A stretch of 46,876 bases of DNA from the NCBI GenBank assembly GCA_023954815.1, contig JAGSHB010000024.1:1-46876 (forward strand), read 5' to 3'. Source of the stretch: Myxococcales bacterium. Its GTDB lineage: Bacteria > Myxococcota_A > UBA9042. Of the stretch, positions 1-46,876 are shown piece after piece. Position 1 is the stretch's first letter. The number at the start of each line of letters is the position of its first letter. The position numbers were made by a program, and so were the translations under genes. Below the pieces are notes generated by a model. That model had not been told where the DNA came from, did not search any database, and was given only the letters and a program-made list of their open reading frames with translations.

Positions 1-3000
1 GTTATCACAGACCTCAGCTGCCTTGCCCTTGTAGACACTGGCGTCCGCATCATTGCAGTCATTGCCACCTTTCGGGCAGACCGTCGGCGTTCCGACCATG
101 GTGAGGTTGGCGTCGCAGTAGTCATCGCCATCGTCGTCGCAGCCTTCGTCAATCTTGCCATCGCAGTTGTTGTCGATGTTGTCGCAGATCTCGACCACGC
201 CCGGTTTGATGGTGGCGACGGTGTCATTGCAGTCGCCAGCCTTGGTGGTCGTGTACTCGGTCGTCGCTGAGCAGAAGCACTTGGCCGTACCCGCGCCGTA
301 CGTGTCTTTGTCACCGTCTTTGTACAAGTTGATGCAGTAGATCGCGTTTTCGCTATTTTGCGAGCCGTCGCAGTTGTCATCCTTGTTGTTGTTGCAGACC
401 TCAGCCTTGCCCGGGTTGACGGACGCGTCCTTGTCGTCGCAGTCATTGCCGCCGTTGCTGCAGACTTTCGGCGTACCAACAAGGGTCACGCCCTTGACGC
501 AGTAGTGATCGCCGTCGGTGTCACAGATCTCGTCAACCTTGCCATCGCAGTTGTTGTCGAGATCATCGCAGAACTCGGTCGCGGCGGGGTTGATCTTCGG
601 GTTGGCATCCTTGCAGTCACCGGGGTTGACGGCTACGTACGGCGACTTGGCCTTGCAGCGACACTGGCTGACGTTGGTGCCCCACGCGTCGAGGTCGCCG
701 TCGTAGAAAAACGGCTTACAACCGGTTGAGCCGATGTCGTTGGTGTCCCCATTGCAGTTATCGTCCGCGGTCGTGGCACAATCCTCATTCACGCCAGGAT
801 TGATCTTGGCCGTGCCGTCGTTGCAATCACCGCCGCCGAGTTTGCAGATGGTCGGCGTACCGAGGGTGATCATCGTTCCGTCGCAGTAGTCGTCGGCGTC
901 GTCGTCACAACCTTCGTCGGTCTGGCCGTCAGAGTCATTGTCTTTGTTGTCGCAGATCTCGAGCCCTTCAGGGTTGATCTTGTTGTCCGTATCAACGGTG
1001 TCGCCGCCACCTTTCGGGCAGGCCAAAATGGTGGCTTGCGAGGTGTCGATTTTCAGGTCGACGTCGCAGTAGCCGTCGCCATCGTCGTCGCAGCCTTCGT
1101 CGGTCACGCTGTCGCAGTCGTCATCCTTGTTGTTGCAGGACTCGACGGCGCCCGGGTTGATCGGCTGAGAAGCATCATCGCAGTCGCCCGGCTTCAGTGA
1201 TTTGAAGGCGCCCTCTGCAGTGCAGATGCACTTGAAGGGCGTGGTACCCCAGTCGTCAGAATCCTGATCGGTGTAGAAGTTCTTGCAGCCAGTGGCGTTG
1301 ACGTCGTTGTTGCCGCCTGAGCAGTTGTCATCCGCAGTCGTGCTGCAGAGTTCAGCCGCCGATGGGTTGATGTCCTTGCTCGCGTCGTTGCAGTCACCAC
1401 CCTTGGTCGCCTTGAAGGCACCCGATGGCGCGCACAGGCACTTGGCGACACCGGCGCCGAAGCCATCACCGTCCAGATCGGAGTAGTAGTTCACGCAACC
1501 AGAGGCGCCCTCTTCATCCTGCACGCCGTTGCAGTTGTCGTCCTTCTTGTTGTTGCAGATCTCTTTGGCCGACGGGTTGACCGTGCCGTCCGCATCGGCG
1601 CAGTCATCACCAGCGATGGCGCTGTCGTCCGTCGGCAACTTGCTCTTGAGGCACTTGGCGGACTTTTTGACCTTGGCGGTCACGGCGCAGAAGCCGTCAC
1701 CGTCCTCGTCGCAGTCCTCATCCGTGGTGTTGTCGCAGTCATTGTCGATGCCGTCGCAGACCTCGCCGCAAGCAGCGTGACCGCAGCAAGACGCCCAATC
1801 ATCGCAGTCCGTCTTGCCGTTGTTGTTGTTGTCCTTGCCGTCGTCGCAAATCTCGCCGCTGGAGCAATCCACCTTGAGGTCGAACTTGGCCGTGTCCGTG
1901 TCGCCGATGCCGTCCACCACGATGTAGTAAGTGATGTTGGCCTGCGCCGGGAATGACACCGACGCCTTGCCCGTCGCAACGGCCACCGTAGCGATGCAGT
2001 TCGTCGGATCGCAGCCGATGCTCGTCGCTTTGAGGACGAACAAGCGGACCTTGTCGCTGCTGACGTTGGCCAGGCTGAGTACGACCGGGACGCTGGTTGC
2101 GCTGCTGAAGCTGTAGGCGACTTCCTTGCCGCTGAACGTGGTGCCCGACAGGCAGCTGTAGCTCTCGACGATGTCGGTCGCGTTGCCGCCCGAGGTCAGC
2201 AAGCTCAACTCGTTGTCGCCGCAGGTCAGCGCAGTCGCAGCGTTGCACTTACAGGTATTGTTGTGCGTGCACACACCAGAGGCGCAGGTGTCTTTGGTGC
2301 AGCCATCGCCGTCACTGCACTGGCTGTCTGCGGTGCAGGAGCTGAAGCCGTTGTCGAAGAACGCGAACATGAGCTTGACGAGGTCATCGGGCGAGTCCGT
2401 TGACGCTTTGACACCACCGAAGAGAATCGATGACGCGATCGTCCGGTACTTGGCGGTCGGATCGTCGTGCGCAACGTGGACCCAGAACTTCTCGGTGCCG
2501 CTGTTGCGCAGCAGGTTGTCGGTGCGCTTAATCGTTGATTTTGCGCCGATCTGGTCGTTGAGGTTGTTCCAGGTGAAGGACTGATCGTAGGCCCATTTGT
2601 AGTTCTTATTCTGGGCTGCGTCGGCGTACGCCATGAAGCCGTCGAGCGGGCCGGTCACGCCGTTGGGCGATGAATCGAGCACCGCGTTGACCTTGAAGAA
2701 GGAGTGCAGGGTCGTCGGCGAATCGAAGGACCAAGTGTCACCGCCCTCGATGTACATGCGACCGCCGCCGGATAGGTACAGCTTGAGGTCGCCGATCTCA
2801 CTCTCTTTGAGCACGTGGTTGTCGGGGAAGACACCGAGCACCAAGAAGATGGCGTCAAAGCTAGCTAAGTTCTTGTACAAGCTCATGTCGGTGGCGATCT
2901 GCACTTGCTTGCCCAGCTTCTTGATCGAGTTGTACAGCGGCGTCGCGTTGCTCAGCGGCACGGCCGTCGGCTTCCAGATCAGCACGCCGCCCTCGTAACC

Positions 3001-6000
3001 CACCGTCACCTTGAAGGTGCAGAGTTTGTAGAGGAAACCATCTGTCACCTTGATGGTGATCTCGTGCTCGCCGATGTCGGCAGCTTTCGGGTTCATCGCA
3101 ACCGATGCATTCCACGAGCCATCGAGCCAGTAGTACAAGGCCGACGACACCGTAACGAAGGCCGGTCCCTTGACCATCTGGAAGCTGACGATGTCGCTCA
3201 AGTCCGGGTCAGTCGCCTTCACTGGAACGGTCAGCGACTCTCCTGCGAGCAAGGTCTGGTTCGATGGGCAAGCCGCGAATGAGGGCGCCGAGCCCTTTGC
3301 GACGCAGAAGTTGTCAACGCCAAAGCGCGTGAGGTTGTAGGTGCTGCCGCCGGAGGCGCACACCGCGAGGCGCAGGCCGTTGGAGCCGGAGAGCTCAGGC
3401 GGCAACTTCACGCTCATAGTCTCAGCTGCGATGTCCTTTGCAGGCGTCACCGTGTCGACCAAAATACCCTTCGTCCAATCAGCGGCAGCGCCATCGAGGC
3501 TACCCAGCACGCGAATGGTCGAGTTGCCACTGTTGTGCACAAACTCGCGATCGAGCTGAATCGTGATGGTCTTGGCGCCCGCAGCCTGGAAGATCGGCGA
3601 CTGCAAGCAGGTGTCGTAGTCGACCTTGATGGGAGTCCAGGTAAAGCGCGCGTAGTTGTCTGGGCCCAATCCGCCGGTCGTATCCACAGCCCAGTTCGTC
3701 GCTGCAGTGCCCTTCACGTTGGCTGGGTTCCAGCCCATGAGCTTGAGATCGGTGCTCTCCGAGAAGTCCTGGCAGTAGTTCAGATCGAAGGTGCAAACCT
3801 CCTTTGCCACGGCGACGCAAGAACGGCCGCCGTCAGGCTGCGTCTTGCACTTGCCGACCTTGCACTGGCTCGACAGGTGCGCGCAGTCCGACGCCTCGTT
3901 TTCCACGGAGCAGCACAGTCCACCCGCCCCGGTGCTCTCAATGCTGAGGCACTGGTTGTAGACGCAGTAGTCGTTGGTACAGGCGTTGCCGTCACCGCAG
4001 TCAAACGCGTCGAGGCAGCAGCCCTGAATCGGGGCATGAGTACAACTAGCCGACACACAAGCGTCCTTCGTGCACAGATTCTTGTCGTCACACTCGGTGT
4101 CAGAGCTGCATCCGCACGCGTCATCTTTGACGTTGGAACACGTGCCCTTGCCGGTCGTCGCGTCGATGTTGTTGCACTTGTCTGTCGTGCACGACCAGTT
4201 GTCGTCGCAGTCAGCGCCGCTCGCACAGCAGCCGTCTTTGGGCGCCGTGTGGCGGCAGGAGTTGTTGAGGCAGTAGTCGATCGTACAAGCATTCTTGTCG
4301 TCACAAGCCGTCAGCGCGTCCTTGTCGTCGATGCAGCAATCCGTCTTGTCGCTATGCCCGCACTTGCCAGACAAGCAGGTATCGTTGGTACACAAGTCGC
4401 CGTCGTCGCACATCGAGTCGAACTTGCAGCAGTTCTCGATCGGCACGTACTTGCACTCGCCGCAACCACTGGATGTATCGCAGGTGTTCGTCGTGCAGGC
4501 ATCGCCGTCATCGCACTCCGACGCGGAGGTGCACTTGGTTGTATCGGGCTTCGTCGCGCACTTGTTGTCGGTGCCGCAGAAGTCGAATGTCGTGCACTTC
4601 TTGTCGTCGCAGTCACTCGGGCCGTTGCAGCAAGTGCTGTCGCCATTGTCGACGAACGAGCACTGGTGCTTGCTCGTGTCGCAGCTGTCCACCGTGCAGG
4701 CCAAACCGTCAGAGCAATCTACGGCTGAATCACAGCAGTTTTCCTTGAAGCCGTCCTTGATGCCGATGCACGAGTTGTTGATGCAGCTGTCGTTGGTGCA
4801 GTACTTGCCGTCGTTGCAGTCGGTATCAGCGTCGCAGCAGTTGGCTTTCTTGGTGTAGCTACACACTTTCTTCGTCGTGTCGCAGCTGTCGTCGGTGCAA
4901 AATAGGCCGTCATCACAGTCGGCGAGCTGGTTGCAGCAGCCGGGGGTCTTCGCGAAGTCGCAGACACCCGACGCGTCAGTCGCGGCTTCTTTCTTGCAGG
5001 AGTCAACCGTGCAGCTGTTGTTGTCGGTGCAATCCGTGTCTGCGGCGCAGCAGCCCTTGATCGGCACGTTGTAGCACTGGTTGGACTGGCAGTAGTCCCA
5101 CGTACACGCTTTCTTGTCGTCGCACGCCGCGTTCGGATCATCGCCGCCGCAGCAGTTAGGCTTGGTCTGATCTGCGGTGTGGCTGCACTTGGTCCAACCA
5201 CCGGTCTGCACTTGATCGCACTTATCGACGGTGCAGTAGTTGGCGTCGTCGCACTTGGTGTTGGTGCCCGAGCTGCAGCAATCCGGTTTGAAACCGTGCA
5301 CATCGAAACGGCACTGGTAGTCCACGCAGCTTCCGACGAGACAGGTATCTTCGCTCGTGCACTCGGTGTCTTTGCAGCACGAGCCCACCGGCTGTACGTG
5401 CTTGCACTTGCCGTTGACCACATCGCAGCTGTCGATCGTGCAGCCCAATCCGTCATCGCACTCGGCGTCGCTCGATACGCAACACTCCGGATCAGCCTTG
5501 ATGTGCTTGCACTTGCCCTTCACGCCCGACAGATCGCAGGAGTCGGTGGTGCATTTGTTCTTGTCGTCGCAGTCGGTGTTTTTCGTGCAAACGGTGCACT
5601 GAGAGGACTCGGTGTTCGGGTACAAGCACTTTTCGCCAGGCGAGCAGTCATAGTCCGAGCCGCAGCAGTAGTTGCCCAACTCAAAGCGACACTGAAACTT
5701 TCCGTTGTCCCCAACCTCGTCGCACAAGGCGATCGTGCACGCGAGGCCGTCATCGCAGGTGTCGTTGATCAGACACTCTTGGGTCACGATCACGTGGCGC
5801 ACTTCGCGCGCCTCTTTGTTGGTCAGCTCCTCGCCAGATGTGTCGACCAAGACGCAGGCCAACGTGTGATAACCGAGCTTGACGCCCTTGTAAGTGTGTG
5901 ATGTTCCTGTGCTTGCGCCATTGAGCTTGCCGTCGAGGTAGCAGCGAATCAGGCCGGGGGTGAAGTTCTTCGTCGTGAATTTGATGACGACGTCGACGCC

Positions 6001-6231
6001 GCCGCCAACGGCGATCTTCCACTTTTGGTTTTCGGTAGGTGCGGTCACCGTGATGGTGGGTTCGCCCAGGTTGAACGTCTCGACACCAAAGGCCGCGTCG
6101 ACCCCGGAGGCGTAGTCCGCAAGCAAGCCCGCATTGGGCTCAGGCTGTCGCTCCTCAGCGCATGCGAAAAATCCGAGTAGCGCTGCGAACAGCCCCAGTC
6201 GGATCACGCAGTTTTTGTGCTGATGCCGCAT
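1..6231 (-). CDS. Giant mosaic lipoprotein with Cys-rich and MopE-type repeats, C-terminus beyond window
   Basis: The frame is open from an ATG at 6231 (AGGAGG six bases upstream) to base 1, giving 2077 codons with no stop, so the protein is partial at its C-terminus. The N-terminus is a short basic region, a hydrophobic stretch and Cys24 (GFFAC, a non-ideal lipobox), so export as a lipoprotein is likely. In order I see a beta-rich domain (about 35-155), tandem Cys-rich repeats of the CTxDxCD..GxCxxxxxCC kind (160-815), a jelly-roll-like domain (815-975), a cadherin/Ig-like domain (980-1075), an alpha/beta GATase/ThuA-like domain (1078-1290), a PPC-like beta domain (1324-1455) and MopE-type Asp/Cys repeats (GGxDCND, EICDNxDNxCDG) up to the edge. 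Domain names are from pattern only. The role is unknown; a large disulfide-bonded, Ca2+- or metal-binding surface protein is the reasonable inference. Confidence 0.9.
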   Translation of the reverse strand, partial: MRHQHKNCVIRLGLFAALLGFFACAEERQPEPNAGLLADYASGVDAAFGVETFNLGEPTITVTAPTENQKWKIAVGGGVDVVIKFTTKNFTPGLIRCYLDGKLNGASTGTSHTYKGVKLGYHTLACVLVDTSGEELTNKEAREVRHVIVTQECLINDTCDDGLACTIALCDEVGDNGKFQCRFELGNYCCGSDYDCSPGEKCLYPNTESSQCTVCTKNTDCDDKNKCTTDSCDLSGVKGKCKHIKADPECCVSSDAECDDGLGCTIDSCDVVNGKCKHVQPVGSCCKDTECTSEDTCLVGSCVDYQCRFDVHGFKPDCCSSGTNTKCDDANYCTVDKCDQVQTGGWTKCSHTADQTKPNCCGGDDPNAACDDKKACTWDYCQSNQCYNVPIKGCCAADTDCTDNNSCTVDSCKKEAATDASGVCDFAKTPGCCNQLADCDDGLFCTDDSCDTTKKVCSYTKKANCCDADTDCNDGKYCTNDSCINNSCIGIKDGFKENCCDSAVDCSDGLACTVDSCDTSKHQCSFVDNGDSTCCNGPSDCDDKKCTTFDFCGTDNKCATKPDTTKCTSASECDDGDACTTNTCDTSSGCGECKYVPIENCCKFDSMCDDGDLCTNDTCLSGKCGHSDKTDCCIDDKDALTACDDKNACTIDYCLNNSCRHTAPKDGCCASGADCDDNWSCTTDKCNNIDATTGKGTCSNVKDDACGCSSDTECDDKNLCTKDACVSASCTHAPIQGCCLDAFDCGDGNACTNDYCVYNQCLSIESTGAGGLCCSVENEASDCAHLSSQCKVGKCKTQPDGGRSCVAVAKEVCTFDLNYCQDFSESTDLKLMGWNPANVKGTAATNWAVDTTGGLGPDNYARFTWTPIKVDYDTCLQSPIFQAAGAKTITIQLDREFVHNSGNSTIRVLGSLDGAAADWTKGILVDTVTPAKDIAAETMSVKLPPELSGSNGLRLAVCASGGSTYNLTRFGVDNFCVAKGSAPSFAACPSNQTLLAGESLTVPVKATDPDLSDIVSFQMVKGPAFVTVSSALYYWLDGSWNASVAMNPKAADIGEHEITIKVTDGFLYKLCTFKVTVGYEGGVLIWKPTAVPLSNATPLYNSIKKLGKQVQIATDMSLYKNLASFDAIFLVLGVFPDNHVLKESEIGDLKLYLSGGGRMYIEGGDTWSFDSPTTLHSFFKVNAVLDSSPNGVTGPLDGFMAYADAAQNKNYKWAYDQSFTWNNLNDQIGAKSTIKRTDNLLRNSGTEKFWVHVAHDDPTAKYRTIASSILFGGVKASTDSPDDLVKLMFAFFDNGFSSCTADSQCSDGDGCTKDTCASGVCTHNNTCKCNAATALTCGDNELSLLTSGGNATDIVESYSCLSGTTFSGKEVAYSFSSATSVPVVLSLANVSSDKVRLFVLKATSIGCDPTNCIATVAVATGKASVSFPAQANITYYIVVDGIGDTDTAKFDLKVDCSSGEICDDGKDNNNNGKTDCDDWASCCGHAACGEVCDGIDNDCDNTTDEDCDEDGDGFCAVTAKVKKSAKCLKSKLPTDDSAIAGDDCADADGTVNPSAKEICNNKKDDNCNGVQDEEGASGCVNYYSDLDGDGFGAGVAKCLCAPSGAFKATKGGDCNDASKDINPSAAELCSTTADDNCSGGNNDVNATGCKNFYTDQDSDDWGTTPFKCICTAEGAFKSLKPGDCDDASQPINPGAVESCNNKDDDCDSVTDEGCDDDGDGYCDVDLKIDTSQATILACPKGGGDTVDTDNKINPEGLEICDNKDNDSDGQTDEGCDDDADDYCDGTMITLGTPTICKLGGGDCNDGTAKINPGVNEDCATTADDNCNGDTNDIGSTGCKPFFYDGDLDAWGTNVSQCRCKAKSPYVAVNPGDCKDANPKINPAATEFCDDLDNNCDGKVDEICDTDGDHYCVKGVTLVGTPKVCSNGGNDCDDKDASVNPGKAEVCNNNKDDNCDGSQNSENAIYCINLYKDGDKDTYGAGTAKCFCSATTEYTTTKAGDCNDTVATIKPGVVEICDNIDNNCDGKIDEGCDDDGDDYCDANLTMVGTPTVCPKGGNDCNDADASVYKGKAAEVCDN

Positions 6232-6581
6232 TCCAATCCTCCTAACGATGGGTCGGATCGCCAGCTATCGCGATCGTAAGACCTTCGCGTACCTATCCGG
6301 GGGATCTGGTTCCGGCTCGCGCCAGAAGTTGTGCAGTCGTCCACACTTTGGCGGGCTGGATGGGCTCGTTCCCGACTGACCACCCAACTCTACAACGACG
6401 GTTAAACCGCCATACTTTCACGGAATCTCAACGACTGCTTCTCCGACTGCGCGAGGTACTGGGTGCTTGCGGAACCCTGGATCCTTCCACTTCATGGGGG
6501 ACGAAGAAAGAAGGCCCTCAGTAACAAAACGTAGCAAAGCAAGGGCTTGAAGGCAAGCAGATGGTCATTTGACCGCCAACC
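6232..6581. other. 350-bp intergenic region upstream of the giant lipoprotein
   Basis: No convincing gene is seen here. It separates the end of the lspA-lgt-cdsA-lipB operon from the start of the giant lipoprotein on the same strand, so it should hold that gene's promoter. An AGGAGG ribosome-binding site lies at about 6238-6243. I find no convincing terminator hairpin for lipB. Confidence 0.6.
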
Positions 6582-7265
6582 TTATGTTGGGCCGATGAAG
6601 CTCAATGGAACCGGACCGTTACAACCCCAGGCAGCCGCCAATTGACCTGCGACGACGCTGAGTTCCACCGCAGAGCCAAATGAAGACAAGTCTGCATATC
6701 CGACCGCGCTATGCCCACATAGGACCAACGAGCGACACAACTCGCGTTCGATCGCGACGTTGAACGACAACCCGTGGCGGGCGACGCCATCGGTATGTCG
6801 TAACCCTACGCTGACCAGCTTGGCCCCGCCTGACCAGAGACCTGTGTCTACGCCGGTTCCCCAATCAGGCTCAACGCCATACTGAGAGGCGATTTTGGCT
6901 GCACCTTCGAGGAGGTCTGAGACCAATTGGGCAACCTCAGTACGGGTACACGGCAGCGCGACGAATGCGACGATCTGACCGGGTAAGTGGAGCGTCGCTT
7001 GGCCTCCGCGGTCGGCTTCGATGACGTCGATCTGGTTGATTTGGCACTGGCGAACGGTCTCTTCAAGCCCCGCACGAGCGATGTCGTGGACGCGGCGGCC
7101 CAGGGTCAATGTCGGACGATCAGGAGTGAAGAGCCGGACCCGAGGAGTGCCGCCGGAAACGCAGGCCACAGCATCAGCTTCGTTGAGGGCGACTGCGTCT
7201 GTAAAATCCATCGTGCCGTGCCAGCACCACGATGCGCCCGGCAAGAGGTGCGAGAGGCGACGCAT
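6582..7265 (-). CDS. lipB: Octanoyltransferase LipB
   Basis: LipB (EC 2.3.1.181) moves the octanoyl group from octanoyl-ACP to lipoyl-dependent enzymes in the cytoplasm, the first step of endogenous lipoate synthesis. The 227-aa product has the family order: RGGQATLHLPGQ (residues 86-97, replacing the usual RGGxxTYHGPGQ), a GAK segment with Lys149, HGLSFNV from His164, and Cys183 in LCGH, matching the catalytic NPCG-type cysteine. Lys149 and Cys183 fit the known Lys/Cys pair. The start at 7265 is eight bases after the cdsA stop. It lacks a clear Shine-Dalgarno, but the N-terminal WxWHGT..FTDAVAL segment aligns with the family, so a later start would cut the domain. It is the last gene of the operon. 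The LHLPGQ variant is slightly divergent. Confidence 0.88.
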   Translation of the reverse strand: MRRLSHLLPGASWCWHGTMDFTDAVALNEADAVACVSGGTPRVRLFTPDRPTLTLGRRVHDIARAGLEETVRQCQINQIDVIEADRGGQATLHLPGQIVAFVALPCTRTEVAQLVSDLLEGAAKIASQYGVEPDWGTGVDTGLWSGGAKLVSVGLRHTDGVARHGLSFNVAIERELCRSLVLCGHSAVGYADLSSFGSAVELSVVAGQLAAAWGCNGPVPLSFIGPT

Positions 7266-7273
7266 GATGAAAG

Positions 7274-8140
7274 TTAGCTACGGACGAGCAGCCACGCGAG
7301 AAAGATCGGCGCGGCGAAAAGGACGCCGTCGAGTCGGTCGAGCATGCCGCCGTGGCCCGGCAGGAGCGTGCCGCTGTCTTTGGTGCCGGACGCCCGCTTG
7401 AACATCGACTCAGCGAGATCGCCAATCTGCGCGACCATGCCGCAAATGGCGCCGAGACTCAGCGCCTCGACGGTGCCCAGCTGGGGAATGAGCCAAAGAG
7501 AGGCGAGGTAGGCGACGCCGATCGAAGCGGCGAGTCCACCAATGGAGCCTTCGATCGTCTTTTTGGGCGAGACCAGTGGGTAGAGCTTGTGCCGACCCAA
7601 GAACCGACCGGCGAAGTAGGCTCCCGTGTCGCCGGCGAAGACGATCGCCATCAGAGAAAGCAGCGCGGCTGGGCCAAATCGGAATCGACCCAGCGCAGGT
7701 GCCGTAGCGGTGGGCAAGTCTGGAAAAGCGGCGATCTCGGTCATGGCGGAGGCCAGGCCACCGACGTAGGCCACGGTCAGCAGCAAGACCATCGCACGGC
7801 GGCTGGCGGCGGGCAGATCGTCGGGCTGTCGCAGGCACCAAATAAGGATCAGAACAGGCGACAAGATCATCATCAAGCGTGGGCCGTGATCGAGCAGCCA
7901 CGGCGAAACGACGACCAACGCGGTGAGGAGCGTCCCCATCCAGCGATCGCGTGGTGTGACGACCGGCCACATGCCGAGCAGTTCGTGGGCACACAAAGCA
8001 CCGGCGACGCCAATGACGACCACGATGAGCGGCAGCGGTCCGGCGAGCAGCAGCCAGACGAGCAGCGGAGCGAGGACAAGGCCAGTGGCGACACGTTGCA
8101 GCAGGGTCAGACTCCAGAATCGGTGGGTTGCGGGGGCCAT
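7274..8140 (-). CDS. cdsA: Phosphatidate cytidylyltransferase CdsA
   Basis: This integral membrane enzyme makes CDP-diacylglycerol from CTP and phosphatidate, the branch point of phospholipid synthesis (EC 2.7.7.41). The 288-aa product has about eight hydrophobic segments and a textbook C-terminal CDS signature at 245-271: S-x-F-K-R-x4-K-D-x-G, then PGHGG and LDRLD. The conserved FAGDTGAYFAGRxxG and SPKKTxEG motifs precede it. The reading frame is open further upstream to 8233. I chose the ATG at 8140 because the sequence before it is not hydrophobic and family members begin just before the R-x-x-TGLVLAP segment; no clear ribosome-binding site distinguishes the options. With this start the gene overlaps the end of lgt by 34 bp, suggesting translational coupling. 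Confidence 0.9.
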   Translation of the reverse strand: MAPATHRFWSLTLLQRVATGLVLAPLLVWLLLAGPLPLIVVVIGVAGALCAHELLGMWPVVTPRDRWMGTLLTALVVVSPWLLDHGPRLMMILSPVLILIWCLRQPDDLPAASRRAMVLLLTVAYVGGLASAMTEIAAFPDLPTATAPALGRFRFGPAALLSLMAIVFAGDTGAYFAGRFLGRHKLYPLVSPKKTIEGSIGGLAASIGVAYLASLWLIPQLGTVEALSLGAICGMVAQIGDLAESMFKRASGTKDSGTLLPGHGGMLDRLDGVLFAAPIFLAWLLVRS

Positions 8141-9075
8141 GGCCACGCGCGGCGGCGCCAGATGGCATAAGCGGCCCATGCGAGGGCGGGAAGACTGACC
8201 AGTTGGGAGGTCGTTGCGAGCCCCCAGAGCCATTGACCGCGATCGTCGTCGCGGATGAACTCGACCAGGATTCGGAAGATGGCATAGAGCGCCAGGAACT
8301 GAAAGAACAGCTCACCGCGAAAATGCCGGCCTTTGCGGTAGCGCCAGTAGCCGAGCGCGAAGATCAAGGCTGCGGCGATCGCTTCGTACAATTGCGTGGG
8401 ATGCACGTGCAGGCTGGCATGGGCGCTGCGATCGATGAGGTGGTCCGTAACGTGGCGGTGCCAGGCGGGGCTGAAGCGTGGAAATGCGATCCCGGTGGGT
8501 CCTTCGGTGACGCCGCCGAAGCAGCAGCCTGCCAAGAAGCACCCCAACCGCCCCAAGATAAGCCCGAACGGTACCGCCCAGCCCGCGAGATCAGCCACGT
8601 CCCACATTTCGACCTGGCGACGTTTGAGGAACCAGAGACCCACGGGGACGCACAGCAGCAACCCACCGTAAAATACGTAGCCGCCGTACCAGATCTTGAA
8701 GACGCGCAGGCAATCCCGCTGTTGACGACAGAGGCCCGTGGCGGTGTCGCATAGATCGCCCAGACCAGCGGACAGACACTGCGCGTCGGCGGTGCACGTA
8801 CGTCCGGCGCTCAGAGCCAGCCCCTTGAGCTGCGCTGGATCGGTGCACAGGTGAACATAGTCCCAGAAATGGCCGTCAGCGATGACGTGGAGCACGCGGG
8901 AACCGATGAGCCCACAGGCCATCATCAGCAGGCCCAGGTCCAAGATGGCGTTGCCGTTCATGCCGCGGCGCAGGCCTTCCCGGTGAGCGAGCAAGATGCC
9001 AGCAGTCATCCCCACCATCAGCAGCGTGAAGTACGCCGGAAGCGTCGTAAAACCGAGGTCGAACGATGGGTTCAC
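8107..9075 (-). CDS. lgt: Prolipoprotein diacylglyceryl transferase Lgt with Cys-rich loop
   Basis: Lgt transfers diacylglycerol from phosphatidylglycerol to the lipobox cysteine of prolipoproteins in the inner membrane (EC 2.5.1.145). The 322-aa, multi-helix product shows GRLGCFLAGCCFG (175-187), HPTQLYE (225-231) and RxxxEFxR (268-275), which correspond to Lgt conserved segments. The start is GTG 9075, seven bases after the lspA stop, with GAGG overlapping that stop; the frame is open to 9144 but would then overlap lspA by 62 bp. Oddly, between transmembrane segments at about 77-122 there is an inserted loop with six cysteines (C77, C94, C100, C109, C116, C122), including a C-x5-C..C-x6-C pattern that resembles the repeats of the neighbouring lipoproteins. 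Confidence 0.92.
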   Translation of the reverse strand: MNPSFDLGFTTLPAYFTLLMVGMTAGILLAHREGLRRGMNGNAILDLGLLMMACGLIGSRVLHVIADGHFWDYVHLCTDPAQLKGLALSAGRTCTADAQCLSAGLGDLCDTATGLCRQQRDCLRVFKIWYGGYVFYGGLLLCVPVGLWFLKRRQVEMWDVADLAGWAVPFGLILGRLGCFLAGCCFGGVTEGPTGIAFPRFSPAWHRHVTDHLIDRSAHASLHVHPTQLYEAIAAALIFALGYWRYRKGRHFRGELFFQFLALYAIFRILVEFIRDDDRGQWLWGLATTSQLVSLPALAWAAYAIWRRRAWPWPPQPTDSGV

Positions 9076-9082
9076 GATGACC

Positions 9083-10033
9083 TCATGTGGTGGTGCCGGC
9101 TGGCTCCCGGCGCAACAACAGCTCGCCGAGGATGAGGATGACACCGACAGAGATACCGATGTCTGCCACGTTATAGACCGGCCACCTGTGCTCGCCCACG
9201 AAATTCAAAATGAAGTCGACAACGATGGTGTGCATGTTGCGGTCGATCAGATTGCCGATGGCGCCAGACAGCACCCCGCCCAGCGCCCAGGAGCCCAGGG
9301 TCGAGCCCATCCAGCCGGTCCAGATCGCCCATATCATGCCAAGGGAGGCAAGCAGGCTGATCAGGCTGAAAAAGGCGACGCGAAATCCCGCGCTCATCTC
9401 CCGCATCACACCCCACGCGGCGCCGGGATTCTCGGCATACACGAGCTTCATAAAGCCTGAGATCACATTGATTTCTCGGGATAAAAGCGCGATCTGCGTG
9501 CCCGCGGGTGGTACCGCTGAAGCGGAGGAGATGACGTCTTTGGCTCGGTACACGCCACCCGCCAAGAGAGCTCCTGTGTCCGCCGGCGCAACACGCCAAC
9601 GCTCAGCAATGACGTCACCCAGCGACCGTTTCGCATCCGCCGCGGTCACACGCAGCCGGCGAGGCGCAGGAAAGCCGGTGCCAGCGAGCGCGATTAACTG
9701 GCGCGGCGCGTCGATACCCGCGAGCGACATGTCAGCCTTGAGCTCGGTGTCCTTGTCGTACTGCCACACCCACCGCTGGCCGATCGCTGCCGCGAGGGGG
9801 CCGTCGCTCACCCCGCGACTTGAAAACAACTGACCCACGGTGCGCTGACCATCAGCTGCCACAACCATCGGGTGCACGCTGCTGGCGAGATGTTCAATGG
9901 CCGCATACTTGGTCCACTGATCGACTCCCACAAGGGCCAGGGCCATCAGCAAGACAGGCCACCGCCAGCGAGCAGCAGCAGCGCGCAGAACCGCGTCGGT
10001 CGATTGAGATGTTGTTGTGTTGTGCTCTGGCAT
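9083..10033 (-). CDS. lspA: Lipoprotein signal peptidase LspA with a long insertion
   Basis: LspA cleaves the signal peptide from diacylglyceryl-prolipoproteins after Lgt has acted (EC 3.4.23.36). Family features are DQWTK (38-42) at the end of the first membrane helix, YAENPGAAWG (199-208), GNLIDR with Asp264, and VYNVADIGI with Asp291; the two aspartates match the catalytic dyad. Family members are usually about 160-200 aa, but this one is 316 aa. The excess is a mostly hydrophilic block at about residues 46-188, between helix 1 and the NPGAAWG segment, where known structures have a periplasmic beta-cradle. The start at 10033 follows GGAG with a four-base gap. It is the first gene of lspA-lgt-cdsA-lipB and is divergent from the radical SAM island. 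Confidence 0.92.
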   Translation of the reverse strand: MPEHNTTTSQSTDAVLRAAAARWRWPVLLMALALVGVDQWTKYAAIEHLASSVHPMVVAADGQRTVGQLFSSRGVSDGPLAAAIGQRWVWQYDKDTELKADMSLAGIDAPRQLIALAGTGFPAPRRLRVTAADAKRSLGDVIAERWRVAPADTGALLAGGVYRAKDVISSASAVPPAGTQIALLSREINVISGFMKLVYAENPGAAWGVMREMSAGFRVAFFSLISLLASLGMIWAIWTGWMGSTLGSWALGGVLSGAIGNLIDRNMHTIVVDFILNFVGEHRWPVYNVADIGISVGVILILGELLLRREPAGTTT

Positions 10034-10072
10034 GGGGCTCCGGCGCTTGGCGCGGCGCAGAGTAGGGGGCGG

Positions 10073-10090
10073 GTCAACGGTGCGTCAACG
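10073..10090. repeat. Direct repeat GTCAACG, 11-bp period, in divergent promoter region
   Basis: GTCAACG occurs at 10073-10079 and again at 10084-10090, a period of 11 bp, so the copies lie on the same face of the helix. They sit in the 140-bp gap between lspA (leftward) and the radical SAM island (rightward). Two same-face heptamers could be a regulator site; chance occurrence is not excluded. Confidence 0.35.
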
Positions 10091-10122
10091 ACGGTCATCG
10101 GTAGGCTTCTGTGCTCGGTGTC

Positions 10123-10152
10123 TTGCCGCCGTTCAAGCCCGAGGTCTAGGAT
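10123..10152 (+). promoter_or_regulatory. Candidate sigma-70-like promoter of the radical SAM island
   Basis: TTGCCG (10123-10128) and TAGGAT (10147-10152) are separated by 18 bp, each matching four of six consensus positions. Transcription from here would start just before the GTG at 10174. It is a weak match in GC-rich DNA. Confidence 0.3.
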
Positions 10153-10173
10153 GCCCGGCCACCGGGAGCTACC

Positions 10174-11043
10174 GTGTCTAGTCGCCGAACCCTCATTCTC
10201 ACAGCCAGCCCGAGTATCACCGCGCTACCTGGGCTCGTTTTTAGTGATACGCCGCGAGCGACGGACGCAGCTCTCATGAGCGCGGCGTTGGCCCAAGTGA
10301 AGCCAGGTGACACGGTGACCTTCGGCGAGGGAGATCCACTGCTGCAGGCCGACGTGTTGACCTGGCTCACAGGGGCAAAGGAGGCGGGTGCGGCAACGGT
10401 CGGCGTCCAAACCACCGGTCACGTCCTCGCCAAGAAAGGGGCGGCTTCGCAGCTTAAATCTGCCGGTCTCACCGATGTCCACGTCATCCTCTTGGGCGCC
10501 GATGCGGCCAGTCACGATTGGATTTCCGGCTCAGACGGGAGCTTTCGGCTTGCCTTACGCGGGATAAAGCGCGCCAACGCCGCTGGGCTGCGGACCCACA
10601 TCCTGGCTCCCATTTTGCGGCCGACATTTCGGGCACTCCCCGATCTGGTGCGCCGCTCCCTGGCCCTGCACGTGCGCAGCTTTGCCTTCCACGCGCCCCT
10701 AGGCACCGAGCGCGAGGCCCACGGTCTGCACCCGCACCTCGCATTGGCCGGACCACACGTACAGCGGGCCATTGCTCTGGCCCGTCTGGCTAAGCGGCGG
10801 GCGACGACGTGGGGCGTCCCTGCCTGTGTGCTCGCCGATCAATCGTCGGCCATGCAAACGCCACGATCCGGACATATCGTGATCGACGCAGCCATGCCAA
10901 CTACTGATTATCGCGACCGAATTCACGGGGCGCCGTGCAACGAGTGTGGGCTCCGTGCACACTGCCCTGGACCGCTGGCAACCTATGCCGAGCAGTTCGG
11001 TTGGGGAGGACTCGTGCCCCAGCAAGACGCGACCCCAAAATGA
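10174..11043 (+). CDS. Radical-SAM-like protein lacking the SAM-cluster cysteines
   Basis: The 289-aa product follows the radical SAM barrel pattern: TVTFGEGDPLL (48-57) where active enzymes have GGEP, then a VGVQTTG strand, an AGLTDVHVILLG strand and the GSFRLALRGIKRANAAGL helix. It has no CxxxCxxC. The N-terminal segment where the motif should lie (about 11-24) contains no cysteine. All four cysteines are C218 (in VPAC), C255, C258 and C264 (CxxCx5C), the same pattern as the presumed auxiliary [4Fe-4S] site of the active radical SAM proteins nearby. The start is GTG 10174, preceded by GGGAG with a five-base gap. It is the first gene of the island, 58 bp before the next. It is probably a non-catalytic partner or scaffold; function unknown. 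Confidence 0.75.
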   Translation: MSSRRTLILTASPSITALPGLVFSDTPRATDAALMSAALAQVKPGDTVTFGEGDPLLQADVLTWLTGAKEAGAATVGVQTTGHVLAKKGAASQLKSAGLTDVHVILLGADAASHDWISGSDGSFRLALRGIKRANAAGLRTHILAPILRPTFRALPDLVRRSLALHVRSFAFHAPLGTEREAHGLHPHLALAGPHVQRAIALARLAKRRATTWGVPACVLADQSSAMQTPRSGHIVIDAAMPTTDYRDRIHGAPCNECGLRAHCPGPLATYAEQFGWGGLVPQQDATPK

Positions 11044-11101
11044 CAGCGCCCGCTTGCGGTCGCAGCCAGCTATCCGCCCCGATCTGGACCAGGAGCCCGG
11101 G

Positions 11102-13117
11102 ATGACCCGAATCTCGCAATCAGCCGCCGCCGAACAGCGTGACGACGCCCCGACATCTGCCGGTGGCGATCACATCGACATCGAGCGACTGGTTCGTGAT
11201 GGCGTCCTAACCAGAGACGAGGCTCGGGCGCTCGAGCACAGCCAGCAAAGTGACAGTGGCGGCGCCGCGCGGATGGAGGCCCTGCCCGAGACGCGAGGGT
11301 CCGGTGAGGATAAAGACGCGGTCAAAGAAGTAGCGGTCAAGCACAAGCGCCACTGGGTCCGCGTGACCCGGGTCTGTAACCAGCGCTGCACGTTCTGCCT
11401 CGATTCGATGAATCAAGACGGCACGATGATCGACACCGACTCCCTGAAGGCCTACATCGCGCTGGGAAGGAAGATGGGCCGGGAGCGTCTGATCTTGTCT
11501 GGCGGCGAGGCCAGTGTGCACCCCGACTACATCGAGTTGATTCGCTATGGCCGTGAGGTGGGCTACGAGTGGATCCAGACGATCACCAACGGGATGATGT
11601 TCTCGTACAAGAAGTTCGCTCGAAAATGCGCCGACGCCGGTCTCAACGAGGCCACCGTCTCGATGCACGGCCACACGGCGTACCTGCAAGATCGGCTCAC
11701 GGGCACGCCGGGCGCCTTTGTCACCGGTGTGAAGGGCATGCAGAACTTGATCGCGACCGGTAAAGTCGTGGTCAACGTCGACGTGGTGATCAACAAGCAG
11801 AACTACAAGCACCTACCTGAGATTATTGAGTACTACTATAACTTGTCGATCCGCGAGTTCGACCTGCTGCACATCATCCCATTCGGGCGCGGCTTCGATG
11901 AGCACCGCCACAGCCTGTTTTTTGATCTGAACGACGCCGTGCCCTACTTCCGTCGCGCGTTTGAGTGGGCCAACAAGCCGGGCGTCTACCTGTGGACCAA
12001 CCGCCTGCCCGTGCCCTACCTCGAGGACTTCGAGCGCCTGATTCAAGATCCGCACAAGCTGACCTATGAGTTCGACGGTGGCCGGCATAACTTCGAGAGC
12101 TTTCTCAAGCGCGGGTTGAAGCCCGATTGTTGGGGTGAGCGCTGCGACTATTGCTTCCTCGATGGCCCCTGCCGCTCGACGATGTTTCCCTATCGCGGGC
12201 ATCTGGAGGCCCGGACCTTCCCGGTGGTTAAACTCGACAGCCAGACAGTGTGGCCGTCGCCTCAGGCCCAGGCGGTTTTTGAAGCCCAGCAGCCGAAACG
12301 CGTGGTGCTGACGGCCCGAGATACGGCGGATGCGAGCCACGCGCTCGACTCGTTGCCCTTTGGCGATGCGCCGGTTTCGCTACAGCTCGATGCAGGGGCT
12401 GAGCCAGAGAGTCTGCCCGCACGGGTGGATCGGCTTGTGATCTCATCGGTCGACGATGCGGCGCGCTACCTCGTGGGCACCGATCGTGTGACGACGGAGG
12501 TGGAGGTACAGCTCGATCGGAAGCTCGCTTCCTGGCTGCTCGCCCGGCCCTCGACAGTGAAGAGCTGGGGCAATCGGCTCATTTTGACGCTGCAAGACCA
12601 CGAGTATCTCAGCGGCTCGCAGCAAACGGACCCAGCACCGGAGTCCCTGCGTAAGCTCGCTGGATTGGGGGCGCGGCTAAAGAACGTACCTGCTTGTGTC
12701 GCCGGGGGAGAGTCTGTGCCCCACGATCACTTCCGCCTTGATGCCGAGCTACTCGATCGCGGCGGTGACTTGGATCTGGACCGCTACGTCCACCACTACA
12801 TTGAACGAGAGTACTACGCCAAGAGTCTGCGGTGTAACCGCTGCGCGCTATCGGATGACTGCCGCGGTCTGCACATCAACTACCTGCGCAATCACGGTTT
12901 CAAGATCTTGCGTCCCCTCGATGAAGACGGCCAAGAGCTCGCCGATGCGGGCTCTTTCGAGGACATCACGCAAGTGCTCAAGGAGGCGACCGCGGACCGT
13001 GATCGGCGGGAGCGCAAGCGCATCGTCGGGATGCATCAGCCGGCCAAGAGCGTGCGGGTTGCGCTGGGCAAAACCAGCCTTTCAGACCGAAAATCCGCTG
13101 TAAAAGCCGAAAACTAG
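11102..13117 (+). CDS. Radical SAM protein with a second, degenerate radical-SAM-like module
   Basis: The start is ATG 11102 with AGGAG seven bases upstream; the frame is open to 10946 but would overlap the previous gene. The 671-aa product begins with about 75 polar residues of unknown function. A radical SAM core follows with C92xxxC96xxC99, GGEAS (in place of GGEPT) and the SMHG strand. This module ends in a Cys group C343, C348, C351, C357 whose last three fit CxxCx5C. A further region of about 230 residues ends with VPAC (C532) and C578xxCx5C587, the same tail as module one and the neighbours, but no CxxxCxxC precedes it. It therefore reads as one active module plus one truncated module. 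The substrate is unknown; context suggests peptide or protein modification in the cytoplasm. Confidence 0.82.
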   Translation: MTRISQSAAAEQRDDAPTSAGGDHIDIERLVRDGVLTRDEARALEHSQQSDSGGAARMEALPETRGSGEDKDAVKEVAVKHKRHWVRVTRVCNQRCTFCLDSMNQDGTMIDTDSLKAYIALGRKMGRERLILSGGEASVHPDYIELIRYGREVGYEWIQTITNGMMFSYKKFARKCADAGLNEATVSMHGHTAYLQDRLTGTPGAFVTGVKGMQNLIATGKVVVNVDVVINKQNYKHLPEIIEYYYNLSIREFDLLHIIPFGRGFDEHRHSLFFDLNDAVPYFRRAFEWANKPGVYLWTNRLPVPYLEDFERLIQDPHKLTYEFDGGRHNFESFLKRGLKPDCWGERCDYCFLDGPCRSTMFPYRGHLEARTFPVVKLDSQTVWPSPQAQAVFEAQQPKRVVLTARDTADASHALDSLPFGDAPVSLQLDAGAEPESLPARVDRLVISSVDDAARYLVGTDRVTTEVEVQLDRKLASWLLARPSTVKSWGNRLILTLQDHEYLSGSQQTDPAPESLRKLAGLGARLKNVPACVAGGESVPHDHFRLDAELLDRGGDLDLDRYVHHYIEREYYAKSLRCNRCALSDDCRGLHINYLRNHGFKILRPLDEDGQELADAGSFEDITQVLKEATADRDRRERKRIVGMHQPAKSVRVALGKTSLSDRKSAVKAEN

Positions 13118-13133
13118 CTGGAGCGCGCCCCCA

Positions 13134-14279
13134 ATGGCCAACATCGGCTACATCCAGATGGTGCGCCACTGCAACCAAAACTGCGGCTTCTGCTCAAATC
13201 CGGAAACGCCCTGGTTTCATGGAGAGTCCGAGGTCCGCGCGCTCATCGACGACTTTGCCGAACGCAACTACTTCGGCGTGATCTTCACGGGCGGTGAGCC
13301 GACGCTGACGCCGATTCTGCCAGAGATGATCGCCTATGCCGGCGAGCGTGGGTTGCACACCCGCCTCATCACCAACGGCCAGAAACTAGCGGACCTAGCC
13401 TATGTAACCCGACTGCAAGCGGCCGGATTGCAGCACGTTCATGTCAGCGTGCACTCGCACAAGCGCGCGTTAGAGGACTTTCTCACGGGCACGCCGGGCT
13501 CCCTGGCCTGGGCCGAGCAAGCGCTGACCCACCTCGCAGGCAGCACCATCCGCGTAGACGTCAACATCGTCATCAATCGCTACAACGCCGATCAACTCCA
13601 CGAGACGATCGACTGGTTCGCGGCCCACTATCCCCATGTCCGCCACTTCATCTTCAACAACCTCGACCCGAGCATCGGCAGGGCGCACACGAACCAGTAT
13701 TTTGCCCCTACGTTTCGGCAAATGGAGTTCAGTCTGCAGCGGGCGATGACGACGCTAGCGCAGGCTGGCCGTACGTTTCGGGTCGAGAAGGTGCCGCTTT
13801 GCTACCTACCCGGTTTCGAGCACTGCAGCACGGAGACCCGCAAGATCGTCAAAGCGGAAGAGCGCATCGTTCACTTCCTCGATGAAAAGGGCACGGTGAT
13901 TCAGCAGCAGTGGGGCCATCACCACGCCGAGGTGTGTGGGGTGTGCACGCTGCGGGCGCTCTGTGCCGGTTTGTTCACCCGCGGTGAGGCCTACGACGAA
14001 GCCGAGCTGACACCGGTTTTTGTCGACCCGAGACCCATCGTCAAGCGCATCGCCGACGACGAAGCCAGCGATCCGGCGTGGCAGAGACAGCGATTGACTG
14101 GGGCGGCGGCGTTGGTCAAGGCGCCGAGTGAATCCCAAAGGCCAGCCAAAATGGCGCCGCCAGATGGCTCACGGCTCGTGCAACCGCAGTTAAACCCCAA
14201 GAGACGACGTGATCCGTGGCGAGACTGGCAACCGACGCCTGGCAATGCTGAGACGCCCACGACCGCTGGTGATTCATAG
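13134..14279 (+). CDS. Radical SAM protein with auxiliary-cluster tail
   Basis: The 381-aa product starts almost at the catalytic motif: C13xxxC17xxC20 binds the SAM [4Fe-4S] cluster and GGEPT (53-57) is the SAM-binding glycine motif. Family-typical strands follow (LITNG, HVHVSVHSHK). C223 in VPLC, C231 and C268xxCx5C277 form a likely auxiliary cluster site, as in the neighbouring radical SAM proteins and the fusion protein at 38281. The last 80 residues are polar and rich in Pro and Arg, without recognisable fold. The ATG is 16 bp after the previous stop; the nearest purine-rich site is weak, suggesting coupled translation. It could fill the HxsC position (second radical SAM enzyme) of an Hxs-like system, but its motifs are not close to the HxsC I know. 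Confidence 0.85.
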   Translation: MANIGYIQMVRHCNQNCGFCSNPETPWFHGESEVRALIDDFAERNYFGVIFTGGEPTLTPILPEMIAYAGERGLHTRLITNGQKLADLAYVTRLQAAGLQHVHVSVHSHKRALEDFLTGTPGSLAWAEQALTHLAGSTIRVDVNIVINRYNADQLHETIDWFAAHYPHVRHFIFNNLDPSIGRAHTNQYFAPTFRQMEFSLQRAMTTLAQAGRTFRVEKVPLCYLPGFEHCSTETRKIVKAEERIVHFLDEKGTVIQQQWGHHHAEVCGVCTLRALCAGLFTRGEAYDEAELTPVFVDPRPIVKRIADDEASDPAWQRQRLTGAAALVKAPSESQRPAKMAPPDGSRLVQPQLNPKRRRDPWRDWQPTPGNAETPTTAGDS

Positions 14280-14299
14280 GCCCTGTAGGTTCGTTCGCC

Positions 14300-14342
14300 T
14301 GCGCCTAGCCCTGCGCCCGAGTTGCGCCCGACGTGCGCCCGA
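14300..14342. repeat. Three 9-bp direct repeats TGCGCCCGA with 11-bp period
   Basis: TGCGCCCGA starts at 14312, 14323 and 14334, exactly 11 bp apart, with a degenerate copy (TGCGCCTAG) at 14300. The array lies in the 278-bp gap before the hxsD-like gene. One copy per helical turn is the usual layout of a cooperative regulator site, so an operator for the downstream genes is possible. The rest of the gap holds no convincing gene. Confidence 0.55.
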
Positions 14343-14557
14343 CCACAGCCTGCTGAAGCATCCGCGTGCGTCACTATCGAGGGAGACGGAGGCGGAAGAC
14401 TTTGCAAAGATGACAGGCTCATCGGCAGTGCTGGGTTGACGGCCGATCTCCCCTAATGCTAGCCCAGTGCACATCGTTCGGTGTCGCTCCCGGCCCATCC
14501 CCCTCCGGTAGGCACCCACAGCACCTCGCCCAATGGCGAGCGGAAGGGGATCATCCC

Positions 14558-15022
14558 ATGGCTCAGCATACCCTTGAGCGCTTTGACGCCGACAGCAACA
14601 CGGCCGTCCTCAGTCTAGACGCCGGTATCTACCCGCTGGATGCGGTCTATGGCGCAGCCTACGCCCTGATCGATCGCGCCTACGTCCTACTCGACAAAGA
14701 AGCGCGGGCAGAAGGCAAAGGCAGTCGATTCCTGATTCAGCTGCGCGGCAAGATCAAGCTCGATCAGGCGGCTGCACAGGCCCTGTCCGGCGAGTTCGGC
14801 AACGAGCTGCTCAGCCAAGCGCTCCGTCGCAAAGTGGTCAAGCAGAACGGCGGGTTGATCGAGGAGATCGTCACGCAGGCCATCGCCGGCGCCACCGGTG
14901 CCAGCCTGCCGCAGGACTTCCTCGACGATGACGACGACGATCTCGACTTTCTCGATGATCCCCTAGGAATCGCGGTTCCGTGGGAAGAGAAGTTCAAGAA
15001 AGACGGCAAGAAAAACGCCTAG
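14558..15022 (+). CDS. hxsD: HxsD-like protein with acidic C-terminal tail
   Basis: The 154-aa product resembles HxsD of the His-Xaa-Ser system: IYPLDAVYGAAYALIDRAY (24-42) matches the amino-terminal helix of that family, and F80-x-NELLxxxLR (80-90) followed by NGGLIEEIVTQA (97-108) matches its LLNDYxLRE-type motif. HxsD is a small partner of the HxsB/HxsC radical SAM enzymes; its exact role is not established. The start ATG 14558 follows GGAAGGGG; an in-frame upstream start at 14456 is less likely. Unlike ordinary HxsD it carries about 40 extra residues: DDDDDD from 123, a second acidic stretch, then a hydrophobic GIAVPW and a lysine-rich end. The HxsB-like gene lies 313 bp downstream, supporting the call. 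Identification is from motif memory. Confidence 0.7.
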   Translation: MAQHTLERFDADSNTAVLSLDAGIYPLDAVYGAAYALIDRAYVLLDKEARAEGKGSRFLIQLRGKIKLDQAAAQALSGEFGNELLSQALRRKVVKQNGGLIEEIVTQAIAGATGASLPQDFLDDDDDDLDFLDDPLGIAVPWEEKFKKDGKKNA

Positions 15023-15059
15023 GCGACGCACGGCGCATACCTGCGCCAGTGGAGGGGCC

Positions 15060-15293
15060 ATGGCCACCGACCTGACGATCTCTTTGCACCGCGCGATGTA
15101 CATGGCCCAGGCCATTCGCGACGCCATGGGTGTGTTCGATGATTTTGCGACGTTTTCAATGGAAAAGAAGGGTGATCACTACGAAGTGACGATCCGCGAC
15201 GTGGACCCCGAGGTCGATGGCGACATCGTCGGAGAATTCAGCAACTTCGCCCTGGCCCACACCATTGAGCGCAAGCGGCGCACGCCGAAATAG
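15060..15293 (+). CDS. 77-aa radical SAM partner protein, possibly HxsD-like
   Basis: This small gene lies between the hxsD-like and hxsB-like genes, 37 and 42 bp from each, and has a good GGAGG site four bases before its ATG. The protein has an N-terminal strand plus helix (LTISLHRAMYMAQAIRDAM), a two-stranded region (ATFSMEKKGDHYEVTIRD) and an EFSNFALAHTIE segment. This order (strand, helix, strands, EFxNxxL helix) matches the larger HxsD-like protein in miniature, so I think it is a second HxsD-like partner. It has no Cys and no HxS repeats, so it is not an obvious HxsA-type substrate. A leader-type precursor or a peptide chaperone are alternatives. No direct function can be given. Confidence 0.65.
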   Translation: MATDLTISLHRAMYMAQAIRDAMGVFDDFATFSMEKKGDHYEVTIRDVDPEVDGDIVGEFSNFALAHTIERKRRTPK

Positions 15294-15335
15294 CGGCACC
15301 CAAGACATAGCAGCGCTCAGCGCTCGGAGCCCACC

Positions 15336-16844
15336 ATGACCCAGCCTCGCCTCGATGAGTTGATCAGCCTGCGCAAGGTCGATGCGACCTTCGCTCTGCC
15401 TTTCAACCAACGGCCGATCAACGATGACTTTCTGATTTCAAACGACCTCGGCGACATGACTTTTGTGACGCCGACAGAGCTGCAGAAGTTGGCGTACGGG
15501 CAGATCGAAAAGACCGAACCGCTGTACACGCGTCTCGCGGAGAAGAACTTCATCGCTGGCGAGGTCGACGTCGCGGCCCAGGCCACCCGTTGGCGCACGA
15601 AGAACGCCTTTCTGTTTTACGGCCCCACGCTGCACGCCTTTGTGCTGACCGGCCGCTGCAACTTCGGCTGCCAGTACTGCCACAGCTCAATCGTGGGCAT
15701 GCACCGCACCGATACGGACATGTCGATCGAGGTCGCCGAGCGCGCCGTGGACATGGCGTTTCAGACCACGAGTCCGGGCATCACGATCGAGTTCCAGGGC
15801 GGCGAGCCCATGGCCAACTGGGAAGTGCTCCAGCACGTAGTCGAGTACGCGCGGCAGAAGAACGCGCTCGTGGGCAAGGCGCTGACGTTTTCACTGGTCA
15901 GCAACCTGACGCTGATGACCGAAGAGAAGCTGGACTACCTGCTTGAGCGAAAGGTCCAGATCTGCACCAGCCTCGATGGCCCCAAAGACCTGCACAACAA
16001 GTACCGCATCTACCGTGACGCCGATGGTTTCGACCTGACAACCAAGTGGATGAAGCGCATCAATGAACGCTACGTCGAGATGGGGCTGGACACCAATCTG
16101 TACCGGGTCGAAGCGCTGCCGACGGTGACGCGCGCGCTGCTCGAGCGCCCCAAAGATCTGGTCGATACCTTCGTTGATTTGGGCTGTCGTGCGATCTTCC
16201 TGCGCAAGCTCGATCCGTTTGGATTTGCCGCCAGAACTGCCAAAACGCTGGGCTACAGCATGGAGCAGTACATCGATTTTTACGTCGAGGCGGTGGACTA
16301 CATCATCGAGCTCAACAAGCAGGGCGTTCAGGTGATGGAGCGCAACGCGGCGATCATGCTCAGCAAGATGATCGCCGACTACGAGCCCAACTACCTCGAC
16401 CTGCGCAGCCCCGGCGGCGCCGTTATTGGCCAGATCGGCTACCACCCCGACGGTCGCATCTACTCGTCTGATGAGGGTCGCATGGTCGGCGCCATGGGCG
16501 ATGAAGCGTTCTGCATCGGCACGCTCGACAACACCTACCACGAGATCATGACCGCCGCGTCGACCCGTGCGCTGGTGATCGCTGGCACCAATCTAGGGCA
16601 GCCAGATTGTGTCTCGTGCGTCTACCGGCCCTACTGTGGTCAACAGCCCGAGTACAACTACAAGACGCAGGGAACCATTCGCGGCCGCATGCGCGACAGC
16701 ACTTGGTGTCGCAAGCATAAGTACATCTTCGACTACCTCGCCAAGCGCTTGCACTCGGCTGACGCGGACGAGATGGCGATGTTTGAGCGCTGGACGACCA
16801 ATCGTCCGCAAGAGCACTTCCTACAAGAATCCGGTGAGATCTAG
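15336..16844 (+). CDS. hxsB: HxsB-like radical SAM maturase
   Basis: The 502-aa product matches HxsB, the radical SAM/SPASM-like maturase of the His-Xaa-Ser system. It has an N-terminal domain (FLISNDLGDMTFVTPTEL), then C108xxxC112xxC115, IEFQGGEP (151-158), STSLDGP-like CTSLDGPKDLHN, FLRKLDPFGFA and YLDLRSPGGA, then PDGRIYSSDEGRM and the C-terminal C425xxCx5C434 with YNYKTQG, a later cysteine in TWC. These segments are typical of the HxsB family as I know it. The enzyme would act in the cytoplasm on a peptide or protein brought by HxsD-type partners. ATG 15336 follows GGAG with a six-base gap. HxsA, the usual substrate with His-Xaa-Ser repeats, is not found in this window. Confidence 0.83.
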   Translation: MTQPRLDELISLRKVDATFALPFNQRPINDDFLISNDLGDMTFVTPTELQKLAYGQIEKTEPLYTRLAEKNFIAGEVDVAAQATRWRTKNAFLFYGPTLHAFVLTGRCNFGCQYCHSSIVGMHRTDTDMSIEVAERAVDMAFQTTSPGITIEFQGGEPMANWEVLQHVVEYARQKNALVGKALTFSLVSNLTLMTEEKLDYLLERKVQICTSLDGPKDLHNKYRIYRDADGFDLTTKWMKRINERYVEMGLDTNLYRVEALPTVTRALLERPKDLVDTFVDLGCRAIFLRKLDPFGFAARTAKTLGYSMEQYIDFYVEAVDYIIELNKQGVQVMERNAAIMLSKMIADYEPNYLDLRSPGGAVIGQIGYHPDGRIYSSDEGRMVGAMGDEAFCIGTLDNTYHEIMTAASTRALVIAGTNLGQPDCVSCVYRPYCGQQPEYNYKTQGTIRGRMRDSTWCRKHKYIFDYLAKRLHSADADEMAMFERWTTNRPQEHFLQESGEI

Positions 16845-16998
16845 CACGGAACGGTCGTATCTGGGCGTTCTTGGCTGCCGCGTTCTTGGCCGCTCAACGC
16901 CGGTCTGCTCCGACCCTTGAACTAGGCGCGTCGATCCCCATGAGACACGTGGCGCTTGCGCTGAATCAAGTGACCCCTGGGCGCGTTTCGTCGTCACG

Positions 16999-17028
16999 TT
17001 GCAGGGCCGCGACGGGTGTTGCTAGCAT
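16999..17028 (+). promoter_or_regulatory. Candidate promoter for the tandem barrel genes
   Basis: TTGCAG (16999-17004) and TAGCAT (17023-17028) are 18 bp apart and lie about 45 bp before the ATG at 17072, in the 227-bp gap after the hxsB-like gene. Weak consensus match; no terminator hairpin is evident in the gap. Confidence 0.3.
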
Positions 17029-17071
17029 GGCGACCGCTGGGGCCACTTTCGCTCGCTGTGAGGAGACTTTC

Positions 17072-17857
17072 ATGAAGCGTCTTTCCGTGATGGCTGTTGT
17101 TTTGTGCCTACCCTCCGTGGTGCTTGCACAACCGACGCCACAGCCGATGCCGATGCCCGCTCCGCAGCCGAGCGCGCAACCTGCCCCGCAGCCGGCGACG
17201 CAACCTCCTGCCCAGCCCGCTGCCCAGCCGGCAACTCAACCCGCTGCCCAGCCAGCAGCGCAGCCAGCGAAGCAACCCGCATTGGCTGTCGCGCCGACCA
17301 CGCAGATGGGACGGCAGATTCGTAAACAGAACAACAAGCACGGCCTCGGCGTGTCGCTCGGCATGTCCTCTGGCTCAGGTGTGGCCTACCGTCACTACAT
17401 GGGCAATACCATGTTGCAGGCCTCAGTATTTGCCACGGTGACGGATCGCGGAGACAGCGCAGTGTTGTGGTTTGGAGCCCAATTCGCGCGTTACTTGCTG
17501 GTATGGCACGAGCGCCGCCGCACCTCTGTCTTACCAAGCACTTCAGCGCTGCGCCTCGTGGGCGGCGCTTCCTATCTGTATGCGAGTAGCAAGGAGGTCC
17601 AGCGCCAAAACGTGAAGCTCGACCCGAATTGCCAAGGCGTCGTTGGTCAGAACTGCCCGAGCGAATTCAAAGATGTGACCACCAAAGACCAAACCCACCG
17701 TGCGTCCGTCGGCGCCGGCATTGGCTTTGAGTTCGGTGCGATCATGCGACCTGGATTCAGCGTCGCGCTAGATCTGCAGCTCACTGCGCTGTTTGACGGC
17801 GGCAAATTCGACGAGTTGTGGCCGCTGCCTTCCGCTGCGCTGATGTACAGCTGGTAG
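17072..17857 (+). CDS. Secreted beta-barrel-like protein with Pro/Ala/Gln linker
   Basis: The start is ATG 17072 with AGGAG six bases upstream; the frame is open earlier but only this start gives a signal peptide, cleaved after VVLA at about residue 20. A Pro/Ala/Gln-rich linker of about 50 residues follows (many PAQPA-type units), then a domain of alternating amphipathic strands ending in ALMYSW. A C-terminal aromatic residue is typical of outer-membrane barrels. It is paralogous to the next gene: both share LPST(S/T)ALRLVG, FARYL(L/I)VW and SVGAG(I/V)GFEFG. The linker could span peptidoglycan or bind it. Function is unknown; it lies just downstream of the radical SAM island on the same strand but has its own candidate promoter. 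Confidence 0.75.
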   Translation: MKRLSVMAVVLCLPSVVLAQPTPQPMPMPAPQPSAQPAPQPATQPPAQPAAQPATQPAAQPAAQPAKQPALAVAPTTQMGRQIRKQNNKHGLGVSLGMSSGSGVAYRHYMGNTMLQASVFATVTDRGDSAVLWFGAQFARYLLVWHERRRTSVLPSTSALRLVGGASYLYASSKEVQRQNVKLDPNCQGVVGQNCPSEFKDVTTKDQTHRASVGAGIGFEFGAIMRPGFSVALDLQLTALFDGGKFDELWPLPSAALMYSW

Positions 17858-17974
17858 CAACGTGGGGCACGCTGGCTGACAGTTCGTCTGCGAGCCCGGA
17901 ACAAACGAGCGCGGCGCCCCTGGCGGTACCGCAGCGCACACGGCTCCGTCACGCGGGGCCATCAGGAGCCCGCC

Positions 17975-18586
17975 ATGATTGTCCGTGCAGCCCTCATCGT
18001 CGCCGTGACCCTCTGCAGCGCAACCGGCTTCGCCCGTGCTCCAACTACCGTCTTACCGGGCCACAAGGTGCAATTGCAGCGCAACAGTCACGCCCTCGGT
18101 CTCACCGGCGGCTATGGCGGCGCGAACGGCTTTGCGTACCGTCAGTACTTCGGCAACTCCTACGTGCAGATGAACCTGTTGCCACTCGTCGCCGATCAGG
18201 GAGACTTCTTGGCCGTCATGGTCGGTGCGTCATTCGCACGTTATCTGATCGTGTGGAACCGCCCGCGTTCGGTATCTTTGATGCCGAGCACAACCGCGCT
18301 GCGTCTGGTGGGCCAAGCATCGACGTATTTTAAGCGCGACAAGTCGCCGGATGGTTCATTTGAACAGGCGCCATGCACGGGTGTGAGTTGCAACTCGGAT
18401 CTCAAGACGAGCGCGACGACGGAGAACATCACCAGTGTCGGCGCAGGCGTCGGCTTTGAGTTTGGTGGGCTTCTCCGCAACGGCTTTTCGATGTCCCTCG
18501 ATGTCTTGCTCACCTCGGTTTGGGATGAGGTTGGCTTCGATATGCTCGTGCCGCTGCCCTACGCTTCGGTGATGTACAGCTGGTAG
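17975..18586 (+). CDS. Secreted beta-barrel-like protein, paralogue of the preceding gene
   Basis: The 203-aa product has a signal peptide (hydrophobic to about residue 20, likely cleaved after GFA or ARA) and no Pro-rich linker. The mature part aligns throughout with the preceding gene product: NGFAYRQYFGN versus GVAYRHYMGN, SFARYLIVW, MPSTTALRLVG, SVGAGVGFEFGG, ending in SVMYSW. Two cysteines (PCTGVSC) sit in the same variable loop where the paralogue has NCQGVVGQNC, suggesting a disulfide at a surface loop. AGGAG lies six bases before the ATG. The 3' end overlaps the convergent aroE by 28 bp. Probably an outer-membrane barrel of unknown function from tandem duplication. Confidence 0.75.
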   Translation: MIVRAALIVAVTLCSATGFARAPTTVLPGHKVQLQRNSHALGLTGGYGGANGFAYRQYFGNSYVQMNLLPLVADQGDFLAVMVGASFARYLIVWNRPRSVSLMPSTTALRLVGQASTYFKRDKSPDGSFEQAPCTGVSCNSDLKTSATTENITSVGAGVGFEFGGLLRNGFSMSLDVLLTSVWDEVGFDMLVPLPYASVMYSW

Positions 18587-19524
18587 ATCGCAGCCGTCAT
18601 TTCAGCCACTGGCGATGCCATACCCGCCCAAATGCCCAAGCTGAGCGCCGCTTGTGCAGCCAGCATTGCCGGCCCCGTTTGGGTCAGCACGTGGACCGAT
18701 GCCTGCAGCGGTTGCGGCGGCAGTGATGTTGGCGACAGTGCAGAGGCGGACGACGCGCCTGCCAACAGTGCACAATGCTCGGCAGCCGTAGTCGTGAGAC
18801 CGTAGACAAGATCGACCACACAAGCAGACGTCGCCCATGCGTCCCAGGGGAACTGAGACAACCCGACTGCCGCCTTGCGCATGGCCGCCCCTTGGCATCC
18901 GTGCCCCGTGCGTGAGGCATGGATGACGAGCGACGCAGGCATGGCGCCGTCTCCCCGCCATGAGACCACCCGAGGCGGACCGCAGTGATGCGCGCGCCCT
19001 AGCCTGTCGGCCAGACGCGCGGCCCGCGCCTCTGTTCGATTGCTGAGCCATTGAACGTCAGCGCCCTGGCCGAGCAGCCAATCAGCGACAGAAGCCGCAG
19101 CCCCACCCGCGCCCAAGATCCCGATGGGACCGCGCAGGACATCCACGCCGCAACGAGCGAGCGCCAGTCCCAACCCCGGCCCGTCGGTGCTGGTCCCGCA
19201 TAGAAGCCCATCACGGACAAAAAGCGTATTGACGGCGGTCATCGATCCGAGCGCGATCGGCGCCAACACACCGGTTTCATCGCATGAAAAGTGCCGTTCG
19301 CACTGGCGCGCTGCCGCTTCTTTCCACGGCGTCGTGACGTTGAGGCCGTCGAGCTCGCCGCGTCGCAAACGGGTGATGCCGGCAGCCAACTGGGCCTCGG
19401 TCTGCGTCTCATAGAGGACGTACGTGCCGGCGCGCTGCAGTGAGCTCAAACCGGCGCGGTGCAGCATCGGTGACAGCGAATGGGCAATGCCGTCGCCGAC
19501 GAGACCGAGACGGAGCGCGCTCAT
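18559..19524 (-). CDS. aroE: Shikimate dehydrogenase AroE
   Basis: AroE reduces 3-dehydroshikimate to shikimate with NADPH in aromatic amino acid synthesis (EC 1.1.1.25). The 321-aa product has HSLSPMLH (15-22) for shikimate binding, NVTTPWKE with the catalytic Lys68, NT at 100, TDGPG with Asp114, the nucleotide-binding GAGGAAAS (138-145) followed by NRT, and a C-terminal TQTGPAMLAAQA segment. The start ATG 19524 overlaps the ribF stop in an ATGA, indicating coupled translation; the frame is open upstream inside ribF. It is somewhat longer than the usual 270-290 aa. Its 3' end overlaps the convergent barrel gene by 28 bp. Confidence 0.9.
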   Translation of the reverse strand: MSALRLGLVGDGIAHSLSPMLHRAGLSSLQRAGTYVLYETQTEAQLAAGITRLRRGELDGLNVTTPWKEAAARQCERHFSCDETGVLAPIALGSMTAVNTLFVRDGLLCGTSTDGPGLGLALARCGVDVLRGPIGILGAGGAAASVADWLLGQGADVQWLSNRTEARAARLADRLGRAHHCGPPRVVSWRGDGAMPASLVIHASRTGHGCQGAAMRKAAVGLSQFPWDAWATSACVVDLVYGLTTTAAEHCALLAGASSASALSPTSLPPQPLQASVHVLTQTGPAMLAAQAALSLGIWAGMASPVAEMTAAIYQLYITEA

Positions 19525-20459
19525 CCGAGCCGACTGCGCGCGATCTCGCAGTCTTTTGCGATCTGCAGCGATAGCTCGGTCAATCCGGCGAATCTGCGCT
19601 CGCCGCGAAGACGTGCCACCAAGTGTAGCGACACCTCTCGATCGTAGAGGTCTCCGCTCCAATCCAGCAGGTGGGCTTCGACGCGCCACTCTGAACCGTC
19701 CAAGGTCGGACGAGTCCCCAGGTTACACACCGCATCCAGCAGCTCTCCGTCCACCTCAAGGCGACCCACATACACCCCAGGAGAGGGGCGCACCTGCTCG
19801 CCGGTTTCGATGTTGGCCGTTGGAAATCCAATCTGACGCCCGCGCGCATCGCCGTGAACCACCCTGCCTCGCAGCGCGTAGGGTCGACCGAGTAGTTTAT
19901 TGGCCAGCGGGATTTCGCCCGCCGTCACCAATCGGCGAATGCGGGAGCTGCTGACGACTTCGCCTTGACGACTCACAGCCGGACACCGCAGCACGCGGGC
20001 ACCGTGGCTGGCAGCGATACGCCGCAGAAGAGCGATGTCGCCTTTACCACCGCGACCGAACCGAGAGTCGTCGCTGGCAATCACCGCCCGCGCATCGAGC
20101 CGGGAAAACAAAATCTCTTCGGCGAACCACGTGGCGCTGCGATCCCGAAGCTCCTCATCGAACGGCAGCACCACGACTTGGTCAACGCCGGCCTTGTGAA
20201 GCCAAGATGTACGCCCAGCGAGTGTGTCCAATGCTAGCGGAGCCTTGTCCGGTCTGAGCAAGCGCAACGGGTGGGGCTCAAACGTGATGACGGTCACGCG
20301 CTGCCCCGTCGGCGCAGCGACAGCACGTAGCTGATCGATCAACATTCGGTGGCCAATGTGGACGCCGTCGAAGTTGCCGAACGCGATGGCGCTGCCACCG
20401 GAAGCCAGGGGGTGTTGCTGTAGCGTCAATTGGTCCTCCTGGACCCACTCGCGGCCCAT
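19521..20459 (-). CDS. ribF: Bifunctional riboflavin kinase/FAD synthetase RibF
   Basis: RibF phosphorylates riboflavin to FMN and adenylylates FMN to FAD in the cytoplasm (EC 2.7.1.26 and 2.7.7.2). The 312-aa protein has the nucleotidyltransferase motif FGNFDGVHIGH (27-37), a SDDSRFGRGGKGD segment, SSSRIR (170-175), and the kinase motif GRQIGFPTAN (207-216) followed by PGVYVG and NLGTRPT. Length and order are normal for the family. The start at 20459 has only a weak AAGG site. It is transcribed leftward with aroE, overlapping it by four bases, and divergently from the Cys-rich lipoprotein at 20696. Confidence 0.93.
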   Translation of the reverse strand: MGREWVQEDQLTLQQHPLASGGSAIAFGNFDGVHIGHRMLIDQLRAVAAPTGQRVTVITFEPHPLRLLRPDKAPLALDTLAGRTSWLHKAGVDQVVVLPFDEELRDRSATWFAEEILFSRLDARAVIASDDSRFGRGGKGDIALLRRIAASHGARVLRCPAVSRQGEVVSSSRIRRLVTAGEIPLANKLLGRPYALRGRVVHGDARGRQIGFPTANIETGEQVRPSPGVYVGRLEVDGELLDAVCNLGTRPTLDGSEWRVEAHLLDWSGDLYDREVSLHLVARLRGERRFAGLTELSLQIAKDCEIARSRLG

Positions 20460-20638
20460 AGACCTTGGGCCGATCGCACCTCACCCACCAAAAGTCAACG
20501 CATCGAAGACTCGGGCGGGCTTTGGGTACATGCCCCAACGCGCTCCCCATCCTGGGACACAGCGGCTGTATCGCGACAAACTGGAGAGTAGGTCAACGTC
20601 TCGGTCGTTAATGAAAGTGCGAACCCGGGCGGCATGCC

Positions 20639-20667
20639 TTGCTTTCGCTTCTAGGGGTGGGTATGAA
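20639..20667 (+). promoter_or_regulatory. Candidate promoter of the first Cys-rich lipoprotein
   Basis: TTGCTT (20639-20644) and TATGAA (20662-20667) are 17 bp apart, inside the 236-bp gap between ribF and the lipoprotein gene. Transcription would begin about 20 bases before the ATG at 20696, leaving a short leader that contains the GGAGAGG site (20684-20690). Confidence 0.35.
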
Positions 20668-20695
20668 CCGAAGTATCCGTGACGGAGAGGTATGC

Positions 20696-23600
20696 ATGTG
20701 TCAGATGTTCAATGTGACTGGTGTTAATTCACTTCGCAAACTGCTGCTCGTCGGTGCGATATTGCTGGCAAGTACGGCTGTCGGCTGCGGTGAAGATCCA
20801 GATGAGGGCGCGAGCGGTGCCGTCACGAAAGATGTCGATCAGACCGGCGGCGACATCATTGAGGACACTGGGGCGGGAATCGATACCCAGGAGTCGGAGG
20901 ACACCGGTGACCAGCCGGACACCTCAGGCGGAGAGGATACGCAAGTCGCTGAGGACTCCGGCCCGGACATTTCAGCTCCTGTCTGCCCAGGTGAGCCTGG
21001 CTGCGAATGCGCGAGCGCCAACGATTGCGACTACCCCTATTGTATCGACACCCCGGCAGGAAAGCGTTGCGCCAAGCAGTGCGTCGACAGCTGCAGCACC
21101 GGTTTCAAATGCGCGACGGTGCCTGGAGCTGGCGGTGATGTCGCGACCATTTGCGTGCCCGAGGGTGGCAAGATCTGCAACCCCTGCAACAAGAACCAAG
21201 AGTGCGCCGCGCTGGGGTACTCGGCGGTCTGCGTGGACACGGGTGATGGCGGCTCGTTCTGCGGTGTGGACTGCAAGAACACGGACGATTGCACCGCTGG
21301 CTACGAGTGTAAGGATGTCAAAGACGTTCTTGGGAATGACGCCAAGCAGTGCGTGGTCAAGGGTGGAGGCGCGTGCGGCTGTTCGGAAGAGGCGATCAAG
21401 AACAAGCTCTCGACCGACTGCTTTGTAACGGCGGGAGAGTCGAAGTGCAGCGGCGTCCGGACCTGTCTGGCGGCAGGAGCAACGGGCGCTCCGAGCGGTG
21501 GTGGCCTCACGTCTTGCAAGGCGCCAGACCCAGAGGCCGAAAAGTGCGACGGACTGGACAATGACTGTGACGGTCAAGCCGACGAGGCGACCTGCGACGA
21601 CGACAACGCCTGCACGGACGACAAATGCGCCGGCGCCGATGGCTGCAAACACACCAACGCGACAGGCGATTGCGATGCGGACGACTCGGTCTGCACAGAG
21701 AAGGACAAGTGCAAAGACGGCAAGTGCGAGCCCGGTACGAAGCTGGATTGCGACGACAAGAATCCATGCACCGGCGACACCTGCGATCCAAAGAAGGGTT
21801 GCAAGCATGAAGCGCTGTCGAACCAGCCCTGCAATGCCGACGATAACGAGTGCACACAGTCCGACGCCTGCAAGGACGGCCAATGCGCCGCTGGCAAGCT
21901 GAAAAGCTGTGACTCAGGGGACACATGCACCGTTGGAAAATGCTCGGTTATTACAGGCAAATGCAAGTACAGCGCCCAGGTGGGCATCCCGTGCAACGAC
22001 AGCAACCCGTGCACAACCGGCGAGACCTGCAAGGACGAGTCCTGCAAAGGCGCCGCGACCAAATGTGATGACGGAAACCCGTGTACCACCGACACTTGCA
22101 ACTCAGCCAAGGGCGGTTGTGTGCACGCGAAGAACAGCGATGTCTGCACCGACGGCAACAAGTGCACAGAAAAGGACAGCTGCAAGGACGGTTCATGCGT
22201 GGGTCTAGCCATCTCGGTGACCGTCACGTGTGACGATAGCGATATGTGCACAAAGGACAGCTGTAGCCCATCCAAGGGCTGCCTGCACGCACCGCTCAGC
22301 TCCGTGAAGTGCGATGACGGCAACGACTGCACGAAAAATGACATCTGCGACCAGGGTAAATGCAAAGCCGGCACCAACGCCTGCGACTGCAAGACAGACT
22401 CTGACTGCGCTAGCAAGGAAGACGGCAACCTGTGCAATGGCACGCTGTTCTGCGACACCGGAGCCTCGCCTTTCAAATGCAAGATCAAAGAATCGTCGAT
22501 CATCAAGTGCGATAGCTCAATCAACAACGCTTGCCAGTCCAATGTTTGTAACCCGCAAGCAGGCAAATGCGAGTTGGACTTCAAGCCATCCTCCGCGACA
22601 TGCGATGCAGATGGCTCCGTGTGCACCAAGGACGACACCTGCTCGGGCAAAGGCAAGTGTCTAGCCGGTGCCAAGGTGACTTGCGACGACAAGAACCCCT
22701 GCACAAACGACGCCTGTAACCCGAAGACCGGATGCGTCTACACCGCCAACGAGGGTGCATGTGATGCCGACGGTGATGCGTGCACGTCAGGCGATAAGTG
22801 CTCTGAAAAGACGTGCTTGCCAGGGAAGAAGAAGAACTGCGACGACGACGAGCCCTGTACCGCAGATTCGTGTGACAAGAAGACCGGGCAGTGCCAATCC
22901 AAGCAACTCACCAGCAACTGCGACGATGGCAACGCCTGCACGCAGGACGACAAGTGCGGTCTGGCCAAAGACGGAAAATACACCTGCTTGGCTGGCGGCG
23001 CTGTCGTGTGTAACGACAACAATGCGTGCACAACAGACAGCTGCGACAGCAAGAAGGGCTGCACAACCAAGGCCGCTCAGGATGGCGCAAACTGCAATGA
23101 CGGCAACGCGTGTACTGAAAAGGACGCATGCAAGTCCGGCTCGTGCGTAGGCTCGCCTCTCGCCAGTGGCGCCTGCGATGACAAGAACGAATGCACGATC
23201 GATTCGTGCGACTCGAAGCAAGGATGCCTGCATAAGCCCGTGAGCGGCTCGAAATGCTCCGACGGTGACGAGTGCACGTCCGGCGACACCTGCACCTCGG
23301 GCAAGTGTGTAGCAGGCACCAACCTGTGTGCCTGCCAACAGGACAGCGACTGCAAGGACCAGGAAGACAGCAGTCTGTGCAACGGCACGCTGTACTGCGA
23401 CAAGAGCGCGAAGCTGTTCAAATGCAAGGTCAAGCCCGGAACTGTCGTCACTTGCGACACGACAGGCGACAACTTCTGCCGCAAGACTTCTTGCATTGCG
23501 AAGACCGGCAAGTGTGTCGCTGAGACCAAGGCAGACAAGACCCCATGCGATGCCGACGGCTCCGTGTGCTCGGTGGGGGATAGCTGCCAGACCGGTAAAT

Positions 23601-24397
23601 GCACGCCAGGCAAGGCCCTGCAGTGTGATGATCTAAACCCATGCACTGCCGATAGCTGCGACGCCAAAGTAGGCTGCAAGCACATCAACCAGTCCGGAGG
23701 CTGCAACGCCGACGACAACGCTTGCACGGTCAATGACGTCTGCACGAACGGTAAATGCGCTGCTGGCAAGCTGAAAGACTGTAACGACGATGAGGTCTGC
23801 ACCTCGGAGAAGTGCGACAAGAAGACCGGTAAGTGCGTCTACACAAACCTCGTCCAGTCTTGCGATGACAAGAACGTCTGTTCGGTCGGCGATGCCTGCA
23901 AGAAGAACGCACAAGGCGCGTGGACTTGCGTCCCTGGGGCACCCAAGAATTGCAACGACAACAACAAGTGCACCACCGACAGTTGCGATAAATCGAGCAA
24001 GGATGGCTGTGTCTACAAGACGGACACGGCAACCAAGCACGCTTGCTACACGGGTCCAAGTGAGACGCGTGGCAAGGGAATCTGCAAGGACGGCACGCAG
24101 GTCTGCACCTCTGATGCGAAGTTGGGGCCCTGCCAAAATGAGACCAAGCCTGCGCCCAAAGAGCTCTGCGACGCCAAGGACAACACCTGCAACGGCGTAA
24201 CCGATGAAGGCTGTGCCCCCACAGGCTTTGTCGCTCGTAATGGCAGCGCATCCGTCAAAGGAGCCGCAGGAAAGAACCAGGTCCGTGCGACGATCGGCAT
24301 GAGCAATGCAGCTGGTGCGTCAACCGGTGGCAGCGGTGCCAAGTTTGGTGCCAAGTTTGGATTCTACAGCTGGCTGATGAGCTTGATCGGCAAGTAG
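20696..24397 (+). CDS. Cys-rich repeat lipoprotein A (1233 aa)
   Basis: The start is ATG 20696 with GGAGAGG five bases upstream; it gives a lipoprotein signal ending in TAVGC (Cys31). An acidic Asp/Thr/Gly linker (about 32-95) follows, then a conserved head region and one MopE-type unit (CDGLDNDCDGQADE). The bulk is tandem repeats of the form CDDxNxCTxDxCDxxxGCxxxxxxxxCDADxxxCTxxDxCxxGxCxxG. A larger module with CNGTLFC (Cys580) recurs as CNGTLYC (Cys895), a spacing of 315 residues; the paralogue at 25194 has one copy. The C-terminus has a second MopE-like unit, GCAPTGF and a final hydrophobic FGFYSWLMSLIGK. It is likely a long disulfide-stabilised rod anchored to the envelope; ligand and function are unknown. 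Confidence 0.9.
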   Translation: MCQMFNVTGVNSLRKLLLVGAILLASTAVGCGEDPDEGASGAVTKDVDQTGGDIIEDTGAGIDTQESEDTGDQPDTSGGEDTQVAEDSGPDISAPVCPGEPGCECASANDCDYPYCIDTPAGKRCAKQCVDSCSTGFKCATVPGAGGDVATICVPEGGKICNPCNKNQECAALGYSAVCVDTGDGGSFCGVDCKNTDDCTAGYECKDVKDVLGNDAKQCVVKGGGACGCSEEAIKNKLSTDCFVTAGESKCSGVRTCLAAGATGAPSGGGLTSCKAPDPEAEKCDGLDNDCDGQADEATCDDDNACTDDKCAGADGCKHTNATGDCDADDSVCTEKDKCKDGKCEPGTKLDCDDKNPCTGDTCDPKKGCKHEALSNQPCNADDNECTQSDACKDGQCAAGKLKSCDSGDTCTVGKCSVITGKCKYSAQVGIPCNDSNPCTTGETCKDESCKGAATKCDDGNPCTTDTCNSAKGGCVHAKNSDVCTDGNKCTEKDSCKDGSCVGLAISVTVTCDDSDMCTKDSCSPSKGCLHAPLSSVKCDDGNDCTKNDICDQGKCKAGTNACDCKTDSDCASKEDGNLCNGTLFCDTGASPFKCKIKESSIIKCDSSINNACQSNVCNPQAGKCELDFKPSSATCDADGSVCTKDDTCSGKGKCLAGAKVTCDDKNPCTNDACNPKTGCVYTANEGACDADGDACTSGDKCSEKTCLPGKKKNCDDDEPCTADSCDKKTGQCQSKQLTSNCDDGNACTQDDKCGLAKDGKYTCLAGGAVVCNDNNACTTDSCDSKKGCTTKAAQDGANCNDGNACTEKDACKSGSCVGSPLASGACDDKNECTIDSCDSKQGCLHKPVSGSKCSDGDECTSGDTCTSGKCVAGTNLCACQQDSDCKDQEDSSLCNGTLYCDKSAKLFKCKVKPGTVVTCDTTGDNFCRKTSCIAKTGKCVAETKADKTPCDADGSVCSVGDSCQTGKCTPGKALQCDDLNPCTADSCDAKVGCKHINQSGGCNADDNACTVNDVCTNGKCAAGKLKDCNDDEVCTSEKCDKKTGKCVYTNLVQSCDDKNVCSVGDACKKNAQGAWTCVPGAPKNCNDNNKCTTDSCDKSSKDGCVYKTDTATKHACYTGPSETRGKGICKDGTQVCTSDAKLGPCQNETKPAPKELCDAKDNTCNGVTDEGCAPTGFVARNGSASVKGAAGKNQVRATIGMSNAAGASTGGSGAKFGAKFGFYSWLMSLIGK

Positions 24398-25193
24398 CAC
24401 CAACGTTCGCATCCCCGCACCTCGAGATGCTGCTGATCTCGCGCGCCACGCCACATGGGCGGAGCGTGGACACTGAACGCGGATCCACCTAAAAAGCACT
24501 GCCAGATGTGGCGCAGCAAGAATCGACAGGCGAGCAATACAGTCCGTTCGTCACCGACAGGGTCGGCCATGATCGGCCCGATCGGGTGCGGCGAGCGAGG
24601 GTGAAGATCGCCGCAACTGGTTCAGCTAGTCGCGATCGTGCGCGACGAATGCCCCCTATATTAGGCGCCTGTCACAAATGTGAGCCCGTAGCCCACGCGG
24701 CCGTGAAGAACATCATCGAATCGACTTGCGCTACGGCCGGGCAGAAGTAAAGTGCATTTGTGGGAGTCCTGACGCGGCGTAGCGAAGGGAAGGCGGTCGA
24801 CTGCGATTCGCCGATGGGAGGCACTATGAGCCTGGGGAGCCATGCAAGCCCTTGCGCTGTACGTTTCAGTCCGCAACAAGCGAGCGCTAGAGGGGGCGTC
24901 CGCTTGCAAACGACAAGAACTACGCGCCAAGATCTTGGCATCCACACAAATGTTCAGTATTTTTCTCGAGACTCGAACCAACAGTTCAGGCTGACTTCCA
25001 CAGTTTTCAGACGCCGTTCGCCCGCTTTAGGTGCGCGTCGGCAAGCTAGCAAAGAGAATCGGATGACATTCCAACCCTCATTTCGGTTATTTCAGAGTCG
25101 TTATGGGAGCGGTTCGCATCCTGACAAGACATACAGTAGACTCCGCGAGCAGCGGCGAGCACGATAGGCGAGCCCCTCGCTATGGAGACGCAC
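24398..25193. other. 796-bp intergenic region between the two paralogues
   Basis: No gene with family resemblance is seen. One frame (ATG 24826 to stop 25167, 113 codons) has GGGAGG upstream but its product is Arg/Ser-rich and low in structure, so I do not call it. There is no clear terminator after the first paralogue. The length suggests a regulated promoter or leader for the second. Confidence 0.5.
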
Positions 25194-28007
25194 ATGCGCA
25201 CAATGATGGCACGGATCAAACCCACCTCTATCCTTCTGGCTTCACTGCTGGTGATGTTCGCCGTTGGCTGCGGAGGCGACGAGACGCCTGTAAAGTCAAC
25301 GGCTGAGACAGACACCCAGACGACCGATCCGGATAGCGGGGAGTTGACTGACGATACTGGCGGAACCGCTGATGTGGGCGGCGAGGAAGATGCAGGCGGC
25401 GGGGAAGATGCCGGTACAGAGACCGACTCTGGCACCGCTGACGCAGGCGCTACTGACGCGGGCGGCGATGCCGGCAGCGAAGGTGATACCTCGACGACTG
25501 ACGCGGGTGACTTGGCCTGTCCAGGCGGTGACTACTGTTCGTGCAATAGCAACGACGACTGCGACAAAGGCTTCTGCATCGACAGCCCAGACGGCAAGGT
25601 CTGCGCTGAGTCCTGCGTCGACACCTGCAAGAAAGACAAGTTCGTCTGCAAGCTCGTGCCCGGCCCTGGCGGCGACAACGTCACCGTCTGCGTCCCCGAG
25701 GGCGGCAACCTCTGCGATCCCTGCGACAAGAACGGTCAGTGCACCAGCTTGTCTGATGCCGCAGCCGCTTGCGTGGATCTCGGCGAGACCGGCGCTTTCT
25801 GCGGCTCGAGCTGCAAGACCGACGCAAACTGCGCCAATGGCTACGAGTGCAAGGACGTCAAGGACGTGACCGGCAAGGACGTCAAGCAGTGCGTTGTGAA
25901 GGGCGGCGGGTCCTGCAAGTGCTCGAAGGAAGCCATCTCGAAAGAGCTGTCGACCAAGTGCTTCGTGACCAGCGGCAAAGCCAAGTGCGAGGGTGTGCGG
26001 ACGTGCCTGCCCGACGGCAAACAGGGCGCGCCTGCCGGTGGTGGCCTGACGGCCTGCTTGGCCCCGACCCCGCTCGAGGAAAAGTGCAACGGCAAGGATG
26101 ACGACTGCGACGGTGACACCGACGAAGCGACCTGCGATGACAGCAACGACTGCACCGAGGACGTCTGCGACAAGGCCAATGGCTGTAAGTCGACCAACAA
26201 GTCGGGCATCGCCTGCAACGCCGACGACAGCGTCTGCACCAAAGACGACACCTGCAAGGACGGTAAATGCGAAGCGGGCGAAAAGCAGACCTGCGACGAC
26301 AAGAACCCCTGCACAAAGGACGTTTGCGACCCGAAAGACGGCTGCAAGTACACCAACGACGATGGTCAGCCTTGCGACGCGGACAACACCGAGTGCACCG
26401 TCAATGACAAGTGCAAAGAGGGCAAATGCGAAGCGGGCGAGGCGAAGGCTTGCAAGAGCACCGACCAGTGCGTGACCGGCAAATGCAACATCACGGACGG
26501 CAAGTGCACCTACAAGTTCCAGGAAGGCCAGGCTTGCAATGATGGCAACCCCTGCACGACAGGCGAGAAGTGCACCAAGGGCGACTGCTCCGGCGACGCA
26601 ACCAAGTGCGACGACAGCAACTCCTGCACGGCGGACTCCTGCGACAAGAAGACCGGCTGCACGCACACGGCAATCACCTCGCCCTGCGACGACAACGACG
26701 CCTGCACGGACAAGGACGTCTGCAAGGACAAGAAGTGCGCTGGCGTGAAGGTCAACGGTGCTGTGAAGTGCAAGGACGACAACGAGTGCACCGAGGACAA
26801 GTGCGACTCGGTCAAGGGCTGCATCAACTCCCTGCTGACCAGCACGAAGGACAAGCCCTACAAGTGTGACGACGGCAACCCCTGCACCACGCCTGACGCC
26901 TGCAACAACGGCAGCTGCAAGGGCGGGTTGAACATCTGTACCTGCATCAAGAACTCGGACTGCAATGACCAGGACGACGGCAACAAGTGCAACGGCACGC
27001 TGTTCTGCGATACGACGGCGCCGCCCTACAAATGCAAGGTGGACCCGAAGACCATCGTCAAGTGCAACACCTCGACCGACACATTCTGCGCGCAGACCGT
27101 GTGCGAGCCGGCGACAGGCAAGTGCTTGGTGAAGAAGAAGACGGACGGTACGGCCTGCGATGCTGACCAGAGTGTCTGCACCAACAACGATCAGTGCACC
27201 GGTGGCGTCTGCACCCCTGGCAAGAACGTCAACTGCAACGACAAGAACGTCTGCACGACGGACTCGTGTGACCCCAAGGCGGGCTGCAAGTTCATCGCCA
27301 ACACCAACTCATGCGACGCCGATGGTGATGCCTGCACGGTGGATGACATCTGCAAAGAGAAGAGCTGCAGCGCTGGCACCAAGAAGAAGTGCGACGACGG
27401 CGAGGCCTGCACGGAGAACGGCTGCGACAAGACGTCGGGCAAGTGCACGAGCAAGGACCTCACCAAGACGTGCGACGACGGCAGCGCCTGCACAGAGGGT
27501 GACAAATGCGGCAAGAACACCGCTGGTAAGTGGACTTGCATCCCCGGTAAGGGACCGGACTGCAACGACAACAACCCCTGCACGAAAGATACCTGCGAAG
27601 TCTCTGGCGGCTGCAAGAACACGGTCGACTCCAACATCACGGTGCCTTGCTACTCGGCAGACCCCAAGACGAAAGACAAGGGCATCTGCAAGGCCGGCGG
27701 TCAGAAGTGCGACTCGCAGGGCAAGCTCGGCAAGTGCATCGGTGAAGTGACACCGGCCGCGAAGGAGATCTGCGGTGACAACAAGGACAACACTTGCAGT
27801 GGCGTCAAAGATGACGGTTGCGCGCCGACTGGCTACCAGGCTCGATTCGGCAACGGCGTTGTCAATGGTTCGGTGACCCTGGGCGGCAAGAAGTACGACG
27901 CGCGGCTCTTCGTCGGAGGCAGCAACGCTGTCGGCACGAGCAAGGGCACCAAGCACACGGCCGACTTCGGCTTCTACGCTTGGGTGAAGGCGCTGCTCGG
28001 CAAGTAA
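25194..28007 (+). CDS. Cys-rich repeat lipoprotein B (937 aa), paralogue of A
   Basis: ATG 25194 has GGAG six bases upstream and is preferred over ATG 25182. The signal ends in FAVGC (Cys26), followed by a long acidic Asp/Thr/Gly/Ala linker (27 to about 112). The head region, the MopE-type unit (CNGKDDDCDGDTDE), the CDDxNxCTxDxCD repeats and the tail (GCAPTGY..., SNAVGTSKG, ADFGFYAWVKALLGK) align with lipoprotein A throughout. It has one CNGTLFC module (Cys599) where A has two, which accounts for most of the 296-residue length difference. Codon choice is visibly more biased to C/G-ending codons than in A, which may reflect higher expression. A strong terminator follows. Likely a surface rod protein; function unknown. 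Confidence 0.9.
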   Translation: MRTMMARIKPTSILLASLLVMFAVGCGGDETPVKSTAETDTQTTDPDSGELTDDTGGTADVGGEEDAGGGEDAGTETDSGTADAGATDAGGDAGSEGDTSTTDAGDLACPGGDYCSCNSNDDCDKGFCIDSPDGKVCAESCVDTCKKDKFVCKLVPGPGGDNVTVCVPEGGNLCDPCDKNGQCTSLSDAAAACVDLGETGAFCGSSCKTDANCANGYECKDVKDVTGKDVKQCVVKGGGSCKCSKEAISKELSTKCFVTSGKAKCEGVRTCLPDGKQGAPAGGGLTACLAPTPLEEKCNGKDDDCDGDTDEATCDDSNDCTEDVCDKANGCKSTNKSGIACNADDSVCTKDDTCKDGKCEAGEKQTCDDKNPCTKDVCDPKDGCKYTNDDGQPCDADNTECTVNDKCKEGKCEAGEAKACKSTDQCVTGKCNITDGKCTYKFQEGQACNDGNPCTTGEKCTKGDCSGDATKCDDSNSCTADSCDKKTGCTHTAITSPCDDNDACTDKDVCKDKKCAGVKVNGAVKCKDDNECTEDKCDSVKGCINSLLTSTKDKPYKCDDGNPCTTPDACNNGSCKGGLNICTCIKNSDCNDQDDGNKCNGTLFCDTTAPPYKCKVDPKTIVKCNTSTDTFCAQTVCEPATGKCLVKKKTDGTACDADQSVCTNNDQCTGGVCTPGKNVNCNDKNVCTTDSCDPKAGCKFIANTNSCDADGDACTVDDICKEKSCSAGTKKKCDDGEACTENGCDKTSGKCTSKDLTKTCDDGSACTEGDKCGKNTAGKWTCIPGKGPDCNDNNPCTKDTCEVSGGCKNTVDSNITVPCYSADPKTKDKGICKAGGQKCDSQGKLGKCIGEVTPAAKEICGDNKDNTCSGVKDDGCAPTGYQARFGNGVVNGSVTLGGKKYDARLFVGGSNAVGTSKGTKHTADFGFYAWVKALLGK

Positions 28008-28023
28008 GCCTTTCGATAGACCA

Positions 28024-28067
28024 GGCGAGGCCCACACAGCGCTGCTGTGTGGGCCTCGCCTCGTTTT
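28024..28067 (+). terminator. Strong rho-independent terminator after lipoprotein B
   Basis: GGCGAGGCCCACACAGC (28024-28040) pairs perfectly over 17 bp with 28044-28060 around a GCT loop, followed by TCGTTTT. It starts 17 bp after the stop codon of lipoprotein B. Confidence 0.92.
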
Positions 28068-28394
28068 GGACGCTAGCGCACTACAATTGTCTGGCTTGCG
28101 CCAAGATGCCTGGCGTTCAGGAAGCGTCTAGTTTGGAATCAGCAAGGTGCGGCTCGCAGAGGCTGTGCAGCGCGCAACGCGCTGCGGTCGTCATGACGCC
28201 TCAAGACGCGCGCCGATGGGCGCTGTGCCGCCGTGAGGGGCTGCGGCTGCGAAGAGATGATCAACGGTCGGTTGGTGAGGTACGGAAGGCCCTCGTGGCG
28301 CCGATACGCAGCTGATAGCATCGCTGATTACGTTTGAGCAGCGCGGGATTTATCCCGCTCGGGATGCGTCAGATGCGGACGCGCGCAAGCGGCA
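28068..28394. other. Intergenic region, no gene seen
   Basis: These 327 bp lie between the terminator and the end of the convergent pseudouridine synthase gene. An 8-bp perfect hairpin with a 3-base loop (GCAGCGCG CAA CGCGCTGC, 28167-28185) has no T-run and is of unknown meaning. Short frames on both strands have no coding character. Confidence 0.5.
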
Positions 28395-29201
28395 CTAGAT
28401 CGCGTCTACGACCCAGGCCCCCGGCATCAGATCTGTCAGTGCCCGCGGAATGGGTGCCTCAAGGGTCAGCGCCTCATTGGTCATCGGATGTGGGATGTGC
28501 ACCCGGTAGCTGTGTAACCCGATTTGATGACTGGGCATCTTGCGAATGTCTTTCTTGCGCACGTCCGGCATGTCGACCAGCGCAGCCAACGGGATTTCAG
28601 TGGTGCGATCGAGATACAGGCGCTCATTCACCACAGGATGACCGATCGCCGCGAGGTGAATGCGAATCTGATGGCAACGCCCCTGATTGAGGGTGATGAG
28701 CATCCGACTCATCCCGCGACCGCGCGCCAACAGACGCCAGTGGGTGACCGCACTGCGGCCACCATCTTCGACGACCTGTCGGCGAATCCGCCCACCCTCT
28801 TTCACTGTGCCAATGGGCAGTGTGATACGGCCACGTGCACCTGTCACATCGCCCTGCGCGACGGCAATAAACTCACGTTTGCAGAGGTTGCTGCGCCAAT
28901 TCCACCGCAGCGCCTTCGCTGCGCTCTCAGAGCGTGACAACAACACGAGGCCGGTCGCTTCCCTGTCGAGTTGATTGACGGGAAACACTTGGCCCATCCC
29001 CATCGCAGCCAGCGCCTTGATCACAGAGCGCTCCCGATGGGCACCTGACGGCAGCACCGGAAATCCAGCGTGCTTGTCCACAGCAACCAGATGTTGGTCG
29101 CAAAACACCACGCCGCAAATATCCGCCGGTGCCACATTGGGCTCGCGGTGACGCTTGCGGCCACGCGGCTTCGATGCGCCCGTCCGACGCTGGTTGCTCA
29201 T
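28395..29201 (-). CDS. RluA-family pseudouridine synthase
   Basis: This 268-aa protein would isomerise uridine to pseudouridine in rRNA or tRNA. It has the RluA family motifs: a VDKHAGFPVLPSG segment (41-53), VNQLDREATGLVLLSRS with the catalytic Asp79 (in place of the common HRLDxxTSG), and GRCHQIRIHLAAIGHPVV near the C-terminal third. There is no S4 domain; the N-terminus is instead a short basic stretch. AGGAG lies six bases before the ATG at 29201. The asparagine-glutamine variant of the motif makes the exact target (23S rRNA or tRNA) uncertain, so I give no symbol. It ends close to a convergent gene and lies 33 bp downstream of the MopE-repeat gene on the same strand. Confidence 0.88.
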   Translation of the reverse strand: MSNQRRTGASKPRGRKRHREPNVAPADICGVVFCDQHLVAVDKHAGFPVLPSGAHRERSVIKALAAMGMGQVFPVNQLDREATGLVLLSRSESAAKALRWNWRSNLCKREFIAVAQGDVTGARGRITLPIGTVKEGGRIRRQVVEDGGRSAVTHWRLLARGRGMSRMLITLNQGRCHQIRIHLAAIGHPVVNERLYLDRTTEIPLAALVDMPDVRKKDIRKMPSHQIGLHSYRVHIPHPMTNEALTLEAPIPRALTDLMPGAWVVDAI

Positions 29202-29234
29202 CGATTGCTCCTGCTCACCACCTAACCGCGCAGA

Positions 29235-32200
29235 CTATGGGCAGCCTTCATCTGTGGTGCCATCACAGTCGTTGTCCTTGGTATCACAACTTGTCTCGGT
29301 GGCAGTAGCACTCTGGTAGCCCGGTACGGCCTTGTAGTCGCAGGTCCACTTTCCGGCGCTGCAGCTCGCGGACACGTTGGCCTTCGTGCACACACCGGTG
29401 ACCTTGCAGTCCGATTTGCTGACGTCCATCAGACTCTCATCGGTACTACCGTCGCAGTCGTTGTCCTTGTTGTCGCAGGTGGCTTCGTTCGCTTCATACG
29501 TAGCCAACAAGTCGTAGCGGCACAGCGGGTTGCCCGCGATGCACTCTTTGGCGGCGGCGGCGCAGACACCCTTCGTATTGCACGTCACGCTAGACATGTC
29601 GGGGTTCACGTCTGTGGTGCCGTCACACGTATCGTCTTTGCCATTGCAGGTCTCTTTGTTCTTCTTCTTGCTCAGGGTGCTGCACGAAGCCTTCTTGCCA
29701 TCGCACACGACCTTGCCGGCCGCACAGATCCCGGTTCCGCAGGTCTCGCCGATCGTTCCGCTGCCGCCCATACCCGAGTACGTGAAGGTGTTCGCCGCTT
29801 TGCTCGCATCGTTACAATCGCCTGATTTCTTCGCGGTAAAGTTCAAAGCTGGCACGGGCTTGCACATGCAAACACCACTGGAGGTCACACCGAATCCGTC
29901 GCCGTCACCGTCTTGGTAGTAGAGCACGCAGTGCTTGGCGTTCTTGTCGTTGTTGTCGCCGTTGCAGTTTTCATCATCGTCGGTCAGGCACGTCTCTTGG
30001 GCACCAGGGTTGAATGACGAGCGGTCCTCACGGCAATCTCCGCCGCCGTTGGGGCACACCTTGGGTTTGCCCTTCACCGCCATTTTGTCGTCGCACCATT
30101 TGTCGTTGTCGTCATCGCACCCTTCATCCACCGCGCCGCTGCAGTTGTTGTCGAGATCGTCGCAGGTCTTTTCAGTCTTCGATTCGTAGGTGCTCTTGAT
30201 CGTGTAGTTGACGTCAGGACAGGTCGTCCACACACCCAATTTGCACTGGGCTGGCTTTCTCCTGACCCCCTTACAGACCCCCTTCTGGTTGTCGCAGAGA
30301 GGCGCTGTCTTCGCGAGATCTGTCGGATCCGCAGCGTCCGTCTTTGAGTCGCAATCATCGTCGACGTTGTTGCAGGTCTCGGGTGCCGCTGGGTTCTGAC
30401 TTGCCCCGGAGCTCTTTCCGTCGTTGCAGTCACCGCCGCCCTTCGGACAGGCATTCGGCTTGCCCACCACGACCATCTTGTCGTCGCAGTAGTCGTCGTT
30501 GTCGTCGTCGCAGCCCTCGTCCGTACCAAACTTACAGTTGTCGTTGATGTTGTTGCAGATCTCCACGGCGCTGGGCGAGATAGCCTTCACCTTGTCGTTG
30601 CAGTCGCCACCACCCTTTGGACAAGACTTCGGCGTACCAACCGTCGTGCGATTTTCATCGCAGTAGCCATCACCATCCTGGTCGCAATCCTCATCCGTGC
30701 CGCCAGAGCAATCATTATCCTCGCCATCACAGGTCTCGGTCGCGTCAGGGTTGATGGGCTTGCCGGTAGCTGATGTGTCGTTGCAATCACCGCCGCCCTT
30801 AGGGCACACGGTCGGCTTGCCGATGGTGACCCGCTTGAGGTCACAGAAGTCATCGCCATCTTGGTCGCACAACTCGTCTGTCTTGCTGTTGCAATCGTTG
30901 TCCACGTTGTCGCACAGCTCCGGCGCGGTCGGGAACGTCGTCTTGACCTTGTCGTTGCAGTCACCACCACCGTTGGGACAGACCGAGGGCTTGCCGACAA
31001 CAGTCATGTTCTCGTCGCAGTAGTCGTCCTTGTCGTCATCGCAGCCTTCGTCGACGCGGCCGTCACAGTTGTTGTCCTTGCCGTCACAAATCTCGGTCGA
31101 CGCCTTGCCAAGGGTTGAGCACGTCACGCCCGAGGTCCCTGCGCACTTCACCGTGCCGCCGACACACACGCCAAGACCACACTGAGCTTTGACCGCGAGC
31201 TTCCACGTCTTGCCAGTGGCTTTGCTGACCTGGGTGTAGATGAAGGTCTCATCCGTCTTGCTGTTGCAGTCGTCATCCTTGTCGTTGCACAGCTCTTTCG
31301 TCGACGGGTTGATGTTCGCGTTGGCGTCGTTGCAGTCCCCGCCGCCAAAGACGCAGGTCTTCGGCTTACCGGGGGTGCTCATCTTCGCGTCGCAGTGCTT
31401 ATCGCCGTCGTCGTCGCAACCTTCATCGACCTTGCCATCGCAATCGTTGTCCTTGTCATCGCAAATCTCGGTGGTGTTTTCCTTTTTCGAACCGTTGGGA
31501 TTGGTCGAACACGTGGCGGTTTTTGTGGAGCCCGGTGTGCATTCCACCACGCCCTTGCCGCAGGCTCCGACGCCATCGCAGGAGGCCGTCGTCGCCAAAC
31601 CGAGGTACTTGAAGCCCTCGTCCGTGACGCCGTCGCAGTCGTTGTCCTTCGTGTCACAGATCTCTGTGGCTTTCTTGAACGCGGTCGAGCAGGTCACGCC
31701 CGTCTTGTCGTTCATGCAGACCACATTGCCCTTGGCGCACTCGCCCTTGCCGCAAGACTGCGTGATGGTGCGGTTGTTTCCGAGGTCGTCGTAGTTGAAG
31801 TCCTCGTCCGTCTTCCCATCACAATCGTTGTCGTAGCCGTCGCAGCTTGTCTCTTTGTTACCCTGGTAGAGTTTGACCAGGCTGTAATCGCACACCCACT
31901 TTCCGGCCGTGCACGCGGAGGTGACATTCTTGTTGTTGCACTGACCCACAAGCTTGCAGGGCGAGTCCGTCACGGTCATGCCGTCATCGGTCTTGCCGTT
32001 GCAATCGTTGTCCTTGCTGTCACAGACCTCTTTCGTGATCTTACCAAGCGATGAACACGTCAGCCCAGTGCCGTTGCCTTTGCACACAACCGTGCCGCTG
32101 GCGCAGGCGCCCGTACCGCAACCCGCTGCGATCTTCTTGTCCTTGCCGAGATCGCTGAACAAGAAGTCATCGTCCGTCTTGCCGTCGCAGTCGTTGTCCT

Positions 32201-34385
32201 TGCCCTCGCATGTGCTCTCGACGAGCTTGAAGCACTTCTTCGTTCCGAGACCGGGGCAGTGGCAGAACGCATCGCCCGGCTGACACTCTTTGGTCGAATC
32301 GAACTCGATACTCGGCACCTTCGTGTAGTCACAGACCCACTTACCAGCCTTACAGACGGTCACGATCTTCTGCACGCTCGCGCCAGCGCAGACGCCCGTC
32401 TTGGCGCAGGTGGAGTCCGAGATGGTCGTCAGTGACTCGTCGGTGGTGCCGTTGCAGTTGTTGTCCTTGTTGTCGCAAATCTCGGTCTTGCTTTGGTTCT
32501 TGCTGCCGTCGACATCCGTGGAGCAAACCGCCTTGTCTTTGGTGATGCGACACTCGACTTTGCCCTTGCCACACGCCCCGATACCGTCGCAATCCGCCCC
32601 AACAACTAGGCTTTTAGCGCTGGACTCCTCTTTGTAGGTGTAGTCCTCGTCGGCTTTGCCATCGCAATCGTTGTCGAGGTAGTCGCAGACATCGGTAGTG
32701 GGTCGCTTGTCGCCTTCACAGCCCACGCAGGTCAGCGAGTCCTTGTCGAACGCCTTCTGCAGGCAATCGAGTTTGCCGGGCTCCTGAGATGCAGGCCAGT
32801 GCTTGCAGACCGAGACGCCGGGCTGCTTGCCGCACTCACCGTCCGGGTCGCCGCAGGTCTTGTCCTCAGCTTCCGGGTTGCCGTTGTCCGTGAACCCATC
32901 GCAGTCGTCATCCTTGCCGTTGCACGTCTCGACCGCGTCCGGCGCGATGGCCTTGTCGTCGTCATTGCAGTCAGCAGGAGCGGCCCAACCATCACCATCT
33001 TTGTCGGTCGCGCTGTCGCAAGCAGGATCGCTGCCCACACAGCCTTGAACCTTGCCGTCACCACACTTTTCAGCCGCGCCGGGGTAGCTCAACGGGTCGG
33101 TGTCGTCGCAATCCAAGGGCGCAGCTACCCCGTCGCCATCGGTGTCCTTTGGCGCGCACGGGTCCACTTTGCCGTCGCAGTTGGTGTCGCAGGTAGAGAG
33201 GACCGCGTCGGTCGCCTTGACGCCGCTCGGAATGGGGGACTTGGGTGTCCAGCCGCTATCCTTGTCCAGAATCAGCTTGGTGTAGGAGATGCAGCAGCGC
33301 TCCTTGACCGTATTTCCGGGGTGATACTCGCTGTGAAAGCGTGCAAATTTGAAGGCGCAGGCCGCGTCCTCCTTGTCGTTGGGCACACCGTCGCCGTCGA
33401 TGTCTTGGAGTGCGCACCCGTCGTTGACCTTGCCATTGCAGTCATCATCAACCTGGTTGTCACACGCTTCTTTGTCGGCCTTTTTATCCGCTGATGAGCA
33501 GACGAGCCCTTTACCGTCGGCGCTGCACACAGCCGTACCGCCAGCGCAGGCGCCCGCACCGCACGAGTCGCCCTTCGAGAGCGAGCCTGGATTGCCGTCG
33601 ATGCCAGTGTAGGGCAGGTCTTCATCCACCTTGCCATCGCAGTCATTGTCTTTGAGATCACAGACCTCGGGAGCCCCCGGGTAGACGGTCTTGTCCTTGT
33701 CTGCGCCTGGACCGCACTTGAGCTCCTGGCAGTCGGGGGCGCCATCTCCATCAGAATCGACACACTTGGTGTCTTCGCCGTCGCAGTCCTCGTCGATGCC
33801 ATTGCCACATTGGGTGCAAGAGTCTTCGAACGAAAAGGGGCTCGCGTCGGAGCCCTTGGCGGGATCATCGGAGCAGTCTGTGGCCTCGCCCTCGGCACAG
33901 CAGCCGTCTTTGGCGCAGTCTTTCACACCGTCGCCATCGGCATCGCAGTTGGCGTCGGCCTTGACGAGCATCACGCTGATCTTCTTCTTGGTGGTCGCCA
34001 CAACGACACCGGACCAGCTGGTGAGCACCTTGAGGTTGTCGTCGAGGCCACGAATCCGCAGCTGCAACTTCACGGGCGACGCGCCGCCCTGGTTCACATC
34101 GAGGTCGACCTTGAACTTCGTATTGACGAGGTCAACACCGGCAGGCAGCGGCCCCGCGTACTTCTTGGCTTCACCGTCGCCAGATGCAGCCGGAAGTTTC
34201 TCAACCACCGCGCCATCTGCGTCGAGCCCGAGCACACCGATGTCATAAAACGTGATCGGGCCCCCATCAGGAACCTCACTGCCGATCTCGAGACGAATGG
34301 CGTCGTAGACGACCACTTCATTTCCGCATGCAGTGACGAGCAGGGCGATCAGGGTCAGTACGACCACAGCGAAACGCGTTGGCAT
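29235..34385 (-). CDS. MopE-repeat giant lipoprotein (1716 aa)
   Basis: The start is ATG 34385 with GGAGG eight bases upstream; the frame is open to 34544 but only this start yields a signal, ending in LLVTAC (Cys20). A beta-rich head (about 21-150) is followed by more than twenty Asp/Cys repeats of the type EICDNKDNDCDGKTDE, alternating with GGGDCND..INPxAxE units and CGxGxCxxGxVxC units, up to a terminal CDTKDNDCDGTTDEGCP. The repeats match the putative metal-binding motif found in MopE of Methylococcus and in many myxobacterial secreted proteins, so Ca2+ or copper binding and a surface location are reasonable inferences. Unlike lipoproteins A and B there is no GCAPTG tail. The repeats resemble the C-terminal third of the partial giant protein at 1-6231. 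Confidence 0.9.
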   Translation of the reverse strand: MPTRFAVVVLTLIALLVTACGNEVVVYDAIRLEIGSEVPDGGPITFYDIGVLGLDADGAVVEKLPAASGDGEAKKYAGPLPAGVDLVNTKFKVDLDVNQGGASPVKLQLRIRGLDDNLKVLTSWSGVVVATTKKKISVMLVKADANCDADGDGVKDCAKDGCCAEGEATDCSDDPAKGSDASPFSFEDSCTQCGNGIDEDCDGEDTKCVDSDGDGAPDCQELKCGPGADKDKTVYPGAPEVCDLKDNDCDGKVDEDLPYTGIDGNPGSLSKGDSCGAGACAGGTAVCSADGKGLVCSSADKKADKEACDNQVDDDCNGKVNDGCALQDIDGDGVPNDKEDAACAFKFARFHSEYHPGNTVKERCCISYTKLILDKDSGWTPKSPIPSGVKATDAVLSTCDTNCDGKVDPCAPKDTDGDGVAAPLDCDDTDPLSYPGAAEKCGDGKVQGCVGSDPACDSATDKDGDGWAAPADCNDDDKAIAPDAVETCNGKDDDCDGFTDNGNPEAEDKTCGDPDGECGKQPGVSVCKHWPASQEPGKLDCLQKAFDKDSLTCVGCEGDKRPTTDVCDYLDNDCDGKADEDYTYKEESSAKSLVVGADCDGIGACGKGKVECRITKDKAVCSTDVDGSKNQSKTEICDNKDNNCNGTTDESLTTISDSTCAKTGVCAGASVQKIVTVCKAGKWVCDYTKVPSIEFDSTKECQPGDAFCHCPGLGTKKCFKLVESTCEGKDNDCDGKTDDDFLFSDLGKDKKIAAGCGTGACASGTVVCKGNGTGLTCSSLGKITKEVCDSKDNDCNGKTDDGMTVTDSPCKLVGQCNNKNVTSACTAGKWVCDYSLVKLYQGNKETSCDGYDNDCDGKTDEDFNYDDLGNNRTITQSCGKGECAKGNVVCMNDKTGVTCSTAFKKATEICDTKDNDCDGVTDEGFKYLGLATTASCDGVGACGKGVVECTPGSTKTATCSTNPNGSKKENTTEICDDKDNDCDGKVDEGCDDDGDKHCDAKMSTPGKPKTCVFGGGDCNDANANINPSTKELCNDKDDDCNSKTDETFIYTQVSKATGKTWKLAVKAQCGLGVCVGGTVKCAGTSGVTCSTLGKASTEICDGKDNNCDGRVDEGCDDDKDDYCDENMTVVGKPSVCPNGGGDCNDKVKTTFPTAPELCDNVDNDCNSKTDELCDQDGDDFCDLKRVTIGKPTVCPKGGGDCNDTSATGKPINPDATETCDGEDNDCSGGTDEDCDQDGDGYCDENRTTVGTPKSCPKGGGDCNDKVKAISPSAVEICNNINDNCKFGTDEGCDDDNDDYCDDKMVVVGKPNACPKGGGDCNDGKSSGASQNPAAPETCNNVDDDCDSKTDAADPTDLAKTAPLCDNQKGVCKGVRRKPAQCKLGVWTTCPDVNYTIKSTYESKTEKTCDDLDNNCSGAVDEGCDDDNDKWCDDKMAVKGKPKVCPNGGGDCREDRSSFNPGAQETCLTDDDENCNGDNNDKNAKHCVLYYQDGDGDGFGVTSSGVCMCKPVPALNFTAKKSGDCNDASKAANTFTYSGMGGSGTIGETCGTGICAAGKVVCDGKKASCSTLSKKKNKETCNGKDDTCDGTTDVNPDMSSVTCNTKGVCAAAAKECIAGNPLCRYDLLATYEANEATCDNKDNDCDGSTDESLMDVSKSDCKVTGVCTKANVSASCSAGKWTCDYKAVPGYQSATATETSCDTKDNDCDGTTDEGCP

Positions 34386-34586
34386 CCGTAGTTCCTCCGG
34401 TGTGGCCAAACGCACGACTGACGGGCGTCTGCTTCCACAGTCGCTGGAGTATACCTGCGCCGCACGCTGGCGGAAACTTACCCGCAAAAGTGAGAGACCG
34501 CTGCGTCGGACAAACGGCCGGATCGCGACCGTCACATACCCCAACTACTTGCATATTCAGCGCTTATGAAGGAGACGGCGGCGACG

Positions 34587-34615
34587 AAAAATATGAGGTC
34601 CGCTCACCCTAGCGG
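34587..34615 (-). terminator. Possible weak terminator after the TPR/HEAT gene
   Basis: On the minus strand CCGCT and AGCGG can pair around AGGGTG, with a run of five T eight or nine bases further on. The stem is short and the T-run is not adjacent. The surrounding 252-bp gap (34386-34637) holds no gene and must contain the promoter of the MopE-repeat gene. Confidence 0.25.
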
Positions 34616-34637
34616 GGCATGCGTCACGCTGACGCTG

Positions 34638-37600
34638 CTACCGACGCGGCGGAATTTGCACATCCGCACACAGACGTCTGATCTGGGGGGCCTGTGCGAG
34701 CGTACCCTCAAATCCATTGCACCAGCGGTCGCGAAACCCATCATCGCCATGAAACCGGCGAGACAATAGACGTGCGAGAGGGGTGTCGATCCGTCCGATC
34801 GCCGCCGACATCGCTGCTGGATCCGGCGCCAACCAACGGAGCAGCACGCGGCGCATGATCGCGTCGGCGACGTTGTAACGACGACCCCAGTCGATCTTGA
34901 CCTGCCAGTGGCTCGCCTTGAGTGAAGGTGGCCGCTCTGCGCCAGCGAGCCGCACCGCCACCCCCCTGAGCACACGACTGTCCAGACTCGCGGCCCGTTC
35001 CAGCAAAATCGCCTTCGCGTCGTCCCGGCCGGTCGCAGCCAGCGCCCACAGGTTCGCGTACGCCTGGAAAAAAGCGGTCAGCCGATTACCGCGGCCGACA
35101 TTGGCCCAGCCAGCGAGGCTAGCCACGATGTCTGCGGCTGAATGATGCGAAGACATACGTCCGACCATGGCTCCGAGGGCCAACACGATGGGCGCCCGCA
35201 GCGCTGAGCGAGCGTGCGCGATCTTGTGCATCCGCTGCATCGCGCCGACCCCACCCACGCGACCTAAAGACAGCGCCGCCAGTGATGACCAAGCTGTATT
35301 CCGTTCTTGCAAGCGTTGAACCAAGAACGGTTCTGCTTCTGGGAGACTGGGCAGCTGGGCAAAGGCGAGCAATTGAGCAACGCGCACTTGCCAGTCGCCC
35401 TCGGCTTCCATTTCGACCAACAACTGGGTGGCCTCCAACGAGCCGGAGGCGGCCAGCGCCAAAATCGTCAGGCGCCGAATGGCAGCATTGCTGTCCTTGA
35501 GTAGGCGCCGGCCCAGCGCGGGCGGCAACCGACGGTGCGCGAGGGCCGCCTGACGCAGGGCGCGCACGCGGAGCGCGAGATCTCCGCTGGCCATGGCCTC
35601 TGACAACATCGCTGGCCCTGGGGCTTTTTCTCGGCTGCCGAGCAGGCGTTCAAGCGGCGCAGTCCGCAGCCAAACATCGTAGGCGAGTAGGCGAAACCGC
35701 TCGATCACTTGGCGCCGAGGGTGCTTGGGCGTGACGGCATCCAGCCAGCGCAGCAGCCCGGCGGCGGAACCGGCGCGCATGGCCAGCGTCAACAAGCGTT
35801 GGCCGGCGCGATTGAGCTCCTCCGCGTCGACGGTACGGACAACGATGGACCGGAGCGCAGCCATCTCTTCGGCGATCTCACCCGCCTGCCGAAACATCTG
35901 GGCCAATCGCGCGACGGCGCGTGTGTCGCGTGGATTATTGCGCGCAGCCCGTCGATAGAGCCCCGTTGCCCCGCGGACGTCGCCCGAACGCATATGCAAG
36001 TCACCGAGGTGAAGCAGCTGTGACGTCACGACACGGGTCTTCGCTTCGAGGATCGACTCGGCCTCTGCCACCAGCTTCAACTGTTGGGTGGCCAGCCCGC
36101 GTTCGACCAACGCGACCAGGAGGACCTGTGCCCTGTCGATGTCGACCTTCGCAAGCCGAACAATCCGCTGGAGCCCGGATTTCAGCCGTCCTTGCTGCAA
36201 TTCGGCTCGTGCGAGCGCCGCTGCCACCTCGGGATCGGCCCCCCATTTCTTGGCCATGGGGTGGCTCCCGGTGAGCCATGTCAACGGCAATCGCTCGCCG
36301 CCGAGTTCTGCCTCTCCGGCCACGAGATCGAGGTGTAACAGCGTGTCGCCGAGAGAGCCCTTTCCGCTGGCGAGCTTTTTCTTGAGCTTCTTCATACGCG
36401 GCAGCAGCCACCCGGTCTTGCGATAGAGAGAGATGAGGCTACGGCGCGCATCGCCAGCCAATTGCCGCTGACGCGCGTCCGGATTTGGAGGGAGGGTCAA
36501 CAGGGTCATCCAGCCCTGTTCGGCAGCTCGGTCGCGTCCTGTTTGGCCAAATAAGATCGCCAACAGCCGCGTCGTCTCCGGCTTGTTTGGAAACTTGGTC
36601 TTCATGCGCAGGAGGGTCTGCTGCGCCTCTCGTACGTGCCCGTGCGCCTGCAGAATACTCGCCATGCGCCGCATGCCCTCATACGGACCAGCCGGCAGGG
36701 ATTCGAGCCGCTTGAGCACCGCCACGGCAGCGGCGAGATAGGTCCGTCCACCAGCGAGCAACCACTCCCCGTATGCCTCCAAATAACTTGGGTTTTTGGG
36801 GTTGGCCTTGATGAGCAGCACAAACATTCGCCTCAGGCGCTTGCGATCTTCGCCGAGGCGCTGCTCGCGATCGATCAGACTCTCGATCAAAACATCCCGG
36901 CGCGGATAGGTCTTCACCAGGCGATCGATCAGCTTGCGCGCGCCGCGTTTGTCACGTGCGCCGATGTGCGCGTCGACGACCGTAAGCCACGGCATCGGAT
37001 CGCTCGGAGCCAAGCGCACGACGCGCGCCACCACCTTCGCTAGCTCATCCCGCGCACCCTGCCGAGCGAGCGCGTCGATCAGCGCTTTTTGCAGCGTGCG
37101 GTGACCCGGATAGCGTGCAAAGGCCTTGCGTAAAGTAGCGACGGCGGCGAGCTCCCCGTCGAGCTCAGCGACCAGCCGGGCGGCGAGCACGGCAGCGTCT
37201 GGGTCGCGCCAACGCAGCAAGGTCTCCCGGGCGTCGTCGACCTCGCCAGCGACACGCCCCCACGCAACCAGGCGCTCGAATAAGGAGTGTCGCGTACCGA
37301 TTCGCGCTCTCTTCAGCGCCCGATCGAGCACTTTGCGGGCCTCTTTGTGCTTGCCGGTCGCCATGAGCGCGTCGAACAGCCCCTCGTCCACCGTACGCTG
37401 CAACCACCTGGGCACCCTTCGCGATCTGCCCGCTCTGCGCCAAAGCTGGAGTTGAACCGGGTAGCCTTGACCCAAGATCTTCGCCGCGTCCACGAGATCG
37501 GCCGCCGGCACCCGCTTGGCAGCCGCGACGGCCCGAGCAAGGCGCAGGGCAAGGCCCATATCACGCCCCGCGACGGCCTCACGCATCAAGACGATCGCGG

Positions 37601-37868
37601 CGCGGGACGACCACCGCCGCCGTTGTAGCAGCGCATCGACACGTTCAGCGAGGGGCGCGGCTGGCTGGACAACTGGTTTGTGCCTGGCGCTTCGCGGCAC
37701 GCGCCGGCGTTTGCGCCCCCGCCGCCGAGCACGACGCTTTTTCTTGCGCTTGACGGCGGGCGTAGCAGCCGGCTTCTTGCGAGCCCCCCAACCGCCTTCC
37801 GCTTGCGAGACAGGCGCCTGGGCAAACGCAGTCACCAGTGCGATCGTCAGCAGCGTCCGCCACGGCAT
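34638..37868 (-). CDS. Secreted TPR/HEAT-repeat protein with a basic tract
   Basis: ATG 37868 gives a good signal peptide cleaved after SQA (residue 23); longer starts to 37973 place it internally. Directly after the signal comes a very basic tract (residues 30-64, mostly Lys/Arg from 40 to 56). The remainder of the 1076-aa protein is alpha-helical: TPR-like helix pairs with A-x-x-x-L-x-x-A spacing through about residue 770, then HEAT-like pairs in roughly the last 300 residues (for example LALAASGSLEATQLL, AALSLGRVGG, VRLAGAE). No catalytic motif is seen. A periplasmic scaffold for envelope complexes is a reasonable guess. No good ribosome-binding site is evident. Divergent from the fused radical SAM gene. 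Confidence 0.82.
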   Translation of the reverse strand: MPWRTLLTIALVTAFAQAPVSQAEGGWGARKKPAATPAVKRKKKRRARRRGRKRRRVPRSARHKPVVQPAAPLAERVDALLQRRRWSSRAAIVLMREAVAGRDMGLALRLARAVAAAKRVPAADLVDAAKILGQGYPVQLQLWRRAGRSRRVPRWLQRTVDEGLFDALMATGKHKEARKVLDRALKRARIGTRHSLFERLVAWGRVAGEVDDARETLLRWRDPDAAVLAARLVAELDGELAAVATLRKAFARYPGHRTLQKALIDALARQGARDELAKVVARVVRLAPSDPMPWLTVVDAHIGARDKRGARKLIDRLVKTYPRRDVLIESLIDREQRLGEDRKRLRRMFVLLIKANPKNPSYLEAYGEWLLAGGRTYLAAAVAVLKRLESLPAGPYEGMRRMASILQAHGHVREAQQTLLRMKTKFPNKPETTRLLAILFGQTGRDRAAEQGWMTLLTLPPNPDARQRQLAGDARRSLISLYRKTGWLLPRMKKLKKKLASGKGSLGDTLLHLDLVAGEAELGGERLPLTWLTGSHPMAKKWGADPEVAAALARAELQQGRLKSGLQRIVRLAKVDIDRAQVLLVALVERGLATQQLKLVAEAESILEAKTRVVTSQLLHLGDLHMRSGDVRGATGLYRRAARNNPRDTRAVARLAQMFRQAGEIAEEMAALRSIVVRTVDAEELNRAGQRLLTLAMRAGSAAGLLRWLDAVTPKHPRRQVIERFRLLAYDVWLRTAPLERLLGSREKAPGPAMLSEAMASGDLALRVRALRQAALAHRRLPPALGRRLLKDSNAAIRRLTILALAASGSLEATQLLVEMEAEGDWQVRVAQLLAFAQLPSLPEAEPFLVQRLQERNTAWSSLAALSLGRVGGVGAMQRMHKIAHARSALRAPIVLALGAMVGRMSSHHSAADIVASLAGWANVGRGNRLTAFFQAYANLWALAATGRDDAKAILLERAASLDSRVLRGVAVRLAGAERPPSLKASHWQVKIDWGRRYNVADAIMRRVLLRWLAPDPAAMSAAIGRIDTPLARLLSRRFHGDDGFRDRWCNGFEGTLAQAPQIRRLCADVQIPPRR

Positions 37869-38123
37869 AGGACGCCAGCACCTGAACACGCCTCCGGCAT
37901 CGCGGTGAGCCTGTTGGCGGACATGGGAGCGAAAAAGTTGCATGGCCTTCGTTCGGACAAGGTTGGGCGCCACCCTACGATGACGGTGAACGACAAGATG
38001 GGCAATGCGTCAGCCCACCCAAAGAGAGCTGGCGACATCGGCGACCCCTGGCAGGGCGCTTCGGCAGCCATTTCAACTGCACGGCGCGCGGCTACAACTT
38101 ACAACGCACGAGCAGGCCATTTG

Positions 38124-38141
38124 CTTTCACAGTTGTGAAAG
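38124..38141. promoter_or_regulatory. Operator-like palindrome
   Basis: CTTTCACA GT TGTGAAAG is an 8-2-8 inverted repeat, about 140 bp before the fused radical SAM gene. The size and symmetry fit a binding site for a dimeric repressor or activator. No regulator gene is nearby. Confidence 0.5.
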
Positions 38142-38242
38142 ATTGGGCCGTCGCGGAGCGCAAATGCTCCAAAAAGCGCCATTTTCCGCCCTTGTTGTGC
38201 GCCATCGCCTTGCTGCAAATGAAGGCCACCGCCATACTCCGC

Positions 38243-38264
38243 GAGCGACTGTTCGCTCTTTTTT
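38243..38264 (+). terminator. Attenuator-like hairpin in the leader of the fused radical SAM gene
   Basis: GAGCGA (38243-38248) pairs with TCGCTC (38253-38258) around CTGT and is followed at once by six T (38259-38264), a compact intrinsic terminator only 16 bp before the start codon. An upstream segment TCGCGGAG (38151-38158) is the exact complement of CTCCGCGA (38237-38244), and that pairing would take two bases of the terminator stem. This is what an attenuation leader would look like. A terminator for some upstream transcript is the alternative. Confidence 0.55.
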
Positions 38265-38280
38265 GCCCCGGAGTCTCCAC

Positions 38281-40599
38281 TTGGCGCGTGTCCTGCTCAT
38301 TCAGCCTCCACTGCTGCTACACGGGGAGTTTATCGATTACCCGTACTTCGCGTCAGCAGGTCTATGGCAGGCCGCTGCAATGGTTCGTGATGCTGGCCAC
38401 GACGTGACCCTGCTCGACGCGTTCGCGCTGCCGACTTCGTCTCTCATGAAGGAAAGCAACTCCATGATCCGCCTCGGCGTGCCATGGGCGACGTTTACGG
38501 AACGGCTCCCGGCGGAGGCCCCGGATATCCTGGTGATCGCCAACTCACCATGGCAACGCGCGCGGCAGGCGACGGTCGAACTCGCTCGGTTCGTCAAGGG
38601 TATCGACACCGCTTGGCCAGAGGTCACGACGGTCCTCGCCGACTGCGATATCGGCGGCATGCACTACATCGAGTGGGGGACAGAAGAGCTGGACAGGCTC
38701 GGCATCGCATGGGGCCAAAAATATGAGCCGGACACCGCCCTACCGGAGCTACTCGACACCCTCGCTGCCGGGCGCGACCCCGAGACCCGTCTAACCCTCG
38801 GTATCCCGGGCGATGGCGCCCTCGATGACCTGCCCCTTCCTGCCTACGATCTGGTCGACATGGCCGCGTTTCAGGGGTTTTGTGGCCGCGTGGCCCGGGC
38901 CCAGCACAAGCGAGAGATCTTCGATTGTTCGCCGCCGCTCCTGGCGCTGAAGACCTCCAGGGGCTGCGTCTACCGCTGCAATTTCTGCACGAGCAACCCT
39001 TGGCAACGCCAGGGACACGACGGGCGCAGCTATCGGACGTATGGCCCCGAAGCGCTGACAGCGCATTTGACGCTGCTCAAGACGCAGTACGGCATCCATC
39101 GCGTGGTCGTGCTCGACGAGCTGGTCAACGTCAACGAACGCCACCTCGACCACTTGCTCGACGCTCTGGAATCACTGGAGATGCGGGTCGATTTTCCCAA
39201 TGGGATGCGCGCCGATCGGCTCACTGAACATCAGGTGCAGCGCCTAGCTCAGGTGACGAACAAACTGTCGGTGAGCGCAGAGAGTGCGAGCGACAGGGTG
39301 GCCAATGAGTTGATCGGCAAACGCTTTGATCTAACAGCAACGCGGCAGGTCGCCCAGTGGGCCAAGGCCGCGGGCCTGCCCATGGTCGTGCATTGGATGA
39401 TCGGTCAACCCGAGGAGACCCGATCGGAGATTCTAACGACGCTGGAGACCGCCTGGGAGCTCTTCGAAGAGACGGACGCCCGGCCGCTGCTGCAATTTGC
39501 CACGCCGATCTTGGGCACTGCGCTGCATCAGGCCGTGACAGAACAACAGCTGTGGACCCGGCGGGAAGATCGCGACATCGGGCCGCTGTTTCAGGGTGCG
39601 CCGAGCTACGAAGACAGGCGAGGCGGCACCGCTGGCACAGAGCAAGGCTGGACGGCCCGCGAACTGCACGTGGCCAAACTGGCGTTTGAGACCAAGCTCG
39701 CCGCCCACAAGCCGCGCAAGATCATCATGAACACCACGTATATCTGCAATAATCAGTGCGTGTTCTGTGCCACGGGTAACCGGCTTCCCAGCCACGGTGA
39801 TGTGCAAGAGCAACTGCGGTTTATGCAGATGCGCCGCGATCAAGGCTACGATCTCATCGACTTTGACGGCGGCGAACCGACGACCAATCCGATGCTGTTT
39901 CACCTGCTACGGTCGGCCAAGGCCATGGGCTACAGCCAGATCAACCTGACGAGCAACGGGCGTATGCTGATGCTGCCCAAGAACGCGGAGAAGATCGTCA
40001 GGTCGGGCATCACCAACCTGCTGATTTCATTACATGGCCCCAACGAGCAGGTGCACGAGGAGCAAGTCCAGTCAGCCGGCGCCTTTCGACAGACGGTGCG
40101 CGGTATTGCCAACGCGGTGAAGCTCTGCAAGCGCTATGGCGTCGGATTTGGCGTCAATGTCACGCTGACCAAGACGAACTTCCCGGTTCTGATGGAGTAT
40201 GGCGCCCTGCTCACGCGGCTCGGTGTGTCCCTGTGCAACATCCAGTTCGTGACGCCCTTCGGAAAAGCATCCGCCGCGACCCAGCCCGACCCCGCTGAGA
40301 CAGCCCTAGCAGTGCAGCGTCTCATCGACACCTTTGGCGATCGGATCACGTTTCAGGTCATCAACCTACCGCTCTGCTACATGGCTGGATACGAGGAGTA
40401 CTGCCTCGGCGACATCTTCAAGCTCGAGCGCCGGATGGTCTTCGTCTCCATGGAAGACGTAAACCTATTTGATTATCTGCAGTCGAGGAGACGCCACGAA
40501 GCCGCCTGCAAGACGTGCCTCGTTTCGACCGCCTGCGAAGGGTTCTACTACTTCCCCGATTCCTGGAACGACGAAGCCGCAGCCCGCTGGGGGGACTGA
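38281..40599 (+). CDS. Fusion of a cobalamin-binding domain with two radical SAM modules
   Basis: The 772-aa product starts at TTG 38281 with GGAG seven bases upstream, and RVLLIQPP at residue 3 opens a B12-binding-type domain (about 1-150; no DxHxxG motif, as in this radical SAM class). Module one has C229xxxC233xxC236 in TSRGCVYRCNFC, then typical class-B segments (DELVNVN, LSVSAESAS, MIGQPEET). Module two has C489xxxC493xxC496, DFDGGEP (GGEP at 530-533), SLHGP, and a tail with C699 (LPLC), C708 and C743xxCx5C752, like the proteins at 10174-14279. Both SAM clusters appear intact. The first module may methylate or otherwise act with cobalamin and the second make a separate modification on the same substrate. 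I know of no characterised enzyme of this layout. Confidence 0.88.
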   Translation: MARVLLIQPPLLLHGEFIDYPYFASAGLWQAAAMVRDAGHDVTLLDAFALPTSSLMKESNSMIRLGVPWATFTERLPAEAPDILVIANSPWQRARQATVELARFVKGIDTAWPEVTTVLADCDIGGMHYIEWGTEELDRLGIAWGQKYEPDTALPELLDTLAAGRDPETRLTLGIPGDGALDDLPLPAYDLVDMAAFQGFCGRVARAQHKREIFDCSPPLLALKTSRGCVYRCNFCTSNPWQRQGHDGRSYRTYGPEALTAHLTLLKTQYGIHRVVVLDELVNVNERHLDHLLDALESLEMRVDFPNGMRADRLTEHQVQRLAQVTNKLSVSAESASDRVANELIGKRFDLTATRQVAQWAKAAGLPMVVHWMIGQPEETRSEILTTLETAWELFEETDARPLLQFATPILGTALHQAVTEQQLWTRREDRDIGPLFQGAPSYEDRRGGTAGTEQGWTARELHVAKLAFETKLAAHKPRKIIMNTTYICNNQCVFCATGNRLPSHGDVQEQLRFMQMRRDQGYDLIDFDGGEPTTNPMLFHLLRSAKAMGYSQINLTSNGRMLMLPKNAEKIVRSGITNLLISLHGPNEQVHEEQVQSAGAFRQTVRGIANAVKLCKRYGVGFGVNVTLTKTNFPVLMEYGALLTRLGVSLCNIQFVTPFGKASAATQPDPAETALAVQRLIDTFGDRITFQVINLPLCYMAGYEEYCLGDIFKLERRMVFVSMEDVNLFDYLQSRRRHEAACKTCLVSTACEGFYYFPDSWNDEAAARWGD

Positions 40600-40626
40600 T
40601 TCTCCGCGGATAAAGCGCTATGTTGA

Positions 40627-41499
40627 CTACTTTTTCGGCGCTGGTTTCGCCGCTGCTGCCGGAGCCTTCTTGGCCGCCGCGTTGTCGGCGCCAGTGCCTG
40701 GTGCTTTGGCCTGTCCGGCACTTGGCGGCGCGATGGGCGCGGCATCGGAGCCGCCGTTGCCAGCAGGCGCTGGCTGAAGGGCACCCGGCTTGAACGCGGT
40801 GGTGCCGCCGCCATAGCGACCGAGACCGGCGACTGCAATCGTGCGGCCAGTATCGTCCCGCAACACGGACAGGGTAAATTCGCTCGACTTCAATCGATAG
40901 CGGATGAAGCGCTTTCCGTTGGCGTCGGTGAGGTGCGTCGCTGTGATAGCTAGCGCACCGGTCTCACCCGTCTGAGCGTTGACGTACGCCACGCCTTCTT
41001 TGCCCGCCATGCGATCCACTGCCAGCGAGATCAGGATCGGGCTGCGCGGATCCAAGACCACGAGCGGTGCCTTGACCTTCAGTTCGGTGAGCTGCTTTTT
41101 CTGACCACGCTCAGCTGGGAACACCACCAGCTTCCAAGCGCCTTTGAAGGAAAAGACGCGGCGGCGCAGGGTCGCGCCTTTCACGTCGATCCACCTGTCA
41201 TAGGTGACGAGGTTCCCCTTGGCGTCGAGCACGGTGTGCGTCCGGAAGGTGAACCGGCGGCCGCTGTCATTGAGCCGAGATTTGGTCGAGAAATACTGAT
41301 TGGCCTCGCCGCTTTTGACGCGCAAACGCGCGGTACCAATGATCTTCTTGCCCTTGCGAACCTTCAGAGTTAGCGCAGGCTTTTCCTTCTTCTTCCGAGA
41401 CTTCGCACTGACACCGGGCGCGAGCACCAACAGTGGCACCGTGATCACGGCGAGAAGGAGCCACTGGCTCATGGCGAACTGCGCGGTGCGAAAGTTCAT
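40627..41499 (-). CDS. Secreted protein of unknown function with Ala/Pro/Lys tail
   Basis: ATG 41499 has AGGAG five bases upstream; the signal peptide runs to about residue 32 (GVSA, then KSRKKKEKP). The mature region is beta-rich: LTLKVRKGKKIIGTA, TFRTHTVLDAKGNLVTYDRW and GAWKLVVFPAE read as strands of a barrel or lipocalin-like fold, similar in style to families that sense or carry envelope components. After about residue 235 there is a low-complexity Pro/Ala/Gly/Lys tail. I do not recognise the family. It ends 27 bp from the convergent fused radical SAM gene. Confidence 0.75.
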   Translation of the reverse strand: MNFRTAQFAMSQWLLLAVITVPLLVLAPGVSAKSRKKKEKPALTLKVRKGKKIIGTARLRVKSGEANQYFSTKSRLNDSGRRFTFRTHTVLDAKGNLVTYDRWIDVKGATLRRRVFSFKGAWKLVVFPAERGQKKQLTELKVKAPLVVLDPRSPILISLAVDRMAGKEGVAYVNAQTGETGALAITATHLTDANGKRFIRYRLKSSEFTLSVLRDDTGRTIAVAGLGRYGGGTTAFKPGALQPAPAGNGGSDAAPIAPPSAGQAKAPGTGADNAAAKKAPAAAAKPAPKK

Positions 41500-41643
41500 G
41501 GATTCTCCTGAACGGGCCCTTGGGTCCATCGTGGTCGTTTCTGCCGCCGCGACCGGCGGCGGGGCGCCCCTCGTTGCATGCCGCCCAAGTGGGCAGCGGC
41601 ACGGGTCATGGTCGACAACGGCCCCCTGACGTCAAGTATTCGA

Positions 41644-42054
41644 CTACTGAACGAGACGGCCGCCCGCTACCAGCTCCGAGACATCGATCGTGACGACGTA
41701 GCTTCCCGCGCGGGTACGCAGCACTTCGGCGTCGACTTGCCCTTGGACCCGCAGTTCCACTGGCCACTGGCGGGCACTTGTAGCTGCCAACTTTCCCGCC
41801 AGTCCGGCCCACTTTTCATCACGCAACCCGGGCCAGGCGGCTCGCAACCAGCGCTTTCCGACCCGGACCTCAAATAACGGACATGCACAGGGTGCCGGGT
41901 TGTAGCGCAACCGGAGCGGCGCAGTTTTGTCGAGTGTGGCAATTGCGGTGGTGATCCGTGCGCGAGCTGCATGGGTCGGGACACGGTTGGCAGGCTGCCC
42001 GCCACACCCGACGAACAGAAGGATGAGGGCCACAAACGAGCGCCGAGCGACCAT
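41644..42054 (-). CDS. Small lipoprotein of unknown function
   Basis: The 136-aa product has a short signal ending in LFVGC (Cys17). The mature part contains a CAC motif (PAPCACPLFEVRVGKRW) and beta-strand-like stretches (VELRVQGQVDAEVL, GSYVVTIDVSEL). ATG 42054 overlaps the stop of the upstream gene in TGATG, a sign of coupled translation; a GTG one codon earlier is also possible. I do not recognise the family. Its operon partner is another lipoprotein. Confidence 0.7.
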   Translation of the reverse strand: MVARRSFVALILLFVGCGGQPANRVPTHAARARITTAIATLDKTAPLRLRYNPAPCACPLFEVRVGKRWLRAAWPGLRDEKWAGLAGKLAATSARQWPVELRVQGQVDAEVLRTRAGSYVVTIDVSELVAGGRLVQ

Positions 42055-42668
42055 CACGGCTTGGCGGTTGGCGTCGCAGCTTCAGAGGGTGAAGACGCCG
42101 TGCCAGCTACGGAGGCAGTTCCAGCGACCTGCTTTCCTCCTCGCAGTTGTCGATTCCAGTTCTTGTAGTACGCCGCTAAGTCGCTCTGGTAGGCCGCCAC
42201 ACGTTGCTGTAGGCGGGTACGAATTGCGCCGAATCGTTGCAGGTCTTGGGCGGTACGCAGCTGATCGACGAAGGCAGCGATGTCTTTGCGCGCGTCACGA
42301 TAGGCTTTCGTCAGCCCACCATGAATGCGCTTTAGCTGCGGGGTGCCGGCGGGCATCCCTTTGAGTCGTGTGATGAACCGATCCATCGCTGGTAGGACAT
42401 CGCGGCGCATCGCTTCCCGATAATCGGGCAAATTTGTAGCGCGATTGGCGCGAGCGAACTGCTTGATCACCTCACCATGAAGGTTGTTGGCTTCTTGCGA
42501 TGCCGCCGAATATGCCGCGATAGCGGTCTGTGCGTGGCGTGCAGCCTCGGCGCGTTCTCGGTCCGCCTTGGCCTCCCCACAACCAGCGAGCACCGCTAGC
42601 GCTACCAGCGTGCAGGGCAGCACAAACCAGCGAAGCGGCGAGAGGGGGCGACGACGTTTGGGGAGCAA
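42054..42668 (-). CDS. Helical lipoprotein of unknown function
   Basis: The lipoprotein signal ends in AVLAGC, an ideal lipobox. The mature region is almost entirely helical (AEAARHAQTAIAAYSAAS, MDRFITRLKGMP, FGAIRTRLQQRVAAYQSDL) and ends in a Thr/Ala/Ser-rich tail. The start is uncertain: I give TTG 42668, while a CTG at 42677 has a better-placed GGAGG (42683-42687, five-base gap). The frame is open up to 43358, but that upstream part is antisense to the CAP-domain gene and has no coding character. Coiled-coil spacing suggests oligomerisation. No family is recognised. Confidence 0.68.
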   Translation of the reverse strand: MLPKRRRPLSPLRWFVLPCTLVALAVLAGCGEAKADRERAEAARHAQTAIAAYSAASQEANNLHGEVIKQFARANRATNLPDYREAMRRDVLPAMDRFITRLKGMPAGTPQLKRIHGGLTKAYRDARKDIAAFVDQLRTAQDLQRFGAIRTRLQQRVAAYQSDLAAYYKNWNRQLRGGKQVAGTASVAGTASSPSEAATPTAKP

Positions 42669-42968
42669 CCGGTGCAGGACGTCCTCCGTTAGGCGGGGCC
42701 ATACTTGCGCAGCCCATGCTCCCCGGCAAGCCCCGTCGAACAATGTCGGTTCATGGTCACGTAGATGAACGGCACTGAAGCCGGGCGGGCGACCGTAAAC
42801 AAAATGCCGTTTTGAAAACTCAACGCGCACCCCATAATCTGCGCGGCGGCGCCCACGCCAAGGGCGCCCGACAGCAACAGGGTGATGGCCTCGCCCCTCG
42901 CCGACGACGACTGGAACGCGGCCTTCCCGCGGTACGTTGGCATTCTGGCCGATCTGGAGAGGTTCGAT
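42669..42968. other. Divergent intergenic region, no gene seen
   Basis: About 300 bp between the helical lipoprotein (leftward) and the CAP-domain lipoprotein (rightward). It must contain promoters for both. A GGAGAGG site (42956-42962) precedes the rightward start. No striking repeats. Confidence 0.5.
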
Positions 42969-44282
42969 TTGACCATGATTACGCGGTTTATGATTGCGAT
43001 CTGTCTGCTTGCGGCCTGTGGATGCGGAACAGACGGTCAGATCGGAGGGAACAAAGGCCCGGAAGATGGCAAATGGGTCGGCGACGACCTGTCGTTTTCG
43101 CTCACGAACGCGCAGCTGTCTCAATTGGTCGTTCACAAGGCAACGTGCACCGGAGAGGACGGTTGCACGCAGACCTACGGCACAACGCTTGCGGGACCCT
43201 GGCCGGCGCTCCCGACGATCAACATCACGGCGGACGACTACGCGATCACCGGTGAGTTCAGCGGCCGCCTGTTGGCGTCTGGAACAGTCGTCATGGGCGT
43301 GAATGACCCATGCTGCAAGGTCGTTGGCGTGTGGACGGCTGAGTTCGATGCGCCCCATGGCGGAAATGGCAACACCGGCAACACCGATGGCGGGGCGACT
43401 GGCAGCATCGATTGGAACGGAGCTTCCACCGGTGATCTACACCCGGGCCCAGCGCATAGCGTTCCGCCAAGTACTGGTAGTGACAAGCTTTCTGCCGTCC
43501 AACAGGCTGCCCACGTGGCGTTGCTTGACGTGCGCGCCGCGGTCGGTGCAGGGCCGATCGTCCAAGACGCAGCGCTGGCGCAAGCGGCGCAAGCACATGC
43601 TGAATTCTACGTCACGCACCACGCAAAATATCAGGCCAAGGGGCTCAATCCCCATGCCGAGGATGCTTCGTTTGGCGCCGGTTTTACTGGCACAAGCCTG
43701 GGCCAACGCGTGGCAGCGGCTGGATTTAGTGGTCCACCCGGAGCGGAGGTCATGGCATTCACGGGTTCGGCGACAGGCGCCGTAGATGGATGGATGGCGA
43801 CGGTCTACCACCGACTGCCGTTGATCGCGCCGCCATCGGAGCGATTTGGGTATGGCGGCGCGGTCAAGGGTGGCGCCAAGGCCGAGGTCATGGACTTTTC
43901 GGCGCGGTCTGCTCGAAAGGACGACCCGGTGGTGGTCTATCCGTATCCAGGGCAAGCGCAGGTACCGAAGAGCTGGTCGGGCAATGAAGGCCCTCAACCG
44001 CCGCCGCCGCCCGGTGGATACCCCAGTGGTCCGGTCATCACAGCGCGGGTTCCAGGGGCCGTCAGTTGGGGCGCTCACACCCTGACCTATGGAGACGGAA
44101 AGGCCGTTGAACACGTCTTTCTGACCAGCGAGAACGACCCCAACATGAAGAAGTTCGATCGCTTTTCCGTAGCGATGTATAGCAACGCCCCCCTGCAAGG
44201 CGGTGTCGTGTACACGGTGACGCTGAAGGTCACAGTGGACAAAGATGAGCAGACGCTCTCGTGGACCTTCACAACCCAGTAG
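42969..44282 (+). CDS. CAP/SCP-domain lipoprotein
   Basis: The start TTG 42969 lies six bases after GGAGAGG; ATG 42975 is the alternative. The signal ends in LLAAC (Cys17). After a beta-rich region and a Gly/Asn/Thr-rich linker comes a CAP domain: ALLDVRAAVGAGPIVQDAALAQAAQAHAEFY matches the first CAP helices, then TGTSLGQRVAAAGFS, a conserved Glu in AEVMAF, and VDGWMATVYHRLPLI with a GYGG strand. A Pro-rich hinge leads to a C-terminal Ig-like beta domain (TYTVTLKVTVD-type strand, SWTFTTQ end). Bacterial CAP proteins are extracellular; roles range from peptidoglycan or lipid binding to unknown. Probably a surface lipoprotein of 437 aa. Confidence 0.83.
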   Translation: MTMITRFMIAICLLAACGCGTDGQIGGNKGPEDGKWVGDDLSFSLTNAQLSQLVVHKATCTGEDGCTQTYGTTLAGPWPALPTINITADDYAITGEFSGRLLASGTVVMGVNDPCCKVVGVWTAEFDAPHGGNGNTGNTDGGATGSIDWNGASTGDLHPGPAHSVPPSTGSDKLSAVQQAAHVALLDVRAAVGAGPIVQDAALAQAAQAHAEFYVTHHAKYQAKGLNPHAEDASFGAGFTGTSLGQRVAAAGFSGPPGAEVMAFTGSATGAVDGWMATVYHRLPLIAPPSERFGYGGAVKGGAKAEVMDFSARSARKDDPVVVYPYPGQAQVPKSWSGNEGPQPPPPPGGYPSGPVITARVPGAVSWGAHTLTYGDGKAVEHVFLTSENDPNMKKFDRFSVAMYSNAPLQGGVVYTVTLKVTVDKDEQTLSWTFTTQ

Positions 44283-44430
44283 CTGCCGCTCTCGCGCTGC
44301 GATCGACCAAGGTGGGGGATGATCGTTGGTGCGGGGTGCATGCGGGGTACACCTCCCCTTGACCCTCCTGAGCCAAGCTCCTATCGTTCGCGCCCCACAG
44401 CCCCTACAGGGTCTTGAAACGATTGAGCTT

Positions 44431-44460
44431 GATCCAAGCGACGCCCCAGATCCAAGCGAC
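44431..44460. repeat. 12-bp direct repeat upstream of the glycosyltransferase
   Basis: GATCCAAGCGAC occurs at 44431-44442 and 44449-44460, an 18-bp period, 40 bp before the ATG at 44500. The 217-bp gap here otherwise shows no gene. Two identical 12-mers so close are unlikely by chance and could be a regulator site. Confidence 0.5.
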
Positions 44461-44499
44461 TATTTTCAGCTGTGCACCCCACGTGCGAGCGGAGCGAAC

Positions 44500-45192
44500 A
44501 TGAAGTTGACGGTGGTCATGCCCTGCTACAACGAGCGCTCCACGATCCGAGAGATCGTGGCCGCCGTCTTAGCGCAACCTTTCGATATCGAGCTAATTAT
44601 CGTCGACGACGGTAGTACAGACGGCACCCGCGACATCTTGGCGGAGCTCCAGGACGCTCACGCTGAGATTCGTGTCTCCTTGCAGGCCGTGAATCAAGGC
44701 AAGGGAGCGGCGCTGCGGCGCGGCTTTGCCGAGGCGACCGGCGATCTAGTGCTCGTGCAGGACGCCGATTTGGAATACAACCCGGCCGAATACGACCGTT
44801 TGATCAAGCCCATCGCAGACGGCAAGGCCGATGTTGTATATGGCTCGCGGTTCGCCGGAGACTCCCACCGCGTGCTCTACTTCTGGCACAGCGTCGGCAA
44901 TCGCTTCTTGACGCTCATGAGCAATATGGCGACCGACCTCAACCTCACGGACATGGAGACCTGCTACAAGTGTTTCCGCAGGGATGTCGTACAGCGTCTA
45001 GCCTTGGAAGAAGATCGCTTCGGAATTGAACCCGAGATGACAGCGAAGATCGCGCAGATGGGTGTTCGCGTGTGGGAGGTTCCGATCTCCTACAACGGCC
45101 GGACCTACGCCGAAGGCAAGAAAATCGGGGTGAAAGACGGCTTTCGCGCCCTGTACGCCATCACGAAGTACGGAATCCTGAAGCGCGGCTGA
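44500..45192 (+). CDS. GT2 family glycosyltransferase, DPM1-like
   Basis: ATG 44500 has GGAG five bases upstream. The 230-aa cytoplasmic protein has the GT-A fold signatures: [31 protein letters not shown], and [10 protein letters not shown] with the Asp-x-Asp metal site, then GSRF and [12 protein letters not shown]. It ends with [17 protein letters not shown], typical of dolichol-/polyprenyl-phosphate mannosyltransferase-like enzymes. It lacks the C-terminal membrane segments of longer family members. It probably transfers a sugar from a nucleotide donor to polyprenyl phosphate or a lipid for envelope glycans; the sugar is not predictable. The frame is open to 44326, but that part has no family match. 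Confidence 0.88.
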
Positions 45193-45300
45193 CGGCAGGG
45201 CCGGTCCATGGCCCGGTTGCTTGACACCGATTCGACCGAGCGCGACAGTACCGAACGATCCGGTGCACACATTCCGGACGTTGTCAGGAGTCCGGCGACC

Positions 45301-45723
45301 ATGCATCCGCACCAAGCCCCAAAGCACCATGGCAAACTCCGCCGAGCCAGCGTCTGGCTTCTCGGCGTGTGGCTTCTCGGCATCGGGCTGAGTCTGTCGG
45401 CCTGTGGACCTGTGACCACGGCCTCTGTCATTGCAGACGCTGAGCACGACCTCGCAGAAGTTCGCGGTCTCGATGGCGATAAAAACGCGCCCTACGAGTA
45501 CACGAAAGCCGCGAGCTACCTGCACAAAGCCAAAGAGCTTCAGGGCCATGGTTTGTATGAGCAATCCGGGACCTATGCCAGACGCAGCCGCGTCATGAGC
45601 GAAAAGGCCCTTGAGGTGGCGCGCTTGGCTCAGGAACGCAGCCAACGCAAGGCCAAGTTCGGCAAGAAGCCAAAGAAGAAGGGGCCGCCCTCATTTACCC
45701 CCTCCGGCGGAGGTGGCCGATGA
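45301..45723 (+). CDS. DUF4398-type lipoprotein
   Basis: ATG 45301 follows AGGAG at a ten-base gap; the frame is open to 45208. A basic N-terminus leads to a long hydrophobic stretch and lipobox LSAC (Cys35). The mature 105 residues have the DUF4398 pattern: repeated helices with Ala at fixed spacing (ADAEHDLAEVRG, APYEYTKAASYLHKAKEL, YARRSRVMSEKALEVARLA), then a basic Lys-rich tail. The gene overlaps the OmpA-like gene by four bases (ATGA). In related bacteria such small lipoproteins accompany OmpA-like lipoproteins at the outer membrane; their function is not known. Confidence 0.85.
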   Translation: MHPHQAPKHHGKLRRASVWLLGVWLLGIGLSLSACGPVTTASVIADAEHDLAEVRGLDGDKNAPYEYTKAASYLHKAKELQGHGLYEQSGTYARRSRVMSEKALEVARLAQERSQRKAKFGKKPKKKGPPSFTPSGGGGR

Positions 45724-46823
45724 GCCCGTTGCACAGCCGCGCCCTCGTAGCACTGAGCCTCGCCTTTTTCATGGCGAGTTGCATGTCTTCGAGCAAAGTT
45801 GCCGAAGAAACCAAGCGGATGAGCGACATCGTGCGCTCGGCGAAAGTGCAGGCCTACTACTGCGCGCCGCGGGACTTGGCGCTGGCAGAATCGCACATCG
45901 ATTTCGCACGGATCGAGTCGGCTCGCGGCGATACGATCACCGCACGGGCCCACATCGAACTCGCGCGCAAGCACACGGCGAAGGTGTTCGCGGTCAAAGA
46001 CAAAAAGGGCTGCTGCCCAGATCGGGACGGAGACGGCTTCTGCGATGCCGCGGATAAGTGCCCGGATGACCCGGAAGACAAAGACGGCGACGAGGACTCC
46101 GACGGCTGCCCCGAATATGATCGCGATGGTGACGGCCTGCACGATCAGAAAGATCGCTGCCCGGACAACGCAGAAGACAAGGACGGCTTCTTGGACGAAG
46201 ACGGCTGCCCCGAGCCCGACAACGACCGGGACGGCATCCCAGACAAGACGGACAAGTGCCCGAACGTTCCCGAAGACAAGGACGGGTACGCCGATAAGGA
46301 CGGCTGTCCAGACTTCGATAACGACGGCGACGGCAAGCTTGATTACCCGGTCAAGACGGACAAGTGCCCCAATAAGCCTGAGGTGTACAACGGCCTAGAG
46401 GACGAAGACGGCTGCCCAGACAAGAAGGCCGCGCCGCCGAAGCCGAAAGAGTACAAGAACATCGTGGTCGAGCAGGATCGCATCGTGTTCAAGAAGCAGA
46501 TTCGCTTCAAGACAAACTCCGCGAAGATTGTCGGCTCGCTGTCGTTCCAGATTCTCGATGAGGCTGCGGACGCACTCAAGACGCGGCAGGACGTGCGGGT
46601 GCAGGTCGAAGGCCACACCGATGAGCGTGGCTCCGACAAGAAGAACAAGAAGCTCAGCCAGCGCCGTGCCGAGTCCGTCGTGTCGGCTTTGGTCGAGCGC
46701 GGTATCGCACGCAGCCGCTTGATTCCGGTTGGCTTCGGTGAGGACAGGCCGCTCGACCCGGCGCACAACAAGGCCGCTTGGGCCAAGAACCGCCGCGTCG
46801 AATTCAACTTCCTCCAGGACTAG
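45720..46823 (+). CDS. OmpA-domain lipoprotein with TSP3-type repeats
   Basis: The 367-aa product has a lipobox MASC (Cys21), a helical segment (about 30-95) of the same Ala-spaced type as the preceding gene product (YYCAPRDLALAESHIDFA), a run of thrombospondin type-3-like Ca2+-binding repeats with DxDxDGxxDxxDKCPDxPEDKDG pattern (98-240), and a C-terminal OmpA/Pal domain (about 255-367). The domain has the VEGHTDERGSDKKNKKLSQRR and NRRVEF segments that bind diaminopimelate in peptidoglycan. It is probably an outer-membrane lipoprotein tethering the membrane to the cell wall. It is co-translated with the DUF4398 gene (ATGA overlap). The 53 bases after its stop hold no recognisable feature. 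Confidence 0.92.
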   Translation: MSPLHSRALVALSLAFFMASCMSSSKVAEETKRMSDIVRSAKVQAYYCAPRDLALAESHIDFARIESARGDTITARAHIELARKHTAKVFAVKDKKGCCPDRDGDGFCDAADKCPDDPEDKDGDEDSDGCPEYDRDGDGLHDQKDRCPDNAEDKDGFLDEDGCPEPDNDRDGIPDKTDKCPNVPEDKDGYADKDGCPDFDNDGDGKLDYPVKTDKCPNKPEVYNGLEDEDGCPDKKAAPPKPKEYKNIVVEQDRIVFKKQIRFKTNSAKIVGSLSFQILDEAADALKTRQDVRVQVEGHTDERGSDKKNKKLSQRRAESVVSALVERGIARSRLIPVGFGEDRPLDPAHNKAAWAKNRRVEFNFLQD

Positions 46824-46876
46824 CGCACCGTATGGCGCTCGGTTGATGGCCGAGTCAGTCGGACGATTGCCGCGGC

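Follow-up and report, generated by a model that had tools for sequence, protein, structure and literature searches.

The gene at positions 38281 to 40599 of the window (the whole 46,876-nucleotide stretch of Myxococcales DNA that was analysed) raises the question of why a B12-binding-type domain and two radical-SAM modules are joined in one chain, and on which substrate such a protein would act. As an explanation, an earlier note on this DNA had suggested two radical SAM reactions in succession on the same substrate, which would not be released in between. Genomes, loci, contigs and families are labelled below with G, L, C and f.

The gene and its two radical-SAM modules

The reading frame on the forward strand is intact from the TTG at 38281 to the stop at 40599, bearing out the single chain of 772 residues described in the earlier note. 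The sequence GGAG (38270-38273) lies 7 nt 5' of the TTG, and the relatives share this start point in the alignment; a longer in-frame ORF from 38005 is also present, and the 92 residues that it adds are outside the conserved protein. The window was drawn from a fragmented assembly of 314 contigs, which would favour the fused gene being an assembly or annotation artefact. However, full-length copies of the double radical-SAM protein were found in independent assemblies, at 57-81% identity within its own family and at 36-43% identity in more distant families across the phylum. All of the searched family relatives have the protein, full length except for one contig-end fragment (G002). Because independent full-length copies occur in unrelated genomes, an assembly error, which the earlier note had named as fatal to the fusion, is excluded, and the probability of an artefact of either kind is negligible. 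This is a real gene, and its single protein product contains two complete radical-SAM modules. In the phylum sample of 379 genomes, for which the whole-genome search was centred on Myxococcota and many assemblies are fragmented, 82 hold the double radical-SAM protein (E below 1e-60). The Myxococcota gene is also carried by a MAG record titled Klebsiella pneumoniae (L016), a label that looks wrong since the contig falls in family f1.

Pfam assigned two Radical_SAM stretches to the protein (E 8e-29), with the CxxxCxxC motifs (residues 229-236 and 489-496) exactly 260 residues apart, and a B12-binding match of 17.7 bits that stays below the gathering score of 32.1. In an alignment of 21 full-length proteins (the window protein and 20 relatives, 36-81% identity), all ten cysteines of both modules and of the tail, the latter with the pattern C699 plus C743-x2-C746-x5-C752, are invariant down to 36% identity. 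Identity to the nearest relative is 91% in residues 477-765, 80% in residues 176-440 and 66% in residues 1-175; module 2 is the better conserved half and the B12-type domain the least conserved part.

An AlphaFold2 model (12 sequences; pLDDT 81.4, pTM 0.80), in which confidence is low at the module 2 motif loop and at the C-terminal tail, predicted a B12-type domain and a barrel in residues 1-480 and a second barrel in residues 473-758. When compared with the PDB, residues 1-480 matched AprD4 (Z 25.1), MgmA (23.1), CysS (22.5), OxsB (21.5) and TsrM (21.4), and residues 473-758 matched viperin (Z 19.7), SkfB (Z 18.3) and BlsE (Z 16.8). The nearest NCBIfam families of the first half were AprD4 (NF033070; 75.5 bits, cut-off 500) and other B12-radical-SAM families, each well short of its cut-off. 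Module 2 was nearest to HxsC4 (NF038332; 118 bits, cut-off 500) and HxsC (TIGR03977; 71 bits, cut-off 267.9) without reaching either cut-off, and TIGR04053, also among its nearest families, was far below the cut-off. Both modules belong to the radical SAM superfamily, with the motif present twice and two predicted barrels that have separate PDB matches. The predicted first half has the layout of B12-binding radical SAM proteins, a Rossmann-type domain before the barrel, and the C-terminal cysteine set fits that of twitch/SPASM radical SAM proteins. Taken together, Pfam, the invariant cysteines, the model and the PDB matches agree with the domain reading of the earlier note, including the auxiliary-cluster tail with its four invariant cysteines; the possibility it raised that one module might not fold as a radical SAM barrel is not borne out by the model, in which both do.

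Table 1. Coordinates of the double radical-SAM gene, its domains and motifs, and the Hxs genes of the window.
Feature	Position	Strand	Basis or remark
Double radical-SAM protein gene	38281..40599	+	772 aa; TTG start; reading frame and homologues
B12-binding-type domain	38281..38805	+	residues ~1-175; Pfam sub-threshold, fold match, alignment
Conserved GGMH of the B12-binding-type domain	38653-38664	+	residues 125-128
Radical-SAM module 1	38806..39600	+	residues ~176-440; nearest structures AprD4, MgmA, CysS, OxsB, TsrM
Module 1 CxxxCxxC (C229, C233, C236)	38965..38988	+	invariant in alignment
Radical-SAM module 2, HxsC/HxsC4-like	39709..40365	+	residues ~477-695; NCBIfam and fold match
Module 2 CxxxCxxC (C489, C493, C496)	39745..39768	+	invariant in alignment
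DGGEP of module 2	residues 529-533	+	invariant in alignment
Auxiliary-cluster tail, twitch-like	40375..40536	+	C699, C743, C746, C752 invariant; low model confidence
Radical-SAM-like protein, no CxxxCxxC, Cys tail	10174..11043	+	HxsC4 50.7 bits; conserved position
HxsC/HxsC4-like radical-SAM protein	11258..13117 (ORF may start 10946)	+	HxsC4 103.7 bits
HxsC-like radical-SAM protein	13134..14279	+	HxsC 95.7 bits, cut-off 267.9
HxsD	14456..15022 (start uncertain, 14456-14558)	+	TIGR03976 46.2 bits, cut-off 50
HxsD-like small protein	15060..15293	+	77 aa; NF038315 58.1 bits, cut-off 41
HxsB radical-SAM/SPASM maturase	15336..16844	+	TIGR03978 511.7 bits, cut-off 370

The Hxs system and its linkage to the gene

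Hxs systems have been recognised from sequence for years. The window also encodes such a His-Xaa-Ser (Hxs) system, which is the main context of the 772-residue protein and is missing from the earlier note. Its locus at 10174-16844 encodes three HxsC-like proteins, one of which is without motif cysteines, together with HxsD, an HxsD-like protein and HxsB (Table 1), and family f1 keeps this gene order. Among the relatives, the HxsD family is kept beside HxsB, and the HxsD-like small protein sits between HxsD and HxsB in most loci. Homologues of the CxxxCxxC-less radical-SAM-like protein are at the same place in several f1 loci.

Other genes of the window were also recorded. Directly 3' of HxsB are two tandem paralogous proteins (17282-17857 and 17975-18586), also present in some relatives, and beside the Hxs locus are three very large Cys/Asp-rich repeat proteins (20639-24397, 25182-28007 and 29235-34544), the first two of which have a similar C-terminal tail (FGFYSWLMSLIGK / FGFYAWVKALLGK). 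An OmpA-like protein with Asp-rich calcium-binding-type repeats ahead of it is encoded at 45720-46823. The f1 gene order of a MopE-like protein, a TPR protein and the double radical-SAM gene was considered as context and rejected, because it breaks down in L046, L047 and L051 and does not extend beyond f1.

The candidate precursors are repeat peptides. In relatives, ORFs beside HxsB encode peptides that end in (Ser-His-Gly)n-Ser-Trp. The genome of the window encodes an HxsA4 of 104 residues (...AEHCSHGSHG...SHGSW; L125:6185-6499, on contig C39, which is not the window contig) that exceeds the curated cut-off (NF038313, 92.9 bits against 55). This HxsA4 gene stands alone without Hxs neighbours, and its peptide has identical Ser-His-Gly units and a terminal Trp. 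At locus L106 of G356, HxsA4 is directly followed by a true HxsC4 (630 bits, cut-off 500). The G356 genome consists of two contigs, and about ten HxsC4-like frames, HxsA4, HxsB, HxsD and the double radical-SAM gene lie within ~65 kb of its contig C1 (7389596-7456074). As a marker, TIGR03979 (HxsA) was rejected, since its matches were mostly low-complexity stretches equally seen in control genomes; on inspection of the ORFs, its N-terminal-type matches alone led to true (SHG)n peptides. The genome of the window encodes, alongside the double radical-SAM protein with its HxsC/HxsC4-like module 2, the Hxs proteins HxsA4, HxsB and the HxsD-like protein over their cut-offs, and HxsD just below.

The gene is physically linked to the Hxs genes in several lineages. 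In L089, the homologue, HxsD and HxsB are arranged like an operon with 4-bp overlaps; in L085, the homologue is directly behind HxsB; and in L078, it is divergent to the HxsD-HxsB set. The gene lies at most 30 kb from HxsB in 14 genomes of seven families, the window included, with a distance of 22.9 kb in the window and 0.2-26.7 kb in the other linked genomes. Random placement would put about one genome within 30 kb against the 14 observed, a rough estimate for which the threshold was picked after the data had been viewed and many contigs are too short to judge. In most genomes the gene is distant from HxsB or on a different contig, and it is far from HxsB in several genomes that include the near-complete G340.

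Co-inheritance with the Hxs system extends beyond the linked genomes. HxsB was found in 126 of the 379 genomes and a (His-Gly-Ser)n array in 129, and 80 of the 82 carriers of the double radical-SAM protein have HxsB (absent in G014, 58% complete, and G277, 67% complete), as 80 have the array (absent in G277 and in G038, 79% complete). The Fisher p values across the 379 genomes were 4e-46 for HxsB and 8e-45 for the array, and partly reflect shared ancestry. Counts within the four families of mixed presence (f18, f22, f38 and f40) were meant to lessen this effect: 30 genomes have both the protein and HxsB, 40 have neither, none has the protein alone and one has HxsB alone (p 3e-19). In this lone genome (G290), a fragment of the protein is encoded at a contig end. 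Since HxsB occurs without the double radical-SAM protein in about 46 sampled genomes, the protein accompanies only some Hxs systems, as an accessory.

Partner genes and active sites on separate chains

Downstream of the gene in family f5 come a further twitch-type radical-SAM gene and then a gene for a methyltransferase. In f8, the downstream genes are a radical-SAM gene of this type and a degenerate gene of the B12-radical-SAM kind; since HxsB is on a different contig, this three-gene group may belong to a separate pathway. All 27 relatives with the double radical-SAM protein have the methyltransferase, and none of the six relatives that lack the protein does; in the genome of the window the methyltransferase is on another contig (L143:1839-3395). 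Fusions connect the same partners. In G199 and G089 the methyltransferase is joined to module 1, in G268 it is joined to a paralogous, HxsC-like module 2 (L141:791-2758), and in G043 and G038 module 2 is joined to the extra radical-SAM protein. The G043 protein (L073:7501-10563) has a degenerate first half ahead of its HxsC-like module and the other radical-SAM module. Radical-SAM-methyltransferase fusions also stand beside HxsD-HxsB, in L107 and L116.

The two active sites are on different chains in G199, G089, G078, G038 and G043. Two full-length paralogues of G078 in f18 (L075:8304-10637 and L076:7629-10001) show reciprocal loss: in one copy the module 1 cysteines are intact and serines replace those of module 2, and in the other module 1 is cysteine-less and module 2 intact. 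In f5, G199 (L138, L139) has a chain of module 1 with the methyltransferase and a partner with a decayed module 1 and an intact module 2, and G089 likewise carries the sites on different chains. In f15, G038 and G043 have a module-1-only protein, and their second protein combines a degenerate first half with an intact module 2. We did not count G026 as a clean reciprocal pair, because its N-type copy groups with the paralogue G022_p in the tree, and G268, which groups with the divergent G126, was also left out.

Trees of the two halves, which are quick trees without bootstrap, share their major clades, namely f1, f5, f8 and a group of large genomes. Both the f5 cases and G078 fall inside groups of fused proteins, which makes their separation a derived state. 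With the sites on separate chains in several lineages, the two active sites have therefore been kept, and a single chain is not required. We read this pattern as two separate reactions, both of which would be needed and could sit on partner chains, and it makes a strictly channelled mechanism less likely. Given the arrangements in f5, f18 and f15, the succession of reactions without release that the earlier note proposed is a possibility, not a necessity.

Known systems, rival readings and proposed role

The closest structural match, the 1,2-diol dehydratase AprD4 (PDB 6fd2), has a B12-type domain followed by a barrel and aligns over 413 residues of residues 1-480, with ~20% identity and an NCBIfam score far from its cut-off. 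A paper on AprD4 does not describe it as a cobalamin enzyme. CysS, OxsB, TsrM, TokK and MgmA have the same domain order as residues 1-480 (Z 18-23), but each has one radical-SAM module where the window protein, with putative cobalamin binding, has two. SkfB, BlsE and viperin, which are twitch/SPASM-type enzymes or their relatives, share the fold of residues 473-758, and SkfB and BlsE the plan of module 2 plus tail, but none of them is fused to a B12-type radical-SAM module. A characterised fusion of two radical-SAM domains is the FO synthase FbiC (PMC11917521), the sole relevant case found in the open-licence literature. FbiC is a CofG-CofH fusion whose two domains are separate proteins elsewhere; it is likened here by layout, and its product differs. 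To our knowledge, it has no B12 domain. The earlier note had known of no characterised enzyme with such a layout: two radical-SAM domains in one chain are thus known from FbiC, whereas the fusion of a B12-type radical-SAM module to an HxsC-like module, here tied to HxsA4 systems, is unlabelled in the libraries and open-licence papers searched. The Hxs genes are already in NCBIfam, and among the Hxs enzymes described in the libraries searched none has such a fusion. Searches of the open-licence literature returned passing mentions of Hxs only, none of which states its product or chemistry.

Because the gene is co-inherited in myxobacteria and their relatives with, and sometimes operonic with, a His-Gly-Ser repeat peptide system, the protein is probably a new two-reaction enzyme of the peptide-modifying Hxs system. 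More specifically, we lean towards a two-module radical-SAM enzyme of the Myxococcota form of Hxs with HxsA4-type precursors, both modules targeting HxsA4. The solved structure closest to the first half is, however, that of a sugar diol dehydratase. The f5 and f8 groups, which include a third radical-SAM gene plus either the methyltransferase or a degenerate gene of the B12-radical-SAM kind, lie away from HxsB, and in close relatives the presence of the protein is matched more closely by the methyltransferase than by HxsB. These points would fit a two-step radical-SAM enzyme whose pathway is separate from Hxs (for a sugar, a lipid, a cofactor or a different peptide), which enlists both the partner radical-SAM protein and the methyltransferase, and which is co-inherited with Hxs by chance in large Myxococcota genomes. 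No sugar pathway was seen beside the double radical-SAM gene. Such a pathway, which we consider unlikely, has to be set against the operon or immediate neighbourhood with HxsB/HxsD in three lineages and the linkage within 30 kb in 14 genomes, the near-perfect nesting of the carriers inside HxsA4/HxsB-positive genomes, and the related methyltransferase fusions that adjoin HxsD-HxsB.

The remaining alternatives concern the two modules themselves. Both could serve one chemical event, with an intermediate passed between the active sites as in FbiC, and the fusion and both sites, strictly conserved throughout the 21-protein alignment, the broadly congruent trees of the two halves and the FbiC precedent would be consistent with it. 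The sites are nevertheless on different proteins in G199/G089 and G078, which nest in fused clades, and in G038 and G043, making a coupled event rather improbable, although the dead modules that are kept would still allow a heteromeric complex. That one module is a non-catalytic docking scaffold is suggested by the B12-type domain, which is the least conserved part and scores below the Pfam gathering threshold, and by the cysteine-less modules kept in some lineages; with every cluster cysteine of the two modules, and also DGGEP, unchanged across the aligned full-length proteins, and the intact counterpart of the dead module on another chain in G078, G199, G038 and G043, we give this explanation very little weight.

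In the favoured reading of an Hxs enzyme acting on HxsA4, module 1 would be a B12-domain radical-SAM enzyme that presumably binds cobalamin, and module 2 an HxsC-like one whose auxiliary cluster is of the twitch type. Both would cleave SAM, each at its own 4Fe-4S cluster and each for a radical step of its own, and the likeliest target of both would be the (His-Gly-Ser)n tail of HxsA4, on which HxsB, other HxsC-like enzymes and the co-inherited SAM methyltransferase may work as well. The enzyme families related to each module suggest methylation, dehydration or rearrangement as the possible step of module 1, and cross-linking or oxidation as that of module 2. Since the candidate substrate has many identical (His-Gly-Ser) units, this chemistry is testable by mass spectrometry, and the lineages with separated modules offer natural single-activity versions for dissecting the steps. 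The conserved two-module enzyme, the co-inherited methyltransferase and the repeat substrate candidate are now added to the picture of Hxs. Tentatively, we propose that a multi-enzyme pathway modifies the (His-Gly-Ser)n of HxsA4 by B12-type and HxsC-type radical reactions on one chain, which may be an undescribed chemistry and a core trait of whole Myxococcota families.
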